Shown in pieces: positions 1-64,000 of a DNA stretch of 64,000 nucleotides. Numbering within the stretch: the first letter of the stretch is position 1; every line of letters begins with the position of its first letter. This DNA comes from Gemmatimonadota bacterium (GTDB taxonomy: Bacteria > Gemmatimonadota > Gemmatimonadetes > Longimicrobiales > Gaopeijiaceae). Both the position numbers and the translations under genes were made by a program. Location of the stretch: positions 310,001 through 374,000 of the forward strand of contig JAJEBW010000018.1 in NCBI GenBank assembly GCA_022822325.1, written 5' to 3'. Below the pieces are notes generated by a model. That model was not told where the DNA came from. It made no database searches and worked only from the letters and a program-made list of their open reading frames with translations.

Positions 1-703
1 CCTCGCCGTACTCGCGCAGCGCCGCGTCCAGCTCCTCGGCCACGCCGCGCGCGATCCGGTCGATGCGGAAGTAGGCGATTCCCTCCTCCGCCCAAGTGGC
101 CGCAACCGCCTCCACGTGCACGTTGTCGCGAACGATCTCCAGCGGGACCGGTTCGGCGAGGCCGTCGCGCGCAACCCGGATCCGCACCACCGTCCCGGGC
201 TCGCCGCGGATCGAATCGCGCGCCTGGTCCAGCGTCCATTCCCGCGCGTCGTGGCCCTCCACCCACACGATCCGGTCCCCCACCAGCATTCCCACCCCCT
301 CGGCCGGGGTCTCGCGGAAGACCGCCGTAACGGTGACGCGTCCGCCCATCAGCGTGATCTGCACCCCGATTCCCGCGTAGTTGCCGGTGTTGGTTTCCTG
401 AAAGCGGCCGTATTCGTCGGGGGTGTAGATGGTGGCGTAGGGGTCGTCGAGCTGTTCGAGCAGGCCGTCCAGGGCGCGCTCCCAGAGGACGCTGTCGGCG
501 AGCGCCGTGCTGTGGTAGCGCGAAATCGTCGAGAGCGCTCCCAGGAAGATCCGGGCCTCGTCGGACTGGAGGTCGACGGCGGCGCCGTTGCCGGGCGGAA
601 GACTCTGGGCGGCGATGGGGGAGGGGGGCGCGGGGAGCCCGGTGAGAAGGAGTCCGGGAAGAAGGAGGGCGAGAACCGTGGCGGTTCGGAACCGGATTCG
701 CAT
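1..703 (-). CDS. Carboxy-terminal processing protease (S41 family), N-terminal part
   Basis: Read by hand on the minus strand from the ATG at 701-703; the gene runs off the left edge, so only about 234 residues are visible. An N-terminal hydrophobic segment (residues 8-33, ending near AAQ) is a probable Sec signal peptide, so the product acts in the periplasm. A helical segment with the motif LLEQLDDPYATIYTP follows, typical of the region before the PDZ domain in CtpA/Prc proteases. A PDZ domain comes next (about residues 95-180; GIGVQITLMGG, VGDRIVWVEG, GEPGTVVRIRVARDG), then the start of the S41 core (GIAYFRIDRIARG). The catalytic Ser/Lys lie outside the window, so activity cannot be judged. 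The family trims C termini of periplasmic or secreted proteins. It is divergent from nadE. Confidence 0.85.
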   Translation of the reverse strand, partial: MRIRFRTATVLALLLPGLLLTGLPAPPSPIAAQSLPPGNGAAVDLQSDEARIFLGALSTISRYHSTALADSVLWERALDGLLEQLDDPYATIYTPDEYGRFQETNTGNYAGIGVQITLMGGRVTVTAVFRETPAEGVGMLVGDRIVWVEGHDAREWTLDQARDSIRGEPGTVVRIRVARDGLAEPVPLEIVRDNVHVEAVAATWAEEGIAYFRIDRIARGVAEELDAALREYGE

Positions 704-933
704 GGGGTCGTCTTTCGCTGGCGGAACGAATGCGCTGGCGGAATGGATGCGGCCGCGGCCGGGCGGGCCGGAGGAAGCCGAAGCGGGGCGACCGGACCGG
801 GGAGCCGGCCTGGGGAACCGGCCCTGGCCTCCGGGAACTTCCGGGCGCGCACGATGCAAGATAGGATAATGGTCGAAGGGACGTCCCCGGGGCCACCCCC
901 GCCGCCCAAGGTTCGCACCCAGGAAGGCACTTC
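704..933. promoter_or_regulatory. Divergent intergenic region between the S41 protease gene and nadE
   Basis: These 230 bases separate two divergent genes and must carry both promoters. The only AT-rich patch is at 860-872, where GATAAT (865-870, five of six matches to a -10 box) faces nadE; no convincing -35 box lies 16-18 bases upstream. The assignment is an inference. Confidence 0.3.
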
Positions 934-2799
934 ATGGCCGGAAGTCACCGCCTGCGGGCGACCCTCTGTCAGATCAAGCCGCGCAAGGGGGCGGTCGCCG
1001 CCAATGTCGCCCGGGTTCGCGAGGCCCTGCCCGCCGACGCCGGTCTTGCGGTCTTTCCGGAGGCCGTGCTCTCCGGGTACTTCGTCAAGGGGGCCGCGAA
1101 CGAGGTGGCGCTCGCTCCGGCCGGTCTGGTGTCGGCGCTGGGCGCTCCGCCGGCGGGGCGCGACTGCGATCTGGCGCTCGGCTTCTACGAGAGGGGGCGG
1201 CGGGGCGTCTACAACAGCATGGCCTACCTGACCCCGGCGCCGGGGGGCGACCGCTACGAGCTCCTTCACCTGCACCGCAAGGTCTTCCTTCCCACCTACG
1301 GCCTCTTCGAGGAGGAACGCTTCATCGAGCCGGGCCGCGAGGTCTCCGCCTTCGACACCCGCTTCGGCCGCTTCGGAATGCTCATCTGCGAGGACCTGTG
1401 GCACGCGATCACTCCCTCGATCCTCGCGCTCGACGGCGCCGAACTGATCCTGGCCGGCTGCGCCTCCCCGGCCCGCGGCTTTCGCGCCCGCTCCGTCCGT
1501 CCCGAAAACCTCGAAGAATGGGACCGGATCGCGGCCCGCACCGCGCGCGAACACGGGGTCTTCATGCTGGTCTCGCAACTCGCCGGATCGGAGGGGGGGA
1601 AGATCTTTCCGGGCGGATCTTCGGCGTGGGGCCCGGATGGCGCGCTCCTCGAACGGGCTCCGCTCTTTGCCGAGGCAAGCGTCCCGGCGGAGGTCGATTT
1701 CGAGGAGATCCCGAGGGTGCGGACCGCGTCGCCCTTCCTGGCCGATCTGAGCACGGCTCTGCCCCGGTTGCGCCGGTCGCTGGACCGGGCCTGGGAGGGA
1801 AGTTCCGCGCGTCGCCGGATGGGGGCCGCGGCGGGCGCCCGGGTGGCCGGGAAGGGGGTTGGGGGAGGGGTGGGCGGAGGGGTGGATGGGGGGAAGGGAC
1901 GGGCGGAGGAGAGGAAGGGGGAAGGGGTGTGGGGGAAGCGAGATGGGGAGAGAGCCCCGCATCGTCCCGGCGAGAGAGACCGCGCTGCCCTCGAGATCGA
2001 CGCGCCCCTGGTGGAGGCCGCGCTGATCGAATTCATTCGCGAAGAGGTGGTGCGCCGCAGGGGATTCGCGGCGGTGGTGGTGGGGGTGTCGGGGGGGGTG
2101 GACTCGGCGGTCTCCCTCGCATTGGCGGCCCGGGCTCTGGGTCCCGAGAATGTCTTCGGCTTTCGTCTTCCCTGCGCGACCTCGAGCCCCGCCAGCCTGA
2201 CCCACGCCGCGCTCGTCCTCGAACAGGTCGGCGCCCGCTCCGGCACCATCGACATCAGCGCCGCCGTGGACGCCTGCGCCGCGGCCTGCGACCCCGCGAT
2301 GACCCCCGAACGCCGCGGCAATCTGGCCGCCCGGATCCGCGCCGCCATCCTCTTCGACCAGTCGGCCCGCCTGGGAGCGCTTCCCCTCGGCACCGGCAAC
2401 AAGAGCGAAAGGCTCCTCGGATACTACACGTGGCACGGCGACGATTCCCCCCCGATCAATCCCCTGGGCGATCTCCTCAAGACGCAGGTGTGGCAGCTTG
2501 CCCGCCACCTGGACATCCCGCCGGAAATCGTGGACAAGCCGGCCAGCGCGGATCTGGTGCAGGGCGTGGACGACGAGGACGAACTCGGGATCGGATACCA
2601 CCGCGCCGACCCGATCCTGGACTGGCTCCTGAAGGGCCATGGCGTGGATGCGCTGGTGCGGCGCGGCTTCGACCCGGAGGAGGTCGGGATCGTCTGGGGC
2701 CGTCTCTCGTCGACCCACTGGAAGCGCGAACTGGCGACCGTGGCCACCCTCTCGGACAGCTCGATCGGGGCATCGTACCTGCGGCCGGTGGACTATTGA
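934..2799 (+). CDS. nadE: Glutamine-dependent NAD+ synthase
   Basis: Catalyses ATP-dependent amidation of deamido-NAD to NAD+, using glutamine as nitrogen donor. It is a cytoplasmic two-domain enzyme of 621 residues. The N-terminal nitrilase-type glutaminase shows the expected Glu-Lys-Cys triad: E43 (FPEAVLSGY), K116 (LHRKVFLP) and C152 (LICEDLWH). The C-terminal ATP-pyrophosphatase domain has the PP-loop SGGVDS at residues 386-391 and a GTGNKSERLLGYYT segment. The two domains are joined by an unusual linker (about residues 290-352) very rich in Gly, Arg and Lys, encoded by G-runs at 1848-1950. Length is within the family range. The ATG at 934 follows a long divergent spacer. Downstream it converges on a minus-strand gene with a hairpin between them. 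Confidence 0.96.
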   Translation: MAGSHRLRATLCQIKPRKGAVAANVARVREALPADAGLAVFPEAVLSGYFVKGAANEVALAPAGLVSALGAPPAGRDCDLALGFYERGRRGVYNSMAYLTPAPGGDRYELLHLHRKVFLPTYGLFEEERFIEPGREVSAFDTRFGRFGMLICEDLWHAITPSILALDGAELILAGCASPARGFRARSVRPENLEEWDRIAARTAREHGVFMLVSQLAGSEGGKIFPGGSSAWGPDGALLERAPLFAEASVPAEVDFEEIPRVRTASPFLADLSTALPRLRRSLDRAWEGSSARRRMGAAAGARVAGKGVGGGVGGGVDGGKGRAEERKGEGVWGKRDGERAPHRPGERDRAALEIDAPLVEAALIEFIREEVVRRRGFAAVVVGVSGGVDSAVSLALAARALGPENVFGFRLPCATSSPASLTHAALVLEQVGARSGTIDISAAVDACAAACDPAMTPERRGNLAARIRAAILFDQSARLGALPLGTGNKSERLLGYYTWHGDDSPPINPLGDLLKTQVWQLARHLDIPPEIVDKPASADLVQGVDDEDELGIGYHRADPILDWLLKGHGVDALVRRGFDPEEVGIVWGRLSSTHWKRELATVATLSDSSIGASYLRPVDY

Positions 2800-2832
2800 G
2801 ATAAGGGGCGAGGATGCAGATGCTCCCTTATC
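2800..2832. terminator. Inverted repeat between convergent genes
   Basis: GATAAGGG (2800-2807) and CCCTTATC (2825-2832) form a perfect 8-bp inverted repeat with a 17-base loop. It starts one base after the nadE stop and overlaps the last codon and stop of the convergent gene. Its place suggests a bidirectional transcript end for both genes. There is no T-tract, so this is a moderate inference. Confidence 0.45.
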
Positions 2833-3835
2833 CCGGCGTCAGCTCCCCGTCGATGATCGCCGCCAGCTCCTCCTCCCGCCGCCAGTGAGCCTCCAGTTCG
2901 CGAAGCTCCATCTCGAGGAGCATCCGCTCGCACTCCTCGTGCACCGCGATCTCCAACGCGACCTGGCCGGCGTCGCTGAGAGAGCCCAGCGCCGCTCCCT
3001 CGCCCAGGATCTGTTCCGGCAGCCGCTCGGTTCCCCCGGCGAAGTCGATCAGGCGGACGGCCTCCTCCACCCGTTTCTCCGACGACCCGGCGAAGTGGTG
3101 GTAGGCCAGGACGCGGCGCAGCACCCGCGAGGCGTCGTGGGGGTCGAGCCGCCGCCCCCCCTCCCCCTCCCCCGGGTGGCCGCGGCGCCGGCAGCGCGGA
3201 CAGGGAAGCCGCACCCCGGCGAATCCCTGGTCGCCCGTCGCCACCAGATCCTCGCGGGAGCGAAACCGCACCGATGGCAGCGGGAATCCGCAACGGCCGC
3301 ATGCACCCGGGTCCTTCAGCGCCGATCCCCGGAAGCGCAGCCAGCGGGCCCCGCCGGCGACGACCCCCGGCATCCGCCGCCAGAGGATCCACGCGGCCAC
3401 GAAGCTGATCCCCCCGGTTGCCATCGATCCGGCGATCACCCCGCCCGCCGCGGCCGCCCCCGCAACCGCCAGACGCCGGTGCCGCTCGCGCCGGTCCCGG
3501 AACTCGCGTCCGAAGCGCCACCACGCCTGTTCCCGCATCCGAGCCCTCCCCACTCGCACGATCTCGAGCGGTCCCGCCTCGAAGAGCGCGATGTTTTCGG
3601 TCCGGTGCAGGAGCCGCGCGCGATCGGTCAGGATCTTTTCCAGCTCCTCCAAAGCCTCCCAGCGCGATTCGATCGGAACCAGCGACCACCGCTTGCAGGC
3701 CGCGCAGATTTGCCAGAGACGGCCGCGGATGGGATCGCAGGCCACCCGGCTCCCCAGATTGAGATGCTCCAGCGCGTCGTTCGGGCGGAAGGGTTCGTTG
3801 CACACCAGGCAGGTGCGGTACGGCGTCACCGTCAT
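2828..3835 (-). CDS. Hypothetical zinc-ribbon protein with a central membrane-like segment
   Basis: A 335-residue protein not recognised as any named family. Cysteine pairs suggest metal-binding ribbons: C9-x2-C12 and C44-x2-C47 near the N terminus, and CGRC and CPRC pairs around residues 183-220. A hydrophobic stretch (about residues 122-152, Ala/Gly rich, ending in AAWILW) could be one long or two short membrane segments. The C-terminal third is helical and acidic with many Glu/Leu (for example EECERMLLEMELRELEAHW), likely coiled coil. No catalytic motif is visible. The ATG at 3835 gives the N-terminal CxxC intact. The gene is alone on its strand, convergent with nadE. Function unknown. Confidence 0.7.
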   Translation of the reverse strand: MTVTPYRTCLVCNEPFRPNDALEHLNLGSRVACDPIRGRLWQICAACKRWSLVPIESRWEALEELEKILTDRARLLHRTENIALFEAGPLEIVRVGRARMREQAWWRFGREFRDRRERHRRLAVAGAAAAGGVIAGSMATGGISFVAAWILWRRMPGVVAGGARWLRFRGSALKDPGACGRCGFPLPSVRFRSREDLVATGDQGFAGVRLPCPRCRRRGHPGEGEGGRRLDPHDASRVLRRVLAYHHFAGSSEKRVEEAVRLIDFAGGTERLPEQILGEGAALGSLSDAGQVALEIAVHEECERMLLEMELRELEAHWRREEELAAIIDGELTPG

Positions 3836-4201
3836 CGGCGCTCCGGTCCTCCCTCCTCGCAGCCCGGCCCGGCCGAATCCCCCAGGCAGCGACGGGTGCG
3901 CGGCGTTTCGCGTCCTTCGCCGGGGAACAAGCGATATAGCATTTCAGACTCGAACCCAGTGGCTTCGCCGCGGCAGCTCATCGGGCCACCGCAAGCCTGC
4001 GGCCCGGTTTGATTGCGCGGGCGGGCGGCGCGAAGATGCGATGCCGGTTTCCGTCTCGTCCGCGCGGCCCGTCTTCGCCATCCTTGCTTCCCACGCTTTC
4101 TTCCCCGACGCCTCTTCTCAATCGATCTTCCTCTCGATCGGTCCCCCCATCGCCCTTCCCATCGCCGGTTCTCCTTCCCCGGCCCCGTCCGCGGAGCGTC
4201 C
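3836..4201. other. Divergent intergenic region upstream of pabA
   Basis: No gene was found in these 366 bases. A hairpin at 3982-4006 (CGGG/CCCG outer and CCGCA/TGCGG inner stem, AGCC loop) is followed by GTTTGATT and looks like a plus-strand terminator. On the minus strand, TGCTATAT near 3935-3942 resembles an extended -10 for the zinc-ribbon gene. The frame of pabA is open upstream to about 4013 but has only a TTG there, so that extension was not used. Confidence 0.35.
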
Positions 4202-4828
4202 ATGCTGGTCGTGATCGACAACTACGATTCCTTCACCTGGAACCTTGTGCAGATCCTGGGCGACCTCGGAGCGGCGCCGCGCGTCCATCGCAACGACGCG
4301 GTCACTCCCGGTGCGCTGCGGCGAATGGGCGCCACCCGGTTGGTGGTTTCCCCCGGTCCGAAGACGCCCGCCGAGGCCGGGGTCAGCGTAGCGGCGATTC
4401 GCGAGCTGGGGCCGGAGATGCCGGTGCTGGGGGTCTGCCTGGGGCATCAGGCGATTGGTGAAGCCTACGGAGGGCGCACGATCCGCGCATCCCGCACGGT
4501 GCACGGGAAGACCTCGCTGGTGGTTCATGACGGCGATCCGCTCTTCGCCGGGATTCCCTCGCCGGTGGAGGTCGCCCGCTATCACTCGCTGGTGACCGAT
4601 CCCCGGCTTCCCCCCGCGCTGAGAGCCATCGCCTGGAGCGCCGATCCCGGCGACGGCGGCGAGGTTCAGGCCATGCGCCACCGCAGCCATCCGGTCTGGG
4701 GGGTCCAGTTTCATCCCGAGTCGTGGTTCACCGCCGGGGGAAGGAAGCTGCTGGCCAACTTCCTTGCGATGGGCAGGGACGCGCCGGCCATGGGCGAAGG
4801 CGCATCGACCCCGGACGACGACGCATGA
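4202..4828 (+). CDS. pabA: Glutamine amidotransferase subunit of aminodeoxychorismate/anthranilate synthase
   Basis: Class I glutamine amidotransferase of 208 residues that releases ammonia from glutamine for a chorismate-using partner (PabB or TrpE). The start is diagnostic (VIDNYDSFTWNLVQ, residues 4-17). The nucleophile is C79 in GVCLGHQ and the His/Glu pair is H171/E173 in FHPES, so the triad is complete. The ATG at 4202 gives the standard N terminus. PabA and TrpG cannot be told apart from this chain alone, and no PabB or TrpE gene lies in the window. It heads a long same-strand run, 16 bases before kdsB, so it may be the first gene of the Kdo/LPS operon. Confidence 0.9.
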   Translation: MLVVIDNYDSFTWNLVQILGDLGAAPRVHRNDAVTPGALRRMGATRLVVSPGPKTPAEAGVSVAAIRELGPEMPVLGVCLGHQAIGEAYGGRTIRASRTVHGKTSLVVHDGDPLFAGIPSPVEVARYHSLVTDPRLPPALRAIAWSADPGDGGEVQAMRHRSHPVWGVQFHPESWFTAGGRKLLANFLAMGRDAPAMGEGASTPDDDA

Positions 4829-4844
4829 CCTCCCTCTCCCCCGC

Positions 4845-7306
<2,462 letters not shown>

Positions 7307-7416
7307 GGGCCGGCGCGGACCCGGCGGGAGGACGAGCCGCGGCGGGAGCGCGCGAGCCGGAGAGCGGGCCCCGCACGGAAGGCGAGGCACGAAGGCCAGA
7401 ATGGACGGAGCGGCGG

Positions 7417-8250
7417 ATGAACAGACCGGCAGGCGATGGACGGGGGTTCTTCGCGGGGGACTTCGCCCTCATCGCCGGTCCCTGCGTGCTCGAGGACGAC
7501 GATCTGAATCTGGAGGTGGCCCGGGGCGTGCGCGAAGCGGCGCGGGAGGCGGGGATGCGGGCGATCTTCAAGGCCTCCTTCGACAAGGCCAACCGCTCGC
7601 GGCTGGGCTCGCCGCGCGGCCCCGGACTCGGCCGCGGGCTCGAACTGCTGGCCCGGGTGCGCGAGGAGTCCGGACTCCCGGTCCTCACCGACATCCACGA
7701 GGCGCGCCAGGCGGCGGCGGTCGCCGAGGTGGCCGACGCGCTGCAGATCCCCGCCTTTCTCTGCCGCCAGACCTCGCTCCTGGTGGCCGCGGGCCGGACC
7801 GGGCGCGCCGTCAACATCAAGAAGGGACAGTGGATGCCGCCCGCCGCGATGGCCGGGGCGGTCGAGAAGGTGCGGAGCGCGGGGGAAGGGCAGGTGGCGG
7901 TGACCGAGCGCGGGGCCTCCTTCGGGTACGGCGACCTGGTCGTCGACATGCGGAACTTCGCGCGCATCCGCGAGGCGGCCGGCGCACCGGTCGTCTTCGA
8001 CGGAACCCACTCGGTGCAGCGTCCGGGAGCGTCCGGGGACGGTTCGACCGGAGGCGCCCCCGAGTTCATTCGGCCACTGGTGCGCGCGGCGGTCGCGGCC
8101 GGTTGCGACGGGCTCTTCCTCGAGGTTCACCCCGATCCCCCCTCCGCCCCCTCCGACGGCTCGAACATGCTGCCATTGAAGGAGCTCGGCGAGGTGCTCG
8201 GCGAAGTCTCCCGTATCCGCGCGGCGCTGGCCGGAGCGCCGGACCGATGA
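7417..8250 (+). CDS. kdsA: 3-deoxy-8-phosphooctulonate synthase (Kdo-8-phosphate synthase)
   Basis: Condenses phosphoenolpyruvate with D-arabinose 5-phosphate to Kdo-8-phosphate, the first committed Kdo step. 277 residues, normal length. Motifs: IAGPCVLEDD near the N terminus, KASFDKANRS, LTDIHE, QIPAFLCRQT, NIKKGQWMPP, TERGASFGYGDLVVDM and DGTHSVQ/EVHPDP in the TIM-barrel core. The ATG at 7417 is preceded by a weak purine-rich site and is the first start that leaves the standard N terminus. Its last bases overlap the kdsC start (ATGA). Confidence 0.96.
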   Translation: MNRPAGDGRGFFAGDFALIAGPCVLEDDDLNLEVARGVREAAREAGMRAIFKASFDKANRSRLGSPRGPGLGRGLELLARVREESGLPVLTDIHEARQAAAVAEVADALQIPAFLCRQTSLLVAAGRTGRAVNIKKGQWMPPAAMAGAVEKVRSAGEGQVAVTERGASFGYGDLVVDMRNFARIREAAGAPVVFDGTHSVQRPGASGDGSTGGAPEFIRPLVRAAVAAGCDGLFLEVHPDPPSAPSDGSNMLPLKELGEVLGEVSRIRAALAGAPDR

Positions 8251-8825
8251 GCGCCGCCGCCCCGTGCGGTCCGCCGGCGCTGGCCGGGGCAACCGCGCGC
8301 CGAGTCCGCATGGTCGTACTGGACGTGGATGGGGTGATGACCGATGGCGGCGTCTATATGGGAGCCACCGCGAATGGCGAATCCGTGGAACTCAAGCGCT
8401 TCGACGTGCGCGACGGTCTCGGCATCCGTCTGATGGCGAAGGCCGGTCTGCACCTGGCGATCGTGTCGGGGCGGGTCTCCGAGTCGACCCGCCTGCGCGC
8501 GGCCGAGCTTGGGGTGGACGAGGTCCACCAGGACGGGGGGGCGCGCAAGATCCCGGTCATCGCGCGCCTCATGGAAGCCCGGGGGGTACGCTGGGAGGAG
8601 GTGGCGCTCCTGGGCGACGATCTCGCCGACCTCCCCGCGCTGCGCCGCGTGGGGTTGCCCGCGACGGTCGCGAACGGGGCGCCGGAGGTTTGCGAGGTGG
8701 CCCTGTGGCAGGGGAAGAGGGTGGGGGGCGGGGGGGCGGTGCGAGAGTTCGCCGAGGCTCTGCTGCGGGCCCGCAACGAATGGACGAGGCTGGTCGATGA
8801 GTACTGTCGCGAGCGTGACGGCTGA
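8247..8825 (+). CDS. kdsC: 3-deoxy-D-manno-octulosonate 8-phosphate phosphatase
   Basis: HAD-family phosphatase that removes phosphate from Kdo-8-phosphate. 192 residues. The nucleophile/acid pair is D26 and D28 in VVLDVDGVMTDG, followed by FDVRDGLGIRLM, a Ser-containing motif II in LAIVSGR, and the late acidic motif GDDLADLPALR. The cap is minimal, as in the tetrameric KdsC subfamily. A Gly-rich segment (GKRVGGGGAVRE) matches the C-terminal tail that closes the active site in the family. It starts inside the kdsA stop and its last 29 bases overlap the start of kdsD, so the three Kdo genes are tightly coupled. Confidence 0.94.
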   Translation: MSAAAPCGPPALAGATARRVRMVVLDVDGVMTDGGVYMGATANGESVELKRFDVRDGLGIRLMAKAGLHLAIVSGRVSESTRLRAAELGVDEVHQDGGARKIPVIARLMEARGVRWEEVALLGDDLADLPALRRVGLPATVANGAPEVCEVALWQGKRVGGGGAVREFAEALLRARNEWTRLVDEYCRERDG

Positions 8826-9822
8826 AGCGGGCGCACCCGGGGGCCGCCTGGCGCTGGTGAGGGAAGGGCGGCGGGTGCTGCGGGCCGAGGCGAAGGCGGT
8901 GGAGGCGCTGGCCGGGCGTCTCGGGGATTCCTTCGCGCGGGCGGCCGAGCTCGCGGCCGCGAGCCGCGAGACGATCGTGCTCACCGGGATCGGCAAGTCG
9001 GGACTGGTCGCGCGCAAGGTGGCCGCAACGATGACCGCCACCGGCATGGCCGCCGCCTTCGTGCACCCGGTGGATGCGCTGCACGGCGACCTGGGGATCA
9101 TCGCCCGGGACGCGGTCCTCCTGGTCTTCTCCCGGAGCGGCGCCACCACCGAACTGCTCGGTCTCCTGGCCACCGACGCGGCGCGCCGCACCACTCTGGT
9201 GGCGCTCGTCGGCGATCTCGATTCTCCGCTGGCGCGCCGCGCCGACGTGGTGCTCGATTGCGAGGTGGACGAAGAGGCGTGCGCGCTGGGGCTCTCCCCC
9301 ACCACCTCCACCACCGCCGCCCTCGCCATGGGAGACGCTCTTGCGGTGGCGGCGGCCCGGTTGCGCGGCTTCGGCGCGGACGACTTCGCCCGGCTCCATC
9401 CCGGCGGCGCCCTGGGCCGGCGTCTCTCGGTGCGGGTCCGCGACGCGATGATCGCCGAGGACTACCCCGCCGTCGCGGCCGGCGCCACCGCGCGCGAGCT
9501 CATCCTCCCCCTGGCCCGGATGCGGGGAACGGTCCCGGTCGTCGACGCGGGCCGCGCCCTCGTCGGGATCGTCACCGCGGGAGACCTGGCCCGCCTCATG
9601 GAGCGCGAGACGGATTTCCTCGATCTTCCGGTTTCGGCTTTCATGACCGCCGAGCCGCGCATCGCCTTCCCCGACGAGAGCGGAATCGCCGCCACTCACC
9701 GAATGCAGCGGCACGGCGTCATGGCGCTTCCGGTCCTTGACGGACGCATTCTGGTCGGCATCGTTCACCTTCACGACCTGTTGCGCGCGGGCGCGCTTCA
9801 CCCGGAGGGCACCAGCGAATGA
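8797..9822 (+). CDS. kdsD: D-arabinose 5-phosphate isomerase
   Basis: Interconverts ribulose 5-phosphate and arabinose 5-phosphate, feeding KdsA. 341 residues: an N-terminal SIS domain (GIGKSG at 64-69, FVHPVDALHGDLG with H96, SRSGATTE, SPTTSTTAALAMGDALA) and two C-terminal CBS domains (from about residue 215; HPGGALGRRLSVRVRDAM introduces the first, and DLPVSAFMT the second). The ATG at 8797 overlaps kdsC by 29 bases; later starts would delete the helix before the SIS domain. Together with kdsA, kdsB and kdsC it completes cytoplasmic CMP-Kdo synthesis within this run. The next gene, lptC, starts in its stop. Confidence 0.95.
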   Translation: MSTVASVTAEAGAPGGRLALVREGRRVLRAEAKAVEALAGRLGDSFARAAELAAASRETIVLTGIGKSGLVARKVAATMTATGMAAAFVHPVDALHGDLGIIARDAVLLVFSRSGATTELLGLLATDAARRTTLVALVGDLDSPLARRADVVLDCEVDEEACALGLSPTTSTTAALAMGDALAVAAARLRGFGADDFARLHPGGALGRRLSVRVRDAMIAEDYPAVAAGATARELILPLARMRGTVPVVDAGRALVGIVTAGDLARLMERETDFLDLPVSAFMTAEPRIAFPDESGIAATHRMQRHGVMALPVLDGRILVGIVHLHDLLRAGALHPEGTSE

Positions 9823-10448
9823 ACTCTCCGCAACCCATCGTTTTCCGGTCCGTTCCCCCCCCTTCCTCCGGCGGCGTTTTCCCCCGGGATCCGAACCCCC
9901 GGCGCCGCCCGACGGGACTCGCGCTGCGCATGCCGCCGGCGATCCTGCTCCTGGCGCTGGCCTCCTGCACGATCGGCGTCGAACAGGAGACGGGCGAGGA
10001 GCTGGAAGCGGTCCAGGCGGACGAGATCGCCTACGGGGTGGAACACCGCATGACCCGCGAAGGAGTGCACTACTCGACGCTCGTCGCCGACAGCCTCTTC
10101 CTCTGGCGCGATTCCTCCCATGCGCGCGTGATGGGTCTCACCCTCATCGTCTTCGACGAACGCGGACGCCGCCGCGCCACCATCAACGCCGACACCGGCC
10201 GCCTGAGCCAGGTGACCGAAGAGCTCACCGCCACCGGGAACGCCATTCTGACGGTCATTGCGACGGGACAGGAGATCCGCACCGAGGAGCTCAACTTCTC
10301 CCAGGACGAGGACCGCGTCTGGTCGGATCTGCCGGTGGTGATGCGCGAGGCCGGGTGCGTGGTGGAGGGCGACCGCTTTCAGGCGGACATGGCCTTCGAC
10401 GATCTGAGGATCTGGGGCACTCGCGAGGGGGCGTGCGCCAACCGATGA
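9819..10448 (+). CDS. lptC: LptC-like LPS export protein (lipoprotein-like)
   Basis: Periplasmic, membrane-anchored bridge component of the Lpt machine that receives LPS from LptBFG. The coupled ATG at 9819 gives 209 residues. A second ATG at 9930 (residue 38) would put a classical lipoprotein signal at the N terminus (PPAILLLALASC, with Cys at 50), so the true start may be there. The mature part has the beta-rich LptC pattern: EEIxADE-like VQADEIAYGVEHRMTREG, ATINADTGRLS and TEELNFSQDEDRVWSD. It lies between kdsD and the OstA-like gene, the usual order kdsC/kdsD-lptC-lptA-lptB. The lipid anchor in place of a transmembrane helix is an inference. Confidence 0.85.
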   Translation: MNSPQPIVFRSVPPPSSGGVFPRDPNPRRRPTGLALRMPPAILLLALASCTIGVEQETGEELEAVQADEIAYGVEHRMTREGVHYSTLVADSLFLWRDSSHARVMGLTLIVFDERGRRRATINADTGRLSQVTEELTATGNAILTVIATGQEIRTEELNFSQDEDRVWSDLPVVMREAGCVVEGDRFQADMAFDDLRIWGTREGACANR

Positions 10449-12418
10449 GGGCCGGGCGCACCGGGGCGTCGCGGACGGCGGGCATCCGCTGGATCGCGAT
10501 CTGCGCGGCTCTGGGGGCGGCTCTGCCGACGGCGTCGCCGGGAGCGGCCCTGCAGGAACTCCAGGAGGATCCGCCCGCCTGCGAGCTGGTGCGGGTGGGG
10601 GGCTACACGCACCGGACGCGCTTCGATTCGGCCAGCTTCGTGCATCACGCCACGGGCGGCATCGACTACCGGTGCAGCGACGGCACGCGTCTCCTGGCGG
10701 ACTCGGCGGTGGTCTTCGAGGCGAATGAACAGGTTCACCTCTTCGGCCGGGTCTTTCTGGAGGATCCCACGACCGAACTCCGGGCCGATTCCGCGCGCTA
10801 CTTCGGGCAGGTCAGGCAGTTGAACGCCTGGTCGCGGGTGATTGTGACCGATCTCGGGAGCGGGGCCGTCATTCGCGGGCGCCGGCTGATCTACGACCAG
10901 GCGAGCGATGTGCGCGCGCTCGACCGGATGTTCGTCTACGAGGGGCAGCCGCGCGCCACGGTCTATCCGGTGGTGCGGGCGGAGCCCCCGGAACCGGAAG
11001 CCGACTCCACGGCCGCCGCCGACTCCGTCGAAGCGCCGACCTCCGATGCCGCCGCCGGGGAAGGCGCCGACTCCATCGCCGCGGCCGCCGCTCCGCCGGC
11101 CATCTCGCCTTCCGCGGACACCGTCCCCCCGCCGGACATGCCGCCTTCGCCGGACACCCTTCCTCCCGCGGACACCCCGCCTTCCGCGGACACCCTTCCT
11201 CCCGCGGCCGGCGCGGACACCGTCCCTCCCGTCCCCGACACCCTTCCCCCCTGGGAGATCGAGGCCGACCACTTCACCCTCGAGGGCCGCACCCAGTTCC
11301 GTGCCGGAGGCGATGTCGTCGTCACCCGCGATTCCCTCCAGGCCTTCGGGGACTCCCTCGACTACGACCAGGAATCGGGCGCGATGTCGATCTTCGAGGG
11401 GGCCCGGGTGGAGAACGCGAGCTACCTCCTGCGCGGCGAATCGGTCTCGCTGACTCCGGTCGCGGGTCTGCGCGAGCTTCTCCTGGCCCGGAAGGAGGCC
11501 ACCCTCACCGGCGAGGATGTCCGGATCTCCGCGCCCGCCATCCGGATGTTCCTGGAAAATGGGGTGGTGGACCGTCTCGTCGCGCTCGGGGAGCTTCCCC
11601 CGCTTCCCCGGGAGGAGCGGCCCATCGATCCGAGCGGACTTTCTCCCGGCGACCTGGCGCGCGCGCTGGCGGCCCGCCAGAGTCCTTCCGGCCTCTCCGC
11701 CGACAGCGCCGCCGCCGATTCGATCCCGGCGCAGCCCGCGGTGACGGCCGACCGCTTCAATCTGTCGGGGGACTCGATCGATATCCTTTCGCCGGGGCAG
11801 GTTCTGGAGCTGGTTACCGCCGTGGGATCGGCGCGCGCCGAGGGAATCCCGGACGACACTCTTTCCCACCGGGATCTGCCGGAGGTGGCTCAGCGGGACT
11901 GGATGGAGGGCGACACCGTCTTCGCGCACTTCGCGGGCCCCGATTCGGCCGCCGGATCCCCCGAGCCCGCCGCCGGACCGCGCTCCCGGCTGGAGACGCT
12001 GACCGCCGCGGGAACCGCGCGCAGCCTCTATCGCATGATTGACGCCGACAGCGCGGATACCACCGGTCCCGGAGCGGACACGGCCGCCGCCCCGCCGCCC
12101 GCCCCGCCGGAAGGGGAGGACCCGGAATCGGAGGGAGCGCAGGCGGCCGCGGCGATCCCCGATTCGGCCGCCGCCCCAACCCCGCCGCTCCCCGCGTTGC
12201 ACTGGGTCGAGGGACAGCGGATCATCGTGTACCTGGAGGGTCGCCAGGTCGTCCGGATGGATGTGGAGGGACAGACGGTCGGCTACCACCTCGAGCCGCG
12301 CCCGCCCGGCGAGGTCCCCGACTCGGCTTCGGCGCCCGCCGACTCGACCGCCATCCCCCCCGCGGCCCCGCCCCCCTCCCCCCCGCCACCGCCCGCACGG
12401 AGAGACCCTTCCCCATGA
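10445..12418 (+). CDS. Large OstA/LptA-like LPS transport protein with low-complexity linkers
   Basis: A 657-residue protein in the position of lptA (usually 160-200 residues). A signal peptide lies around residues 15-35 ([17 protein letters not shown]). It shows repeated OstA-like beta segments: about residues 55-170 ([21 protein letters not shown], a stretch rich in RADSARYFG), about 270-370 ([31 protein letters not shown]), about 430-500 ([15 protein letters not shown]) and about 585-620 ([15 protein letters not shown]). These are joined by Ala/Pro/Asp/Thr-rich linkers. Presumably it forms an extended periplasmic beta-jellyroll that carries LPS. It begins in the lptC stop and ends in the lptB start. 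The size and linkers are unusual; the general role is secure from context. Confidence 0.82.
11108..11252 (+). repeat. Degenerate tandem repeat encoding Pro-Ser-Ala-Asp-Thr units
   Basis: Inside the OstA-like gene a unit of roughly 12-30 bases containing GCGGACACC or CCGGACACC recurs about seven times, each encoding a variant of SADTLPP or PDTLPP. The result is a proline-rich linker between the first and second beta modules. Imperfect copies suggest slippage-driven expansion; length may vary between strains. Confidence 0.7.
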
Positions 12419-13281
12419 CCGAAGAGACGCTGCTCCTTCCGGCGAACGAAGCCCCCCCCTCCGAGCTCGCCGCCGGGGAAGGCCCCGCCCCCGCGATCGC
12501 GGCGACCGACGATCCCGGCCCCCCGCTCGCCACCCTGACCGGCCGGGGCCTTACCAAGATCTACCGCAAGCGGCGCGTCGTCGACGAGGTGGAGATCGAT
12601 GTGCGCCAGGGCGAGATCGTGGGGCTGCTCGGTCCCAACGGCGCCGGCAAGACCACCACCTTCTACATGCTGGTCGGGCTGATCGCGCCGGATGGCGGAC
12701 GCGTCTTCCTGGACGACGCCGAACTCACCGGGGTCGCGATGTACCGCCGCGCGCGCATGGGGGTGGGCTACCTGGCCCAGGAGCCTTCGGTCTTCCGGAG
12801 GCTGACGGTGGAACAGAACATCCTCGCCATCCTGGAGACGCTGGGTCTCGGCCGCGCCGAACGCTCCCGCCGCCTGGAGGAGCTGCTCGGGGAACTCTCG
12901 CTGGGCCATCTCCGCAAGGCGAAGGCCTTTTCGCTCTCGGGGGGGGAGCGGCGCCGGCTGGAGATCACCCGCGCCCTGGTGCAGCGGCCCCGCTTCATGC
13001 TCCTCGACGAGCCCTTCGCCGGCATCGATCCGATCGCGCTGCACGACATCCAGGAGATCGTCGGCGAGCTCCGCAAGCGCGACATCGGAGTCATCATCTC
13101 CGATCACAATGTGGAGCAGACCCTCGAGATCGTCGATCGCGCCTACATCATGTACGAGGGCCGGATCCGGGTGCAGGGCACCGTTTCCGAGCTGGTCTGG
13201 AACGACGAGGTCGCCGAACTATACCTGGGTCCCACCCTGACCGCCCGCATGCGCTCGCGCTTCCCCCGTTCCGCCGGCTGA
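12415..13281 (+). CDS. lptB: LPS export ABC transporter ATP-binding protein
   Basis: Cytoplasmic ATPase that powers LPS extraction from the inner membrane together with LptF/LptG (not in this window). 288 residues, about 45 more than E. coli LptB because of an Ala/Pro-rich N-terminal extension. Walker A GPNGAGKT lies at residues 73-80; LptB-typical segments follow ([20 protein letters not shown]), then the signature [15 protein letters not shown], Walker [14 protein letters not shown] and the switch histidine in ISDHNV. The start ATG overlaps the stop of the OstA-like gene. rpoN follows 14 bases later, a neighbour conserved next to lptB in many diderms. Confidence 0.96.
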
Positions 13282-13295
13282 AGGCGCTGGCCGAG

Positions 13296-14804
13296 ATGCC
13301 GGGCATGCGCCAGGGGCTGCACCAGACGGCCGCGACTCGTCAGGAGATCAGGGCGAATCCCCGCCTCTACCAGGCGATGGACATGCTCTACATGCCGCTC
13401 CAGGAGCTGCAAACCCGTCTGGAACAGGAGATGTCGGAGAATCCCTTCCTGGAGCTCTCGGAGCCCGACGACTTCGAGATCGCCGAGGAGGAGAGGGAAG
13501 ACGACGAAGAGGGGGAAGAGGAGGAGATCGACTGGGAAGAGGTGCTGCGCGACGGGTTCGACGCCGGCGGCGCGCGCGAGCGCTACGAGCAGCGGGAAGA
13601 GTTCGAGTTGCCGATCGTCGGGGTGCGCCATCTGCATGACCACCTTGCCGACCAGGCGGCGCTCCTGCCGCTCGACGAACGGGAGCGCTGGATCGCGACC
13701 GAGATCGTGGGCAACATCGACGACGACGGGTATCTTTCCTGCTCGCCGCAGGTGGTGGCGGACGGACTGAACGCATCGCGCGAAGAGGTGCACGGGACGG
13801 CCGCGGCCCGGGCCCGCGAGATCGAGGACGAGGACGAGCGCGAGGCGGAGCTCGCCGAGCTGGAATGGCTCTTCGCGCCGCACACCGCCGGGGAGGTCGA
13901 AAGGGTGTTGCCGCGGGTGCAGGAGCTTGACCCGGCGGGCGTCGGGGCCCGGTCGCTGCAGGAGTGTCTGGAGATTCAACTGCGCAGGACGGAGCGCACG
14001 GATTCGCTGGCCGGGGTCGTCGTGCGCGACCACTTCGACGATCTCGGCGCCCACCGCTGGACCGAGATCGCGCGCGCGCTCGGCGTGTCGCCCCGCGAGG
14101 TGCAGGACGCCGCCGACGAGATCGGAGCGCTCGATCCGAAGCCGGGACGCCGCCACTCCGGCGAACCGGAGCACTACGTGATCCCCGACCTGATCGTGGA
14201 CCGCATCCACGGGGAATACCTCGTCTTCGTGAACGACACCGGGCTGCCGCGGTTGCGTCTGGCGCAGGCCTACCGCGAGGTGGCGGCCGACCGCGAGAAG
14301 TTCGTCGGCGAGAATCGCGAGTTCATCTCCAACAAGCTCAATGCGGCCAACTGGCTGATCCAGGTCATCGAACAGCGCCGCCAGACGATGCTCGGGGTCA
14401 TGCGCTTCATCGCGGAGCGCCAGCGCGACTTCTTCGAGAAGGGGGTGCAGCACATGAAGCCGCTGACCCTGCGCGAGGTCGCCGACCACATCGAGATGGC
14501 CGAATCCACCGTTTCGCGGGTGACGAACGAGAAGTACGTGCAGACGCCGACCGGGGTCTATCCGCTCAAGTTCTTCTTCTCGGGGGGAATCCGGACGGCG
14601 ACCGGCGACGAGGTCTCGACGCGGGGGGTGCAGGCGAAGGTGAAGAGTCTGATCGACAACGAGGATCCCCACAAACCCCTGACCGACGCGGCGATGGTGC
14701 GGCTGTTGCGGGCCGAGGGGATCCGCATCGCGCGCCGCACGGTGGCCAAGTACCGCGACCAGCTCGGCATCCTTCCCGCCCGCATGAGGAAGCGTCTCCG
14801 GTGA
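13296..14804 (+). CDS. rpoN: RNA polymerase sigma-54 factor
   Basis: Alternative sigma factor that directs RNA polymerase to -24/-12 promoters and needs AAA+ activators. 502 residues. Region I is at the N terminus (YQAMDMLYMPLQELQTRLEQE), followed by a very acidic region II (about residues 55-80), the core-binding domain (LDPAGVGARSLQECL), a helix-turn-helix region (LTLREVADHIEMAESTVSRV) and the RpoN box ARRTVAKYRD at residues 479-488. ATG codons at 13296 and 13305 are both possible; the first was chosen. It sits between lptB and glycosyltransferase genes, with its stop overlapping the GTG of the next gene. No sigma-54 activator gene is in view. Confidence 0.96.
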   Translation: MPGMRQGLHQTAATRQEIRANPRLYQAMDMLYMPLQELQTRLEQEMSENPFLELSEPDDFEIAEEEREDDEEGEEEEIDWEEVLRDGFDAGGARERYEQREEFELPIVGVRHLHDHLADQAALLPLDERERWIATEIVGNIDDDGYLSCSPQVVADGLNASREEVHGTAAARAREIEDEDEREAELAELEWLFAPHTAGEVERVLPRVQELDPAGVGARSLQECLEIQLRRTERTDSLAGVVVRDHFDDLGAHRWTEIARALGVSPREVQDAADEIGALDPKPGRRHSGEPEHYVIPDLIVDRIHGEYLVFVNDTGLPRLRLAQAYREVAADREKFVGENREFISNKLNAANWLIQVIEQRRQTMLGVMRFIAERQRDFFEKGVQHMKPLTLREVADHIEMAESTVSRVTNEKYVQTPTGVYPLKFFFSGGIRTATGDEVSTRGVQAKVKSLIDNEDPHKPLTDAAMVRLLRAEGIRIARRTVAKYRDQLGILPARMRKRLR

Positions 14805-15829
14805 CCGGTTCGTCGGCGCCCTCCCGGGGCGGCCGGTTCGGTCCGGCGAAGGGAAGCGCGGATGACGCGGGGTCCGGCCGGGTACGCGCGCGCCGGGACT
14901 TCGCCCTGGTCGTTCCCGCCTTCAACGAAGCCCCGAACATTCCCCACCTGATCCCCGAGCTGCGGGCCGCCTTCGAGGAGTTCGGGCTGGAGGGCGAGGT
15001 GCTCCTCGTGGACGACGGATCGACCGATGGGACCGCCGAGCTGGCCGAAGCGGAGGGGAAGGGCTGGGCGCCGCTGCGGGTTCTGCGCCACCGCGTCAAC
15101 CAGGGCAAGACCGAGGCGCTGCTCACCGGGGCCGCCGCCACCGACCGCACCCACCTGGTCCTCTTCGACGCCGACCTGCAGCATCTGCCGGCGGAGATCC
15201 CCCGCTTTCTCGACAAGCTCGACGAGGGCTGGGACATCGTCGCGGGCCGCAAGGTGGGACGGTACGACAAGCGCGCCGTTTCGTCGATCTACAATGCGCT
15301 CAGCCGCCGCATCTTCTCGGTTCCCGTCTCCGACCTCAACTCGATGAAGGCCTTCCGCGCCGATGTCCTGGACGCCGTGCGGCTGCGCCACGACTGGCAC
15401 CGCTTCTTCGTCGTCATCGCGCACCAGAAGGGCTTCAGCGCCTCCGAGATCGACATCGAGCTGCACCCGCGCCGCGCCGGCGAGGCCAAGTATTCGGGGA
15501 AGGGGAGGATCGTCGGGGGCGTGCTCGATCTGCTGGCGGTCTGGTTCCAGCTTCGCTTCGCGCGCAAGCCGATGGTGGCCTTCGGACTTCCGGGAATCGC
15601 GCTCATCGCCGCCGGGGGCCTGACCGGTCTGGGCGCCCTCTTTCAGCGCTTCGTTCTGGGGCAGGGATTCCGGCCCCTTCTCTACTTGGTCGCGCTCTTG
15701 GTGACGGTCGGCGTGCTCTGCTTCGTGGCCGGTTTCCTGGGCGAGATGATCGCCGCCCTGCACGACGAGGTCGACGCGCTGCGGCGGCGCCTGTCCCGGA
15801 ACTCGCGCGAAGGGAGACGGGAAGGGTGA
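14801..15829 (+). CDS. Family 2 glycosyltransferase with C-terminal membrane helices
   Basis: 342 residues from a GTG that overlaps the rpoN stop. A disordered N terminus of about 30 residues precedes a GT-A domain (LVVPAFNEAPNI, VDDGSTDGT, FDADLQHLPAEIP with the DxD-like motif, SDLNSMKAFR). The C terminus has two hydrophobic segments (about residues 255-280 and 297-325) that resemble the DPM/GtrB-type membrane anchor. Such enzymes transfer a sugar from a nucleotide donor to polyprenyl phosphate or a lipid-linked acceptor on the cytoplasmic face. The precise substrate cannot be told. It is followed directly by wecB, so the product is probably a surface glycan. Confidence 0.88.
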   Translation: MTGSSAPSRGGRFGPAKGSADDAGSGRVRARRDFALVVPAFNEAPNIPHLIPELRAAFEEFGLEGEVLLVDDGSTDGTAELAEAEGKGWAPLRVLRHRVNQGKTEALLTGAAATDRTHLVLFDADLQHLPAEIPRFLDKLDEGWDIVAGRKVGRYDKRAVSSIYNALSRRIFSVPVSDLNSMKAFRADVLDAVRLRHDWHRFFVVIAHQKGFSASEIDIELHPRRAGEAKYSGKGRIVGGVLDLLAVWFQLRFARKPMVAFGLPGIALIAAGGLTGLGALFQRFVLGQGFRPLLYLVALLVTVGVLCFVAGFLGEMIAALHDEVDALRRRLSRNSREGRREG

Positions 15830-16986
15830 AGACGGACCGGCCCCGCATCCTCTCGGTCGTCGGCACCCGCCCCGAGGCGATCAAGATGGCGCCGGTGGTC
15901 GAGGCGCTGCGGGCGCGCGGGGCGTGCGATCACCGGCTCGCGCTCACCGGGCAGCACACCGGAATGGTGGACCAGGTCCTGGAGATCTTCGGGCTCGGGA
16001 GCGACTACGATCTCAAGCTGATGAAGCCGGGGCAGACGCTCTACGACATCGGGCACGCCTGCATGGACGGGCTACGCGAGGTCGCCGAGGATTTCCAGCC
16101 CGATGTGACGATCGTGCAGGGGGACACCGCGACGGTCTTCTTCGCGGCGGTGGTGACCTTCTTTCAGCGCGGACGGCTGGCGCATGTGGAGGCCGGGCTG
16201 CGCAGCCGCGAGAAGTGGTCGCCCTTTCCGGAAGAGATGCTGCGGCGCATGACCGATGCCGTATCGGATTTCTGCTTTGCGCCGACCCGGGCCGCCGCGG
16301 GGAATCTGGCGGCGGAGGGGGTGGGGGCGGAGCGCATCTTCGTGACCGGCAACACCGTGGTGGACGCGCTCCGGACGATTCGCTCCCGGCCCTTCGCCGT
16401 GGAGGATCCGCGGGTCGGCCGCCTGCTGCGTTCGGGGCGTCCCCTGGTTCTCCTGACCGCGCACCGCCGCGAGTCCTTCGGCGCTCCGCTGGAGGGCGTC
16501 TTCGGCGCGATGCGGGAGCTGGCCGGGCGCTTCCCCGGGATCGAGATCGTCTATCCCGTTCACCCCAATCCCCGCGTGCGGGACCCCGCCCACCGCATCC
16601 TGGGGGGACGGCCGCGCATTCACCTCCTCGATCCGCTGCCCTACGGCGATCTCGTGGCCGTGCTCGACCGCGCGCGTCTGGTGCTCACCGATTCCGGGGG
16701 AATCCAGGAGGAGGCGCCCGCCTTCGATCTGCACACCCTGGTGCTGCGCGAGGTCACCGAGCGTCCGGAGGGGGTGGAGGCGGGGGCCGCGACGCTGGTG
16801 GGAACCGACCCCGCGCGGATCCTGGAGACCGCTTCGGCGCACCTGGAGCGGGGGGCCGCGGCGGCGCGCGGAATTCGCAATCCCTATGGCGACGGTCGCG
16901 CGGGACGGCGCATTGCCGATATCCTGATCTCGGCGCTGACGGGGGCGCCGCGAGAAACCGGGGACTGGGCACCTCGCCCGGACTGA
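15826..16986 (+). CDS. wecB: UDP-N-acetylglucosamine 2-epimerase (non-hydrolysing)
   Basis: Converts UDP-GlcNAc to UDP-ManNAc, a precursor for surface polysaccharides. 386 residues, standard length, from a GTG in the stop of the preceding glycosyltransferase gene. Family motifs are intact: VGTRPEAIKMAPV at the N terminus, QGDTATVFF, HVEAGLRSREKW, PFPEEMLRRMTD, TGNTVVDAL, HRRESFG and the late TDSGGIQEEAP that binds UDP. The last 20 residues are low complexity. No UDP-ManNAc dehydrogenase is nearby, so ManNAc itself may be the sugar used. A 25-base gap follows. Confidence 0.93.
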   Translation: MKTDRPRILSVVGTRPEAIKMAPVVEALRARGACDHRLALTGQHTGMVDQVLEIFGLGSDYDLKLMKPGQTLYDIGHACMDGLREVAEDFQPDVTIVQGDTATVFFAAVVTFFQRGRLAHVEAGLRSREKWSPFPEEMLRRMTDAVSDFCFAPTRAAAGNLAAEGVGAERIFVTGNTVVDALRTIRSRPFAVEDPRVGRLLRSGRPLVLLTAHRRESFGAPLEGVFGAMRELAGRFPGIEIVYPVHPNPRVRDPAHRILGGRPRIHLLDPLPYGDLVAVLDRARLVLTDSGGIQEEAPAFDLHTLVLREVTERPEGVEAGAATLVGTDPARILETASAHLERGAAAARGIRNPYGDGRAGRRIADILISALTGAPRETGDWAPRPD

Positions 16987-17011
16987 CCATCACACCGACG
17001 CTGGAGCCTCA

Positions 17012-18118
17012 TTGAAGATCGTCGTCCACTGCGTCTACTTTCCGCCGGAGGTCGGCGGGCTGGAGAGCCATGTCCACTACCTCTGCCGGGGACTCGTCGC
17101 GCGCGGGCACCGGGTCGCCGTCGTGACCTCCCTCTCGCAGCCGGGCCTTCCCGCGCACGAGGAGATCGACGGCATTCGCGTCCACCGCACCCCGCTCCCC
17201 TCCCGCACTCCCTGGGGCTGGTTTGCGCACGCGGCGGGGTCCACTCCCCGCACCCGGGCCGCGGTCGCGGACGCCGACGTCGTGCACGCCCAGGCCTTCC
17301 CCTCGCTGCTTCCCTGCGCGCTCGCCCTCGCCGGTTCGGGCACGCCGCTCGTCTGCACCCTGCACACCTCCCACTTCCTCCGCCTCGCGGCCCGTCCCTT
17401 CACCGCCTTCGCCCTTGGCAAACTGGTTCAACTCAGTCATCACAACTTCGCTGCCAGCAAGGAGATCGCCGACGTTGGCGAAAGTCTTGGTCCCGGCATC
17501 GAGGTCGAGGTCCTGGTGAATGGCGTCGACACCGGCGTCTTCCGTCCGGGCGCGGCGGCGCTTCCCCCGGGCGATCGGCGCTGGCGGCTCGCGGTGCCCC
17601 GGCGGCTCTTCCCCAAAAATGGCGTGGAGCACTTCGTGCGGGCGTTGCCGCTGGCGGCGGAAACGGCGGACGTGGAGGCGGTCGTGATCGGCGATGGACC
17701 CGAGCGGGCCCGGCTGGAGGCGCTCGCCGGCGATCTGGGGGTGGGGGACCGAATCGAGTTCCTGGGGGCGCGGCCGCACGCCGAGATGCCCGGGCTCCTG
17801 CGCTCGGCCGATCTGGCGGTCTTCCCCTCGCTGGTGGAGGCAACCTCGGTGGCGGCGCTGGAATGCATGGCCTGCGGCCTCCCGGTGGCGGCGTCGGCGG
17901 TCGGCGGTCTCCCCGAGATCGTCGACGACCGGGTGGGCGCCCTCTTCCCGCCGGGCGATCCCGCGGCCATGGCGTCCTGCCTGACCGGTCTGCTGGCCGA
18001 CGAGGGTCTTCGCCGTCGCGGCGACCGGGGCAGGGAGCGCGTCGTCTCGCGGTGGAGCAACGAACGACTGGTGGATCGTCACCTGGAGGTGTACCGGCGG
18101 CTGGGGGCGGGACGATGA
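17012..18118 (+). CDS. Family 4 glycosyltransferase
   Basis: A GT-B retaining glycosyltransferase of 368 residues, read from a TTG at 17012. The N-terminal domain has HCVYFPPEVGGLESHV near residue 6 and the C-terminal Glycos_transf_1 domain has the E-x7-E type segment SLVEATSVAALECMACGLPV followed by VGGLPEIVDD and GALFPPGDP. It is likely cytoplasmic and acts on a lipid-linked glycan acceptor together with the neighbouring glycosyltransferase and WecB. Donor and acceptor cannot be told from sequence alone. Its stop overlaps the start of the next membrane-protein gene. Confidence 0.9.
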   Translation: MKIVVHCVYFPPEVGGLESHVHYLCRGLVARGHRVAVVTSLSQPGLPAHEEIDGIRVHRTPLPSRTPWGWFAHAAGSTPRTRAAVADADVVHAQAFPSLLPCALALAGSGTPLVCTLHTSHFLRLAARPFTAFALGKLVQLSHHNFAASKEIADVGESLGPGIEVEVLVNGVDTGVFRPGAAALPPGDRRWRLAVPRRLFPKNGVEHFVRALPLAAETADVEAVVIGDGPERARLEALAGDLGVGDRIEFLGARPHAEMPGLLRSADLAVFPSLVEATSVAALECMACGLPVAASAVGGLPEIVDDRVGALFPPGDPAAMASCLTGLLADEGLRRRGDRGRERVVSRWSNERLVDRHLEVYRRLGAGR

Positions 18119-20550
18119 GCGGGCGCGGCGGCGATCTTCCCCGGTGGCTCCCGGCCGCTCTCTATCTGGTCGTCACGGCGATCCTCTTCCGCGCCTTCAT
18201 CTTCTCCGACCAGATGCTCTACGGCGAGGACACCCTCGGACTCGGCTACATGGCGCGCGCCTTCCTGGCCGAGCGTCTGGCGGTGGGCGACATCCCTCTC
18301 TGGGCCCCCAGGCTGCTCGGCGGCGTTCCCATGTTCGAGGCGCTCTCCGGCGGCGACGCGATCCATCCGGCCAGCCTCCTCTACTTCGTCTCCGAACCCT
18401 ATCGCGCGCTCGGGTGGAAGCTGGTGCTGCACGTCCTGCTCGGCGGTTTCTTCATGTACGGCTGGGCGCGCTCCCTTGGACTGGGCCGCGCCGCCGCGAC
18501 GATCGGGGGACTCGCCTGGCTGATGGCCCCGGTGATCGTGACGCTGGTCCTCCCCGGCAACGACGGCAAGCTCATGGTCGCCTCGCTCGCGCCGCTCGTC
18601 TTCTGGGCGGCCGAGGCGGTTCTGCGTTCGCCGTCGGGACGGTCGGCGGCGGGATTGGCGGGCGCCGTCGCGCTGACCTGCCTGGTGACCCAATTCCAGA
18701 CGGCCTGGTTCCTCTTCGGATCGGTGGGCGCCTACGCGCTCTTCCGGGCGGTGCAACAGGGCGTCGAGCGGGGGAGGGGGAAGAAGGGGGGCGCGTCTCT
18801 GGCCCTGGCTCGCTACGGCGTCTTCCTGGGCGCGTCGCTCCTCGGAGGGGGAATCGCGGCGGTCCAGCTCCTGCCGGCCGGCCAGTACGTGACCGAGTCG
18901 TCGCGGCGCATCGCCACCACGGTGGAGGCGACGCCGGAGGAGCGCCTGGCCTACGCCAGCTCCTGGTCGCTGCACCCGGAGGAGGCCGTCTCGCTGGTGG
19001 TGCCCGAGTTCGCGGGCAACTCGGCCGCCGACGCGGACTGGGGCCGGGGCACCTACTGGGGCCGCAACGCTTTCAAGCTCAACCACGAGTACCTGGGCGT
19101 CACGGTGGCGACGCTCGCCCTCTTCGGCCTCCTGGGCCGCGACCGGCGCGCCCTGCGGCGCTTCATGGCGGGGCTGAGTCTGATCTGGCTCCTCTTCGCG
19201 CTGGGAACGCACACCCCCGTCTGGCGGATATTCTACGAGGCGGTGCCGGGGATATCGATCTTCCGGGTTCCCTCGCTGGCCGCCTTCCTGGTCAGCTTCG
19301 GCGCGACCACCCTCCTGGCTTTCGGAATCGACGATCTGGTCCGCGCCTCTCCCGCCCGGGGCGCCTTCCTCTCGGGGCGTCGCGGCCGCGCGCTCGCCGG
19401 CTTCGTCGCGCTCCTGCTGATCGGGCTGCTTCTGCAGTCCTCCGGCGCGCTCGCCAGGATCTGGATGACGACGATCTACGGCGATGCCGGGGAACGAAGC
19501 CATGCGGCGCTGGCGGCGGCCACGCCCTTCGTCACCCGCGGATTCGGAATCGCGTTTCTCCTCGCGGGGCTGACGACGCTGGCGCTCTGGCTGGCGCGCG
19601 AGGGAAGGATCCGGACGATGCCCGCGCTGGCCGCGATCGCGCTCCTCGTGGCCATCGACCTGGGCCGGATCGACGGCGCCTTCATCCGGACCCTGGACTT
19701 TCACGGTTGGGCGGCGGCCGACGCGAATGTCCGCTTCCTCCAGGAACGACGCGATGCCGAGGCGCCCTTTCGGGTGGCGGATCTGCGCGGCAACGACCAG
19801 AGCGTCGATCTGGCGATGCACGGACTCGATCTCGTCGCGGGGCATCATCCGAACGACCTGGCGCGCTACCGGACGCTGCTCGGGCTCCAGGGGAGCGGGC
19901 GGGCGGGGGCGAACACGCGGCACCCGAATGTGCTCCGCATGATGAATGTGCGATACCTGCTCTGGCCGGAGGAGGCCGCGGGAGGACCGCCCTACGCGGG
20001 CGCGGAGCGGTTGAGTTCGGCGGGAACGGCGAGCGGGTTGCAGGCGGTCTACCGCTATCCCGGGCTCGGGCGAGCCTGGCTGGTCGAACGGGCGCAGGTG
20101 GTGGAGGACGACGAGGCGGCGCTGGCGCGGATCCTGGCGCCGGACTTCGACCCCGCGCGCGAGGCGGTGCTGGCGGCCGCGCCGGGGGTGGCGCTCGAAG
20201 GGGGAGCGGGGCAGGGGACGGTGGCTTGGGAGCGCTTCGACCCCGATCGCCGCGAGCTGCGGGTGAGCACGAGCGGGCCGGCGCTCCTGGTCGTCTCCGA
20301 GAACTGGTTTCCAGGCTGGGTGGCGGAGGTCGACGGCGAGACCGCGCCGGTCCGGCGAGCCAACCTGACGCTGCAGGCGGTCGAGATTCCCGGCCCCGGC
20401 GAGCACCGCCTGACGCTGCGCTTCACCGCGCCGACGGTGGCGAGCGCATTGCGCGTCACCCTGGCTTCGCTCGCGATCGCCCTGGCGCTCCTAGCGGCGT
20501 CGCTGCTGCGCGCCCCTCCGAACTGGCTGTCCCGGTTGCGGCGCGCATGA
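18115..20550 (+). CDS. YfhO-type multipass membrane protein
   Basis: An 811-residue inner-membrane protein with about a dozen hydrophobic helices and a soluble C-terminal domain. Features of the YfhO family: an N-terminal helix followed by an acidic loop (YGEDTLGLGY, PLWAPRLLGGVPMFEALSGG), PGNDGKLMVASLAP, and a late periplasmic beta domain with VSENWFPGWVAEVDGETAPVRRANLTLQAVEIPGPGEH. Characterised members act in glycosylation of wall or lipid polymers with polyprenyl-phosphate sugars. The start ATG overlaps the upstream GT4 stop. Sugar transfer across the membrane using the product of the DPM-like gene downstream is a reasonable inference. Confidence 0.85.
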   Translation: MSGRGGDLPRWLPAALYLVVTAILFRAFIFSDQMLYGEDTLGLGYMARAFLAERLAVGDIPLWAPRLLGGVPMFEALSGGDAIHPASLLYFVSEPYRALGWKLVLHVLLGGFFMYGWARSLGLGRAAATIGGLAWLMAPVIVTLVLPGNDGKLMVASLAPLVFWAAEAVLRSPSGRSAAGLAGAVALTCLVTQFQTAWFLFGSVGAYALFRAVQQGVERGRGKKGGASLALARYGVFLGASLLGGGIAAVQLLPAGQYVTESSRRIATTVEATPEERLAYASSWSLHPEEAVSLVVPEFAGNSAADADWGRGTYWGRNAFKLNHEYLGVTVATLALFGLLGRDRRALRRFMAGLSLIWLLFALGTHTPVWRIFYEAVPGISIFRVPSLAAFLVSFGATTLLAFGIDDLVRASPARGAFLSGRRGRALAGFVALLLIGLLLQSSGALARIWMTTIYGDAGERSHAALAAATPFVTRGFGIAFLLAGLTTLALWLAREGRIRTMPALAAIALLVAIDLGRIDGAFIRTLDFHGWAAADANVRFLQERRDAEAPFRVADLRGNDQSVDLAMHGLDLVAGHHPNDLARYRTLLGLQGSGRAGANTRHPNVLRMMNVRYLLWPEEAAGGPPYAGAERLSSAGTASGLQAVYRYPGLGRAWLVERAQVVEDDEAALARILAPDFDPAREAVLAAAPGVALEGGAGQGTVAWERFDPDRRELRVSTSGPALLVVSENWFPGWVAEVDGETAPVRRANLTLQAVEIPGPGEHRLTLRFTAPTVASALRVTLASLAIALALLAASLLRAPPNWLSRLRRA

Positions 20551-21626
20551 CCGGGGCCGCCGCGAAGCCCGGACCCTCCGCCGGGGAGCGGGGTTCGGGC
20601 GGGTCGTCGCCGGGGGCGAAGCGGCGGGATCCGCACCCCGGCCGGTGGGGCGTTCCGCGCTGGGTTCTCGCCGCGGGGAAGCTGGCCCTCACCGCGCTCG
20701 TCACCTGGCTGATCCTGCGGGGGGCGGGGGTGCAGCTCGAAGAGGCGTGGCGAATCGACTGGACCGCGGTCCGTCCCGACCCGCCCCTCCTCGCGCTCTC
20801 CGTCCTGCTCTGCCTCCCGGCCTTCGTCCTGGCGGCGGCGCTCTGGTCGCGGATTCTGGAGGACTTCGGCGAGGCGCGGATGGCGATTGCGGCTGCCTCC
20901 GCGATCCTGGTCGTCGCCAATCTGGGGCGGTACCTGCCCGGGAAGGTGGCGCAGTTGGGGGGGGTGGCGGTCCTTGCGCGCCGGGAGGGAGTCTCGGCGG
21001 TGCGCGCGGGAGCGGCGGCGGTGACGGCCCAACTCCTGAATCTGCTGGCCGCGGCGATCGTCGGCGCCTGGGCGCTGGCGCGGTGGCCGGGGGCGGAGGG
21101 GTGGGGTGGGGCGGCGGCGGGTCTGGGAGCGGCGGTCGCGCTGGGGATCTTCCTGGGGCGGGGGGGGGCGGGGCGGGGGCTGCGCTGGCTCCTCAGACGG
21201 CGGGGGCACACCGAAGGGCTGCCGCGCACAGGTGGAAGACGCATGCTGGCGCTGCTTCCCGGATACGTCGTCATCTGGGGCTTCTACGGCGCGGGAATGC
21301 TCTGGCTGGCCCGCGGTCTGGGGATGGATCTCCGCTTCGGGGCGATCACCGTCTCCTTCGCCGCGTCCTACCTTGCCGGCTACCTGGCGATCGTCGCGCC
21401 CGCCGGGATCGGGGTTCGCGAGTCCACCCTGGTCTTCCTGCTGACGCCGCACCTGGGCCCCGAGGCGAGCGTCCTCCTGGCTGCCGCGCAAAGGATCTGG
21501 ATCACCGCGATCGAGCTGGCCGCCGCCGCCGCGGGTCTTCTTCTTCTGGCTCGGAGCGGACGCGGACGGGCCGGTTCGGAGAGCGTTTCGGGCCGGGCCC
21601 CGACCGCCGCCGAGGGAATCCGATGA
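20547..21626 (+). CDS. Lysylphosphatidylglycerol-synthase-type transmembrane protein (UPF0104-like)
   Basis: 359 residues with about eight hydrophobic segments after a disordered N terminus. The segment LGRYLPGKVAQLGG is characteristic of the COG0392/UPF0104 family (the membrane domain found in MprF flippases), and SYLAGYLAIVAPAGIGVRESTL is the matching second motif. In MprF this fold moves a lipid across the membrane. Stand-alone members are often beside glycosyltransferases that use polyprenyl-phosphate sugars, as here. A role in flipping a glycolipid or polyprenyl-linked intermediate is inferred. Start and stop overlap both neighbours by 4 bases. Confidence 0.82.
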   Translation: MTGAAAKPGPSAGERGSGGSSPGAKRRDPHPGRWGVPRWVLAAGKLALTALVTWLILRGAGVQLEEAWRIDWTAVRPDPPLLALSVLLCLPAFVLAAALWSRILEDFGEARMAIAAASAILVVANLGRYLPGKVAQLGGVAVLARREGVSAVRAGAAAVTAQLLNLLAAAIVGAWALARWPGAEGWGGAAAGLGAAVALGIFLGRGGAGRGLRWLLRRRGHTEGLPRTGGRRMLALLPGYVVIWGFYGAGMLWLARGLGMDLRFGAITVSFAASYLAGYLAIVAPAGIGVRESTLVFLLTPHLGPEASVLLAAAQRIWITAIELAAAAAGLLLLARSGRGRAGSESVSGRAPTAAEGIR

Positions 21627-22351
21627 ACCGCCGCGCGCGCGTCCTGGTCGTCGTTCCCACCTACAACGAACGCGAGAACCTGCCCCGGCTCCTGCCGCAG
21701 ATCCTGGAGCAGGGGAGCGCCTTCCACATCCTCGTGGTCGACGACAACTCTCCCGACGGAACCGGACGGATCGCCGACGCCCTGGCCGCCGCGAACGACC
21801 GGATCCATGTCCTCCATCGTCCCGGCAAGCTGGGGCTGGGATCGGCCTACGTCGCCGGCTTTCGCTGGGGACTGGAGCGCGAATTCGAGATTCTGATCGA
21901 GATGGACGCCGATCTCTCGCATCCTCCGGCCATGTTGCCGGATCTCGTGGGCGCTCTGGAGGAGGTGGAAGTCGCCGTGGGGTCCCGTTACGTTGACGGT
22001 CGCATCACCGTCGTCAACTGGCCGCTCAGCCGGCTCGTCATCAGCCTTTTCGGATCCTGGTATGCCCGCGCGATCACCCGGCTTCCGGTTCGCGACGCGA
22101 CCGGCGGCTTCAACGCCTTCCGCAGCGAGGTTCTGCGCGCGGTCGGGCTGGACCGAATCGAATCCAACGGCTACGCCTTCCAGATCGAGCTGAAGATGCG
22201 CGCCTGGCGGGCCGGTTCCAACCTCGGCGAGGTTCCCATCGTCTTCACCGAACGCGAGAGCGGAGAATCGAAGATGTCGGGAAGGATCATCCGCGAGGCG
22301 GTGTGGCGGGTGTGGAAGCTGCGTTTGCTCGATCTGCTCGGAAAGCTCTGA
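21623..22351 (+). CDS. Polyprenol monophosphomannose synthase-like family 2 glycosyltransferase
   Basis: 242 residues, cytoplasmic, without membrane anchor, as in the bacterial/archaeal Dpm1-only type. Motifs: VVVPTYNERENL, VDDNSPDGTG, the catalytic MDADLSHPP, VGSRYVDG and DATGGFNAFRSEVL. It should load a hexose from a nucleotide sugar onto polyprenyl phosphate, giving the donor used outside the membrane by GT-C or YfhO-type enzymes. The neighbouring flippase-like and YfhO-like genes supply a plausible full path. Mannose specificity is assumed from the family, not shown. Seven bases separate it from the proline dehydrogenase gene. Confidence 0.88.
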   Translation: MNRRARVLVVVPTYNERENLPRLLPQILEQGSAFHILVVDDNSPDGTGRIADALAAANDRIHVLHRPGKLGLGSAYVAGFRWGLEREFEILIEMDADLSHPPAMLPDLVGALEEVEVAVGSRYVDGRITVVNWPLSRLVISLFGSWYARAITRLPVRDATGGFNAFRSEVLRAVGLDRIESNGYAFQIELKMRAWRAGSNLGEVPIVFTERESGESKMSGRIIREAVWRVWKLRLLDLLGKL

Positions 22352-22358
22352 TACGAAA

Positions 22359-23288
22359 ATGGTGCGCTCTGTCCTCCTCTGGGTTTCGGAAAACGAATGG
22401 TGCAGCCGGACGCTCCCCCGGTACGGCTTCGTCCGCCGCGCAGTGCGCCGCTTCATGCCCGGCGAACGCCTCGACGACGCCCTGGGCGCGGCCCGCTCCC
22501 TCGAGGATGGCCACCGAATTCCGGCGCTGGTCACCTGCCTCGGCGAGAATGTCGCCAACGAGGCCGAAGTGGGCGCGGTCGCCGATCACTACGTCGCGGC
22601 GGCCTCCGGGATCGCCGCCACGGGACTGGACGTCGAACTTTCGGTCAAGCCCACGCATCTCGGTCTCGACCTGGGGCTGAACGTGGCCGAAGCGAACATC
22701 CGCCGGATCGCGGAGGCGGCCGATTCCCACGGAAACTGGGTCTGGCTCGACATGGAGTACAGCCGCTACGTCGATCCCACCCTGGAGCTCTACCGCGCCA
22801 TCCACGCCGATCATCCCCGCTTCGGGATCTGCCTGCAATCCTACCTGCGCCGCACCCCCGACGACCTGGAGGCGTTGCTGCCCTCCGGTCCCGCGATCCG
22901 CCTGGTGAAGGGCGCCTATGCCGAACCGCCCTCGCTCGCATTCCCCGAGAAGCGCGATGTGGACGACGCCTTCTTCGATCTGACCACCCGAATGCTCTCC
23001 AGGGAGGCGCGCCGGGCCGGATTGCGCGCCGGACTGGCCACCCACGACCCCCGCCTGATTCGCCGGATCGACGCCTGGGCCGGGGCGAATGGAGTGGGGA
23101 GGGGGGACTACGAGTACCAGATGCTCTACGGAATCGCCGAGGAGGAGCAGCGGAGGATTGCCGGAGAGGGCGGGAAGATCCGGGTGCTGATCAGCTACGG
23201 CGACGGCTGGTTTCCCTGGTATGTGCGACGCCTGGCCGAACGCCCCGCCAATGTCGGATTCGTGATTCGGAGTCTGTTGCCGCGGTAG
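22359..23288 (+). CDS. Proline dehydrogenase (monofunctional)
   Basis: FAD enzyme of 309 residues that oxidises proline to delta-1-pyrroline-5-carboxylate and passes electrons to quinone. The TIM-barrel motifs are present: GLDVELSVKPTHLGLDLG, WVWLDMEYSRYVDPTLELY, GICLQSYLRRT, IRLVKGAYAEP, ATHDPRLI, YEYQMLYGI and the C-terminal arginines in FPWYVRRLAERPAN. Length matches the short PRODH of Thermus and Bacillus type. The P5C dehydrogenase partner is not in the window. It is last in the long plus-strand run and unrelated in function to the glycan genes before it, with only 7 bases between. Confidence 0.93.
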   Translation: MVRSVLLWVSENEWCSRTLPRYGFVRRAVRRFMPGERLDDALGAARSLEDGHRIPALVTCLGENVANEAEVGAVADHYVAAASGIAATGLDVELSVKPTHLGLDLGLNVAEANIRRIAEAADSHGNWVWLDMEYSRYVDPTLELYRAIHADHPRFGICLQSYLRRTPDDLEALLPSGPAIRLVKGAYAEPPSLAFPEKRDVDDAFFDLTTRMLSREARRAGLRAGLATHDPRLIRRIDAWAGANGVGRGDYEYQMLYGIAEEEQRRIAGEGGKIRVLISYGDGWFPWYVRRLAERPANVGFVIRSLLPR

Positions 23289-23529
23289 GGGCGGGGTGCG
23301 AGAGGACCTGGGTTCGAGCCGGGTTGCTCCGGGCCCAAGGTGGTGAAGCCGTCCGACCCCGTCCCGTCCGGCTTCGGAGGCGTGGGGAGGAAGAGCGCCG
23401 GCAACCAGGAGGCCGAGTCGGCCGCGAAAGTCGTTCATAAGTCCGCAAACAGCTTGACATAATATACATTATACGAAGTAAACCGGGGATTGCGCGCATC
23501 ACGCCGGGGATTCGCCGCACAACGGAAGA
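23289..23529. other. Spacer between convergent proline dehydrogenase and propeller genes
   Basis: No gene is visible in these 241 bases. GAAGCCG (23345-23351) and CGGCTTC (23369-23375) form a perfect 7-bp inverted repeat that could be the end of the plus-strand transcript. The right part holds the AT-rich motif described separately. Confidence 0.35.
23454..23480. promoter_or_regulatory. Isolated AT-rich palindromic motif with a consensus -35 box
   Basis: TTGACA (23454-23459) is followed by TAATATACATTATACG, which contains the inverted repeat ATAAT-ATAC-ATTAT. The minus strand carries TATAAT. The base composition is far below the surroundings. No start codon with a credible gene follows in either direction: on the plus strand the convergent gene ends 50 bases on, and the minus strand runs into the proline dehydrogenase gene antisense. 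It resembles a repressor-bound promoter left without its gene. Function unproven. Confidence 0.35.
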
Positions 23530-25029
23530 CTACGCCGCGCCCTCCCGCGCAACCTCGCCGGTGCAACGATCGGGATCGATCGTGAATCGCCTCACCACCG
23601 TGCGGAGATCGCCCGCGCCTCCGTCCGGGACCAGTCGCTGGTCGAGGACCAGGAGTTCGTTCCCGCGAAGCGCGGCGATCGGGAGTCCCACATCGGAGGC
23701 GGGCGCCAGGGTGTCCGAACAGTGCGCCGAACCGTCTTCGGCGATGCTGCTCACGTACAGGACACCGGCGAAGTCTCGCTCCCCGGTGCGCTCCCAGTCG
23801 GCGTGCACCATGAAAATCGCTCCCGTCGCGTCGCGCGAGAGGTGGAGGAGGTTCGACACCGAACGATCCAGCCTCCTGTGCAACTCGTTGCGTTCCTCGC
23901 CCGAGGCCTCATCGGAGATCGTCGCCATCTCGCTGAAGGTCGCGTCGTCGGGAACGCCGCGGCGCTCGCGCGGATGCATCGGAATCGTGTCCAGAATCTC
24001 GCCGTCGTGGCCCACGCGCAGGATGTAGCGATTCGTCCGGAAGGAGAGCAGCAGATCGTCCTTGCCCACATCCAGAACGACGAAGCTCCCCATCAGCATG
24101 ATCTCGCGGTTCTCCACGAAGAGCTGCGGTACCGCCACATCCTCCAGGGCGACGACGGGCCGGTCGCCGCCATCGAAATCCAGCACCCTGTCCAGCGGCG
24201 CCGACCCGAGCGCTCGCCACCGGTCGAGGTCCAGTCCACCCGCCCACAGGCGTTGCCCCGCAGGCGCCAGGGCGGTGACGACGCCCCCCTTCGCCAGCGG
24301 CGTTCGCCCGAGATGCCGGCCCGAGCCGATCCGAAAGAGCTCGAGCTCCATCTCGACCGGCGGCGTTCCGTCGGCCACCGCCAGAATGTCGTCGTGCACG
24401 AAGCTGGCGAATCCCATGATGTTCGTGAACTCGCCCGGCCCCCTTCCCCGCCGACCATAGGCGCGCAGCGGCCGGCCGGTTCGGTCGAAGCGCAACACCC
24501 GCGACTGGTGGGCGTCGAAGACGAAGTGCGAGCCATCCGGTCCGGGAAGCAGCTCCGTGGGCAGACCCGCGAAGAAGCTCTCGTTCTCCTGGAGGACGAC
24601 GCTGTCGCGAAGGATCAGCGTGGGTCCGGGCAGCACCCGGTCGTCGCCCGGTTCGGCTCCGGGGCCGGTTCGCTCCTCGGCGGATGGCTCGTCCTGATCG
24701 TCGCCGGGCTCTGCCGCGGATTCCGGGGAGCCTCCGAACAGTTCCGCAAGCTCTGCCGGCGTCGCGGTCATCCTGAAGCCCGTCAGGGTGACAACGAGCT
24801 TGCCGTCCCGCTCGTCGATTCTGAGGTCCGTCCACGATCCCAGCGTACCCAATTTGTCGAGCACATCTCTGTAGGGATCGATGGGATCGGGCTGGAATTC
24901 GGCGGCGGCGTTGGCGGGGGGGCCGGTGGGAAGGTCGCAGGAACATGCGGCGGCGACCGCGAGCGCGGCCAGGAGCGTGGCCGGCCGGAAAGACTCCGGG
25001 CGTCGCCGGTGAGCGCGCCGCTGCTTCAT
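23530..25029 (-). CDS. 6-bladed beta-propeller lipoprotein
   Basis: 499 residues. The signal peptide ends in a lipobox with Cys29 (AVAAACSC), so it is a lipoprotein of the envelope. After an N-terminal alpha/beta part (to about residue 130), NHL/6-bladed-type blades begin with a segment ELLPGPDGSHFVFDAHQSRVLRFD, then GRPLRAYGRRGRGPGEF, the most characteristic blade motif of this family. Later blades include NRYILRVGHDGEILDTI and GNELLVLDQR. No catalytic residues are evident; such proteins usually bind ligands or partners. The ATG at 25029 fits a charged n-region (KQRRAHRRR). It is monocistronic or co-transcribed with the TPR gene 71 bases upstream. Confidence 0.82.
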   Translation of the reverse strand: MKQRRAHRRRPESFRPATLLAALAVAAACSCDLPTGPPANAAAEFQPDPIDPYRDVLDKLGTLGSWTDLRIDERDGKLVVTLTGFRMTATPAELAELFGGSPESAAEPGDDQDEPSAEERTGPGAEPGDDRVLPGPTLILRDSVVLQENESFFAGLPTELLPGPDGSHFVFDAHQSRVLRFDRTGRPLRAYGRRGRGPGEFTNIMGFASFVHDDILAVADGTPPVEMELELFRIGSGRHLGRTPLAKGGVVTALAPAGQRLWAGGLDLDRWRALGSAPLDRVLDFDGGDRPVVALEDVAVPQLFVENREIMLMGSFVVLDVGKDDLLLSFRTNRYILRVGHDGEILDTIPMHPRERRGVPDDATFSEMATISDEASGEERNELHRRLDRSVSNLLHLSRDATGAIFMVHADWERTGERDFAGVLYVSSIAEDGSAHCSDTLAPASDVGLPIAALRGNELLVLDQRLVPDGGAGDLRTVVRRFTIDPDRCTGEVAREGAA

Positions 25030-25100
25030 CCGCGATCCTCCTTCCCTGCAACGGGGACCGTCCGCGCCGCCGAGGGCCGTCCCCGGCGCGATCCCGCGCC

Positions 25101-25799
25101 TCACCGCACCTGCGCCGCCACCTCCGCCCGCCGCATCTCGATCAGGCCGCGCTCCGGATCCACCTCGTCCATCTCGGCGAGAAGGCGGTCGTAGAGCTCC
25201 AGCGCTCCCTCCAGATCGCCTCTCGCCTCGCGCAGACGCGCCCCCTGCGCCAGCGCGTCGCGGACCTGGAAGTCGAGTTCGGCCCGGTCGGCCAGCCGCT
25301 CGTAGAGATCCTCGGCCAGCGTCGCGCGGCCCGCATCCTCCGACACCGCGGCCAGGAGAACGGCCGCCTGCGCGCCCAGAGGATCGTCCACATCGCCGGC
25401 GATCGGTTCCAGGACCTCGGCGGCCGCGTCGTAGTTGCCCTGGTCGGCGCTGATCTGCGCGAGCGCGACCCGGGCCTCGTCCGCGAAGGGCGTGCCGGAG
25501 AAGCGCTCCAGATACAGCTCGAGATCGGCCTGCACTCCCTCCAGGTCGCCCATCTCCCGCCGCTGCTGAAGCTCCTCGAGCTGGGCCGCCGCCGTTGCCG
25601 TCAGCGTCTCGCGGTAGTCGCGGTAATACATGAGCGCGGCCGCGCCGAGCGCCGCCACGACCGCGCCCAGGGTGACCAGGGAACGGTTGCGCTGCGCCCA
25701 GTGGGTGACTTCGACGGTGCGGGCGACGAAGGCGTCTTCCCTGGTGAGGGGATCTTCGGGCTTCGGGGTTCCCGTGCCCGGCTTGCGGTACTTGGACAT
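25101..25799 (-). CDS. Membrane-anchored TPR protein (YfgM-like)
   Basis: 232 residues from the ATG at 25799. A cytoplasmic N terminus with positive charges is followed by one membrane helix (about residues 41-59, LVTLGAVVAALGAAALMYY) and then a tetratricopeptide-like helical domain (GTPFADEARVALAQISADQGNYDAAAEVLEPI; AEDLYERLADRAELDFQ; GDLEGALELYDRLLAEM). This single-helix plus TPR layout matches YfgM-like ancillary proteins of the SecYEG translocon, which work in periplasmic protein handling, but the match is by architecture only. A start 15 codons upstream is possible. Confidence 0.7.
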   Translation of the reverse strand: MSKYRKPGTGTPKPEDPLTREDAFVARTVEVTHWAQRNRSLVTLGAVVAALGAAALMYYRDYRETLTATAAAQLEELQQRREMGDLEGVQADLELYLERFSGTPFADEARVALAQISADQGNYDAAAEVLEPIAGDVDDPLGAQAAVLLAAVSEDAGRATLAEDLYERLADRAELDFQVRDALAQGARLREARGDLEGALELYDRLLAEMDEVDPERGLIEMRRAEVAAQVR

Positions 25800-25871
25800 C
25801 GACCGATCCTGGGATGGAATTGGGGAATTGGGACGGACCTGCAAGATAACGACGGGACCGGATCTCGCACG

Positions 25872-26846
25872 TCAGCGACGGGACCGGGCGACCAGAGCGG
25901 CCAGCGCCGCCGCGTCGATGTTGCCGCCCGAAACGACCACCGCCGCGCGGCCCCGGGGACGGTGCCCCGACCTCAGCGCGGCCACCCCGACCGCGCCCCC
26001 GCCCTCCGCCACGATGCGGCAGCGCTCGAAGAGCGTCCTCACGGCGTCCCGGACGGCGCGCTCCTTCACCACCACGTGTTCGGCCACCAGATCGCGCACG
26101 GCCGCGAAGGTATGGCGGTTCGGGGTCCCGATTCCGCCCGACAGCGCCGACGCGATCGTTGCGCGGTCCGGGAGCGAGAGGGGCCGCCCCGCTTCGATGC
26201 TGCGGACCATGACCGGGGCGCGGCTCGCCGAGACCGCCACCACGCGAACGCCGTGCGCGCGGGCCGCCAGCGCCACCCCCGCCGCCAACCCGCCCCCCGA
26301 GAGCGGGACGATGACCTCCTCCACGCCGGCCACATCCCCGGCGATCTCGGCCATCACCGTCCCCTGCCCCTCGATGACCGCCAAATCGTCGAAGGGGTGG
26401 ACCAGGGTGCGGCCGCCCTCCGCGGCGACGGCGGCGGCGCGCGCCTCGGCTGCGTCGTAGCCTCCCTTGCAGCGCACCACGGCCGCTCCCGCGTCGGCGA
26501 TGGCCCGCACCTTGAGGGGATCGGCCCAGTCGGGGACGAAGATCGTGGCCGCGATCCCGAGCCGCGAGGCCACCTCGGCCACCGCGCGGCCATGGTTGCC
26601 GGAAGAGACCGCGACCACGCCCCGCCGCCGCTCGCTCCCGGTCAGCGTCAGGATGCGGTTGGCGGCGCCCCGAACCTTGAAGGATCCGGTCCGTTGCAGC
26701 GATTCCAGCTTGAGCCAGACGGTGATTCCGCCGAAGGAGGCTTCGATCGCCGGAGTGCGCCGGACGATTCCCCGCAGGCGGCGGCGGGCGGCCGCGAAAT
26801 CCAGGTCGGGGAGAGCGCCGTCGGGGAGCGGCGGGGTGGAAATCAT
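25872..26846 (-). CDS. PLP-dependent threonine/serine dehydratase-like protein
   Basis: Fold-type II pyridoxal-phosphate enzyme of 324 residues. The Schiff-base lysine is K57 in TGSFKVRGA; the substrate loop is SSGNHGRAVA and the phosphate-binding Gly-rich loop is LSGGGLAAGV. The segment IVAEGGGAVGVAAL and the late VVSGGNID are typical of catabolic threonine dehydratases or serine racemase/dehydratases. There is no C-terminal ACT domain, so it is not the feedback-regulated biosynthetic IlvA. It would deaminate L-threonine or L-serine to the keto acid. Neighbours give no pathway clue. Confidence 0.88.
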   Translation of the reverse strand: MISTPPLPDGALPDLDFAAARRRLRGIVRRTPAIEASFGGITVWLKLESLQRTGSFKVRGAANRILTLTGSERRRGVVAVSSGNHGRAVAEVASRLGIAATIFVPDWADPLKVRAIADAGAAVVRCKGGYDAAEARAAAVAAEGGRTLVHPFDDLAVIEGQGTVMAEIAGDVAGVEEVIVPLSGGGLAAGVALAARAHGVRVVAVSASRAPVMVRSIEAGRPLSLPDRATIASALSGGIGTPNRHTFAAVRDLVAEHVVVKERAVRDAVRTLFERCRIVAEGGGAVGVAALRSGHRPRGRAAVVVSGGNIDAAALAALVARSRR

Positions 26847-26970
26847 GCAGGCTCAACGGTCGTGAACGGCGCAATTCCGGCCCCTGCGCGGGCCGGCCCG
26901 GATGCTCGCGGTGCGGAGATGGCGCGCGCGCGACTCCCGCTTCCGCCCCTGGTTGCGAAGGATCGTCCCC

Positions 26971-28860
26971 CTACGAGATGATCCTCTGGCCCTCGACCAG
27001 CTTCACGATCCAGAGGCCGGAGTTGAGATCGGAGGTAAAGATATGGCCTTTATGGATTTGCGCGCCCCAGGTCATCCCCCAGTTGGGGACGGTCGAGGCG
27101 CCGTCGATCGTCTTGAGGATCGCGATTTCGCGGCCCTGGCGGTAGAGATCGCCGCGCAGCTCGCCCGAGATGTCGACGACCCGCAGCCCCGCCTGGTAGT
27201 AGCCGATGTAGAGGCGGTCGCCCTCGACCCAGATGTTGTGCGCCCCGGCCTCGGGAACCTCGTAGCGCGCCACCTCGCGGGGATTCTCGGGATCCTCCAT
27301 GTCGAGCACATGAATGTACCCGCGGGCTTCGATCGGAGCGTCGGCGTCCCAGTCGTCGGGGAAGATCTCGTCGCCCACGAAGAGGTACCGTCCGGCGCGC
27401 CAGGCGGTGTGCGTGTTTCCGACGGGATAGCTGAGGCGCGAGACGAAGGCCGGTTCGGTGGGGGTTCCCCCGTGGGTGCCCGCGCCCACATCGAGCATGA
27501 CCACGCCGTCGTCCCAGTAGGAGAGGTAGGCGTAGCCCTCCTGGACGATCACGTCGTGCAGCGATTTGCCGGCGTGCGGCGGCAGCCCCCAGCGTCCGAC
27601 CTCGTCGGGGTTGGCCGGGTCGGAGACGTCGATGATGTGAATGTCGCTGGTGCCGTTGTGGACGGCGTAGACCAGGTCGCCCTCGATCCAGACGTTGTGG
27701 ACGCCGCCGGGGACGGTGCGCCGGTACTCGGAGAGGATGGCGGGGTGCGCGGGATCGGAGAGGTCGAGGACGACGATGCCGTTGCGGCGGTCGGAGGCGC
27801 CCTCGCGGGTGAGGATTCCGATGCGGCTGCCGGGGTGAATCTTGACGTCGTTGATGCGCCGGGCGTCGAGCTGGACGGAGTCGGTGAGGAAGGGGGCGGA
27901 GGGATCGGTGACGTCCCAGGCCTTCATCCAGTCGTGCATGTAGGTTCCGACATAGGCGTAGTCGCGTCCGTCGACGCCCTCGAAAACCCAGGTGTCGCCG
28001 GAGTGATGGTCGGCTGCGGCGCCGCGCCCGACCCGCACCAGTTCGGCCTCCTCGATCCGGGGGGCGACCTCGACCGAGCCGGTCACGGCCCTGCCCTCGC
28101 CGTAGATTGCGGTGACGCGGTAGCTGCCCGGTTCCTCGGCCACGAAGACGCCCTGGGAGCCCTCGGCCTCGATCTGGGCTCCGGCGCCCCCGACGCTCCA
28201 CTCGGGATAGAGGGCGGCGGCGCCGACCGCCTCGAAGCGGATGACGTCGCCGGTGCGGGCGCGGGCGGTTGCGGGCTCCAGGGCGACCTGGCCGGGGTCG
28301 CCGGCGCGGACCGCGAGGGGGACGATGGCGAGAGCCTCTCCCGATTGCACGGAGATGCCGACCTGTCCGGGCGCGCGCGCATGCACCCGTCCGGACCCGT
28401 CCACCCCGGCGACCGTCTCGTCGCTGGAGGAGAAGGAGAGCGCGGGCGCGGCCACCACTCCCCCGCCCTGGTCGGTGGCCACCACGAGAAGCGGCGCGCT
28501 CGTTCCGGCCACCAGCGCCGCGGCGGGCAGCGAGGCCTCCAGCGCGGCGACCGGCAGGGCGTTCACGATCACGGTGGCGAAGCTCATCACATTCCCGGAG
28601 CGGGCCGCGATCCTCCCCTCCCCCGGCGCCACCGCGGTGACCGTTCCATCCGGGGCGATCTGCACGACCTCCGGCGTGAGGGCGAGCCAGCGCAACGGCG
28701 CCTCCTCGAGGACGGTTCCGGCGTCGTCGAGGACCGTTGCGGCCGCGGCGGCCGATTCGCCGGCCTCCAGCGTGAAGCGCGCGGGCTCGATCTCGATGCG
28801 GTCGGGGGCGGCCTGCGCCTGTGCGGCGGCGAGGGCGATCAGGAAGGCGCCTGTGGTCAT
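26971..28860 (-). CDS. Secreted protein with Ig-like (BIG2) domains and LVIVD beta-propeller repeats
   Basis: 629 residues. A signal peptide of about 17 residues is followed by two or three bacterial Ig-like domains (about residues 18-190; ATVIVNALPVAALEAS, PDGTVTAVAPGEG, SGRVHARAPGQ) and a further beta domain to about residue 275. LVIVD-type propeller repeats then fill the rest (YAYVGTYMHDWMKAWDVTDPSAP, NGIVVLDLSDPAHPAIL, DIHIIDVSDPANPDEVG, GYIHVLDMEDPENPREVARY, AGLRVVDISGELRG). His-rich spots such as GAHNIWVEGD and TVPGGVHNVWIEGD recur. The ATG at 28860 has a good GGAGGA site. Probably exported or surface-bound and binding in nature; function unknown. It lies 37 bases after the VOC gene and may share its promoter. 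Confidence 0.85.
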   Translation of the reverse strand: MTTGAFLIALAAAQAQAAPDRIEIEPARFTLEAGESAAAAATVLDDAGTVLEEAPLRWLALTPEVVQIAPDGTVTAVAPGEGRIAARSGNVMSFATVIVNALPVAALEASLPAAALVAGTSAPLLVVATDQGGGVVAAPALSFSSSDETVAGVDGSGRVHARAPGQVGISVQSGEALAIVPLAVRAGDPGQVALEPATARARTGDVIRFEAVGAAALYPEWSVGGAGAQIEAEGSQGVFVAEEPGSYRVTAIYGEGRAVTGSVEVAPRIEEAELVRVGRGAAADHHSGDTWVFEGVDGRDYAYVGTYMHDWMKAWDVTDPSAPFLTDSVQLDARRINDVKIHPGSRIGILTREGASDRRNGIVVLDLSDPAHPAILSEYRRTVPGGVHNVWIEGDLVYAVHNGTSDIHIIDVSDPANPDEVGRWGLPPHAGKSLHDVIVQEGYAYLSYWDDGVVMLDVGAGTHGGTPTEPAFVSRLSYPVGNTHTAWRAGRYLFVGDEIFPDDWDADAPIEARGYIHVLDMEDPENPREVARYEVPEAGAHNIWVEGDRLYIGYYQAGLRVVDISGELRGDLYRQGREIAILKTIDGASTVPNWGMTWGAQIHKGHIFTSDLNSGLWIVKLVEGQRIIS

Positions 28861-28897
28861 GGCGGGTTCCTCCGGGTGGTGGCGTTGTCGGGAAGCG

Positions 28898-29293
28898 TTA
28901 CGGTTGAGGCTTTTGCTCGGTGAGCTGGATCAGGTTGCCGCACGAATCGTCGAAGACCGCGGTGATCACGGCGCCGAGGTCCGTCGGCGGCTGGACGAAT
29001 CGCACGCCCCTGGCCACGAGACGCTCGTGCTCGGCTCCGACGTCGTCGACCGCGAAGGAGGCGCTGGGGATTCCGTCCTCCACAAGCGCCTTCCTGAAGG
29101 GACCGACCGCGGGGTGTTCAGCGGGTTCCAGCAGCAACTCCGTCCCCTCCGGAGCCTCCTCGGATACGACGGTGATCCAGGCGTGTTCTCCCAGGGGGAT
29201 ATTGTGTTTTAGACTAAATCCAAGGGTCTCGGTGTAGAAGCGAAGCGCCTTCCGTTGGTCGTCCACGAAGACGCCGGTCAGGTGAATCCTCAT
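28898..29293 (-). CDS. VOC family (glyoxalase/bleomycin-resistance-like) protein
   Basis: 131 residues, one beta-alpha-beta-beta-beta module pair of the vicinal oxygen chelate fold. The start RIHLTGVFVDDQRKALRFYTETLGF is classic, and the second half has VARGVRFVQPPTDLG and FDDSCGNLIQLTEQ, where the final Glu is a usual metal ligand. There are no paired cysteines of the ArsI type, so an organoarsenical lyase is not indicated. The ATG at 29293 overlaps the stop of the ArsR-type regulator gene, so the two are a coupled pair, common for self-regulated VOC/START proteins with ArsR-like repressors. Substrate unknown. Confidence 0.85.
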   Translation of the reverse strand: MRIHLTGVFVDDQRKALRFYTETLGFSLKHNIPLGEHAWITVVSEEAPEGTELLLEPAEHPAVGPFRKALVEDGIPSASFAVDDVGAEHERLVARGVRFVQPPTDLGAVITAVFDDSCGNLIQLTEQKPQP

Positions 29294-29622
29294 TTGCGGG
29301 TGTCCTCCCCGGTTGGGTTTGAAATGCCGTGATCCGTCGAAACCGGCCACCGCTCCCCGATGGCCTTCAGCGGGGCGCCGACGAACCAGTGGAGTTTCGA
29401 CCTCCCCTCGCGTCTCGTGCGAATCAGCCCGGCGGCCTCCAGGATGTCCAGGTGTTGCGAGATTGCCTGCCGCGAAGAGTTGATGCCATGCTTCATCGTC
29501 AGCCGCGAGCAGAGTTCGAAGAGCGATTGACCCGACCGGTCGACAAGCTCGTCCAGGATGGCTCGCCTGGTTCGGTCGGCGATCGCGCGGTAGATGTCCA
29601 CATGCAAGTCTTCCAGATTCAA
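29290..29622 (-). CDS. ArsR-family winged-helix transcriptional regulator
   Basis: 110 residues. The fold begins DIYRAIADRTRRAILDEL, followed by the recognition helix region INSSRQAISQHLDILEAAGLI and the wing TRREGRSKLHWFV. The metal-site motif ELCVCDL of arsenic/cadmium sensors is absent (here SLFELCSRL with a lone Cys), so this is the non-metal ArsR type usually paired with small-molecule enzymes. It precedes and overlaps the VOC gene. A perfect palindrome (29643-29660) in its leader, next to the divergent cobT start, is the likely operator, so autoregulation is expected. Confidence 0.88.
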   Translation of the reverse strand: MNLEDLHVDIYRAIADRTRRAILDELVDRSGQSLFELCSRLTMKHGINSSRQAISQHLDILEAAGLIRTRREGRSKLHWFVGAPLKAIGERWPVSTDHGISNPTGEDTRK

Positions 29623-29642
29623 TCTTCCAGACTCAATTCCAG

Positions 29643-29660
29643 GACAAGCGTTCGCTTGTC
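29643..29660. promoter_or_regulatory. Palindromic operator candidate between arsR-type gene and cobT
   Basis: GACAAGCG-TT-CGCTTGTC is a perfect 8-bp inverted repeat with a 2-base centre, the size bound by an ArsR dimer. It lies just downstream of the predicted start of the minus-strand arsR-type transcript and upstream of a CATAAT box facing cobT, so a bound protein could affect both directions. Confidence 0.55.
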
Positions 29661-29675
29661 GTCTGCCGGGGCTTC

Positions 29676-29705
29676 ATAATGCGCAAGCCTGATCTTGCAT
29701 GTCAA
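29676..29705 (-). promoter_or_regulatory. Sigma-70-type promoter for the ArsR/VOC operon
   Basis: On the minus strand, TTGACA (29700-29705, full consensus) and CATTAT (29676-29681, four of six) are 18 bases apart. Transcription would start near 29669, placing the palindrome at 29643-29660 in the early leader, a repressing position. On the plus strand the same bases give CATAAT (29675-29680) facing cobT, with a weak TTCGCT 18 bases upstream. Confidence 0.55.
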
Positions 29706-30826
29706 GTGGCGCCCGGAATGGGGCACATCCATTCGTGAGCGGATCCGCCGCATTGCTGGAGGACGCGATCGGTCGCGCGGCCGCCCTCCCGCCGGGCGAT
29801 CCCGCCGCCGTCCAGGCCCACCTCGACGCGCTGGCCAAGCCGCCGGGAAGCCTGGGCCGCCTGGAGAAGGTCGCGCTGCAGGTGGGCTGCGTGCTGGGCG
29901 ATCCGCCGCCCTCTCTCGACGGCGCGGTGGTGTTCGTCTTCGCGGCGGATCATGGGGTGGCGGCGCGGGGGGTGTCGGCGTATCCGGCCGAGGTGACGGC
30001 GCAGATGTGCGCGAACTTCGCTGGTGGCGGGGCGGCGATCAATGTGCTGACGCGTGCCTGCGGCGCCGAAGTGCGGGTGGTCGACGTGGGGGTCGCGGCG
30101 GATGTCGCCGGGCTGGAGGGGATTGAGAGCCGGAAGGTCCGCGCGGGGACGGAGGATCTGTCCGTGCGGCCCGCGATGACGGCGCGCGAGGTCGTGGACG
30201 CGCTGGGGGTGGGGGTGGGGGTGGCGGGGGACGCGGAGGCGTGGCTGGTGGGGGTGGGCGAGATGGGGATCGGGAACACCACGGCGGCGGCGGCGGTGAC
30301 GGCGTGCCTGGCCGGGGTTGCGGTGCGCGAGGTCGTGGGCCGGGGCACGGGGATCGACGATCGCGGACTGGCCCGCAAGCGGGAGGTGGCGGAGGGGGCG
30401 GTCGCGCGGGTGGCGCGGCGCGAAGAGGCGCGGGACGACGCTCTGGAGGTGCTGCGGGAGGTGGGCGGGCTCGAGATCGCCGCGATGGCGGGCGCGATGA
30501 TCGGGGCGGCGGCTCGGGGCGCGCTCGTGCTGGTGGACGGGTTCATCTCGTCGGCCGCGGCGCTGGCGGCCTGTCGCCTGTGCCCTGCCCTGCCACGGTT
30601 CCTCGTCGCTTCGCACCGCTCGACCGAACCCGGACACGCGGTCGCGCTCGATGCGCTCGGCCTCGCTCCCCTGCTGGACCTCGAGATGAGGCTGGGCGAG
30701 GGGACCGGGTGCGCGCTCGCCATCCCGATCGTGCGGGCGGCCGGGGCGCTGCTCGGGGAGATGGCGACCTTCGAGTCGGCGGGGATCTCCGGGCCGAGCG
30801 ACGACGGGGGCGGAGCCGCTTCATGA
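29699..30826 (+). CDS. cobT: Nicotinate-nucleotide--dimethylbenzimidazole phosphoribosyltransferase
   Basis: Forms alpha-ribazole 5'-phosphate from dimethylbenzimidazole and nicotinate mononucleotide, the lower-ligand activation step of cobalamin assembly. 375 residues. Motifs: LAKPPGSLGRLE near residue 46, VVFVFAADHGVAARGVSAYP, VGEMGIGNTTAAAAV, the segment GRGTGIDDRGL, and the catalytic Glu region LEMRLGEGTGCALA. An alternative GTG at 29735 would trim 12 non-conserved residues. It opens a four-gene operon (cobT-cobU-cobS-cobC) joined by 4-bp overlaps. The promoter overlaps the ArsR-type regulatory region; no cobalamin riboswitch was seen here. Confidence 0.96.
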   Translation: MSSGARNGAHPFVSGSAALLEDAIGRAAALPPGDPAAVQAHLDALAKPPGSLGRLEKVALQVGCVLGDPPPSLDGAVVFVFAADHGVAARGVSAYPAEVTAQMCANFAGGGAAINVLTRACGAEVRVVDVGVAADVAGLEGIESRKVRAGTEDLSVRPAMTAREVVDALGVGVGVAGDAEAWLVGVGEMGIGNTTAAAAVTACLAGVAVREVVGRGTGIDDRGLARKREVAEGAVARVARREEARDDALEVLREVGGLEIAAMAGAMIGAAARGALVLVDGFISSAAALAACRLCPALPRFLVASHRSTEPGHAVALDALGLAPLLDLEMRLGEGTGCALAIPIVRAAGALLGEMATFESAGISGPSDDGGGAAS

Positions 30827-31359
30827 TGGAGCTTGTCGTGGTGACGGGGGGCGTGCGCTCCGGGAAAAGCCGGTGGGCGCAGGACGAGGCGCTGGCGCGC
30901 GGGGGCGACGACGTTACGGTGGTCGCGACCGCGGAGGCCGTTGACGAGGAGATGCGCGACAGGATCGAGGCGCACCGGCGCAACCGGCCCGCGGGGTGGC
31001 GCACGATCGATGCGCCGGAGCGGGCGGGGGAGGCGATCCTGGCCGCCGCGACGGACACGGTGGTGCTGGACTGCGTGACGGTGCTGACCGGGATGGCGAT
31101 CGGGCGCGCGGGCGCGAAGAGCGAGGCGGCCGCGCTGGGCGCAATGGCCGCCGAAATCGACGGGATCCTCGAAGCGCGCGAGGCGCGGCGCGGCGGGCTG
31201 CTCATCGTCGTGACCAACGAGGTGGGGTGGAGCGTGCATCCGCCCACCGCGCTGGGACGCTGGTACCAGGACGGGCTGGGAATCGCCAATCAGCGTCTGG
31301 CCGCCGCCGCGGACCAGGTGGTGCTCATGGTCTCCGGGCTGGAGACGCGGCTGAAGTGA
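30823..31359 (+). CDS. cobU: Adenosylcobinamide kinase / adenosylcobinamide-phosphate guanylyltransferase
   Basis: Bifunctional enzyme that phosphorylates adenosylcobinamide and adds GMP to give AdoCbi-GDP. 178 residues. The P-loop is GGVRSGKSRWA near residues 9-19, and the family-specific TNEVGWSVHPPTALGRWYQDGLG with NQRLAAAADQVVLMVSG is intact. ATG codons at 30823 and 30826 are both possible; the first overlaps the cobT stop. Its product meets the CobT product at CobS, encoded next. Confidence 0.96.
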   Translation: MMELVVVTGGVRSGKSRWAQDEALARGGDDVTVVATAEAVDEEMRDRIEAHRRNRPAGWRTIDAPERAGEAILAAATDTVVLDCVTVLTGMAIGRAGAKSEAAALGAMAAEIDGILEAREARRGGLLIVVTNEVGWSVHPPTALGRWYQDGLGIANQRLAAAADQVVLMVSGLETRLK

Positions 31360-32132
31360 GGACCGCTCTCCGGGGCGCGCGCGCCGCCTTCGTCTTCATG
31401 ACCCGCGTACCGGTGGGCGGCTTCCCCTATTCGGCCAATGAGTGGCGGTGGGCTTCGGCGTGGTTCCCCATGGTTGGGCTGGTGATTGGAGGATTGTGCG
31501 CGGTCGTCTGGGGGCTGGCGGCGGCGCTGGGGCCGTGGGTCGCCGGGGTCACCGTACTCGTCCTGTCGATTCTGCTGACCGGCGCCTTCCACGAAGACGG
31601 ACTCGCCGACACTGCCGATGCGCTGGGCGGGGCCTGCGACCGCGAGAAGATCTTCGTCATTCTCAAGGACTCGCGGGTGGGCGCCTTCGGGGCGCTCGCG
31701 TTGGCGATCTCCGTCGCGTTCCGTCTGGTGCTTCTCGCGCAACTGGGGGGAATCGCCCCCACTGCCCTGCTCCTCGCGCACTGCCTCGCGCGCGTCGGCC
31801 CCGTCTGGCTGATGGTTGCCATGCCGTACGTGAGCGATGCGGCGGCGAAGAGCCGTCAGGTGACGCGGGCAGGGGTGCCCCAGGGTGCGCTCGCGACCGC
31901 GATCGGCGTGGCCGCGGCCGGGGTTCCGGTGGTGGCGGGAGGCACGATCAGCGCAACCGGCGCGCTTGCCGCATTCGCGGCGATGTTGTTGGCCACCGTC
32001 CTGTGCGGCTGGCGGTTCCGCGCGCGGGCGGGTGGCGTGACCGGCGACTTCCTGGGCGCCGCGGAGCAGGTGAACGAGATTGCGATTCTCTTCGCGATTC
32101 TCGTGGTGGAGCTGGCAGGGACCGCGCCGTGA
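31356..32132 (+). CDS. cobS: Adenosylcobinamide-GDP ribazoletransferase (cobalamin synthase)
   Basis: Integral membrane enzyme that joins AdoCbi-GDP and alpha-ribazole (phosphate). 258 residues from a GTG overlapping the cobU stop. The N terminus FMTRVPVGGFPYSANEW and the conserved acidic loop GAFHEDGLADTADALGG (metal/substrate site) identify the family; DSRVGAFGALAL and the late GGVTGDFLGAAEQVNEI also match. About six hydrophobic helices are visible. Its stop overlaps the cobC start, so all four nucleotide-loop genes are coupled. Confidence 0.95.
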   Translation: MRTALRGARAAFVFMTRVPVGGFPYSANEWRWASAWFPMVGLVIGGLCAVVWGLAAALGPWVAGVTVLVLSILLTGAFHEDGLADTADALGGACDREKIFVILKDSRVGAFGALALAISVAFRLVLLAQLGGIAPTALLLAHCLARVGPVWLMVAMPYVSDAAAKSRQVTRAGVPQGALATAIGVAAAGVPVVAGGTISATGALAAFAAMLLATVLCGWRFRARAGGVTGDFLGAAEQVNEIAILFAILVVELAGTAP

Positions 32133-32671
32133 TCCGCCTCCTCGCCATCCGGCACGCCCCCGTTACCGTAGAGCGCGTCTTCTACGGGCAAACCGACGTG
32201 CCCACGACCCTGAACGCCTCCGAGGCTGCCGCGCGCATCGAGCACACCGTGGCCGAATTCGCTCCGGGCGCCATCTGGTCGTCCGACGCAGTGCGCTGCC
32301 GGGGGCCCGCTGCATTGCTCTCCGAGCGGCTCGGCGTCCCGCACCGCGTCGACGAGCGGGTCCGCGAGATGTCCTACGGCGATTGGGAGGGACGCGCCTG
32401 GGACGATGTGCCCCGCGCCGAAGTCGACGAGTGGATGGACGACTGGCAGATTCGATACCCCCCGGGGGGCGAGAGTGTCGCCGAATTCACCGAGAGGGTC
32501 GCCGCGTGGTGGCGGGAGCTCGAGCCCGGCAACCACTTCCTCATGGCGCACGCGGGCGTGGTGCACTGTCTCGACGTGGTCGCTGGCGGGCTGGCCTGGG
32601 AGCGGACCATCGAGAACCGGCTCGACTTTCTGAAGGCCAAACGGTTCACGCGGGCGACGTCGCCGCGCTGA
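32129..32671 (+). CDS. cobC: Alpha-ribazole phosphatase (histidine phosphatase family)
   Basis: Predicted to remove the 5'-phosphate from alpha-ribazole phosphate or adenosylcobalamin 5'-phosphate. 180 residues from GTG. The phosphohistidine motif reads IRHAPV (RHA rather than RHG, seen in a subset of the family), followed by YGQTDVPT, SSDAVRCRGPAA, VREMSYGDWEG and the second histidine in MAHAGVVHCL. It is the last gene of the operon and converges on a minus-strand lipoprotein gene, with a strong hairpin between. Confidence 0.88.
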   Translation: MIRLLAIRHAPVTVERVFYGQTDVPTTLNASEAAARIEHTVAEFAPGAIWSSDAVRCRGPAALLSERLGVPHRVDERVREMSYGDWEGRAWDDVPRAEVDEWMDDWQIRYPPGGESVAEFTERVAAWWRELEPGNHFLMAHAGVVHCLDVVAGGLAWERTIENRLDFLKAKRFTRATSPR

Positions 32672-32700
32672 GGCCATATCCCCATTTCGCACTCCATTCC

Positions 32701-32728
32701 CCCCATCCGCTCGCGGAAGCGGACGGGG
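32701..32728. terminator. Hairpin between convergent cobC and propeller-lipoprotein genes
   Basis: CCCC-A-TCCGCT, loop CGCGGA, AGCGGA-C-GGGG: a ten-pair stem with one mismatch in the 130-base gap between two convergent stops. It can serve both strands. There is no T-tract, so rho-independent strength is uncertain. Confidence 0.45.
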
Positions 32729-32801
32729 CATCGGGATCGCAGGGATCGGAGACTTCCCGCGACGAAGATCCCACCCGACCCGTGACGGACAGCGACGCTC
32801 G

Positions 32802-34199
32802 CTACCGGAAACTCCGAATCTCCAGCCCCACCGGCCCCGACCCCGAATCGATGCTGTCAGTCAGCGCAAACGTCTCGGGCGCGTAGCGGAAGATCCGGGG
32901 CGGCAACCCCTGACGCGTGCTGCCAAAAAAGGTCTGGTAGAGCGAGCCGTCCGCCGCCGTGTGCGCGCCAAATGCGCCGCGGCAGCCACCGCCGTCCAGG
33001 GGCGCGCAGATGGGGTCGGATCCGTCTCGCAGGAATGCCTTCGTGGCCGTGTTCCAGGCCACGGTGCCCGCGAAGAAGGCCGACGCGAAGAGCGTGCCGC
33101 CCTGCGAGACATGCACGTGTCCCGAACCCGCGGGGAATCCTCCTACCACCTCGACCCTCGCAAGCGAAGCGGGATCGATGATCGCCAGAGTCGACGGCGT
33201 GACGTAGTCGCCGGTGTTCATCACATACAGCATTCCGTCCGGGCCCACGGCCCCGAACTGCGGATTGGCGCCCCCGGTCTCGATTTCGGCGGTCACGGTC
33301 ATGGTGCGCGGGTCGAGCGAGGTGACCACGCCGTCGCCGTTCGGTGCGAAGTTGTCGTCCAGGTTCGCCGAGATCACGAAGGCCAGCGAATCGGAGAACG
33401 GCACGATGCCGGTGGGAAACTCGGTCACCGAGACCAGGTCGCCGATGGAGTTGCCGGCCTGTCCGAGCATGAACCTGCCCACCTGGTCCGTCTGCTGGTT
33501 GGCCGCGAGTACCGTGCCGGCGCTCACGAACGCCGAGCCGGTTGCGTTTCCGGATTCGAAGAGGTAGAAGCCGTCGATCTGCTGGCTGCGGAGGTCGATG
33601 ACGGCAACCGAAGCCGCGTTGCCGAGGGGAACGACCCCGGTCTCGCCGCGGATGGCGATGCCGGTGGGGGTTACCGCGCTCGACGCACCCAGGGCGATGT
33701 CGCGGTTCTCGCCCGGATCGCCCAGTTGGAAGAGGCGAATCGCGTTCCCGCTCGAGTTCACCACGATTCCGATCTGCGGCTCGCTCACCGTCCCGTCGAT
33801 GAACGCCAGCTCCTCGACCAGCAGCGAAACGGAGGCGGCGCCGGTGTTTCCGTCGGAATCCGTGGCCGTGAGGGTGATCGTGTGGACCCCGACCGAGGGC
33901 GACGCCACCTCCAGCGACGACCCGGTGCCGAGCGCGCCGTCGATCGAACTCGACCAGGCCAGCGCGGCGTTTCCGAGCATGCCGTCCTGGGGATCGGTGG
34001 CGGCGCCGGCGAGGCTGACGGGCGTTCCCTCGTGGATGGCGAGCCCGGAAGCCGGCGAGGTGATGACGGCGGTGGGGGCGGAAGGTCCGGCGGGCTGGGT
34101 GGGTCCGGTGGGCGCGTCTTCGCCGCATGCGGCGATCGCGAGCAGGGTCAGGAGGATGATGGGGCGAGGCGTGGCGTTGGTCATGAGAGTTTCGTCCAT
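32802..34199 (-). CDS. Beta-propeller lipoprotein downstream of BtuB (BtuG-like candidate)
   Basis: 465 residues from the ATG at 34199 (a second ATG at 34184 is equally good). A lipoprotein signal ends at Cys25 (LAIAAC). A PKD/Ig-like domain spans about residues 45-125 (GLAIHEGTPVSLAGAATDPQDG, VGVHTITLTATDSDGNTG), and a YncE-like beta-propeller of about seven weak blades fills the rest (AVTPTGIAIRGETGVVPLG, SVAVIDLRSQQIDGFYLF, FGAVGPDGMLYVMNTGD, TLAIIDPASLARVEVV). It starts 40 bases after the btuB stop on the same strand, so it is probably on the cobalamin-riboswitch transcript. In Bacteroides a propeller lipoprotein next to BtuB (BtuG) captures corrinoids at the surface. The same job is inferred here from layout and fold, not from residue-level homology. 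Confidence 0.72.
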   Translation of the reverse strand: MDETLMTNATPRPIILLTLLAIAACGEDAPTGPTQPAGPSAPTAVITSPASGLAIHEGTPVSLAGAATDPQDGMLGNAALAWSSSIDGALGTGSSLEVASPSVGVHTITLTATDSDGNTGAASVSLLVEELAFIDGTVSEPQIGIVVNSSGNAIRLFQLGDPGENRDIALGASSAVTPTGIAIRGETGVVPLGNAASVAVIDLRSQQIDGFYLFESGNATGSAFVSAGTVLAANQQTDQVGRFMLGQAGNSIGDLVSVTEFPTGIVPFSDSLAFVISANLDDNFAPNGDGVVTSLDPRTMTVTAEIETGGANPQFGAVGPDGMLYVMNTGDYVTPSTLAIIDPASLARVEVVGGFPAGSGHVHVSQGGTLFASAFFAGTVAWNTATKAFLRDGSDPICAPLDGGGCRGAFGAHTAADGSLYQTFFGSTRQGLPPRIFRYAPETFALTDSIDSGSGPVGLEIRSFR

Positions 34200-34239
34200 G
34201 GTTGCAGGCAATGACGAGGGAGGGAGAAAGGGGATGCGC

Positions 34240-36447
34240 TCATCGTCCGGCTCCGATGCGGATTCGCGTCGACCAGCCACGGCCCGGCAGCGGATAGTCG
34301 ACGAGCAGCGCGGCGCGTTCGTCGAGGAGGTTGCTGAGGGCCAGATCGAACCGCCCGTCGCGTCCGGCCAGTTCGAATGGGACGGAGACCCCGGCGTCGA
34401 AGAGGGTGTAGGCGGCAAGCCCGTTCAGCGGAGAACCGGGTACGGTGCGGCGCTCGCCGACGTGCGTGGCCGAGGGGCTCAGCGTGATCCCGGCCGGCAA
34501 TCCGATGACGAGGGCCAGGTCGGCGGTGAAGCGCGGCCGGTAGGCGACCTGGCCTTCGAGTGCCGCGCCGGTGTATTCGACCTCGGACCAGGCGGCGGTG
34601 GCTGTGATGCTGTGGGTATGTCCGAGCGCGGCCAGGTCGGTCGTGGCGCCGATTTCGAGTCCGCGGCGCGCGACGTCGTAGTTGTCCGGGCTCCACACGA
34701 AGCGGTGGTCCGGGAACCAGAGGATCATGTCGTCGAGGTCGGCGCGGTAGGCGGTCGCGCGCAGTTCGCCGTTGGCGGGGCCGAGCGACCACCGGTGGGC
34801 GGCGGTCGCCGCGAGTTCGCCGCGAATGCGCTCTGGCGCGAGGTCGGGATTGGGCTCGGCGAGGACCCCTTCCTGGAAGAAGAGGTCGCCGAGTCCGGGG
34901 GGCGAGAAGCCGCGGCCCCACCGGAGGTCGAGGGTGAACCCGGCGCGGGTCAGCGTGGCGTCGACGGCGGGCGAGGCGGTCGCCCCGTCCACGAGTTCGT
35001 GCCGGTCGGCGCGGAGCGCGGCGCCGAGATCGAGATGGACGCCGCGCCCCAGCTCCCAGCCGCGCCTGGCGCGCGCCCACATCCCGAGTTCGTCGAGGCT
35101 GACGTCGGGCGAGCTCAGGACATTCGACTCGACGTCGAGGCGGGCGGCGTGGAGACCGAACCGCAGGGCCAGGACATCCACGCGGGGCAGCGGTGCCGGA
35201 CCTCCGCTCCACCAGCCTTCGAGCGCGAGTTCCGCACGGCGCACCCGGGTGCGGGTATCGTAGGCGCGGCCGAAGGGGGGCGCCGGATCGGCGTATTCGG
35301 CGCGTTGCCACTGGATCGAGGTGCGGGCCGAGCCCCCGAGCCGCGACTCGGGCGATTCACCGTCCGATTCGATCCCGGCGCTCATCCCGTACCGGCGGTG
35401 GCGCTGTTGGGCGGTGAGCGAGGGCTGCGCGATCGTACCGGGGCTCCCGCGTTCGATGTCGCTGAGGTGAACGCGCACCGATGTGTTCGCGCCTCCACGC
35501 CGCGCGATGCGGAAGTCGCCGCCCGCATGCGAGAAAGCGGAGTTCTCGCGGGTCGTCTCGCCACCGCCCCGGAAATCGGGGACATCGTAGGTGAACGCGC
35601 CGTTCGACCGCCGCCAGCGCGCGCCGCCCGACAGCGACCAGGCGTTCCCGAACCCGCGCGACCCGGTGACCGCCGTCTCCGCCATGGACCAGGCGCCCAT
35701 CCCGGCGGTAACGGCGCCGGTGGCCACTGTCGGGCCCGGGCTCTCCAGAAGGACCACGCCGCCGAGGGCCTGCGGACCGTATCGGGCCGACTGCGCGCCC
35801 GGAATCACGACGATGCGGGAAATGGACTCGAGGTCCACCGTACTCAGATCCGCCACGCCGGTGAGCGGAGAGTTGAGCGGCGTTCCGTCGAGGAGCACGA
35901 GGACCTGGTCGCCGCCCGCGCCGCGCAGTTGCAGAACCGCCGGCGCACCCGGCCCGCCCTGCCTCACGACCGTCGCGCCCGCGACGCGTTCGAGCGCAGC
36001 CGGGAGATCCGTTACCCCGGGCGGCAGGCTCGCCGTCTCCAACACGGTCGCGGAGGATCCCCCCTGGCGGGTTGCAGCAGCCTGCACATCCAGCCCCGCG
36101 ATCCGAACCGGGGCCGGGTCGAGCACGACGCGGGCACGCGTCAGACGCCCGTTCACGGCCTCGACCTCGATCACGGCCTCCGCGAAGCCGAGCGCCGAGA
36201 TCACGAGTTCGTGCCGTCCCGGCGACAGGCCCCGCAGGACGGCAATGCCCCGCGAGTCGGTCGTCGCAGCGAGCCCCGCGTCGCGGACGGCGACGGAGGC
36301 AGCCGGAACGGCGATGGTGCCGATGTCCCCCGGCGCCTGCACCGTCACCTGCACCGTCGCGGCAACCTGGGCATCCAGCAGGCGCACCGGCATGGCCGGC
36401 AAGACGGTGGCGGCGGCCACCACGGCCATCACGAACTCGGTCTTCAC
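34240..36447 (-). CDS. btuB: TonB-dependent outer membrane receptor for cobalamin/corrinoids
   Basis: 735 residues from a GTG at 36447 giving a signal peptide with an early Lys (KTEFVMAVVAAATVLPAMP). An ATG at 36429 is the alternative. Domain order: a carboxypeptidase-regulatory-like domain (about 30-100; TDSRGIAVLRGLSPGRHELVISALGF), a plug (about 110-225; LPAALERVAGATVVRQGG, LQLRGAGGDQVLVLLDGTPLN, ISRIVVIPGAQSARYGPQALGGVV) and a 22-strand-type barrel ending LALSNLLDERAALLVDYP and GWSTRIRIG. A cobalamin riboswitch lies 98 bases upstream on the same strand, which fixes the substrate class. The signature LLDGTPLNSP and the neighbouring propeller lipoprotein support corrinoid uptake. Confidence 0.92.
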   Translation of the reverse strand: MKTEFVMAVVAAATVLPAMPVRLLDAQVAATVQVTVQAPGDIGTIAVPAASVAVRDAGLAATTDSRGIAVLRGLSPGRHELVISALGFAEAVIEVEAVNGRLTRARVVLDPAPVRIAGLDVQAAATRQGGSSATVLETASLPPGVTDLPAALERVAGATVVRQGGPGAPAVLQLRGAGGDQVLVLLDGTPLNSPLTGVADLSTVDLESISRIVVIPGAQSARYGPQALGGVVLLESPGPTVATGAVTAGMGAWSMAETAVTGSRGFGNAWSLSGGARWRRSNGAFTYDVPDFRGGGETTRENSAFSHAGGDFRIARRGGANTSVRVHLSDIERGSPGTIAQPSLTAQQRHRRYGMSAGIESDGESPESRLGGSARTSIQWQRAEYADPAPPFGRAYDTRTRVRRAELALEGWWSGGPAPLPRVDVLALRFGLHAARLDVESNVLSSPDVSLDELGMWARARRGWELGRGVHLDLGAALRADRHELVDGATASPAVDATLTRAGFTLDLRWGRGFSPPGLGDLFFQEGVLAEPNPDLAPERIRGELAATAAHRWSLGPANGELRATAYRADLDDMILWFPDHRFVWSPDNYDVARRGLEIGATTDLAALGHTHSITATAAWSEVEYTGAALEGQVAYRPRFTADLALVIGLPAGITLSPSATHVGERRTVPGSPLNGLAAYTLFDAGVSVPFELAGRDGRFDLALSNLLDERAALLVDYPLPGRGWSTRIRIGAGR

Positions 36448-36451
36448 TCGA

Positions 36452-36472
36452 CCCCGTCTTCTCCGGACGGGG
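36452..36472 (-). promoter_or_regulatory. Hairpin placing the btuB ribosome-binding site in its loop
   Basis: In the btuB leader, CCCCGTC and GACGGGG pair with the loop CGGAGAA, four bases before the GTG start. The only good Shine-Dalgarno-like run (GGAG) is in that loop. It lies at the end of the riboswitch leader, where an expression platform is expected, so translational control is a fair inference. Confidence 0.45.
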
Positions 36473-36545
36473 AGAAGCACGGCCGAACGTCCACGCCAAG
36501 GCGAGAACGCGGGACCACGCCCTCCCTCGAGGGTGTTGATCCAGT

Positions 36546-36721
36546 GACGGAGGAGAGGTCTCCTGGCTTGGGGACGGTTCCGCTCGCCTTCCCAGGCATC
36601 GCTGCCCAGTGGCTTCGTGAACGGAACCACGAGGGATCGACTCCACAGTCCAATCCCACAGTCCCTTTACAGTGGCGGGGCCGCGCCGGACTTTCACCGG
36701 ACTTCCGAGTGCCCCTCCGTC
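36546..36721 (-). promoter_or_regulatory. Cobalamin riboswitch upstream of btuB
   Basis: The leader is bounded by a perfect 8-bp P1 stem (GACGGAGG at its 5' side with CCTCCGTC at its 3' side). Inside, in order on the minus strand, are GGTGAAAGTCCGGCGCGG, the B12-box-like core CCCCGCCACTGTAA, GCCACTGGG, GGGAAGGCGAGCGG and AGCCAGGAGACC, all hallmark cobalamin aptamer segments in the right order. Binding of cobalamin should lower btuB and lipoprotein expression. The 5' boundary lies only 15 bases from the divergent pduX start, so the promoter of this transcript must be inside the pduX coding region. Confidence 0.92.
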
Positions 36722-36735
36722 TGTGAACTGCGAAT

Positions 36736-37746
36736 ATGGATACAGGAAGCGCAGGCGGCGCGCAAGGCGCATGGACAGCCCCGGCCACCTGCGGCGAACT
36801 CGTGCAGGGCTTCCACCGGGGCCGATGGCTGCAGATCGCGGCCCCCGTCGAGCTGTACCGTGCCGCCCGCGCCGACGTCGTGTCATTTGAACGGGCCGCC
36901 CCCGGCGCCTGCGGTCGCTACGCCAAGGTGCAACTGGGTCTCGGCATGCTTCTGCGCGCCCTGCCTGGCCGAGCCCTGCGTGCGACGCTCGGGGGCGACG
37001 AGATCCCGCGGGGGGTCGGATTCGGCAGCAGCACGGCCGATCTGGGCGCGGCGTTGCGCGCCGGGGCGGAGGCCCTTGATCTGCGGGAGCCGTGTGACGC
37101 CGTGGTCCGCGCGGCGCTCCAGGTCGAGCCGACCGGCGGTTCCCTCCTTCCGGGGCTCGTGCTGTTCGATCACCGGGCGGGCACGATCCGGGAGCCGCTC
37201 GGCCCTCCTCCACCCCTGAACATCCTCTGCATCCGACTGCAGGGGGAGGTGGACACCGTCGCATTCAACCGCCGTCTCCCGGCACGTCTCCCGGAGCATG
37301 CTCTGAGGGCCTGGGACGGCGCATTCCGGTTGTGCGCCGAAGGGATTGCGTGCGGGGATCTGCGGAAGGTCGGCGATGCGTCGACGGCGAGCGCAGAGGC
37401 GGCCCACCATTTGGGATGCCCGCCGACTCCGCCCGGATTGGCAATGTGCGCTCGCGAAACCAGGTCGATCGGCGTCGCGCGGGCTCATTCGGGAACGGTA
37501 TGGGGGCTGCTCTACCCGGCGACCGAAACGCCGGCGCCGGAGGAGGTCGCGGACATGTTGAGCCACGCGGGCGTCATGACGGTGCCTCCGCTGCCGTCAC
37601 GTTCCCGCGCCATGGTTGTCTTGCTGAAGCTGATCGGTGGAGGCTGTCGGGTTGCCCCGTCCCTGGAGATGCCGCTATCGTGTTCCGTTGACGCGAGGGG
37701 GCCACCGGAAGTTCGGTCCGAAGCCGACGCGGCCCCGCCACTGTAG
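36736..37746 (+). CDS. pduX: L-threonine kinase, GHMP family (cobalamin aminopropanol branch)
   Basis: Phosphorylates L-threonine to L-threonine-O-3-phosphate, which CobD decarboxylates to aminopropanol phosphate. 336 residues. The N-terminal motif APATCGELVQGF (residues 15-26) is diagnostic of PduX. The GHMP ATP loop is RGVGFGSSTADLGAA (from residue 92). A segment QVEPTGGSLLPGLVLFDHRAG and the late GVARAHSGTVWGLLY complete the fold. No Shine-Dalgarno site precedes the ATG at 36736. The last 17 codons, and the stop TAG itself (37744-37746), lie inside the next cobalamin riboswitch. It is flanked by two riboswitches and stands upstream of btuF and cobD. Confidence 0.88.
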   Translation: MDTGSAGGAQGAWTAPATCGELVQGFHRGRWLQIAAPVELYRAARADVVSFERAAPGACGRYAKVQLGLGMLLRALPGRALRATLGGDEIPRGVGFGSSTADLGAALRAGAEALDLREPCDAVVRAALQVEPTGGSLLPGLVLFDHRAGTIREPLGPPPPLNILCIRLQGEVDTVAFNRRLPARLPEHALRAWDGAFRLCAEGIACGDLRKVGDASTASAEAAHHLGCPPTPPGLAMCARETRSIGVARAHSGTVWGLLYPATETPAPEEVADMLSHAGVMTVPPLPSRSRAMVVLLKLIGGGCRVAPSLEMPLSCSVDARGPPEVRSEADAAPPL

Positions 37747-37857
37747 GAGGTCCGGATCCCTGCCCAAGCGGATCCGGCACGACTCGCTCGATTGCCACTG
37801 GGTTGTCCCGGGAAGGCGAGCGCAGTCGCCTCGAGCCAGGAGACGCGGTTCCCTCGC
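37693..37857 (+). promoter_or_regulatory. Cobalamin riboswitch upstream of btuF operon, overlapping pduX
   Basis: P1 is GCGAGGG (37693-37699) with CCCTCGC (37851-37857). Between them are GGTCCGAAGCCGACGCGG, the core CCCCGCCACTGTAG (37734-37747), GCCACTGGG, CCGGGAAGGCGAGCG and GAGCCAGGAGAC, in the same order and nearly the same letters as the btuB riboswitch. The pduX stop codon falls in the conserved core. The 3' strand of P1 (CCCTC) can also pair with the btuF ribosome-binding site GAGGGAGGGG (37877-37886), which would give translational control. Regulates btuFCD-cbiB-cobD-cobO-cobQ. Confidence 0.9.
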
Positions 37858-37891
37858 CCACTTTGCACCATCCTTCGAGGGAGGGGACCCG

Positions 37892-38830
37892 GTGTACACG
37901 GCGGACCATGCAAGAACGGGCACGGCGACGCGTCCCCGTCCTTCGTCCACGCTGCCGATCGCCGCTCTGCTGGTCCCGATCCTCTTCGCAGCGTGTGCCC
38001 CGGCCGGGAGTCCGGAGGCGCCCGCGGTTTCCGTCGTCGATGACACCGGACGCACCGTTGCGCTCGCCGCACCGGCCCGCCGGGTCTTTTCGGTGATTCC
38101 CTCGCTGACCGAGTCGATCACCGCTCTCGATCCCGGTGTCCTCATCGCGCGCACCCGATTCGACAGGGCCGCCCAACTCGCTCACCTTCCTTCGCTGGGC
38201 GGAACCATTCAGCCGAACCTCGAGGCGCTGGCCGGCCTCGAGCCCGATCTTGTGATCACGTGGGCCGACGGATCCCAGCGCTCGGTCGGGGAGCGGGTCG
38301 ACGCGCTCGGCATTCCCGTCTACAGGGCCGACGTGCAGACGATCGCCGACGTGCGCAGCCACCTTCGCCGCCTGGGCACGCTGCTGGGCCGCACGGTACG
38401 GGCCGCCGCTGTGGTGGACTCGCTTGACATCGCGCTCGAGAGCGTGGCGGCGGCGGTGCACGGACGCGAGCGCGTCGACGTCTACTACTCCGTCTGGCAC
38501 GACCCGCCGCAGACGACCGGGCCCGGGACCTTCATCGACGAGGTGATCGAGCACGCCGGCGGCCGCAACATCTTCGCGGACGCCTCGCGCTCGTGGCCCC
38601 GGGTGTCCATCGAGGCGATCCTGCGGCGCGACCCCGACGCCCTCGTCATCGCTCGACACGCGCCGGACGCTCCCGGTGCGCCGTGGCTTGAGGCGCCGGG
38701 TTGGCGGGAGCTGCGCGCGGTCCGCACCGGCCGCTACCTCATGGTCGACGGCGACCTGTTCAATCGTCCGGGTCCCCGCGTGGCCGAGGCGGCACGTGAA
38801 ATGGCCCGCTTCCTGCACGGCGCGCGTTGA
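37892..38830 (+). CDS. btuF: Corrinoid ABC transporter substrate-binding lipoprotein
   Basis: Captures cobalamin or other corrinoids in the periplasm and delivers them to BtuCD. 312 residues from the GTG at 37892, which has a strong GAGGGAGGGG site. A hydrophobic segment (residues 20-34) ends at Cys35 (ILFAAC), so it is probably lipid-anchored. The class III binding-protein fold starts VVDDTGRTVALAAPARRVFSVIPSLTE and continues GGTIQPNLEALAGLEPDLVITW, YYSVWHDPPQTTGPGTFIDEVI and GGRNIFAD. The cobalamin riboswitch directly upstream fixes the ligand class. Its stop overlaps the TTG of btuC. Confidence 0.92.
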   Translation: MYTADHARTGTATRPRPSSTLPIAALLVPILFAACAPAGSPEAPAVSVVDDTGRTVALAAPARRVFSVIPSLTESITALDPGVLIARTRFDRAAQLAHLPSLGGTIQPNLEALAGLEPDLVITWADGSQRSVGERVDALGIPVYRADVQTIADVRSHLRRLGTLLGRTVRAAAVVDSLDIALESVAAAVHGRERVDVYYSVWHDPPQTTGPGTFIDEVIEHAGGRNIFADASRSWPRVSIEAILRRDPDALVIARHAPDAPGAPWLEAPGWRELRAVRTGRYLMVDGDLFNRPGPRVAEAAREMARFLHGAR

Positions 38831-39822
38831 CGCACACCCCCCGCCGGCTCGCCCTCCTCGCGCTGGGCGTCGTGGCCGCGCTCGGCCTCAGCGTGTCCTT
38901 CGGCGCCTCGGGAATCGGCCCCGGCGACCTCTGGCGCACCCTCTCGGGCAGCGGCGACCCCACCACGCAGGCGATCCTGTTTCAGTTGCGGCTGCCCCGC
39001 GCCGCACTGGCCGCGCTGGTTGGCGGCGCGCTCGGCCTGAGCGGCTGCACCTTTCAGGCACTCCTTCGCAACCCGCTCGCCGAGCCGTACGTGCTGGGCG
39101 TCTCGGGCGGAGCCGCCGTCGGCGCGGTGGCGGTCGTGGTGACCGGCATCGGCGTGGTCCTTCCCTGGACGCTCCCCCTGGGTGCCTTCCTGGGCGCGCT
39201 GGCGGCGATGGCCCTGGTGCTCGAAGTCGCGCGGCGCGCTTCGCCCGGACGCATGGACACGCGCATTCTGATCCTTTCCGGCGTGATCATCGGCGCCTTC
39301 TTCAACGCGGCGATCCTGCTCCTGCTCTCGATGGCCGATGTGGAATCGTTCCGCTCGGCGATCTTCTGGATGATGGGGAACCTCTCCGGCGCCGACTGGG
39401 GATCGACCGGGCTTCTGGCCCTGCTGCTCGTACCCGGGGCGCTGGCGGTGCTTTCACTGGCTCGTGCCTTCAACCTGCTTTCGCGAGGCGAGGAGGTCGC
39501 CTTCTACCTCGGCGCCTCGGTGCAGCGCGTGAAGCTCACCGCCTACCTGGCCGCGTCGCTGATGGTGGCCGCGGCGGTCGCGGCGGGCGGCGTGATCGGC
39601 TTCGTCGGGCTGATCGTTCCGCACGCCGTGCGGCTTGCGTGGGGGAACGACCACCGGCTGCTTCTCCCCGCCTCGTTCCTGGCCGGAACCGCCTTTCTCC
39701 TGCTTGCCGACACGGTGGCCCGGCTGGTGGTAGCGCCGGCCGAGCTGCCGACCGGGGTGGTCACCGCCGTCGCAGGGGTCCCGTTCTTCGTGGCGCTGCT
39801 GCTGCGGGGGGGACGGCGGTGA
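38827..39822 (+). CDS. btuC: Corrinoid ABC transporter permease (FecCD family)
   Basis: 331 residues from a TTG overlapping the btuF stop; about ten membrane helices. Family motifs: RLPRAALAALVGGALGLSGCTFQALLRNPLAEPYVLGVSGGAA, described here by its parts (RLPR at about residue 56, NPLAEP, LGVSGGAA), GEEVAFYLGASV and GGVIGFVGLIVPHAVRL, which is the coupling region to the ATPase. It forms the BtuC2D2 importer with the next gene. Placement behind the cobalamin riboswitch distinguishes it from siderophore permeases of the same family. Confidence 0.93.
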   Translation: MTHTPRRLALLALGVVAALGLSVSFGASGIGPGDLWRTLSGSGDPTTQAILFQLRLPRAALAALVGGALGLSGCTFQALLRNPLAEPYVLGVSGGAAVGAVAVVVTGIGVVLPWTLPLGAFLGALAAMALVLEVARRASPGRMDTRILILSGVIIGAFFNAAILLLLSMADVESFRSAIFWMMGNLSGADWGSTGLLALLLVPGALAVLSLARAFNLLSRGEEVAFYLGASVQRVKLTAYLAASLMVAAAVAAGGVIGFVGLIVPHAVRLAWGNDHRLLLPASFLAGTAFLLLADTVARLVVAPAELPTGVVTAVAGVPFFVALLLRGGRR

Positions 39823-40652
39823 GGGATATCGCACATTTGCGCGACTGGCGGCCGACGCTGCGGTGCCGGGACCTGAGCTTTACCCATCGACGCGCGGAGG
39901 AGGCCGCCGTGCGAGGCGTCTCGCTGTCGATCTCCCCGGGAACGCTGCTGGCGGTCGTGGGGCCCAATGGCGCCGGCAAGACCACGCTGATGAAGCTCCT
40001 TTCGGGGTCGCTGCCTCCGCAGGAAGGAGACGTCACCCTGAACGACCGTCCACTGTCCGGCCTGGCCGATCGGGAACGCGCCCTTGCAATCGCCGTGGTG
40101 CCCCAGTCCGAGTCTTCCCCCTTCCCGGTTACGGTACGGGAGATGGTGGGGATGGGACGGTATGCGCACCTCGGCCCGTGGGAGCGATCCGGCGCCAGGG
40201 ACCGGACGGTCGTGGACCATGCGATGGCGCGATGCGCGGTCGCCGAGTTCGCGGACCGACAGCTGAGCGAACTCTCCGGCGGCGAACGACAGCGGGCGCG
40301 GATCGCCCGCGCGCTCGCCCAGGAAGCGCCCGTCCTCCTCCTCGACGAGCCCACCGCCGGACTCGATCTTCGCTACCGCATGGAGCTCTTCCACCTGTTG
40401 CGCCAACTCCGGGCAGCCGGGCTGGGTGTGCTCGTCATCACCCACGACCTCAACCTCGCCGCCCGGTTCGCCGACCGGCTGATGTTGCTCGACCGTGGTC
40501 GCGCGCTCGCCCGGGGCACACCGGACGAGGTGCTGGCGCGCGCGTCGCTGGAGGCGGTCTACCAATGGCCGCTCAGGGTGGTGGCGCACCCCGGACCCGG
40601 GAGCGACACTGGCGCCCCTCAGACCGTCCCGCTCAGGAGGGACGACCCGTGA
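39819..40652 (+). CDS. btuD: Corrinoid ABC transporter ATP-binding protein
   Basis: 277 residues from a GTG in the btuC stop. Walker A is GPNGAGKTT (residues 48-56), the Q-loop AIAVVPQSES, signature LSGGERQRARIARALAQ, Walker B VLLLDEPTAGLDL and the switch histidine in ITHDLNLAARFAD. This is the FepC/BtuD type that energises uptake through BtuC. The C terminus (after about residue 250) is short and non-conserved. The next gene, cbiB, starts in its stop, so import and the aminopropanol branch are translationally linked. Confidence 0.94.
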   Translation: MRDIAHLRDWRPTLRCRDLSFTHRRAEEAAVRGVSLSISPGTLLAVVGPNGAGKTTLMKLLSGSLPPQEGDVTLNDRPLSGLADRERALAIAVVPQSESSPFPVTVREMVGMGRYAHLGPWERSGARDRTVVDHAMARCAVAEFADRQLSELSGGERQRARIARALAQEAPVLLLDEPTAGLDLRYRMELFHLLRQLRAAGLGVLVITHDLNLAARFADRLMLLDRGRALARGTPDEVLARASLEAVYQWPLRVVAHPGPGSDTGAPQTVPLRRDDP

Positions 40653-41644
40653 GCGCGGCGGAGCCGACCACCCACATTCGGGGCCTGGGACTCGCGGGCG
40701 CCCTGATTCTCGACCGGGTTCTGGGCCAGCCCCGCGCTCATCCGGTCCGCGCGATCGGGGCGCTGCTCGGGGGTGCTGGCAGGATGCGGCTCAGCCGGCA
40801 ACCGGTGGGAAGCCTGATCGAAGGGGCGGCGGCGCTGGCGGTGGTGGCCGGGGTTGCCGCCACGGCCGTGCGCGTCCTGTCGCCGCGAGCCCGCCGTTCA
40901 ACCCCAAACTCCTACCGGTCCCCGCTGCCCGCCACGCTTATGGCGGCGGGGCGCGAAGCCTTCCTCCTGCATCCATCGCTCGCTCTCGAGGCGCTTGCCG
41001 AAGCGGGGACAGGGGTGGGCGCGGCGCTGAGGACGGGCGACCTCGACCGGGCACGGCGGCGCCTGGCGCGGGACCTGGTCAGCCGCGACACCAGCGCCCT
41101 CGACGCACCCCACTGTGCCTCCGCGGCGATCGAGTCGATGGCCGAGAACCTCTGTGACTCGGTGGTGGCGCCGGCCTGCGCCTACCTGGCGACCGGACTG
41201 CCCGGCGCATGGGTTTATCGGGTCGTCAATACCGCCGACGCGATGTTCGGCTACCGTACGCCCGACCTGATCTGGTACGGGAAGCCGGCGGCGCGGGCCG
41301 ATGACGTCCTCAACTTCGTACCGGCGCGGCTGGCGGCCGTACTGATCGCGATGGCCGCGGCAGGCCAACCGCTCCACCGCGACCGCTCTCGTCCGCCGAT
41401 CGGCGCCCTCCTCCAACGCCTCCCGCGCGAGTCGGCGCGCGCCGCGGGGCCCAACGCCGGGTGGCCGATGGCAGCCGCCGCGCTCTTTCTCGGCGTCCGG
41501 CTCAGCAAGCCCGGCACCTACACCCTGAACGGCGCGGGTGCCCCGCCTGACACCCACGACATCGACGCTGCCGCCGCGCTGATCCGGCGTGCGGCCTGGC
41601 TGGGCGTGGGGCTGGTCTCCGCGGCGGAGGCTTGCCGCTCATGA
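40649..41644 (+). CDS. cbiB: Adenosylcobinamide-phosphate synthase
   Basis: Membrane enzyme that attaches aminopropanol (or its phosphate) to adenosylcobyric acid. 331 residues from GTG. Family motifs: ALILDRVLGQPRAHPVRAIG near the N terminus, ARRRLARDLVSRDTSALD, the core CASAAIESMAENLCDSVVAP and the segment RVVNTADAMFGYRTPDLIWYGKPAARADDVLNFVPARL (about residues 190-230, key residues DAMFGY and DDVLNF). It lies between the importer and cobD, whose start overlaps its stop. Also called cobD in the aerobic-pathway nomenclature. Confidence 0.95.
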   Translation: MSAAEPTTHIRGLGLAGALILDRVLGQPRAHPVRAIGALLGGAGRMRLSRQPVGSLIEGAAALAVVAGVAATAVRVLSPRARRSTPNSYRSPLPATLMAAGREAFLLHPSLALEALAEAGTGVGAALRTGDLDRARRRLARDLVSRDTSALDAPHCASAAIESMAENLCDSVVAPACAYLATGLPGAWVYRVVNTADAMFGYRTPDLIWYGKPAARADDVLNFVPARLAAVLIAMAAAGQPLHRDRSRPPIGALLQRLPRESARAAGPNAGWPMAAAALFLGVRLSKPGTYTLNGAGAPPDTHDIDAAAALIRRAAWLGVGLVSAAEACRS

Positions 41645-42780
41645 AGCACGTTGCCGCACCCCCGATGTGGCGTCCTCCGCGCGCCGACCCGCGCGTGGCT
41701 CAGGCGCCTCCGGAGTTCCATGGCGGCCCGGGGTACGAGGAGAACGGGAAGTACCCTCCGGTGACCGCCGATCTCAGCGCCAACATCAACCCGTACGTTC
41801 CGGACGAGGCGGTGCGGCAAGCGGTATCCGGTGCGCCGCTCGACGCCTATCCCGACCCCGTTGCGGGCAAGGCCCGTGCTCTGCTCGCCGGCGTCTGGGG
41901 AATGGACTCCGAGCGCATCCTGCTGGCGCCCGGAGCCTCCGAACTCATCTACCGGATCGCCCGCTGCTGGATCCGCCCCGGCAATCCGGTGGTGGTGTGC
42001 GGCCCCACCTTCGGCGAGTACCGCCGCGCCGTGCGCCTCCAGGGCGGCGAACCCCACGAGGTGAGCGGGACTGCGCCCGGCTTCGCGCTTCCGCTCGCAC
42101 GGTTCCTCGACCGGGTCGTCCGGCTCCGCCCGCCCCTCGCGTTCCTTTGCACACCCAACAATCCCACCGGCGAAGCGCTGTCCGACGCCAGCGTCGCCGA
42201 TCTGGCGCACTGGATACCCGCGGGGACACTGCTGGTGGTCGACGAGTCCTACCGCTCCTTCGCGGCAGGGCGCCTCGCGCCGCCCCATCTCCCCGGCGAC
42301 GACCGCGTCCTGCATCTGCGCTCCTTCACCAAGGACCTTGGCGTGCCCGGGCTGCGCCTTGCCGCCGCCATCGCGGCTCCGGCGATACTGGACCCCCTGA
42401 TCCGGGCCGCACCGCCCTGGTCCGTGTCCTCCGTAGCCCAGGCTGCCCTCTGCGCCGCGCTGGGCTCCCGCGCGCTCGCCCGCCTCGAGCACAGCCTCGC
42501 CCGCGTCGCGGCTCGGCGCGAGGCTCTTTCGGCGGCGGTGGCCCGGCGTGGATGGCAGCCGCGCCCCTCGGCCACCGGCTTCGTCCTGTCGGCGGTCCCC
42601 GCCGCCGCCGCCACCACCCATGCCCTGCGGCTCCGGGGCGTCCGCGTGCGCCACGCGGCCTCCTTCGGATTGCCCGGACACATTCGCGTCGCGGTCCGTC
42701 GCCGCGACGAAGAGGATCGCTTCCTCGCCGCCCTCGATGAAATCGCCGCACCCACAGCTATCGCAGGAGGACCCTCGTGA
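41641..42780 (+). CDS. cobD: Threonine-phosphate decarboxylase (PLP aminotransferase fold)
   Basis: 379 residues, fold-type I PLP enzyme close to histidinol-phosphate aminotransferase. PLP lysine is K231 (LRSFTKDLGVPGLRL); other motifs are LSANINP (substrate loop), PGASELIYRIAR, CTPNNPTG and DESYRSFA. In the cobalamin setting, directly after cbiB and with pduX upstream, it should decarboxylate L-threonine-O-3-phosphate to (R)-1-aminopropan-2-ol phosphate, the substrate of CbiB. The fold alone would also allow a HisC function, so the call depends on context. ATG at 41641 overlaps the cbiB stop. Confidence 0.9.
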   Translation: MKHVAAPPMWRPPRADPRVAQAPPEFHGGPGYEENGKYPPVTADLSANINPYVPDEAVRQAVSGAPLDAYPDPVAGKARALLAGVWGMDSERILLAPGASELIYRIARCWIRPGNPVVVCGPTFGEYRRAVRLQGGEPHEVSGTAPGFALPLARFLDRVVRLRPPLAFLCTPNNPTGEALSDASVADLAHWIPAGTLLVVDESYRSFAAGRLAPPHLPGDDRVLHLRSFTKDLGVPGLRLAAAIAAPAILDPLIRAAPPWSVSSVAQAALCAALGSRALARLEHSLARVAARREALSAAVARRGWQPRPSATGFVLSAVPAAAATTHALRLRGVRVRHAASFGLPGHIRVAVRRRDEEDRFLAALDEIAAPTAIAGGPS

Positions 42781-43469
42781 CCCAGGACGACGAGCGCGGC
42801 ACCGGACGCCGCCGCCCACGCTGCCGCCCCGCGCCCCGCAAAGCCGCCGACCCCAGGTGCTCGACCGGCGACCGGGCCCCGCGCCACCCCAAGGCACCCG
42901 TCCCGAAACAGAGAACCCCCGGTCCCTACCGGGTCCCGCCCCGGGAGAGGCGCACCGGCCTCGTCATCCTCAATACCGGCAACGGCAAGGGGAAGACGAC
43001 GGCTGCGCTCGGGACGCTGCTGCGCGCCCGCGGACGCGACATGACCGTGGCCATGCTGCAGTTCCTCAAGACCGAGGGCATCAGGCGCGGCGAACACATC
43101 GCGGCCGAGCGGATCGGCGTCGAGATCGTGCCGATGGGCGCGGGGTTCACCTGGCTCAGCGAGCGGATCGAGGAGGACCGTGCGCTGGCGCGCGAGTGCT
43201 GGGCGCAGTGCCGCGAGGTGCTGGAGTCGGGGCGCTACGACATCGTGATCTTCGACGAGCTCACCTACCCGCTCGCGTACGGCTGGCTCGACCACGACGA
43301 GGTGCTGCCGGTGATCCGCGACCGGCCCGTGGGCACGCACATCGTCATTACCGGCCGCATGGCCACCGACGAGCTCGTCGAGTTCGCGGACCTGGTGACC
43401 GAGATGAACGAGGTCAAGCACCCGTACAGGACGCGTGGCATCGGGGCGCAACCCGGGCTGGAGCTGTGA
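42777..43469 (+). CDS. cobO: Cob(I)yrinic acid a,c-diamide adenosyltransferase (CobA/CobO/BtuR type)
   Basis: Transfers the adenosyl group of ATP to cob(I)alamin or precursors. 230 residues from a GTG. A basic, Pro/Arg/Cys-rich N-terminal extension of about 45 residues precedes the usual start RRTGLVILNTGNGKGKTT (P-loop 68-75). Further motifs: LQFLKTEGIRRGEH, GAGFTWLSE, YDIVIFDELTYPLAYGWL, VITGRMATDELVEFADLVTEM and KHPYRTRGIGAQPGLE. The ends match BtuR well. It stands between cobD and cobQ, each joined by a 4-bp overlap, which fits adenosylation before amidation of salvaged corrinoids. Confidence 0.95.
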   Translation: MTQDDERGTGRRRPRCRPAPRKAADPRCSTGDRAPRHPKAPVPKQRTPGPYRVPPRERRTGLVILNTGNGKGKTTAALGTLLRARGRDMTVAMLQFLKTEGIRRGEHIAAERIGVEIVPMGAGFTWLSERIEEDRALARECWAQCREVLESGRYDIVIFDELTYPLAYGWLDHDEVLPVIRDRPVGTHIVITGRMATDELVEFADLVTEMNEVKHPYRTRGIGAQPGLEL

Positions 43470-44980
43470 TCGCCCGGGGTCGGCGTGCCCCCGTCCTCAT
43501 GCTGCAGGGCACGGGCTCGGGCGTCGGCAAGTCGCTGCTCACGGCGGCGTTCTGCCGGCTGGCCCGCCGCCGCGGGATCGATGTCGCCCCGTTCAAGGGC
43601 CAGAACATGTCGAACAACGCCGCGGTCACGGCAAATGGCGGTGAGATCGGAAGGGCGCAGGCGCTGCAGGCCCGGGCCTCAGGCATCGCCCCGCACGTCG
43701 ACATGAACCCCGTCCTCCTCAAGCCGCTCGCTGACACCCGCTCCGAAGTCGTCCGTCTGGGCCGCACCGACCGCGAGGCGACCGACCTGCCCTGGCGCGA
43801 GCGCAAGCCCCGTCTCTGGCCCGTCGTGACCGGCGCGCTTGCCCGGCTCCGCGACCGCTTCGAACTCGTGATCGCGGAGGGAGCGGGCAGCCCGGCCGAG
43901 ACCAACCTGCGCGACTGCGACATCGTCAACATGGCCGTTGCCCGCCACACCCGCGCGGCCGTCGTGCTCATCGCCGACATCGACCGGGGCGGCGCCTTCG
44001 CCTCGCTCTACGGCACCTGGGCGCTGCTGTCCGCGGCCGACCGAGCGCTCTTCCGCGGCTTCATCCTCAACCGGTTCCGCGGCGATCCGGAGCTCCTCGC
44101 ACCCGCTCCGGACACCCTGCGCGACCGCACCGGCGTGCCCGTCCTGGGAGTCGTCCCCTGGATCAATCACAACCTTCCCGAGGAGGACGGCGGCCCGGCC
44201 CTCGCCGACGGCCCCGATGCCGCTCCCGTCATCGCCGTGGCCGCCTACCCGCGCGCCGCCAACCTCGACGACCTCGACCCGTTGCGCCGCGAACCGGCCC
44301 TGCGCCTGCGCTGGATCCGCCGCCCGCGTGACCTGACCGCGCTCACGGCCCCACCCGGCCTTGCGGCCATGATCCTGCCGGGCTCGCGCAACACCCTCGA
44401 CGACCTCCGCTGGATGAAGCGCACCGGCCTCGCCGACGCCATCCGCGCCCTCGCCAGGGACGGCATCCCGGTGGTCGGCCTCTGCGCCGGATACCAGATC
44501 ATGGGCCGCCGAATCGCGGACCCGGAGGGCATCGAGGGCGGGGGCGAGGAAGTCGGCCTGGGCATCCTGGAGGTGGCGACCGAACTGGCTCCCGCCAAGG
44601 AGGTCCGGCGGACGCGCGCGCGCATTGCCGATGACCCGCCGCGCTGGCTGGAGGGTGAGGAGGAGGAGAGCGTCGACGGCTACGAGATCCACCACGGCCG
44701 CACCCGAGCCGCGCCCGCGCTCCGACCGTGGCTCGCCGACGGGCCGCGCGGACTCGGGCACGCCGACGGCGCGCACTGGGGGTGCTACCTGCACGGCGCG
44801 TTCGGAAACGACCGCCTCCGCACGGCCTGGCTCCGCTCCCTTGGCCTCCGGGCCGGCACGGAAAGCTGGCACGGCGCCGTCGACCGCGAACTCGACCGCC
44901 TCGCCGACATCGTCGAGCGCTGCCTGGACGCCGACGCCGTCTTCGCGGACGTGCTTGCTCAGATGACTTGGCGGAAGTAG
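43466..44980 (+). CDS. cobQ: Cobyric acid synthase
   Basis: Amidates the b, d, e and g side chains of adenosylcobyrinic acid a,c-diamide using glutamine and ATP. 504 residues from GTG. The N-terminal dethiobiotin-synthetase-like domain has LQGTGSGVGKSLL (P-loop), PFKGQNMSNNAAVT, EIGRAQALQARA and IAEGAGSPAETNLRD; the middle has LIADIDRGGAFASLYGT. The C-terminal amidotransferase-like domain has C340 in GLCAGYQIMG and the late HGAFGNDRLR in the usual GxYxHG position (GCYLHG). It is the last gene of the riboswitch-controlled operon. Also known as cbiP. Confidence 0.95.
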   Translation: MIARGRRAPVLMLQGTGSGVGKSLLTAAFCRLARRRGIDVAPFKGQNMSNNAAVTANGGEIGRAQALQARASGIAPHVDMNPVLLKPLADTRSEVVRLGRTDREATDLPWRERKPRLWPVVTGALARLRDRFELVIAEGAGSPAETNLRDCDIVNMAVARHTRAAVVLIADIDRGGAFASLYGTWALLSAADRALFRGFILNRFRGDPELLAPAPDTLRDRTGVPVLGVVPWINHNLPEEDGGPALADGPDAAPVIAVAAYPRAANLDDLDPLRREPALRLRWIRRPRDLTALTAPPGLAAMILPGSRNTLDDLRWMKRTGLADAIRALARDGIPVVGLCAGYQIMGRRIADPEGIEGGGEEVGLGILEVATELAPAKEVRRTRARIADDPPRWLEGEEEESVDGYEIHHGRTRAAPALRPWLADGPRGLGHADGAHWGCYLHGAFGNDRLRTAWLRSLGLRAGTESWHGAVDRELDRLADIVERCLDADAVFADVLAQMTWRK

Positions 44981-45181
44981 GATTCACGCTCATTCGTCAC
45001 GTGGGGAGGGGCCGTTGCCGAGGTTTCAGCATCCATTGAATCCACTGCGGTGGTGCCCCGCACCGCGTTGGAGAAGCGGGGATACGCGGGACCCCATCCG
45101 GACCCCGGACAGGAGCGGCGTCATTTTACGAGAGGTGAGATGGAATCATAACCTGTGTTACACCAATAACTTACAGAATCA
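44981..45181. promoter_or_regulatory. End of cob operon and leader of tRNA-Arg
   Basis: GCGGTG (45047-45052) and CACCGC (45061-45066) form a hairpin 67 bases after cobQ, a possible transcript end. The last 60 bases are markedly AT-richer and include TTTACG (45125-45130) and CATAAC (45147-45152), 16 apart, a weak promoter candidate for the tRNA gene. Confidence 0.35.
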
Positions 45182-45255
<74 letters not shown>

Positions 45256-45785
45256 TTGGGTTTTTGAGGGGTCGGAGCACCGATTGCCGCTATTTTCCCG
45301 CCAATTTGCGGGAATGGAGACCCTCCGGCGTTCTTCGAGACGGTCTGGGCTGTCCGCCAGCGGGTGACGCGCTGAACCGTCGCGGTCTGCGGGGTCCCCT
45401 GCGCCATGGATTCCGCGTCCTATCCGAATTCCAGCGATTGTCTTGGAGCCGACCGAGCCGCGCTTCGCAGTGATGGATTGCCTGGTGGAGTTGTCGGGAG
45501 AATACCCTGCTGAGACCTTGGCCGTGCTCAGATCTTGGGTTCGTGCGGGCCAACCGAATCGACGCGTGTTCTTCGGGCGCGACGAGTCCATGCGGACGAT
45601 TCTCCGTGCGGCACTGGCAAGTCCGTCGGCCTGTGACGAAGCGAGTTCTTTCATCGACTGGCTTCTTGCTGCTGGCCACCTACAGTTCCGGGGTCTTCGG
45701 AGCCCGGTCCGGTGACCTGCCGCGACCAGTAGCGGTGGAACCCCTCCCATTTCCACGGACCAGCCCGCCGACCGGGTAGTCGTGC
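45256..45785. other. Spacer downstream of tRNA-Arg with one short coding-like remnant
   Basis: These 530 bases contain no complete gene I can support. TTCCCGC (45295-45301) and GCGGGAA (45308-45314) make a perfect 7-bp hairpin 40 bases after the tRNA, a possible processing or stop site. No integrase gene and no duplicated tRNA 3' end were seen. A coding-like stretch is described separately. Confidence 0.4.
45368..45715 (+). pseudogene. Possible 3' remnant of a larger gene behind tRNA-Arg
   Basis: An open frame follows a stop at 45365-45367 and ends at 45715. The first third reads as low-complexity Pro/Arg/Ile. The last 90 residues (from about 45443, only a TTG available) look protein-like and helical: DCLVELSGEYPAETLAVL, SMRTILRAALASPSACDEAS and FIDWLLAAGHLQFRGL. 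That pattern, alternating amphipathic helices at an end, suggests the C terminus of a HEAT-like repeat protein whose front is missing. No start site or ribosome-binding site is evident. This could be a decayed gene; it could also be chance. Confidence 0.3.
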
Positions 45786-48347
45786 CTACCAGCGCATGGA
45801 CAGACTCACCGCCGCGAGGTGCGCAGCTCCGGATCCGGGCGCTCCCGCGCTCCGCCCCGCTTCGATGCTCGCCGCAAAGTCCGGACCCAGGCGCAGGCGT
45901 CCTCCCAGCTGATAGCCGTAGATCCCCTGGTTCGAAATCCCGAATGGCGTCATGGCGATGGCGTTGACCATCCCGGCGGCCGGGAAATGCGCCGCGTCCA
46001 ACTGTTCGGAGAGCGCAAACCGCGCATAGGGCGTCACCAGTCCCCGGCCCTCCCAGGCCATGACGCCGTATCCGAACTCCGCGTCGATCCGGCGGCTGCC
46101 GTAGCCGTAGCCGCCCGGATTCAGTCCCGCCGCCCCCTGCGCCCAGAGCCGCGCGACGTTGCTCGCCGTGGATCCCCAGGACGGCCTCACCCCCAGGGAG
46201 AGCCCCTGTCCGCCGCCCCCCGGGTTGATGGATATGGAGCCGCCGAGCCCCCACTCCTCGTACTCCTCCTCCTGGTGCATCGCCAGCGTGCGACCGTGGA
46301 CGCGAATGATCAGGGTCCCATCGCGCCGCAGATAGGTCATCCCGCCGCCGACCTCCATCCCGAATCCGCTGTCGACCTCGCCGCCGTCCTGACGCATTCC
46401 GACGCGCACTTGCGGCTGGAGCGTTGCGGCTCCCATTCCGAATCCCCTGTCGGCCTCGAGCATCAGCCGCATCCGGCTGGCGTCCGCGCTCAGCTCCCTG
46501 CGTCCCTCAACTTCGCCGGAGTTCATGCGTGCGATGAATCCGTCCGCGCGCACCGCCAGTCCGAGATCCGTCGGCTCTTCGGAGTGGATCAGATCCCCCT
46601 TCACCCCCAAACCGGCCATCTGCATCCTGATGTCGCTGTCGGGATCGACCTCCCCCCCGCCTTCGATTCCCAGTGTGCCGGAACCGTACCCGAGCACGCC
46701 CCATGCGAAGAGGCGGTCGCCGATCGCGAGCCGGGCGTACGGGAAGGCGCTGGTGAGCGTAGTGGACACGTCGCCGATGTCGTCATTGCCGGGCCGCCCG
46801 AGCTCGAATTGGCCCGAGCCGTTGCTGTAGGTCACCGCAAGTCCGGTCATGAGCGATCCGAATCCGTAGTCCGCCCCGAGCGCCGCCGTCGCGACCTCGC
46901 CTTCGCCGAACCCTTCGCCGTCGCCGCTGTTGAACCGCATGATCTCGCCGCCGCCCCACAGCGAGGCGCCGCCGCCGGCCTCGGGCGTCACCTGGAAGGC
47001 GCTGCCCCCGAGGAGGGCACCGGTCGACATGGGGAGAAACGACGCCAGTCCGGCGCGACCCACGCTCCCGGAGGCCCCGGCCGAACCGGCGATTCCCGCA
47101 CCGAGCCCGAAGGGAGCCGCCCCCGGGGCGCCATATGGGTCGTCCCGGCCACGCAGGAAGGCGAAGTCGACTTCCCGCCCGCCGACCGTGAGGTGGTCCT
47201 CGACGCCATGCGGGTTCGCAACCCGGCTGCCGATCATCTCCATCGCCTGGCTGGCCACCGAGCGGCCGAACCGGTGGAGCCAGTCCTCCGCGGCCATCTC
47301 GGCCTCCGCGGTCGAGAAGTTCCGGTAGAATCCCGCGCCGATGATGAACTCCTGCCCGGCGTAGACGTCGGAGTTGCTGGTGAAGGACAGAGCGTAGCTC
47401 ACCTTTGGAGATCCCGTGTCCTCGTCGCCCTGCACCGTCGGGTCGTCCCAGAAGTACTCCACGTACCCTCCCCCGGCCCGGGCGGCGGCGATGACAAGTT
47501 CGACGAATCTGGTCCCGTTGATGTCCTCGGTGTCCTCCGCGAAGCGACCTTCCCGCCAGGCGTTGGCGCCGTGGAAGATCACGTATCCATCGGCGGTGAA
47601 GATGAAGAGATAGATGGGGCCGGATCTGAAGTGTCCGCCGTCCTCCCGCAGCAGGGCCTTCCATTCGTTTGCGCGCTCGAAGCCGACGAGCGCGATCAGT
47701 TCCTGAATCCAGTCGAACGAACCGTGCACAAACCGCTTGAGGGTCTCCCGGTCGACGACGTCGGCCGCGGACACCTCCGGGAGCGGAACGTTGGGGAGGG
47801 GGGTTCCGGCATGGGTCAGATCCTGATAATAGCCGCCCACGACGACGAAGTCCCTCCCGACCACCCGGGAATGGTACTGGATCGCGTAGGCGTCCTTGCA
47901 CTTCGTGTCGGTCAGGTCGTTGGGATCGTCCCAGCACCACTCCACGAAGTCGCCTCCCTCCCGGGCCCCGGCGGCCAGAATCTCCTGAACGATCCTGGTT
48001 CCGTCGTCGTCGATCACCTCCGCGGCGTTCTTGCCGTCGATGTTCGGATCCTCGCCGTGGATGAACACATGTCCCGTCGTGGCGAACAGGATCAGGTACA
48101 TGTTCCCCACATTCCAGTCGCTCCCCTCGACCCGGAACGCCTCCAGGATTTGCGAGCCCGTGGCCAGATCCGCGATGCCCGCGAATTCGGAAGTGGCCCA
48201 GGTCACGAATCCCTTCAGCGTCTCCCTGTCGACCACCTCGCCGGCGGTGACCTTCGGCGTCTGGGCGTGGGCCGGCCGGCCCGATGGCACGGCGCCGACG
48301 CAGAACAACAGGGCGACGACGATGTTGACGGGCTTGACGAATCGCAT
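45786..48347 (-). CDS. Outer membrane protein with two Cache-like domains and an autotransporter-type barrel
   Basis: 853 residues. A signal peptide ends near residue 28 (AHAQ). Two homologous Cache-like domains follow: residues 37-175 (VVDRETLKGFV, MYLILFATTGHVFIHGED, GGDFVEWCWDDP, VVVGGYY) and 197-342 (VVDRETLKRFV, IYLFIFTADGYVIFHGAN, GGYVEYFWDDP, SPKVSYALSF, IIGAGFY). A linker (EDWLHRFGRSVASQAMEMIGSRV, about 354-376) and DHLTVGGREVD introduce the barrel (about 440-853), which ends in the aromatic beta signal LSMRW. Cache domains normally sense small molecules outside the inner membrane in chemoreceptors and kinases; here they are attached to an outer-membrane barrel. Partner and ligand unknown. 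It is alone on its transcript. Confidence 0.82.
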   Translation of the reverse strand: MRFVKPVNIVVALLFCVGAVPSGRPAHAQTPKVTAGEVVDRETLKGFVTWATSEFAGIADLATGSQILEAFRVEGSDWNVGNMYLILFATTGHVFIHGEDPNIDGKNAAEVIDDDGTRIVQEILAAGAREGGDFVEWCWDDPNDLTDTKCKDAYAIQYHSRVVGRDFVVVGGYYQDLTHAGTPLPNVPLPEVSAADVVDRETLKRFVHGSFDWIQELIALVGFERANEWKALLREDGGHFRSGPIYLFIFTADGYVIFHGANAWREGRFAEDTEDINGTRFVELVIAAARAGGGYVEYFWDDPTVQGDEDTGSPKVSYALSFTSNSDVYAGQEFIIGAGFYRNFSTAEAEMAAEDWLHRFGRSVASQAMEMIGSRVANPHGVEDHLTVGGREVDFAFLRGRDDPYGAPGAAPFGLGAGIAGSAGASGSVGRAGLASFLPMSTGALLGGSAFQVTPEAGGGASLWGGGEIMRFNSGDGEGFGEGEVATAALGADYGFGSLMTGLAVTYSNGSGQFELGRPGNDDIGDVSTTLTSAFPYARLAIGDRLFAWGVLGYGSGTLGIEGGGEVDPDSDIRMQMAGLGVKGDLIHSEEPTDLGLAVRADGFIARMNSGEVEGRRELSADASRMRLMLEADRGFGMGAATLQPQVRVGMRQDGGEVDSGFGMEVGGGMTYLRRDGTLIIRVHGRTLAMHQEEEYEEWGLGGSISINPGGGGQGLSLGVRPSWGSTASNVARLWAQGAAGLNPGGYGYGSRRIDAEFGYGVMAWEGRGLVTPYARFALSEQLDAAHFPAAGMVNAIAMTPFGISNQGIYGYQLGGRLRLGPDFAASIEAGRSAGAPGSGAAHLAAVSLSMRW

Positions 48348-48540
48348 TGGAGGATCTCTTTCCGATGCCGGTTCGTGGACATTCCCCGATGCGACCGCGG
48401 CGCCTGCGCCCGCGATTTTCGGGGACAGGGATTCAGGACGCGGAGTCGGGACGGAGTTTCGGTTCGAAAACCCGAAGATACGGACCCCGAAGTCGAACCG
48501 TCAAACCGGCGGAAGGGGCCAGGAGCCCGGGCACGGCGCC

Positions 48541-49779
48541 TCATCGGGAAGCCCTCCGCCCCACCCGCTCCAGCGCCGCCACGATCGCAACCCCCGCCGC
48601 GAAGAGCGCTCCGGCCGACAGCGTTCCCGGTTCGCCGGCCATGGGCAGGCGCGCCACCTCGGCTCCCTGGGGCGAGATCTCCACGAAGGGCCACAGCTTG
48701 CGCAGCGATCCGGTCATCAGCCCGACCAGAACCGCCAAGGTCACGTCGCGCCAGCGGGCGAAGAGGCGTTTCAGCATGCGCACGAAGGCGAGGAGACCGG
48801 TGGCCAGCGCCAGGATGAAGACGCCGACCGGGAGGACCGCGGCGGGATCGCGGAAGAAGACCAACGCATTGAGCGAGTGGAGGACGAAGTGGTAGAGCCC
48901 GAGCGTCAGCAGCACGAACGATCCCGAGACGCCGGGCAGCACCATGGCTGAAATGGCCAGCAGTCCGCCGACGAAGAGCCAGAGGAGAGCCGGGTCGCGG
49001 CCGCCCGAGAGGGCGCGGTCCTGGTGGACGGTCGCCGGCAGCGGGGACTGGCCGACGAGGAGCGATCCGGGGGGAAGGTTGCCGTCCACGCCCGCCATTC
49101 GCGCGACGACATCGAGCTCCATGCGCGTGGCGCCGGCCGGTACGGGGACTTCGGTGGCTGCGCCGAAGGCGATGTCGGGGCGCAGGCCGCCTCCCGGCGC
49201 GACCAGGGTGAGGGTGTGGGGGGCGAGGGCGAGGCCGGGGGGGGCGGGGGCGTCGAACTCGAGCGCGACGCCGCCGCGGGCATGTCCGCCGGAGGGCGTC
49301 GGCAGGGCGACGAACCAGGCGGTGAGGACCGCCGCGACCAGTGCAAGGAGCCCGCGCGAGGCGGTGCGTCGTTCGATCTGGCGAAGGGGGATCGAGACGG
49401 AGGCGAGGACCAGTCCCAGGAAGAAGGCGCGCATCGCGACCGGGTGGGAGGACAGAAGTTCCGGAAGGGTCCGGCTTCCCAGGAGAAAGGCGGGAAGCAT
49501 GCCGGTGGCCAGCGCGAGCAACAGGAGGAGACGACGGGCGTCGCGTCGCTGCGGATGGGCGGCGAGGAGGTCGGGGCGGCCGATTCCGACCAGGGTGGCG
49601 CGGAGGAAGGATCCGTTGCGCAGAAGCGACAGCGTCCGCGGGCCCAGGCTCGCCACCGCGTCCACCAAGCGGCCGTAGATTCCCAGGACGAGCGCGATCG
49701 TCCCCCCGGAGACCCCGGGAACCACATCGGCCAGTCCCATGCAGAAACCGCGGGCGGCGTCGCCGAGCCAGCGCTTCAT
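48541..49779 (-). CDS. DUF368 (polyprenyl-phosphate translocase-like) membrane protein with a large insertion
   Basis: 412 residues, inner membrane. The DUF368 fold is an inverted repeat and both signature loops are visible: ADVVPGVSGGTIALVLGIY (residues 18-36) and AMVLPGVSGSFVLLTLGLY (278-296). Members (PopT/UptA-related) recycle undecaprenyl phosphate across the membrane. Between the repeats, residues about 162-262 form a soluble, beta-rich, mostly neutral insertion (GGVALEFDAPAPPG, ATRMELDVVARMAGVDG) that ordinary members lack. The protein is therefore longer than the usual 270-300 residues. Its ATG overlaps the surE stop. A role in glycan carrier-lipid recycling fits the rich surface-glycan genes elsewhere in the window. 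Confidence 0.87.
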   Translation of the reverse strand: MKRWLGDAARGFCMGLADVVPGVSGGTIALVLGIYGRLVDAVASLGPRTLSLLRNGSFLRATLVGIGRPDLLAAHPQRRDARRLLLLLALATGMLPAFLLGSRTLPELLSSHPVAMRAFFLGLVLASVSIPLRQIERRTASRGLLALVAAVLTAWFVALPTPSGGHARGGVALEFDAPAPPGLALAPHTLTLVAPGGGLRPDIAFGAATEVPVPAGATRMELDVVARMAGVDGNLPPGSLLVGQSPLPATVHQDRALSGGRDPALLWLFVGGLLAISAMVLPGVSGSFVLLTLGLYHFVLHSLNALVFFRDPAAVLPVGVFILALATGLLAFVRMLKRLFARWRDVTLAVLVGLMTGSLRKLWPFVEISPQGAEVARLPMAGEPGTLSAGALFAAGVAIVAALERVGRRASR

Positions 49780-50573
49780 GACTCCCGGCCCGCCTCCGTC
49801 CCGCGCGCGCCGTCATCCCCCTCCGCCGACAACCGCAGATTCCAGCCGCGCACCTCCTCGATCAGGCGGTAGCTGGTCAGGTCCAGATGCAGCGGCGTGA
49901 CCGAAATGTAGCCCTCTTCGATCGCGGAGTAGTCGCACTCGGGACCGCCCTTCCACTGCATGACTCCCCCGCCGATCCAGTAGAATTCCCGTCCCCCCGG
50001 GTCCGGCGCCCGCTGGATCGAGTCGCGGTAGCGCCTCATTCCCAGATTCGTGACCCGGACGCCCCGCACCTCGGACGGCGCGCGCGCGGGCAGGTTGACA
50101 TTCAGCAGTTCGTGTTCGGGGATCCCCTGGGCGACGAACTGCCGCAGCAGTCCGGCGACCACCGGCTGCCATCCCTCCACCTCTTCCACCCTCCGTCCGG
50201 TGTAGGAGAAGGCGACCGCCGGCACCCCCAGAATCGTGGCCTCCGTCGCCGCGGCGACCGTTCCCGAATACAGGACGTCTTCGCCCATGTTGGCCCCGGC
50301 GTTGATCCCCGAAACCACCAGATCCGGCGGCGGGCGCAGCAGCTCGTTGACGGCCAGGATGACGCAGTCGGTCGGGGTTCCGTCGACGATGGTGGTGCCG
50401 TCGTAGGTCTTGCGGGCGCGCAGCGGACGATGGAGGGTGAGCGCGTTGCTCGAACCGCTCTGCTCGCGGTCGGGGGCCACGACATCCACCGATCCGATCT
50501 CGTGCGCGGCCTCGGCCAGGACGCGAATTCCCGGCGAGAGGTAGCCGTCGTCGTTGGTGCAGAGGATTCGCAC
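49776..50573 (-). CDS. surE: 5'-nucleotidase SurE
   Basis: Metal-dependent phosphatase acting on nucleoside 5'-monophosphates. 265 residues from a GTG at 50573. The metal motif TNDDGYLSPGI lies at residues 6-16 (D8, D9), followed by VVAPDREQSGSSNALTL, GTPTDCVILA, VVSGINAGANMGEDVLYSGTVAAATEA and NVNLPA. All metal ligands (two Asp, the Ser in QSGSS and the Asn in SGINAG) are present. It is one base downstream of a MerR-type gene and overlaps the DUF368 gene. Confidence 0.95.
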   Translation of the reverse strand: MRILCTNDDGYLSPGIRVLAEAAHEIGSVDVVAPDREQSGSSNALTLHRPLRARKTYDGTTIVDGTPTDCVILAVNELLRPPPDLVVSGINAGANMGEDVLYSGTVAAATEATILGVPAVAFSYTGRRVEEVEGWQPVVAGLLRQFVAQGIPEHELLNVNLPARAPSEVRGVRVTNLGMRRYRDSIQRAPDPGGREFYWIGGGVMQWKGGPECDYSAIEEGYISVTPLHLDLTSYRLIEEVRGWNLRLSAEGDDGARGTEAGRES

Positions 50574-50574
50574 T

Positions 50575-50961
50575 TTACGGTGCGCTCTCGTCCGATGCGC
50601 TCTCGTCGGCCGCGGGGATCGTCAGCTCCCGGCGCAGGGCGTCGAGCTCGTCGCGGATCGCGGCCAGGAGCGCGGGCGCGGCATTCACCTTGCGTCGTTC
50701 GGCGATCTCGCCCTCGCTGCGCATCCTGGCCAACTCCTTGCGGGCGCCGGCGATCGTGAACCGCTTTTCGTAAAGAAGTCGCTTCACCAGGAGGATCGTC
50801 TCGATCTCTCTCGCGCGATAGACCCGGTTGCCGCCGCTGTTCTTGGTCGGCGACAGCACGTCGAACTGGCTCTCCCAGTAGCGCAGCACATGAGGCTTCA
50901 GACCGGTCAGGTCGCTCGCCTCGCTGATCGAGTAATAGGTCTTGCGGACGATCGGTTCCAC
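50575..50961 (-). CDS. MerR-family transcriptional regulator
   Basis: 128 residues from a GTG. The winged-helix N terminus is well conserved (YYSISEASDLTGLKPHVLRYWESQF, then GGNRVYRAREIETILLVKRLLYEKRFTIAGARKEL, both spread over residues 9-85). The segment after it is a short helical dimerisation tail (about residues 95-120) without the Cys/His of metal sensors. This small MerR type, with PxxLRYWE, is often found next to surE in related genomes. Effector and targets are unknown. The surE GTG follows one base after the stop. Confidence 0.88.
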   Translation of the reverse strand: MEPIVRKTYYSISEASDLTGLKPHVLRYWESQFDVLSPTKNSGGNRVYRAREIETILLVKRLLYEKRFTIAGARKELARMRSEGEIAERRKVNAAPALLAAIRDELDALRRELTIPAADESASDESAP

Positions 50962-51066
50962 GATTCTCCTCTTCGGCTTCGGTCGCGGCCCTCTTCGCCC
51001 GCGGGAGGTCCGATTCCAAGCCCGGCCCGGTCCCGATTCCGCGCGGGGAGGTTCGTTGGCCGAAGT

Positions 51067-52125
51067 TCAGCCCTCGGCAGACAATGTATCAGCGTTCTCC
51101 GGCTTCGGTTCGCGGGTCATCAGCCGGTGCAGCGCCTCGTTGGGGTCGGCTCCCACGGCCACGATCCGGTGTACCTCGGCCGATACCGGCATCTCCACCC
51201 CGAGGCGGCGGGACAGCCGGTGAACGGCGCGGGCCGTGGCCACCCCCTCGGCGACGGTCCGCTTCTCGCGCATGATCTCGCCGATCGCGCGGCCGCGCCC
51301 CAGCTCGTACCCGACGGTGCGGTTCCGGCTCAGTCCCCCGGTGCAGGTGAGGACCAGGTCGCCCATCCCGGCGAGTCCCGCGAAGGTGGCGCTCTCGGCT
51401 CCCATCGCCACCCCCAGGCGGCTCATTTCGGCCAGTCCGCGGGTCATCAGCGCCGCCACCGCGTTGTGCCCGAGCTCCAGCCCCGCGGCCACCCCCGCGG
51501 CCAGCGCGATCACATTCTTCAGCGCTCCCCCCAGCTCCACGCCGATCACGTCGGGATTGGTGTAGACGCGAAAGCGGTCGGTCTGGAAGAGGGCCTGCAT
51601 CCGGAGCCGCGCCCGCTCGGAACGGCTCGCGACGACCACCGCGGTGGGGGTTCCGGCGATCACCTCGCGGGCGAAGCTGGGACCGGAGAGCACGCAGAGG
51701 CGACGCGCCTGCTCCGGGGGCAGAAGGCCGGCGAAGATCTCGTCCATGCGGCGCAGCGTCGCGATCTCGATTCCCTTCGATGCGCTCACCACCGTGGCCT
51801 GCGGGGGCATGTGGGGCGCGGCCTCGGCCAGCACCGCGACGGAATGCTGCACCGGACAGACCCAGACCACGACCTCGGCGTCCGCCAGCGCGGTGGCCAG
51901 CGAGTTCGTCAGCGACAGCCGCTTGCGATCGAGCGCCGCCCCTTCGAGATAGAGCGCGTTCTCGCCCCGCCGCCGGAAGGATTCCACAACCTCTTCTTCG
52001 CGCGCCCAGAGCCGCACCCGCGCGCCCCGCTGCGCAAGATGATTGGCCAGCGTCGTTCCCCAAGCTCCCGCGCCGACCACCCCGACTCGCGCGGCGGTTC
52101 GCTTCCCCTGCGTGGGCTCGGTCAT
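51067..52125 (-). CDS. gpsA: Glycerol-3-phosphate dehydrogenase [NAD(P)+]
   Basis: Makes sn-glycerol 3-phosphate from dihydroxyacetone phosphate for phospholipids. 352 residues. The Rossmann motif GAGAWGTTLA is at residues 18-27; further motifs are SASKGIE, LSGPSFAREVIAGTPTA, the catalytic lysine in GGALKNVIALAAGV, GLAGMGDLVLTCTGGLSRNRTVG and GVATARAV. The ATG at 52125 overlaps the stop of plsY, whose product (acyl-phosphate glycerol-3-phosphate acyltransferase) uses its product, a well-conserved pairing. Confidence 0.96.
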   Translation of the reverse strand: MTEPTQGKRTAARVGVVGAGAWGTTLANHLAQRGARVRLWAREEEVVESFRRRGENALYLEGAALDRKRLSLTNSLATALADAEVVVWVCPVQHSVAVLAEAAPHMPPQATVVSASKGIEIATLRRMDEIFAGLLPPEQARRLCVLSGPSFAREVIAGTPTAVVVASRSERARLRMQALFQTDRFRVYTNPDVIGVELGGALKNVIALAAGVAAGLELGHNAVAALMTRGLAEMSRLGVAMGAESATFAGLAGMGDLVLTCTGGLSRNRTVGYELGRGRAIGEIMREKRTVAEGVATARAVHRLSRRLGVEMPVSAEVHRIVAVGADPNEALHRLMTREPKPENADTLSAEG

Positions 52126-52772
52126 CCCTTGCCCCCCTTCCCCTCCCCGATCGACGGCTCCCCGCCCGCCCTGAGCCTCCGGATATTGGAGCGGTGCGCC
52201 CAGATCACGAAGGCGGCCATTCCCAGGAGGAAGACCAGAAGCGGCGTTCCCGGCGGATCCACGGTTTCGGCCGCGATGCGGGGAAGCGCCGCCGCGAACA
52301 GGGGGACCGAGAGGGCGGCGGCCATCGAAGCCACCGAGACCTTCCGCGAGGCCAGCAGCGCGACGACCCAGCAGAGGACGCCCGCGGCGGCGGCGAAGGG
52401 CGCGACGGCGAGCAGCACTCCGGCGCTGGTGGCCACCCCCTTGCCCCCTCGAAATCGCACCCAGAGCGAGAACGAATGGCCCAGAATCGCCGCGGCTCCA
52501 TAGACGATGCCCCCCCACGCCTCGGGATGGCCGTCGAGCTGGGGGAACCAGAATGCGGGAGCGAATCCCTTGAAGACGTCGAAGAGGCCGACCGGAATCG
52601 CCGCGCCCCAGCCGAGATTGCGCTGCACGTTGGTGGCGCCGAGGTTGCCGCTTCCCAGGGTGCGGAGATCCTTGCCGTAGAACGCCAGCGCGGTCCAGTG
52701 CGAGGCGGGAATCGATCCGGCCAGGTAGGCGGCGACGACCAGAGAGGCGAGAGTCGGGGATGCCTGGGTCAT
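52122..52772 (-). CDS. plsY: Acyl-phosphate:glycerol-3-phosphate acyltransferase
   Basis: Integral membrane enzyme that acylates glycerol 3-phosphate with acyl phosphate, the first phospholipid step. 216 residues, five to seven helices. The three PlsY motifs are present: GSIPASH near residue 19, GSGNLGATNVQRNLG (residues 40-54) and GHSFSLWVRFRGGKGVAT (about 97-114). The ATG at 52772 overlaps the der stop and its own stop overlaps gpsA, giving the common der-plsY-gpsA order. Confidence 0.95.
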   Translation of the reverse strand: MTQASPTLASLVVAAYLAGSIPASHWTALAFYGKDLRTLGSGNLGATNVQRNLGWGAAIPVGLFDVFKGFAPAFWFPQLDGHPEAWGGIVYGAAAILGHSFSLWVRFRGGKGVATSAGVLLAVAPFAAAAGVLCWVVALLASRKVSVASMAAALSVPLFAAALPRIAAETVDPPGTPLLVFLLGMAAFVIWAHRSNIRRLRAGGEPSIGEGKGGKG

Positions 52773-54088
52773 GGGTCGCGCGTGCTCTTGCGGAGGCGGA
52801 TGCGCAGGGGTACGCCGACGAAGTCCCAGCGGTCGCGCAGCGCGTTGGCGAAGTAGCGGCGATAGTGAGTGGGCACCGCGTCGGGGATGTTCGCGAAGAG
52901 GACGAAGGTGGGGGGACGGGTGTCCGCCTGGGTCGCGTACCTGATTCGCACCGGGCGCCCGCGGGAGTGCGGCGGCGGCAGTCGCCGGGTGATCTCCTCG
53001 ACCGCTTCGTTGACCCGCGAGGTGGCGACGCGAAAGTTGCGCCGCTCGTGCACGGTCAGGACGAGGTCCAGGGTGCGGCGGGCCCTGAGTCCGGTCAGCG
53101 CCGAAGCGAAGAGGAAGGGAACATGCGCCAGGAAGGGGGTCCGCGCCACGGCTCGCCGCCGAAAGTCCTCCGCGGTGCCGGTTTCCTTCTTGACCAGATC
53201 CCACTTGTTGCACATGACGACGAGTCCGCAGCCGGCCTCCCAGGCAGTCTCCGCCACCCTGACGTCCTGCATGTGAAGTCCTCCCGCGGCATCCACCACC
53301 ACCAGGCAAACCTCGGCGTCGCTTACCACGCGCTCGGTGCGGAGACGGCTGTAGTATTCGACCGAATCCCGGATGCGGGCGTGGCGGCGCAGTCCGGCGG
53401 TGTCGACGAAGGTGAGCGAGCGGCCATGGTAGTTCATGGCGAGGTCGACCGGATCGCGCGTGGTCCCCGGCTCGGGGCTCACCACCACGCGGTCCTCGCC
53501 GAAGAGACGGTTGACCAGGGTGGACTTGCCCGCGTTGGGTTTCCCGATGACCGCGACGCGAATGTCGTCGGTGCGCGTCTTCTCCTCCTGCTGGGGCAGG
53601 AGTGGAAGGAGGGCGTCGAGAAGGTCGCCGAAGCCGCGGCCCGAGATCGCGCTGACAGGGTGGGGAGCGCCCATGCCGAGCGCCCAGAACTCCAGGTGCG
53701 AGCTCTCGGCGGGAAGATTGTCCACCTTGTTGACGGCGAGCAGGACCGGTCGCGCGCTTCGCCGCAGCACCTCCGCCAGCCGTTCGTCGAGGGGATGGAT
53801 CCCGGTGCGGGAATCGACCAGGAAGACCACCGCGTCGGCCTCCCGCACCGCGGTCATGGCCTGTTCCCGGATCAGGCGGTCCATTTCGCGGTCGGATCCC
53901 TCCACCACCCCGCCGGTGTCCACCACCATGAAGCTCCGTCCCGTCCACTCGGCCCGGGCGAAGTTGCGGTCGCGGGTCACCCCCGGCGTATCGTCCACGA
54001 TCGCGATGCGGCGGCCGACGGCGCGGTTGAAGAAGGTGGACTTGCCCACATTGGGGCGTCCCACCACGGCCACGACCGGGAGCGCCAT
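52769..54088 (-). CDS. der: GTPase Der (EngA)
   Basis: Essential ribosome-assembly GTPase that acts in 50S subunit maturation. 439 residues, with two G domains and a KH-like C terminus. G1 of the first domain is GRPNVGKST (residues 10-18) with DDTPGVTRDRN and DTGGV; the second domain has GKPNAGKSTL, PEPGTTRDPV, DTAGLRRHARI and CNKWDLV. The KH-like end (RYATQADTRPPTFVLFANIP, NALRDRWDF) is present. It starts immediately after the TAG of the DUF512 gene and ends in the plsY start. Confidence 0.97.
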   Translation of the reverse strand: MALPVVAVVGRPNVGKSTFFNRAVGRRIAIVDDTPGVTRDRNFARAEWTGRSFMVVDTGGVVEGSDREMDRLIREQAMTAVREADAVVFLVDSRTGIHPLDERLAEVLRRSARPVLLAVNKVDNLPAESSHLEFWALGMGAPHPVSAISGRGFGDLLDALLPLLPQQEEKTRTDDIRVAVIGKPNAGKSTLVNRLFGEDRVVVSPEPGTTRDPVDLAMNYHGRSLTFVDTAGLRRHARIRDSVEYYSRLRTERVVSDAEVCLVVVDAAGGLHMQDVRVAETAWEAGCGLVVMCNKWDLVKKETGTAEDFRRRAVARTPFLAHVPFLFASALTGLRARRTLDLVLTVHERRNFRVATSRVNEAVEEITRRLPPPHSRGRPVRIRYATQADTRPPTFVLFANIPDAVPTHYRRYFANALRDRWDFVGVPLRIRLRKSTRDP

Positions 54089-55504
54089 CTATCCGCGCCC
54101 GGTCCCGGAGACGATCGCCCCGTCCCGAACCGTCACGTCGTCTCGCCCGCGGCCGGCCTCGCGGTGGATCGTTTCATCGGCAAAGGTCCCGGCGTCCGGC
54201 GTCCGGCGGGCGGCCGTTGCGTCCATGGGCGCACCCCCCATGATCGTCTCGACCAGCTCGTCCCCGATGCGCACCCGGGCGGGCGCCAGCCGCGCGGCCA
54301 GCTCGCCGAGCGCGAAGCCGTCGATGAAGAGGTCGTCGTCGTTCAGGGCGGTGGCCGGGAGAAGGACAAGGTCGCCGCTCCGGGAGCCATGCAGGCTGGC
54401 GGCGATGTCGCGGCCGGGAAGCAGTCCCGCAACCGTGACGGTCGGCCCGAAGTAGCGGTTCTCCACGGGGACGATCGCGACGCGGCTCTCGGTCCGCTCC
54501 GCAATGCAGGGCGCGAAGTCCTCGAAGTAGGGCGCCATCGAGGGACCGGTCACGATTCGCACCCGTTCCACCCCCGGCAGCGGCGCCAGCCGTCCCCTGC
54601 GCGCCGCGAAGGAATCCAGCAGCGTGCGCACCGCCCCCACCCCGTTCTCGCGCAGCGGCCAGTCGTCGTAGTATTCCCCGGGAGGCGGGTTCATGCCCGC
54701 GATCAGAAAGAGCTCGTCGGCCGCGTAGCACCAGTGATGCCCGCGTTCATCCCGGACGGCGGCGCGGATGGCCTCGGTCTGGCGAATCGCGCGGCGCGCC
54801 TCGTGCGACATAAGCAATCGCACCGGACGCCCCAGGTTGTAGCGGGTCAGTCCCACCGGCACCACCGACAGCGAGAGGATGCCCGGACCCAGCGCCTTCA
54901 ACTCTCGAATCGTGCGATCCAGCTCTCCGCCGTCGTTCCATTCGGGGCAGAGGACGACCTGCGTGTGCAGCTCCAGGCCCCCGTCGAGCAGGGTGGCGAG
55001 CTGCTCGAGGATGAGCCCGGCGCGGTCGTTCTTCAACATGCGTGCGCGCAGCCCCGGATTGGTGGCGTGGACGCTCACATAGAGGGGCGAGATGCGCTGG
55101 TCGACGAGACGCTGGAGTCCGCGAGGTCCCAGATTGGTCAGGGTGACGTAGGAGCCGTAGGTGAAGGAGAGGCGGAAATCGTCGTCGCGGAGCCAGAGGG
55201 GGGCGCGGGCGTCGGGCGGATTGCCGTCAATGAAGCAGAAGACGCACTCGTTGGCGCATTCGCGTATGGTGTCGCGTGCCGGAACGATCCCCAGACTCTC
55301 CGCGGGATCGCGCGAAATCTCGCAATGGAGGGGGGTTCCATCGGGTTCCATCGCCTCGATGGCAAGCTCTTCGCCGGCGGTCAGGAAGTGGAAGTCGATC
55401 GAATCGCGGACCCGCTCCCCATTGACCTTCAGGATCCGGGTGCCAATTCGGAGCTCCAGCGTCTCCGCGATCGAACCCGCGCCGATCTCTCCGATGCGCA
55501 CCAC
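54089..55504 (-). CDS. PDZ/radical SAM DUF512 protein
   Basis: 471 residues from the first of two adjacent GTG codons (55504), behind a GAGGAG site 10 bases upstream. Layout: a PDZ-like domain (residues 1-62; AETLELRIGTRILKVNGERVRD), a radical SAM-type cluster C83-x3-C87-x2-C90 (ECANECVFCFIDGNPP), a TIM-barrel-like core (LSFTYGSYVTLTNLG, PLYVSVHATNPGLRARML, LHTQVVLCPEWNDG, VGLTRYN) and a C-terminal DUF512 domain (VENRYFGPTVTVAGLLPGRD). Reaction unknown in the family. It is directly upstream of der on the same strand, a neighbourhood also known in Firmicutes and cyanobacteria, which hints at a role linked to ribosome or membrane biogenesis. Confidence 0.88.
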   Translation of the reverse strand: MVRIGEIGAGSIAETLELRIGTRILKVNGERVRDSIDFHFLTAGEELAIEAMEPDGTPLHCEISRDPAESLGIVPARDTIRECANECVFCFIDGNPPDARAPLWLRDDDFRLSFTYGSYVTLTNLGPRGLQRLVDQRISPLYVSVHATNPGLRARMLKNDRAGLILEQLATLLDGGLELHTQVVLCPEWNDGGELDRTIRELKALGPGILSLSVVPVGLTRYNLGRPVRLLMSHEARRAIRQTEAIRAAVRDERGHHWCYAADELFLIAGMNPPPGEYYDDWPLRENGVGAVRTLLDSFAARRGRLAPLPGVERVRIVTGPSMAPYFEDFAPCIAERTESRVAIVPVENRYFGPTVTVAGLLPGRDIAASLHGSRSGDLVLLPATALNDDDLFIDGFALGELAARLAPARVRIGDELVETIMGGAPMDATAARRTPDAGTFADETIHREAGRGRDDVTVRDGAIVSGTGRG

Positions 55505-55574
55505 TCGGCGGTAACTCCTCGCGCTCCCCGGACGCCATGCCTCCCCCGCCGCGGCCGCCCTTCGCGCGCGACCT

Positions 55575-56447
55575 TTAGCGGTGGCGGGAGAGCATCTCCT
55601 GGAAGAGGATGTGATTGCGAATCGGCTGCCAGGTGTAGCGTGTGGCCAGCGTGTTGACGGTGACCAGCGTCGAGCTCCGGACGAGCGATTCCAGAAGCTC
55701 CACCGCGCGCTCCACGTCGCCCATCTCGGCGTAGGTTTGCGCCCACCGGCGCTGCACCGAGGGACGTTCGTCGTCGCTGACCGGCATCGCCATCGCGATC
55801 TCGAGAGCGGCGCGGGCGTCGGCCATGCGTCCGGCCCGGGCCAGGTTGCGCGCATACTGTCCCTGCCAGTTGGCCTGCGCGTCGGGGTTCGGGAACTCCA
55901 GCGGATTGCGGTCCCACGCCGCGACGAGTTCGCCCCAGAGGATGCGCGATTCATGCTGGCGACCCGCCACCCGGTGGACCCAGGCCTTCTCCGCCAGACA
56001 GGGGCAACGGAAATCGGGATCGGGATGCTCTTCGCTGAAGGAGAGGATCATTTCGTCGTACTCGCCCCCGATCAGCAACTCCGGAAAGTTGTTGATGACC
56101 GATGCGACCTGTTGCGGAGTCATCCGAATGCGCGCAAGGGCGTCGCGAAAGGCGCGCTGCATGCCGTTGACGCCGCCCCCGGAGGCCAGCGCGAAGAAGA
56201 GTTTCTCGGTCACCCAGGCGTTGTCCACCTGTTGGAGGGCGTCGGTCGCCCGTCCCAGCAACTCCTCGGCGACGCCGAACTCCCCGAGGAGCCGCGCGGC
56301 GGCGACGCCCCGCATCAGCACGCTGAAGTCGAACGATTCCTCGGCCTCCTGGATCCGGCGCGCGAGCTCGTCGGTCGGCGTCTGGGCGTTGGCCACCGCC
56401 GGCAGCGCGAGAAAGAAGAGGGCAAGCAAGGGAAGGAAACGACGCAT
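55575..56447 (-). CDS. Periplasmic TPR-like helical-repeat protein, unknown function
   Basis: 290 residues from the ATG at 56447 (an ATG four codons upstream is also possible). A signal peptide ends near residue 21 (PAVANAQ). The rest is alpha-helical with weak TPR-like units (RLLGEFGVAEELLGRATDAL, NLARAGRMADARAALEIAMAM, QTYAEMGDVERAVELLESLV). A Cys pair, DFRCPCLAEKAWV, near the middle may be a disulphide or metal site. No family recognised. It stands 70 bases upstream of the DUF512 gene on the same strand and downstream of tRNA-Gly. Confidence 0.72.
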   Translation of the reverse strand: MRRFLPLLALFFLALPAVANAQTPTDELARRIQEAEESFDFSVLMRGVAAARLLGEFGVAEELLGRATDALQQVDNAWVTEKLFFALASGGGVNGMQRAFRDALARIRMTPQQVASVINNFPELLIGGEYDEMILSFSEEHPDPDFRCPCLAEKAWVHRVAGRQHESRILWGELVAAWDRNPLEFPNPDAQANWQGQYARNLARAGRMADARAALEIAMAMPVSDDERPSVQRRWAQTYAEMGDVERAVELLESLVRSSTLVTVNTLATRYTWQPIRNHILFQEMLSRHR

Positions 56448-56551
56448 GGCTGCCTCCACGGGTTGAGGTGAATGGTTTCCGGATTGTGATGTGAACCCGG
56501 TTCGTCAAGCTACGCCGCCATGCCCCCCGGGGCCAACCGGGGGCGTACAAG

Positions 56552-56624
56552 AGCGGGAGACGGGACTCGAACCCGCGACCCTCAGCTTGGGAAGCTGATG
56601 CTCTACCGACTGAGCTACTCCCGC
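56552..56624 (-). tRNA. tRNA-Gly (anticodon CCC)
   Basis: Minus-strand cloverleaf: acceptor GCGGGAG with CTCCCGC, D arm GCTC...GAGC, anticodon stem TCAGC/GCTGA with loop TTCCCAA (anticodon CCC), T arm GCGGG-TTCGAGT-CCCGT, discriminator T. 73 bases, no encoded CCA. Reads GGG glycine codons. Confidence 0.95.
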
Positions 56625-56668
56625 TGGAACCGTGCCGCCCCCGACGACTCCGGCAATGTCGGCGACCG

Positions 56669-58075
56669 CTAAGGGAGGACCGGGCAGGGCTCACCGGGCG
56701 GATTCAGAACCTCGTAGTAGTATCCCATCACGGCTTCGTCGCTGCTGAAGTCGCCGCGGAAGGCCTGCGCCACATCCCGGTCCGGAGCGGTGATCTGGAT
56801 TTCGGTGGTTCCGAGCTCCGCGCCGTCCATGCCGTTGAAGTGGACCCGGACGACGATGCTCTCGCCGGCGTCCACGCACACGTTGACGAACTCGCCGACG
56901 ATCGAGGCGCCCCCGCTGCTGGGCTGAAGCTGGCTGCTCGCGAGATGGAACTGCAGCGCCTCGCCCCGGTTGTAGATATCGGTGGCCTCCTCGCTGGTGC
57001 CGGCGTCGAGGAGCGCCCGGGCGAGGATCGTGTAGCTGTCCTTGTTCCACTCGTCGAGCTCCTGGAGCTGGCGCGCGACCGGAACCAGCTCCTCCCATGC
57101 CTGGGCCTCGAAGAGCGACTGCGCCCAGTTGAAGACCGCGTCGCGGTTTTCGGGGGCGATCTCGGCGACGTGGCGGAAGGCCTCGGCGGCGCGGTCGAAG
57201 ACTTCGGCCTGGTAGAGTCCGATGCCGATGTTCATGTATTCGCGGAGGCCGAGCTCCTCGGCCGCCTCCAGGAGCTCGTCGTAGATCGACTGCGCCTCGG
57301 CCGGCTTGCCCGCCATCGAGAGGACGCTCGCCAGATTGGAGCGCGCCGGAACGTCGGTCGGATTGTCGGCGATGTATTCGCGCCAGGCGGCCTCGGCCTC
57401 GTCGAAGCGCTCCGCGCTGGCCAGGAGGGTGGCCCGGTTGGAGATCACCGTGGCCTCGCGTTCGCGCCATCCGGCAGCGGTGGCGCTGTCCGCCGTGGCG
57501 GTGGCCGGACCCCGGATGACCTCCAGCGCGGCGGCGTAGGCGTCGATGGCGTCGTCCAGGCGGCCGGCGTTGTTGTAGCTGACGCCCAGATTGATGAGCG
57601 CCTCCGGACGCTGCCGCGGGAAGATCGCCTCGGCCGACTCGAGGAGCGCGATCCCGGCCTCGTTGTCTCCGGCGTCCAGCGGTACGATCGCTTCGTTGAA
57701 GAGGTCGATCCAGGCCCGTTCGCGCTCGACGCGGATGTCCTGTTCGTAGGCCGCGTACCGTTCGAGGGCGCGGTTCAGCAGGGTGTCCGCGGCGGAGTAG
57801 TCCCCCAGCCCGATCTGCGCCCGCCCGGCCAGGAAGTAGCCCAGCGCATTGGCGGTGTCGTTGGCGATCGCGTTGAGGGCGGCGTCGAGCGCCTCGCTGT
57901 AGCGTTCCGGCATCCCGAGGGTCTCGGCCTGGGTGAGGAAGAGCTCGGCGCTGCGGGTGAGGTCGTTCTCGTCGGGAGCCCCTGGCGCCCCGCCTCCGCC
58001 TCCGCCCGAAGCGCATCCGGAGGCTGCGAGAATCCCGGCGGTGGAAAGCGCGATTGCGAAGCTGGATCTGGTCAC
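56669..58075 (-). CDS. TPR lipoprotein of the envelope
   Basis: 468 residues from a GTG at 58075 with a good AAGGAGAAGG site. The lipoprotein signal ends at Cys21 (ILAASGC), followed by a Gly run. About nine TPR-like units follow (NALGYFLAGRAQIGLGDYSAAD, EALINLGVSYNNAGRLDDAIDAYAAAL, described by their repeated A-L-x2-G-x-Y/L-A pattern). The last 110 residues form a beta domain (about 365-468; CVDAGESIVVRVHFNGMDG, TTEIQITAPDRDVAQAF). TPR lipoproteins scaffold envelope complexes; no partner is identifiable. It is separated from uvrC by 169 bases. Confidence 0.82.
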   Translation of the reverse strand: MTRSSFAIALSTAGILAASGCASGGGGGGAPGAPDENDLTRSAELFLTQAETLGMPERYSEALDAALNAIANDTANALGYFLAGRAQIGLGDYSAADTLLNRALERYAAYEQDIRVERERAWIDLFNEAIVPLDAGDNEAGIALLESAEAIFPRQRPEALINLGVSYNNAGRLDDAIDAYAAALEVIRGPATATADSATAAGWREREATVISNRATLLASAERFDEAEAAWREYIADNPTDVPARSNLASVLSMAGKPAEAQSIYDELLEAAEELGLREYMNIGIGLYQAEVFDRAAEAFRHVAEIAPENRDAVFNWAQSLFEAQAWEELVPVARQLQELDEWNKDSYTILARALLDAGTSEEATDIYNRGEALQFHLASSQLQPSSGGASIVGEFVNVCVDAGESIVVRVHFNGMDGAELGTTEIQITAPDRDVAQAFRGDFSSDEAVMGYYYEVLNPPGEPCPVLP

Positions 58076-58244
58076 GGCACCTTCTCCTTGGAGAGTTTTC
58101 CGGGTTGCAGGCGACCCGGGAGGAATGCAGGATCCGCCCGCGAGACCCCCTGCGACAAGCTGCAAATCTATCGGCGGTGGGAAGCGCGGTCAAAACCCGC
58201 CGTCCCCCCGCCGCCGTCCGGCCCGCCGCCGCCGGGCGGAGAGG

Positions 58245-60134
58245 CTACCCCGGTCCGTCCTTCAGATGGTCCAGAATCCGGGCGCCCATGCCCTCGCTGA
58301 AGCCGGGAACGCGGCCGATCTCCGCGGCCGAGGCCTCGCGCACCCCGCGCACCGATCCGAAGCGGGAGAGGAGCGCCTGCTGCCGCCGGGGCCCGATCCC
58401 CGGAATTTCGCCCAGCCGGGAACGGACGGTGCGGCGTCCCCTCAGCTTGCGGTTGTAGCGCAGGGCGAAGCGGTGCGCCTCGTCGCGGATCCGTTGCAGG
58501 AGATGCAGGGCGGGCGCGGAGCGCGGAATGCGAATTCCGGTTGCGTCCCCGGGACGAAAGACGGTCTCTTCGCGCTTGGCGAGGGCGGCGAGGGCGATGC
58601 CTTCGATCTCCAGCTCGCGGACGGCCCTGGCCGCGGCGGCAAGCTGTCCCTTCCCCCCATCCACCACCGCCAGATCCGGAAGCCGTCGCCCCTCCCGCTC
58701 CAACCGGCCCAGATGGCGGCCGACGGCCTCCTCCATCGAGCGGTAGTCGTCGTTCCCCCAACCGCCCCGAATTCGCATGTGCCGGTAGCCGCTCTTCTCC
58801 GGCGCGCCATTCAGGAAGGCGACCGCGCCCGCCACCACTTCGGTCCCCTGCGTGTGCGAGACGTCGAAGCCGACGATCAGGCGGGGCACCACCTTGAGCC
58901 GCAGGCGCTCCTGAATCTCGTAGAGGGCGTCGTCGGCGCCGGGCCGCGGACCCCCGCCCTGCCGCACGCGTTCGTCGAGGGCGCGGCGCGCATTCGCCGT
59001 GGCAAGCTCGACCAGACGCACCTTGGCGCCCCGCTTCGGAATGTGCAGCGCCACCCGGCGTCCGGCCCGTTCGCCGAGGATCTCCTCGACCAGCGCCCGG
59101 TCGGGGAAGTCGCCCGGCAGGAGGATTTCGCGCGGGAGGTCGTCGTTGCGGTCGCGGGGCCCCGAGAGCCAGATGTGAGCCACGGCGCGCGCCAGGAGCT
59201 CGCGGACGGGGGACTCCTCCGCTCCGGCGATCGTGTGATGGTCGCGCCCGATCAGCACGCCCTTCCGGATGCGCAGGGTGGTCGCCACCGCCAGCGTTCC
59301 GTCGCGGGCCAGCCCAACCACGTCCTGGTCGCCTCCGCCCACCCGCTGCACCCGCTGCCGCTTCGCGATTCCATCCAGCCCGGCGATGACGTCCCGCCAG
59401 GCGGCGGCCCGCTCGAAGTCCATGGCGGCGGCCGCGTTGCGCATCTCTTCCTCCGCCTCTGCCTGAAGTGCGCCCACCTCGCCGGAGAGCGCCCGGATCA
59501 CCTTCTTCACCTTTTCGCGGTAGTCTTCCTCCGACTGAAGCCCGACGCAGGGAGCCGCGCACCGCCCGATGTGATGGTCCAGGCAGGGACGCGCCGGCCT
59601 CTCCCGTGGAAGGTTGTAGCGGCAGGAGCGAATGCCGTGGTTGCGCAGGAGGATCTCCAGGGCGCCGCGCACCCGTCCCACGCCGGTGTAGGGCCCGAAG
59701 TAGCGCGACCCGTCCTGGCGGATCCGCCGGGTGAGATGGATGCGGGGGAAGGGTTCGCCCACGGTGACGCGGATGCAGGGATAGCGCTTGTCGTCGCGGA
59801 GCTGAAGGTTGAAGCGGGGTTGGTGCTCCTTGATGAGATTGGCCTCGAGGATGAGGGCCTCGGCCTCGGAGCCGACCACCAGAGTCTCCACCGCCCCCGT
59901 TCGGCGGGCGAGTTCGCGGATGCGAAGCGGGGCGCCCTTCGCCCGCGACAGATAGGAACGGACCCGGTGGCGCAGCGACTTCGCCTTGCCCACATAGAGG
60001 ATCTCGCCGTCGTCGCTCCGCAGCAGATAGACGCCCGGATCGGTGGGCAGTTCGCCCACCCGCGCCGCCTCGAAGGGAAGCGCGTTTCGCAGCGCTCGTC
60101 CGGCCCCGCGGCGGCGACGGTCGGTGGAGGGCAT
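58245..60134 (-). CDS. uvrC: Excinuclease ABC subunit C
   Basis: Nuclease subunit of nucleotide excision repair, making the incisions on both sides of a lesion. 629 residues. N-terminal GIY-YIG domain (LPTDPGVYLLRSDDGEILYVGKAKSL, residues about 28-55), a Cys cluster (RPCLDHHIGRCAAPC), the UVR motif (AMDFERAAAWRDVI), an RNase H-like endonuclease domain (GFDVSHTQGTEVVAGAVAF, DLAVVDGGKGQL) and C-terminal helix-hairpin-helix motifs (IPGIGPRRQQALLSRFGS and GRVPGFSEGMGARIL). ATG at 60134. It follows murJ by 37 bases. Confidence 0.96.
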   Translation of the reverse strand: MPSTDRRRRGAGRALRNALPFEAARVGELPTDPGVYLLRSDDGEILYVGKAKSLRHRVRSYLSRAKGAPLRIRELARRTGAVETLVVGSEAEALILEANLIKEHQPRFNLQLRDDKRYPCIRVTVGEPFPRIHLTRRIRQDGSRYFGPYTGVGRVRGALEILLRNHGIRSCRYNLPRERPARPCLDHHIGRCAAPCVGLQSEEDYREKVKKVIRALSGEVGALQAEAEEEMRNAAAAMDFERAAAWRDVIAGLDGIAKRQRVQRVGGGDQDVVGLARDGTLAVATTLRIRKGVLIGRDHHTIAGAEESPVRELLARAVAHIWLSGPRDRNDDLPREILLPGDFPDRALVEEILGERAGRRVALHIPKRGAKVRLVELATANARRALDERVRQGGGPRPGADDALYEIQERLRLKVVPRLIVGFDVSHTQGTEVVAGAVAFLNGAPEKSGYRHMRIRGGWGNDDYRSMEEAVGRHLGRLEREGRRLPDLAVVDGGKGQLAAAARAVRELEIEGIALAALAKREETVFRPGDATGIRIPRSAPALHLLQRIRDEAHRFALRYNRKLRGRRTVRSRLGEIPGIGPRRQQALLSRFGSVRGVREASAAEIGRVPGFSEGMGARILDHLKDGPG

Positions 60135-60171
60135 TCCGCGGGTTCAGCCCGGCCGAACTGCGAAGGATGGG

Positions 60172-61794
60172 CTAACGGGCATCGGGGGGATCCTTCCGTG
60201 GCCGGTGGCGCCAACGACCGAGCCGGGCCCGGATCCGCAGCGGGGAGACATCCAGCGCCTCGGCGAGGACGAGGTAGACGATCCCGAAGGGGAGCAGCGC
60301 CGCGAGGGTGGCGACAAGGGGGTGGGGGGCGGGGAGGAGGGCGCGGGCGAGAATTCCGGCCGGAACCGCCGGTACGGTCGCGACCAGGGTGCGGATCGCC
60401 GCCTGCCAGGGAATCGTCCCGCCCTTGATCCTGCGGCCCAGCGCGCGCGCCAGGAGGACGACCTCCAGCCAGGCCCCCGCCGTGGTTCCGAGCGCCAGTC
60501 CCACCGCCCCCATGCGGAATCCCCCGGCCGTCCATTGGTCCAGCGGGCGCATCAGAAGAAAGCCGGCGGCGACCGAAAGCCCGATCCGCAACCATGCGAT
60601 GCGGGCCGGGGTGCGGGTGTCCCCCAGGGCGTGGAAGGCCGAAGCGAGGATGCGCGAGCTCCCGGAGGCGGGCAGTCCGAGGGCGTAGGCGCCCAGCGCG
60701 AATCCCACCGCCGCCGCCAGCCCCGCGCCGAACTCGCCCGTCGGAAACAGCCGCAGGATGGCGGTGACTTCGGTCCCGAAGGCGAGGTAGGCCGCCGCCG
60801 AGGGGATCATCCAGAAGAGGAGCCGCGCCACCGCGTCCCGGGTCCGTCTTCGCACCGCCCCCACCGGCCCCGGCCCGTCGCGCGCCAGCTCGGGAAGCTC
60901 GGCCGCTGCGATCGACATCCCGAAGAGCGAGATTGGCAAGATGTGGAGCGTCTGCGCGTAGCCCAGGATGGAGAGGGCTCCGGTGGCCAGAAGCGACGCC
61001 ATCATCCCCTCCGCCAGCGCGCTCAGATTCACGGCTCCCCGCGCCGCCGCCACCGGCACGAAGTTGCGGATCACCCGGCGCACCGGCTCAAGCCCGCGAC
61101 CCAGCGAGGGAACCATTCCCCGGAGATGGGGCGCCGCAAAGGGAAGCTGGAAGAGAAGTTGCAGTGCGCCGCCGGTCAGCGCTCCCCAGGCCATCGCCAT
61201 GAGGAGACCGGTTCCGGCCAGTCCGCGCCAGGCGGCGGCCGCCAACGCCGTCACGATCGCGAGATTCCAGAGCGCCGGCGCGACGTAGGAGACGAAGAAG
61301 CGACGGTGGCTGTTGAGGATGCCGAGCGCCCAGGCCGAGACGACCAGGAAAGCGGTCATGGGGAAGAGAAGAGGAAGGATCGCCGCCAGGATCTCCGCGC
61401 GCCCGTCGTCCGCGACCGTGAAGCCCGGCGCGATGACTCTGCCGACCAGCGGCGCCGTCCAGGCCCCGATCGCCGCGAGCGCACCGCCAACGAGGCAGAG
61501 GATTCCCAGAATCGCTCCCGCCACCCGGGCCGCTTCCCGCTCGCGTCCCTCTTCCAGCAGCCGCACATAGACGGGAATGAAGGATGCGCTCAGCGCCCCC
61601 TCCCCCAGGAGATTCTGGATCACATTGGGAATCTTGAGACCGACCCGCCAGGCGTCGGCGTGCGCCCCCGCCCCGAAGAAGTAGCCGAGCGCGTTCTCCC
61701 GAACCAGCCCCAGGACCCGGCTGACGAGGATTCCAGCCGCGACCCGGAATGCCGCCAGCCGCTTCCCCCGCGAGTCAGGAGCCCTTGCGGACAT
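60172..61794 (-). CDS. murJ: Lipid II flippase MurJ
   Basis: Inner-membrane MOP-family flippase that carries lipid II to the periplasmic face for peptidoglycan synthesis. 540 residues with about 14 hydrophobic helices. The N terminus GILVSRVLGLVRENALGYFFGAGAHADAWRVG is typical (key parts RVLGLVRE and DAWRVGLKIPN), with LLGEGALSASFIPVY following; both hold the Arg/Asp/Ser pattern of MurJ. ATG at 61794 was chosen; an ATG at 61809 would add five residues. Either way it overlaps the preceding small gene by 20 bases or more. Confidence 0.92.
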   Translation of the reverse strand: MSARAPDSRGKRLAAFRVAAGILVSRVLGLVRENALGYFFGAGAHADAWRVGLKIPNVIQNLLGEGALSASFIPVYVRLLEEGREREAARVAGAILGILCLVGGALAAIGAWTAPLVGRVIAPGFTVADDGRAEILAAILPLLFPMTAFLVVSAWALGILNSHRRFFVSYVAPALWNLAIVTALAAAAWRGLAGTGLLMAMAWGALTGGALQLLFQLPFAAPHLRGMVPSLGRGLEPVRRVIRNFVPVAAARGAVNLSALAEGMMASLLATGALSILGYAQTLHILPISLFGMSIAAAELPELARDGPGPVGAVRRRTRDAVARLLFWMIPSAAAYLAFGTEVTAILRLFPTGEFGAGLAAAVGFALGAYALGLPASGSSRILASAFHALGDTRTPARIAWLRIGLSVAAGFLLMRPLDQWTAGGFRMGAVGLALGTTAGAWLEVVLLARALGRRIKGGTIPWQAAIRTLVATVPAVPAGILARALLPAPHPLVATLAALLPFGIVYLVLAEALDVSPLRIRARLGRWRHRPRKDPPDAR

Positions 61795-62056
61795 GGCCGG
61801 ACCGTCCATCGGCGCCCGACCGTTCCTCCAGGAGCTTCTGCAGGAACTGGCTCTCCTCCTCGAGGCGGTGGACATCGTCCGACAATCGCTCCACCTCGCC
61901 CTCCAGGAAGGTCATCCGTTCATGAAGTCCCGTCTCGCCGCCCAGCTTCCGCCGCCGCCGCTCGAGACGCCTCGCGAGGGCCTTCCCCAGATCGGAATCC
62001 AGGAAGATCGCCAGAATCGGAATCATCAGCGCCAGAACAACAATCGAGATCCACAT
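61775..62056 (-). CDS. Small membrane protein with coiled coil
   Basis: 93 residues. One N-terminal helix (WISIVVLALMIPILAIFL, residues 2-19) anchors it in the inner membrane. It is followed by a basic patch (RRLERRRRKLGG) and a clear coiled coil (residues about 48-80; LEGEVERLSDDVHRLEEESQFLQKLLEER). The layout resembles PspB-type proteins (short helix plus coiled coil) but no signature is decisive. It lies 10 bases after bshC and overlaps murJ by 20 bases, so it is probably translated together with the flippase. Confidence 0.72.
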   Translation of the reverse strand: MWISIVVLALMIPILAIFLDSDLGKALARRLERRRRKLGGETGLHERMTFLEGEVERLSDDVHRLEEESQFLQKLLEERSGADGRSGHVRKGS

Positions 62057-62066
62057 GGAGGGTATC

Positions 62067-63650
62067 CTACGGCGTTGGCGGGAGCGGTTCCACCCGGGTC
62101 TCCTCCCGCGCCATGGCGACGAAGTCGCCGCCGTAGCGCACGAGGTACTGAAAGGGGCCAAGAACCCGGTCCTGAGGCTTCCCGGCCGGCCAGAGGTGGC
62201 GTTGCGCCCGGAAAAGCTGGCTCCAGGTGATTTCGTTCCGCCGCTTGACCGCCCGCACCACCTTCTTCTGCAGGACGCCCAGCGCGCCCAGTCCGGCGTT
62301 GCGCGCCCGGGCGACGGCGCCGGCAAGAACGGGGTCGATCTCCGCCGCGACCGGATTCAGCTCCGCGGCGTGGTTGCGCACCGCCATCCGCCACCGCTCC
62401 AGGGCCTCTCCCGCATCATCCGGAACCTGGTCGAGCGCGAAGCGTCCCAGCGAGCGGGAACCCGGCTTCACCTCGTCGATCGCCAGGCCGTGCTTCCTCA
62501 GGATCCGCGCCATCCGCGTCTCGACCACCACCAGCGAGGCGCGCGGGGCCACCACCGGCATCCCGAGCCCGTGCCGCGCGAAGAGGCCGCCCGTCTGCGC
62601 GAAGTAGGCCAGCTCTCCGGGTCCGCCGACGTAGGCGAGGTTGGGGAAGAGAAAGCTCTCGACCACGGGGCGCAGCAACACATTCGGCGAGAGCCGGTCC
62701 ATGGTTTCCAGCACCCGTTCCCGCGCGACGGAGGCGCCGGTGCGACGAAGCGTCAGCCTGCCCTCCCGGCGCTGAAGCCGGTCGCGGCCCGCCCCCGATT
62801 CCACGAAGAGATTCGCCGCGCCGGGGATCAGCGGAACCTGCAGGGGATAGCCCAGTCGCTGCAGCCGGTCTCCGCACTCCCGCAGCGCCTCTTCCGATGC
62901 CCGGGGATCCACGACCTCGGCGCGCAGAAGGGGTCGCGAGAGCCGCTTGAGCTCCGGATCGGCGGCGTCGACGATTCCCAGCGGCAGATCGCCGAGCAGC
63001 GCGGCCAGAAGATCCCCGAAGGCGGATGCCATCGTGGCGTCCGGGGCGTAACAGGTGCGCGCCAGCTCCATCCAGCGATCGCGAAATTCATTGGCGGGAA
63101 GGGACCGGGCCAGGCGGTCGAGGGCTTCGAGCACGGGGGGGCCGAGGGGGATTCGGGCCAGACTCCGCGGCGGATCGGGGGGCGCGGTCTCCAGGGCGAT
63201 CTTCCGAAGTTCGTTGGCGGTGTCGATCAGGTGGGACCGGTTGGCCTCCCTCCAGTCGTGGTCCTCCGACGCGATCCAGAAGAGCGGCATGACCGGACGC
63301 CCCAGATGGGCGGCCAGCGTCTTTGCCAGATGGACTGCGGTCAGCGCCTTGTAGAGGCTGTAGAGAGGACCTCCGAAGAGACCCGGCTGCTGCCCCGTGG
63401 TGACGAAGAGGCCGCGGCCGGCGACCACCCGGGCGAGGAGCTCCCGCGCGGCCCTGCCCGTGGGCCGAACGACCGGTTCCAGGCGAGCCAGCGCCGCCTC
63501 CGAAAGGCGGTCCTCCAGTTGCGCGGCCCGCCGAGTGTAGCTCTCGATCCGGAAGGGCGATCCCGCAAAGAAGGACGCCGCTTCGTCGCGGCCGGCCAGG
63601 TAGTCGCGGACCAGCGCCGGTCCGCCCAGGGGCCTCCTCTCGAGGTGCAT
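62067..63650 (-). CDS. bshC: Bacillithiol biosynthesis cysteine-adding enzyme
   Basis: Predicted to add cysteine to glucosaminyl-malate, the last step of bacillithiol synthesis. 527 residues, the family length. Motifs: VTTGQQPGLFGGPLYSLYKALTAVHLAK (about residues 80-107, core TGQQPGLFGGP), PLFWIASEDHDWREAN with the conserved His/Asp pair, IPGAANLFVESG, VLLRPVVESFLFPNLAYVGGPGELAYF (parts RPVVES and YVGGPGE) and a C-terminal coiled coil. No bshA or bshB gene is in the window. A methyltransferase-like gene lies 45 bases upstream on the same strand. Confidence 0.93.
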   Translation of the reverse strand: MHLERRPLGGPALVRDYLAGRDEAASFFAGSPFRIESYTRRAAQLEDRLSEAALARLEPVVRPTGRAARELLARVVAGRGLFVTTGQQPGLFGGPLYSLYKALTAVHLAKTLAAHLGRPVMPLFWIASEDHDWREANRSHLIDTANELRKIALETAPPDPPRSLARIPLGPPVLEALDRLARSLPANEFRDRWMELARTCYAPDATMASAFGDLLAALLGDLPLGIVDAADPELKRLSRPLLRAEVVDPRASEEALRECGDRLQRLGYPLQVPLIPGAANLFVESGAGRDRLQRREGRLTLRRTGASVARERVLETMDRLSPNVLLRPVVESFLFPNLAYVGGPGELAYFAQTGGLFARHGLGMPVVAPRASLVVVETRMARILRKHGLAIDEVKPGSRSLGRFALDQVPDDAGEALERWRMAVRNHAAELNPVAAEIDPVLAGAVARARNAGLGALGVLQKKVVRAVKRRNEITWSQLFRAQRHLWPAGKPQDRVLGPFQYLVRYGGDFVAMAREETRVEPLPPTP

Positions 63651-63695
63651 CGCGATCCCGTCCCCCGCTACCGGCGCACCGCCGCTCGCGCCCCG

Positions 63696-64000
63696 CTACC
63701 CGGCATTCGCCAGAAAGACGCAACGGGGCGACTGGGCGGAGAGCGCGCTGCGGTCGTATCCGCCATAGCGCGGCCCGGGCTCCAAACGGGCCTCGGCGAG
63801 CATCGCGGCCAGCTCCGCGGGACGGTACATCCGCACCCGTTCCACGAAGTTGCGCGAAGGTGCGCCGCCCGGTCCGGAAATGGTGATTCTCTTCTCCACG
63901 ATTCGTCCGCCCTCGGCCAGCCGTCGTTCCTGCAGGACCTCCATCCCCGAGACGACGCGGCGGTCCCGCTCGCGCAGATTGGCCTCGACCTGATCGGCGT
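63696..64000 (-). CDS. SAM-dependent methyltransferase-like protein, C-terminal part
   Basis: Only the last 101 residues are in the window; the frame is open to the right edge. The visible part has a beta strand pair (RRVVSGMEVLQERRLAEGGRIVEKRITI), then RMYRPAELAAMLAEARLEPGPRYGGYDRSALSAQSPRCVFLA (key parts YRPAEL and YGGYD). This is the pattern of the end of class I methyltransferases, where a helix with YRPAEL precedes the last antiparallel strands. The SAM-binding site is outside the window. It precedes bshC on the same strand by 45 bases. Confidence 0.7.
   Translation of the reverse strand, partial: ADQVEANLRERDRRVVSGMEVLQERRLAEGGRIVEKRITISGPGGAPSRNFVERVRMYRPAELAAMLAEARLEPGPRYGGYDRSALSAQSPRCVFLANAG

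Follow-up and report, generated by a model that had tools for sequence, protein, structure and literature searches.

The window analyzed here is a 64,000-nucleotide stretch from the genome of an uncultured Gemmatimonadota bacterium (3.48 Mb in 49 contigs, ~94% complete). It contains a cobalamin riboswitch, a TonB-dependent receptor gene and a lipoprotein gene in series, and the question raised by this locus is whether the two proteins form a corrinoid capture pair like BtuB-BtuG of Bacteroides. The accessible text of one study reports that BtuG homologues are confined to Bacteroidetes by BlastP (PMC6143338), and the available portions of another treat TonB-dependent transporters with a lipoprotein cap as an apparent peculiarity of Bacteroidetes (PMC10404256). 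No report of BtuG in Gemmatimonadota was found in the searched literature, with most subscription journals outside the search, and the accessible text of two studies that cover cobalamin and BtuB in Gemmatimonadota mentions the transporter alone.

Rfam analysis identified the riboswitch (RF00174; 36535-36733, minus strand) at 65.8 bits and E = 5e-14, above the gathering threshold of 31.5 bits. The aptamer lies on the btuB strand here and in all ten close relatives (L003-L012). The leader between aptamer and btuB start (36448-36534, minus strand) contains a CCCCGTC-loop-GACGGGG hairpin with a GGAG in or beside the loop. This hairpin is kept in 13 of 14 aligned leaders, the exception being L044, and the alignment of the 14 leaders contains no T-tract. 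The fold of 36400-36740 has an RNA z-score of -3.1. A switch between CUUCUCC:GGAGAAG and CCCCGUC:GACGGGG pairings was considered and rejected when the first pairing, inspected by eye, proved mismatched in L007-L009, L011 and L012. Given these mismatches and the near-constant second pairing, the claim drawn from the leader sequences is limited to a hairpin that probably controls translation.

The receptor gene (34240-36447, minus strand) starts at a GTG at 36447 or an ATG at 36429 and stops at 34240. The protein matches the TonB Plug domain in Pfam (E = 8e-19) and has an N-terminal CarboxypepD_reg extension. Among NCBIfam models it matches TIGR01779 (TonB-B12) best, with 94.1 bits against a cut-off of 599.7, and the receptor is therefore called BtuB-like and placed outside the curated equivalog. 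Its best PDB matches include E. coli BtuB chains, and it belongs with the BtuB-clade profile (A3).

The lipoprotein gene (32802-34199, minus strand) starts at an ATG at 34199 or 34184. The sequence-only reading had placed riboswitch, receptor and lipoprotein on one strand, with 40 bases between the two genes and the lipidated residue at Cys25. All of this holds: 40 bases separate the btuB stop from the first lipoprotein ATG, and the cysteine of the LAIAAC lipobox (codon 34127-34125) is residue 25 when counted from that ATG and residue 20 when counted from the second. Lipoboxes in the window and its relatives were called by consensus motif, read from the sequence. The segment between lipidated cysteine and propeller (33816-34124, minus strand; about residues 21-124 of P0001) is a PKD/Ig-like spacer. 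Its PKD and Big_7 matches are weak (E ~5e-4 to 1e-3, below the Pfam cut-offs), and the lipoprotein family profile matches a solved bacterial Ig domain at 2.4e-5. The remainder (32805-33815, minus strand) is a predicted acidic beta-propeller with a net charge of -17 and repeat strands, picked by eye, at residues 149, 193, 235, 287, 333, 374 and 431. An Ig-like domain followed by a seven-repeat propeller agrees with the domain order first proposed. The propeller matches TIGR03866 weakly in NCBIfam, as the family as a whole does TIGR03866 and TIGR02276, and it gave no match to the YncE model PF21783 at E up to 1; a single member of 37 in the family matches PF21783, at E = 0.058. No close paralogue was found in its own genome, where the sole other match has an E of 6.6e-4 and covers residues 6-198. 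AlphaFold2 models from 11 sequences reached a mean pLDDT of 39.4 for the whole lipoprotein and 30.3 for the propeller alone, and no statement about the fold is based on either.

The pair is flanked by cobamide genes. On one side, cobT, cobU, cobS and alpha-ribazole phosphatase (29699-32671, plus strand; NCBIfam) cover late cobamide assembly and salvage. On the other, a second cobalamin riboswitch (37707-37844, plus strand; 56.4 bits) lies upstream of btuF-btuC-btuD, and the segment at 37637-44980 (plus strand; NCBIfam/Pfam) encodes btuF, btuC, btuD, cbiB, a cobD-type aminotransferase and cobQ. Between the two riboswitches is a GHMP-kinase-like protein (36736-37746, plus strand) that matches PF00288 as its sole model and is possibly a PduX-type L-threonine kinase. 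A second Ig-plus-propeller protein is encoded at 26971-28860 (minus strand), with Big_2 and LVIVD repeats and a choice-of-anchor B match below the curated cut-off. The accessible text of two studies describes Palauibacterales and the phylum as lacking corrin-ring synthesis and retaining btuB (PMC10469786, PMC10581226). One TP_methylase and three B12-binding proteins score over cut-off in the window's own genome, which is consistent with this B12-salvage lifestyle. RpoB was not found in this assembly (G000), and arguments from absence in a 94%-complete assembly are therefore weak.

Recurrence of the pair was surveyed in 395 genomes of the phylum. A profile of 11 lipoprotein sequences (A1) matched 121 genomes at E<=1e-5, some through the PKD domain alone. 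Stretches were taken around 40 A1 matches, 20 weaker propeller matches and 20 BtuB matches and joined with L003-L012 and the window; the weaker A1 matches were included in part. Re-scanning with profiles of 53 propellers and 29 receptors, with full length set at >=260 profile positions, yielded 85 full-length propellers in 83 loci after exclusion of the partial L057, L100 and L110. A btuB-type receptor lies directly before 71 of the 85 propellers, and RF00174 is found upstream on the same strand for 70. Removing the 14 rows from loci chosen by BtuB leaves 57 of 71 behind a receptor and 60 of 71 with a riboswitch. The riboswitch-linked loci are arranged as riboswitch-btuB-propeller (33 loci), riboswitch-btuFCD-btuB-propeller (28), riboswitch-btuFCD-propeller with no btuB found ahead (5) and other orders (4), where the btuFCD label denotes a same-strand upstream BtuD match; among the 28, the stretches contain BtuC in 28 and BtuF in 27, counted irrespective of strand. 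Fifteen propellers had no riboswitch, nine of them with less than 3.3 kb of upstream contig and six with more than 4.2 kb; one of the riboswitch searches used filters that drop weak matches. The survey, which the sequence-only reading had proposed, thus finds the pair conserved together, downstream of a cobalamin riboswitch, across numerous genera of Gemmatimonadota.

The converse search started from the receptor. Its profile matches 82 of the 395 genomes at E<=1e-60, and among the best 63 matches (E<=1.3e-110) a propeller adjoins 58, three of which (G046, G149 and G335) were judged from contig coordinates alone. The five receptors without an adjoining propeller lie at a contig edge (G381, G049, G160), at an assembly gap (G158) or in a broken locus (G058). 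Thirteen of the 19 weaker receptor matches were inspected; 12 have a propeller match alongside, which is partial in two cases and divergent in several, and the remaining one (L103) is at a contig edge. YncE/YVTN seven-bladed propellers share the fold superfamily, and eight generic Gemmatimonadota members (L082, L084-L089, L091) served as controls. They match the family profile patchily at 67-95 bits and PF21783/PF10282 at E ~2e-18 to 5e-26, whereas the btuB-linked family barely matches PF21783. No btuB-type receptor was found near these eight in flanks of up to 1.5 kb. In the one-contig genome at L058 (G058:C1:1245000-1256500), the 3' half of btuB lies, by eye, beside an IS110-like transposase, and a lipoprotein fragment ~5 kb from the btuB remnant stops after the PKD domain. 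At L050 (2060-3043) and L052 (3256-4239), a further, divergent propeller lipoprotein lies behind the btuB-propeller pair. A search of a plasmid collection with the L064 propeller returned one weak match.

The propeller lipoprotein very probably serves corrinoid uptake. The receptor's 94 of 600 bits on the TonB-B12 model would also suit a cargo other than a corrinoid, such as another tetrapyrrole or a metal chelate, with the riboswitch a mere link to B12 status. The window locus, however, lies between cobT-U-S and btuFCD-cbiB-cobQ and carries two cobalamin riboswitches, and a riboswitch precedes the btuFCD-btuB-propeller order in the 28 loci counted above; a non-corrinoid cargo is very improbable. 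The explanation that we favor for the whole locus, and consider likely, is a riboswitch-controlled corrinoid capture pair in which an outward propeller lid hands ligand to BtuB. When cobalamin is scarce, the riboswitch would permit production of BtuB and the lipoprotein. The lipoprotein would be anchored in the outer membrane by its lipid, facing outward, and the face of its acidic, seven-bladed propeller would bind corrinoids. It would rest on or beside BtuB as a lid and pass the ligand to the TonB-driven receptor, after which BtuF-BtuCD, under the second riboswitch, and then CobT, CobU, CobS, CbiB and CobQ would import and complete the corrinoid.

The capture step is modeled on Bacteroides. 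The accessible text of the BtuB2G2 study describes a propeller that caps the receptor with its corrinoid site towards the barrel, and a negatively charged face as the corrinoid-binding surface of BtuG2 (PMC10404256). By analogy with BtuB2G2, the Gemmatimonadota lipoprotein would catch corrinoid outside the cell and pass it to BtuB. The net charge of the propeller is negative in 49 of 53 family members (mean -15); seven of the eight generic YncE controls are positively charged, though non-native N-termini are included in that count. Asp or Glu occurs at positions 2-5 from the cysteine in 48 of 48 mature proteins, a count that excludes three proteins without a regex-matched lipobox and was compared with no background set. 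Acidic residues right after the lipidated cysteine resemble the surface-export signal of Bacteroidetes.

The side of the membrane is the point at which a second placement of the lipoprotein has to be weighed. Lipidation alone does not fix the membrane side, and in at least seven loci (L074, L120, L121, L122, L125, L126 and L128) the propeller gene directly follows btuD with no btuB detected before it by the receptor profile; btuF- and btuC-like genes are present in all seven stretches. These btuFCD-propeller operons therefore leave room for a periplasm-facing lipoprotein that relays to BtuF the corrinoid received from BtuB, or modifies it in the periplasm, instead of capping the receptor from outside. 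We regard this placement as unlikely given that 71 of 85 propellers sit directly behind a btuB-type receptor, that the best-ranked solved relatives are surface-exposed BtuG proteins and that the acidic residues after the cysteine resemble the surface-export signal. An outward-facing, BtuG-like lid is the fairly likely state of the lipoprotein.

Kinship with BtuG was examined by profile searches in both directions. Searching 177,635 PDB sequences with the 53-propeller profile placed BtuG-type chains at ranks 2-4 and 6-14 (E = 3e-12 to 3e-7) and E. coli YncE below them (E = 2e-6), with a generic YVTN surface-layer protein as the top match. The class includes 8okv, 8puj and 8p97_B, which pair with BtuB or match BtuG1, and the grouping is partly inferred. 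A 37-sequence propeller profile likewise ranked BtuG1 at 2-4. The BtuG1 alignment covers profile positions 45-309 in register and runs colinearly through most of the propeller. When the eight generic YncE proteins were made into a control profile, smaller than the 53-sequence one, E. coli YncE came fifth (1e-23) and BtuG1 took ranks 18, 19 and 21. The reverse search with a 199-residue BtuG1 fragment found 66 places in 63 of the 395 genomes, of which 10 are btuB-linked by coordinates; eight of the best 10 places are generic YncE-type proteins, and the window lipoprotein is absent from the matches. DUF5074, the Pfam family that recognizes BtuG1, matches 11 of 37 propeller-family members weakly, and as proof of kinship it was rejected because the generic YncE controls also match.

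The forward profiles thus favor a specific link to BtuG that the reverse search does not confirm. Since the reverse BtuG1 search prefers generic propellers, descent of the family from BtuG is plausible but unproven. Independent recruitment of a YncE/YVTN-type propeller, doing the same job by convergence and having no closer kinship to BtuG, would account for the reverse search (10 of 66 places btuB-linked), the unspecific DUF5074 match and the generic YVTN protein at the top of the PDB list. Against it stand a forward profile that puts BtuG-type chains above YncE when the control profile does not, the colinear BtuG1 alignment, and a spacer-less mature length of ~326-345 residues, near that of most BtuG-type PDB chains (321-374; 8blw_B, with an extra domain, has 663). 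Convergence is accordingly possible but rather doubtful. The periplasmic and convergent readings are partly compatible with the favored capture pair, and the probabilities given to the three therefore need not total one. The sequence-only reading had proposed that this lineage has an equivalent of BtuG. Recurrence and the PDB ranking support the term equivalent; ortholog stays unproven, as the BtuG1 fragment matches generic YncE-like propellers more often.

The earlier reading had also assigned a PKD/Ig spacer to the lipoprotein. The spacer is present in the window group but is not general. Of the 85 propeller proteins, 14 carry it, those of the window, L003-L012 and L042-L044; in 35 others that were measured the propeller begins 7-19 residues past the lipidated cysteine, and no spacer was found in 27 further ones with a recognized lipobox. 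We therefore regard it as added locally to a pair that is itself widespread. Our guess is that the PKD domain acts as a longer hinge or as a spacer that lifts the propeller.

Several known systems resemble the pair in part. E. coli BtuB-BtuFCD also combines a B12 receptor with a binding protein and an ABC transporter, and we know of no surface lipoprotein partner in that system. The Bacteroides pairs BtuB1G1, B2G2 and B3G3 share the cobalamin riboswitch, BtuB, an adjoining lipoprotein and, as far as the repeat strands predict, a seven-repeat propeller of ~330 residues, and the window family's profile resembles BtuG-type PDB chains. The present pair differs in belonging to Gemmatimonadota, in a pairwise similarity so low that no clean reciprocal match results and in the occurrence of the propeller gene after btuFCD without a preceding btuB. 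In the window group a PKD spacer sits at the N-terminus; BtuG1, by contrast, has an extra H domain according to the accessible text (PMC10404256). XusA-XusB of Bacteroides, in the available part of its description (PMC13142918), likewise places a propeller lipoprotein as a lid on a TonB-dependent transporter, but the XusB ligand is an iron-siderophore and the protein belongs to DUF4374; no XusB chain was recognized among the PDB matches of the 53-propeller profile. We read the pair as a BtuG-like system, with a spacer variant, outside Bacteroidota in a new phylum; its function is probable and its mechanism unproven. Recurrence in Gemmatimonadota suggests that a capture arrangement thought special to Bacteroides is more widespread. 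The pair also points to possible competition for corrinoids where these bacteria live, and its natural variants (no spacer, PKD spacer, tandem propellers, btuFCD-linked) offer a means of testing lid opening and ligand hand-over.

The nearest named relatives of the locus, ten MAG contigs, share 79-88% protein identity with it and include Candidatus Palauibacter. One of them (L012) carries the pair at 79% identity on a contig labeled Acidobacteriota, possibly a misassigned or mixed bin. The available text describes the Palauibacter order from marine samples, and the habitats of the phylum include sponges and corals (PMC10469786). The window genome belongs to family f1, genus g1, and the Palauibacter genomes to f7, g73. 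RpoB of g1 (G128) is 68.5-69.8% identical to that of five g73 genomes and 72.2-73.9% identical to that of four same-family genera. The order is reversed for the propeller (81.6-82.8% to g73 versus 30-66% to same-family genera) and for BtuB (76.7-77.9% versus 36-45%). At the DNA level, positions 29,764-44,945 of the window match the Palauibacter genus (G054) at ~80-83%, a span from cobT to cobQ, and the flanks inspected contain no other match longer than 150 bases. The match to G042 stops at 40,652. The window and G128 of its own genus have 29,735-44,955 in common, interrupted by an insertion, and show no match in the left flank inspected. The simplest and likely reading of these alignments is that a 15-kb B12-salvage island was exchanged whole between lineages, with mixed MAG bins as a caveat.

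With somewhat less than even confidence, we propose that BtuB with a propeller lid is general in B12-importing Gemmatimonadota, possibly predating the split of the FCB phyla, and that in the Palauibacter-like lineages the PKD-hinged form travels on the 15-kb island exchanged between families. If true, lipoprotein-capped B12 receptors are no Bacteroidota invention.

The right edge of the island lies ~240 bases from a tRNA-Arg(CCT) at 45182. Stretches L151-L156 yielded no tRNA. Two genomes with 99.3% identical RpoB, G059 and G128 (L005 and L004), nevertheless have propellers that differ by ~15% and BtuB proteins that differ by ~23%, which suggests that the pair has changed unusually fast or been replaced.
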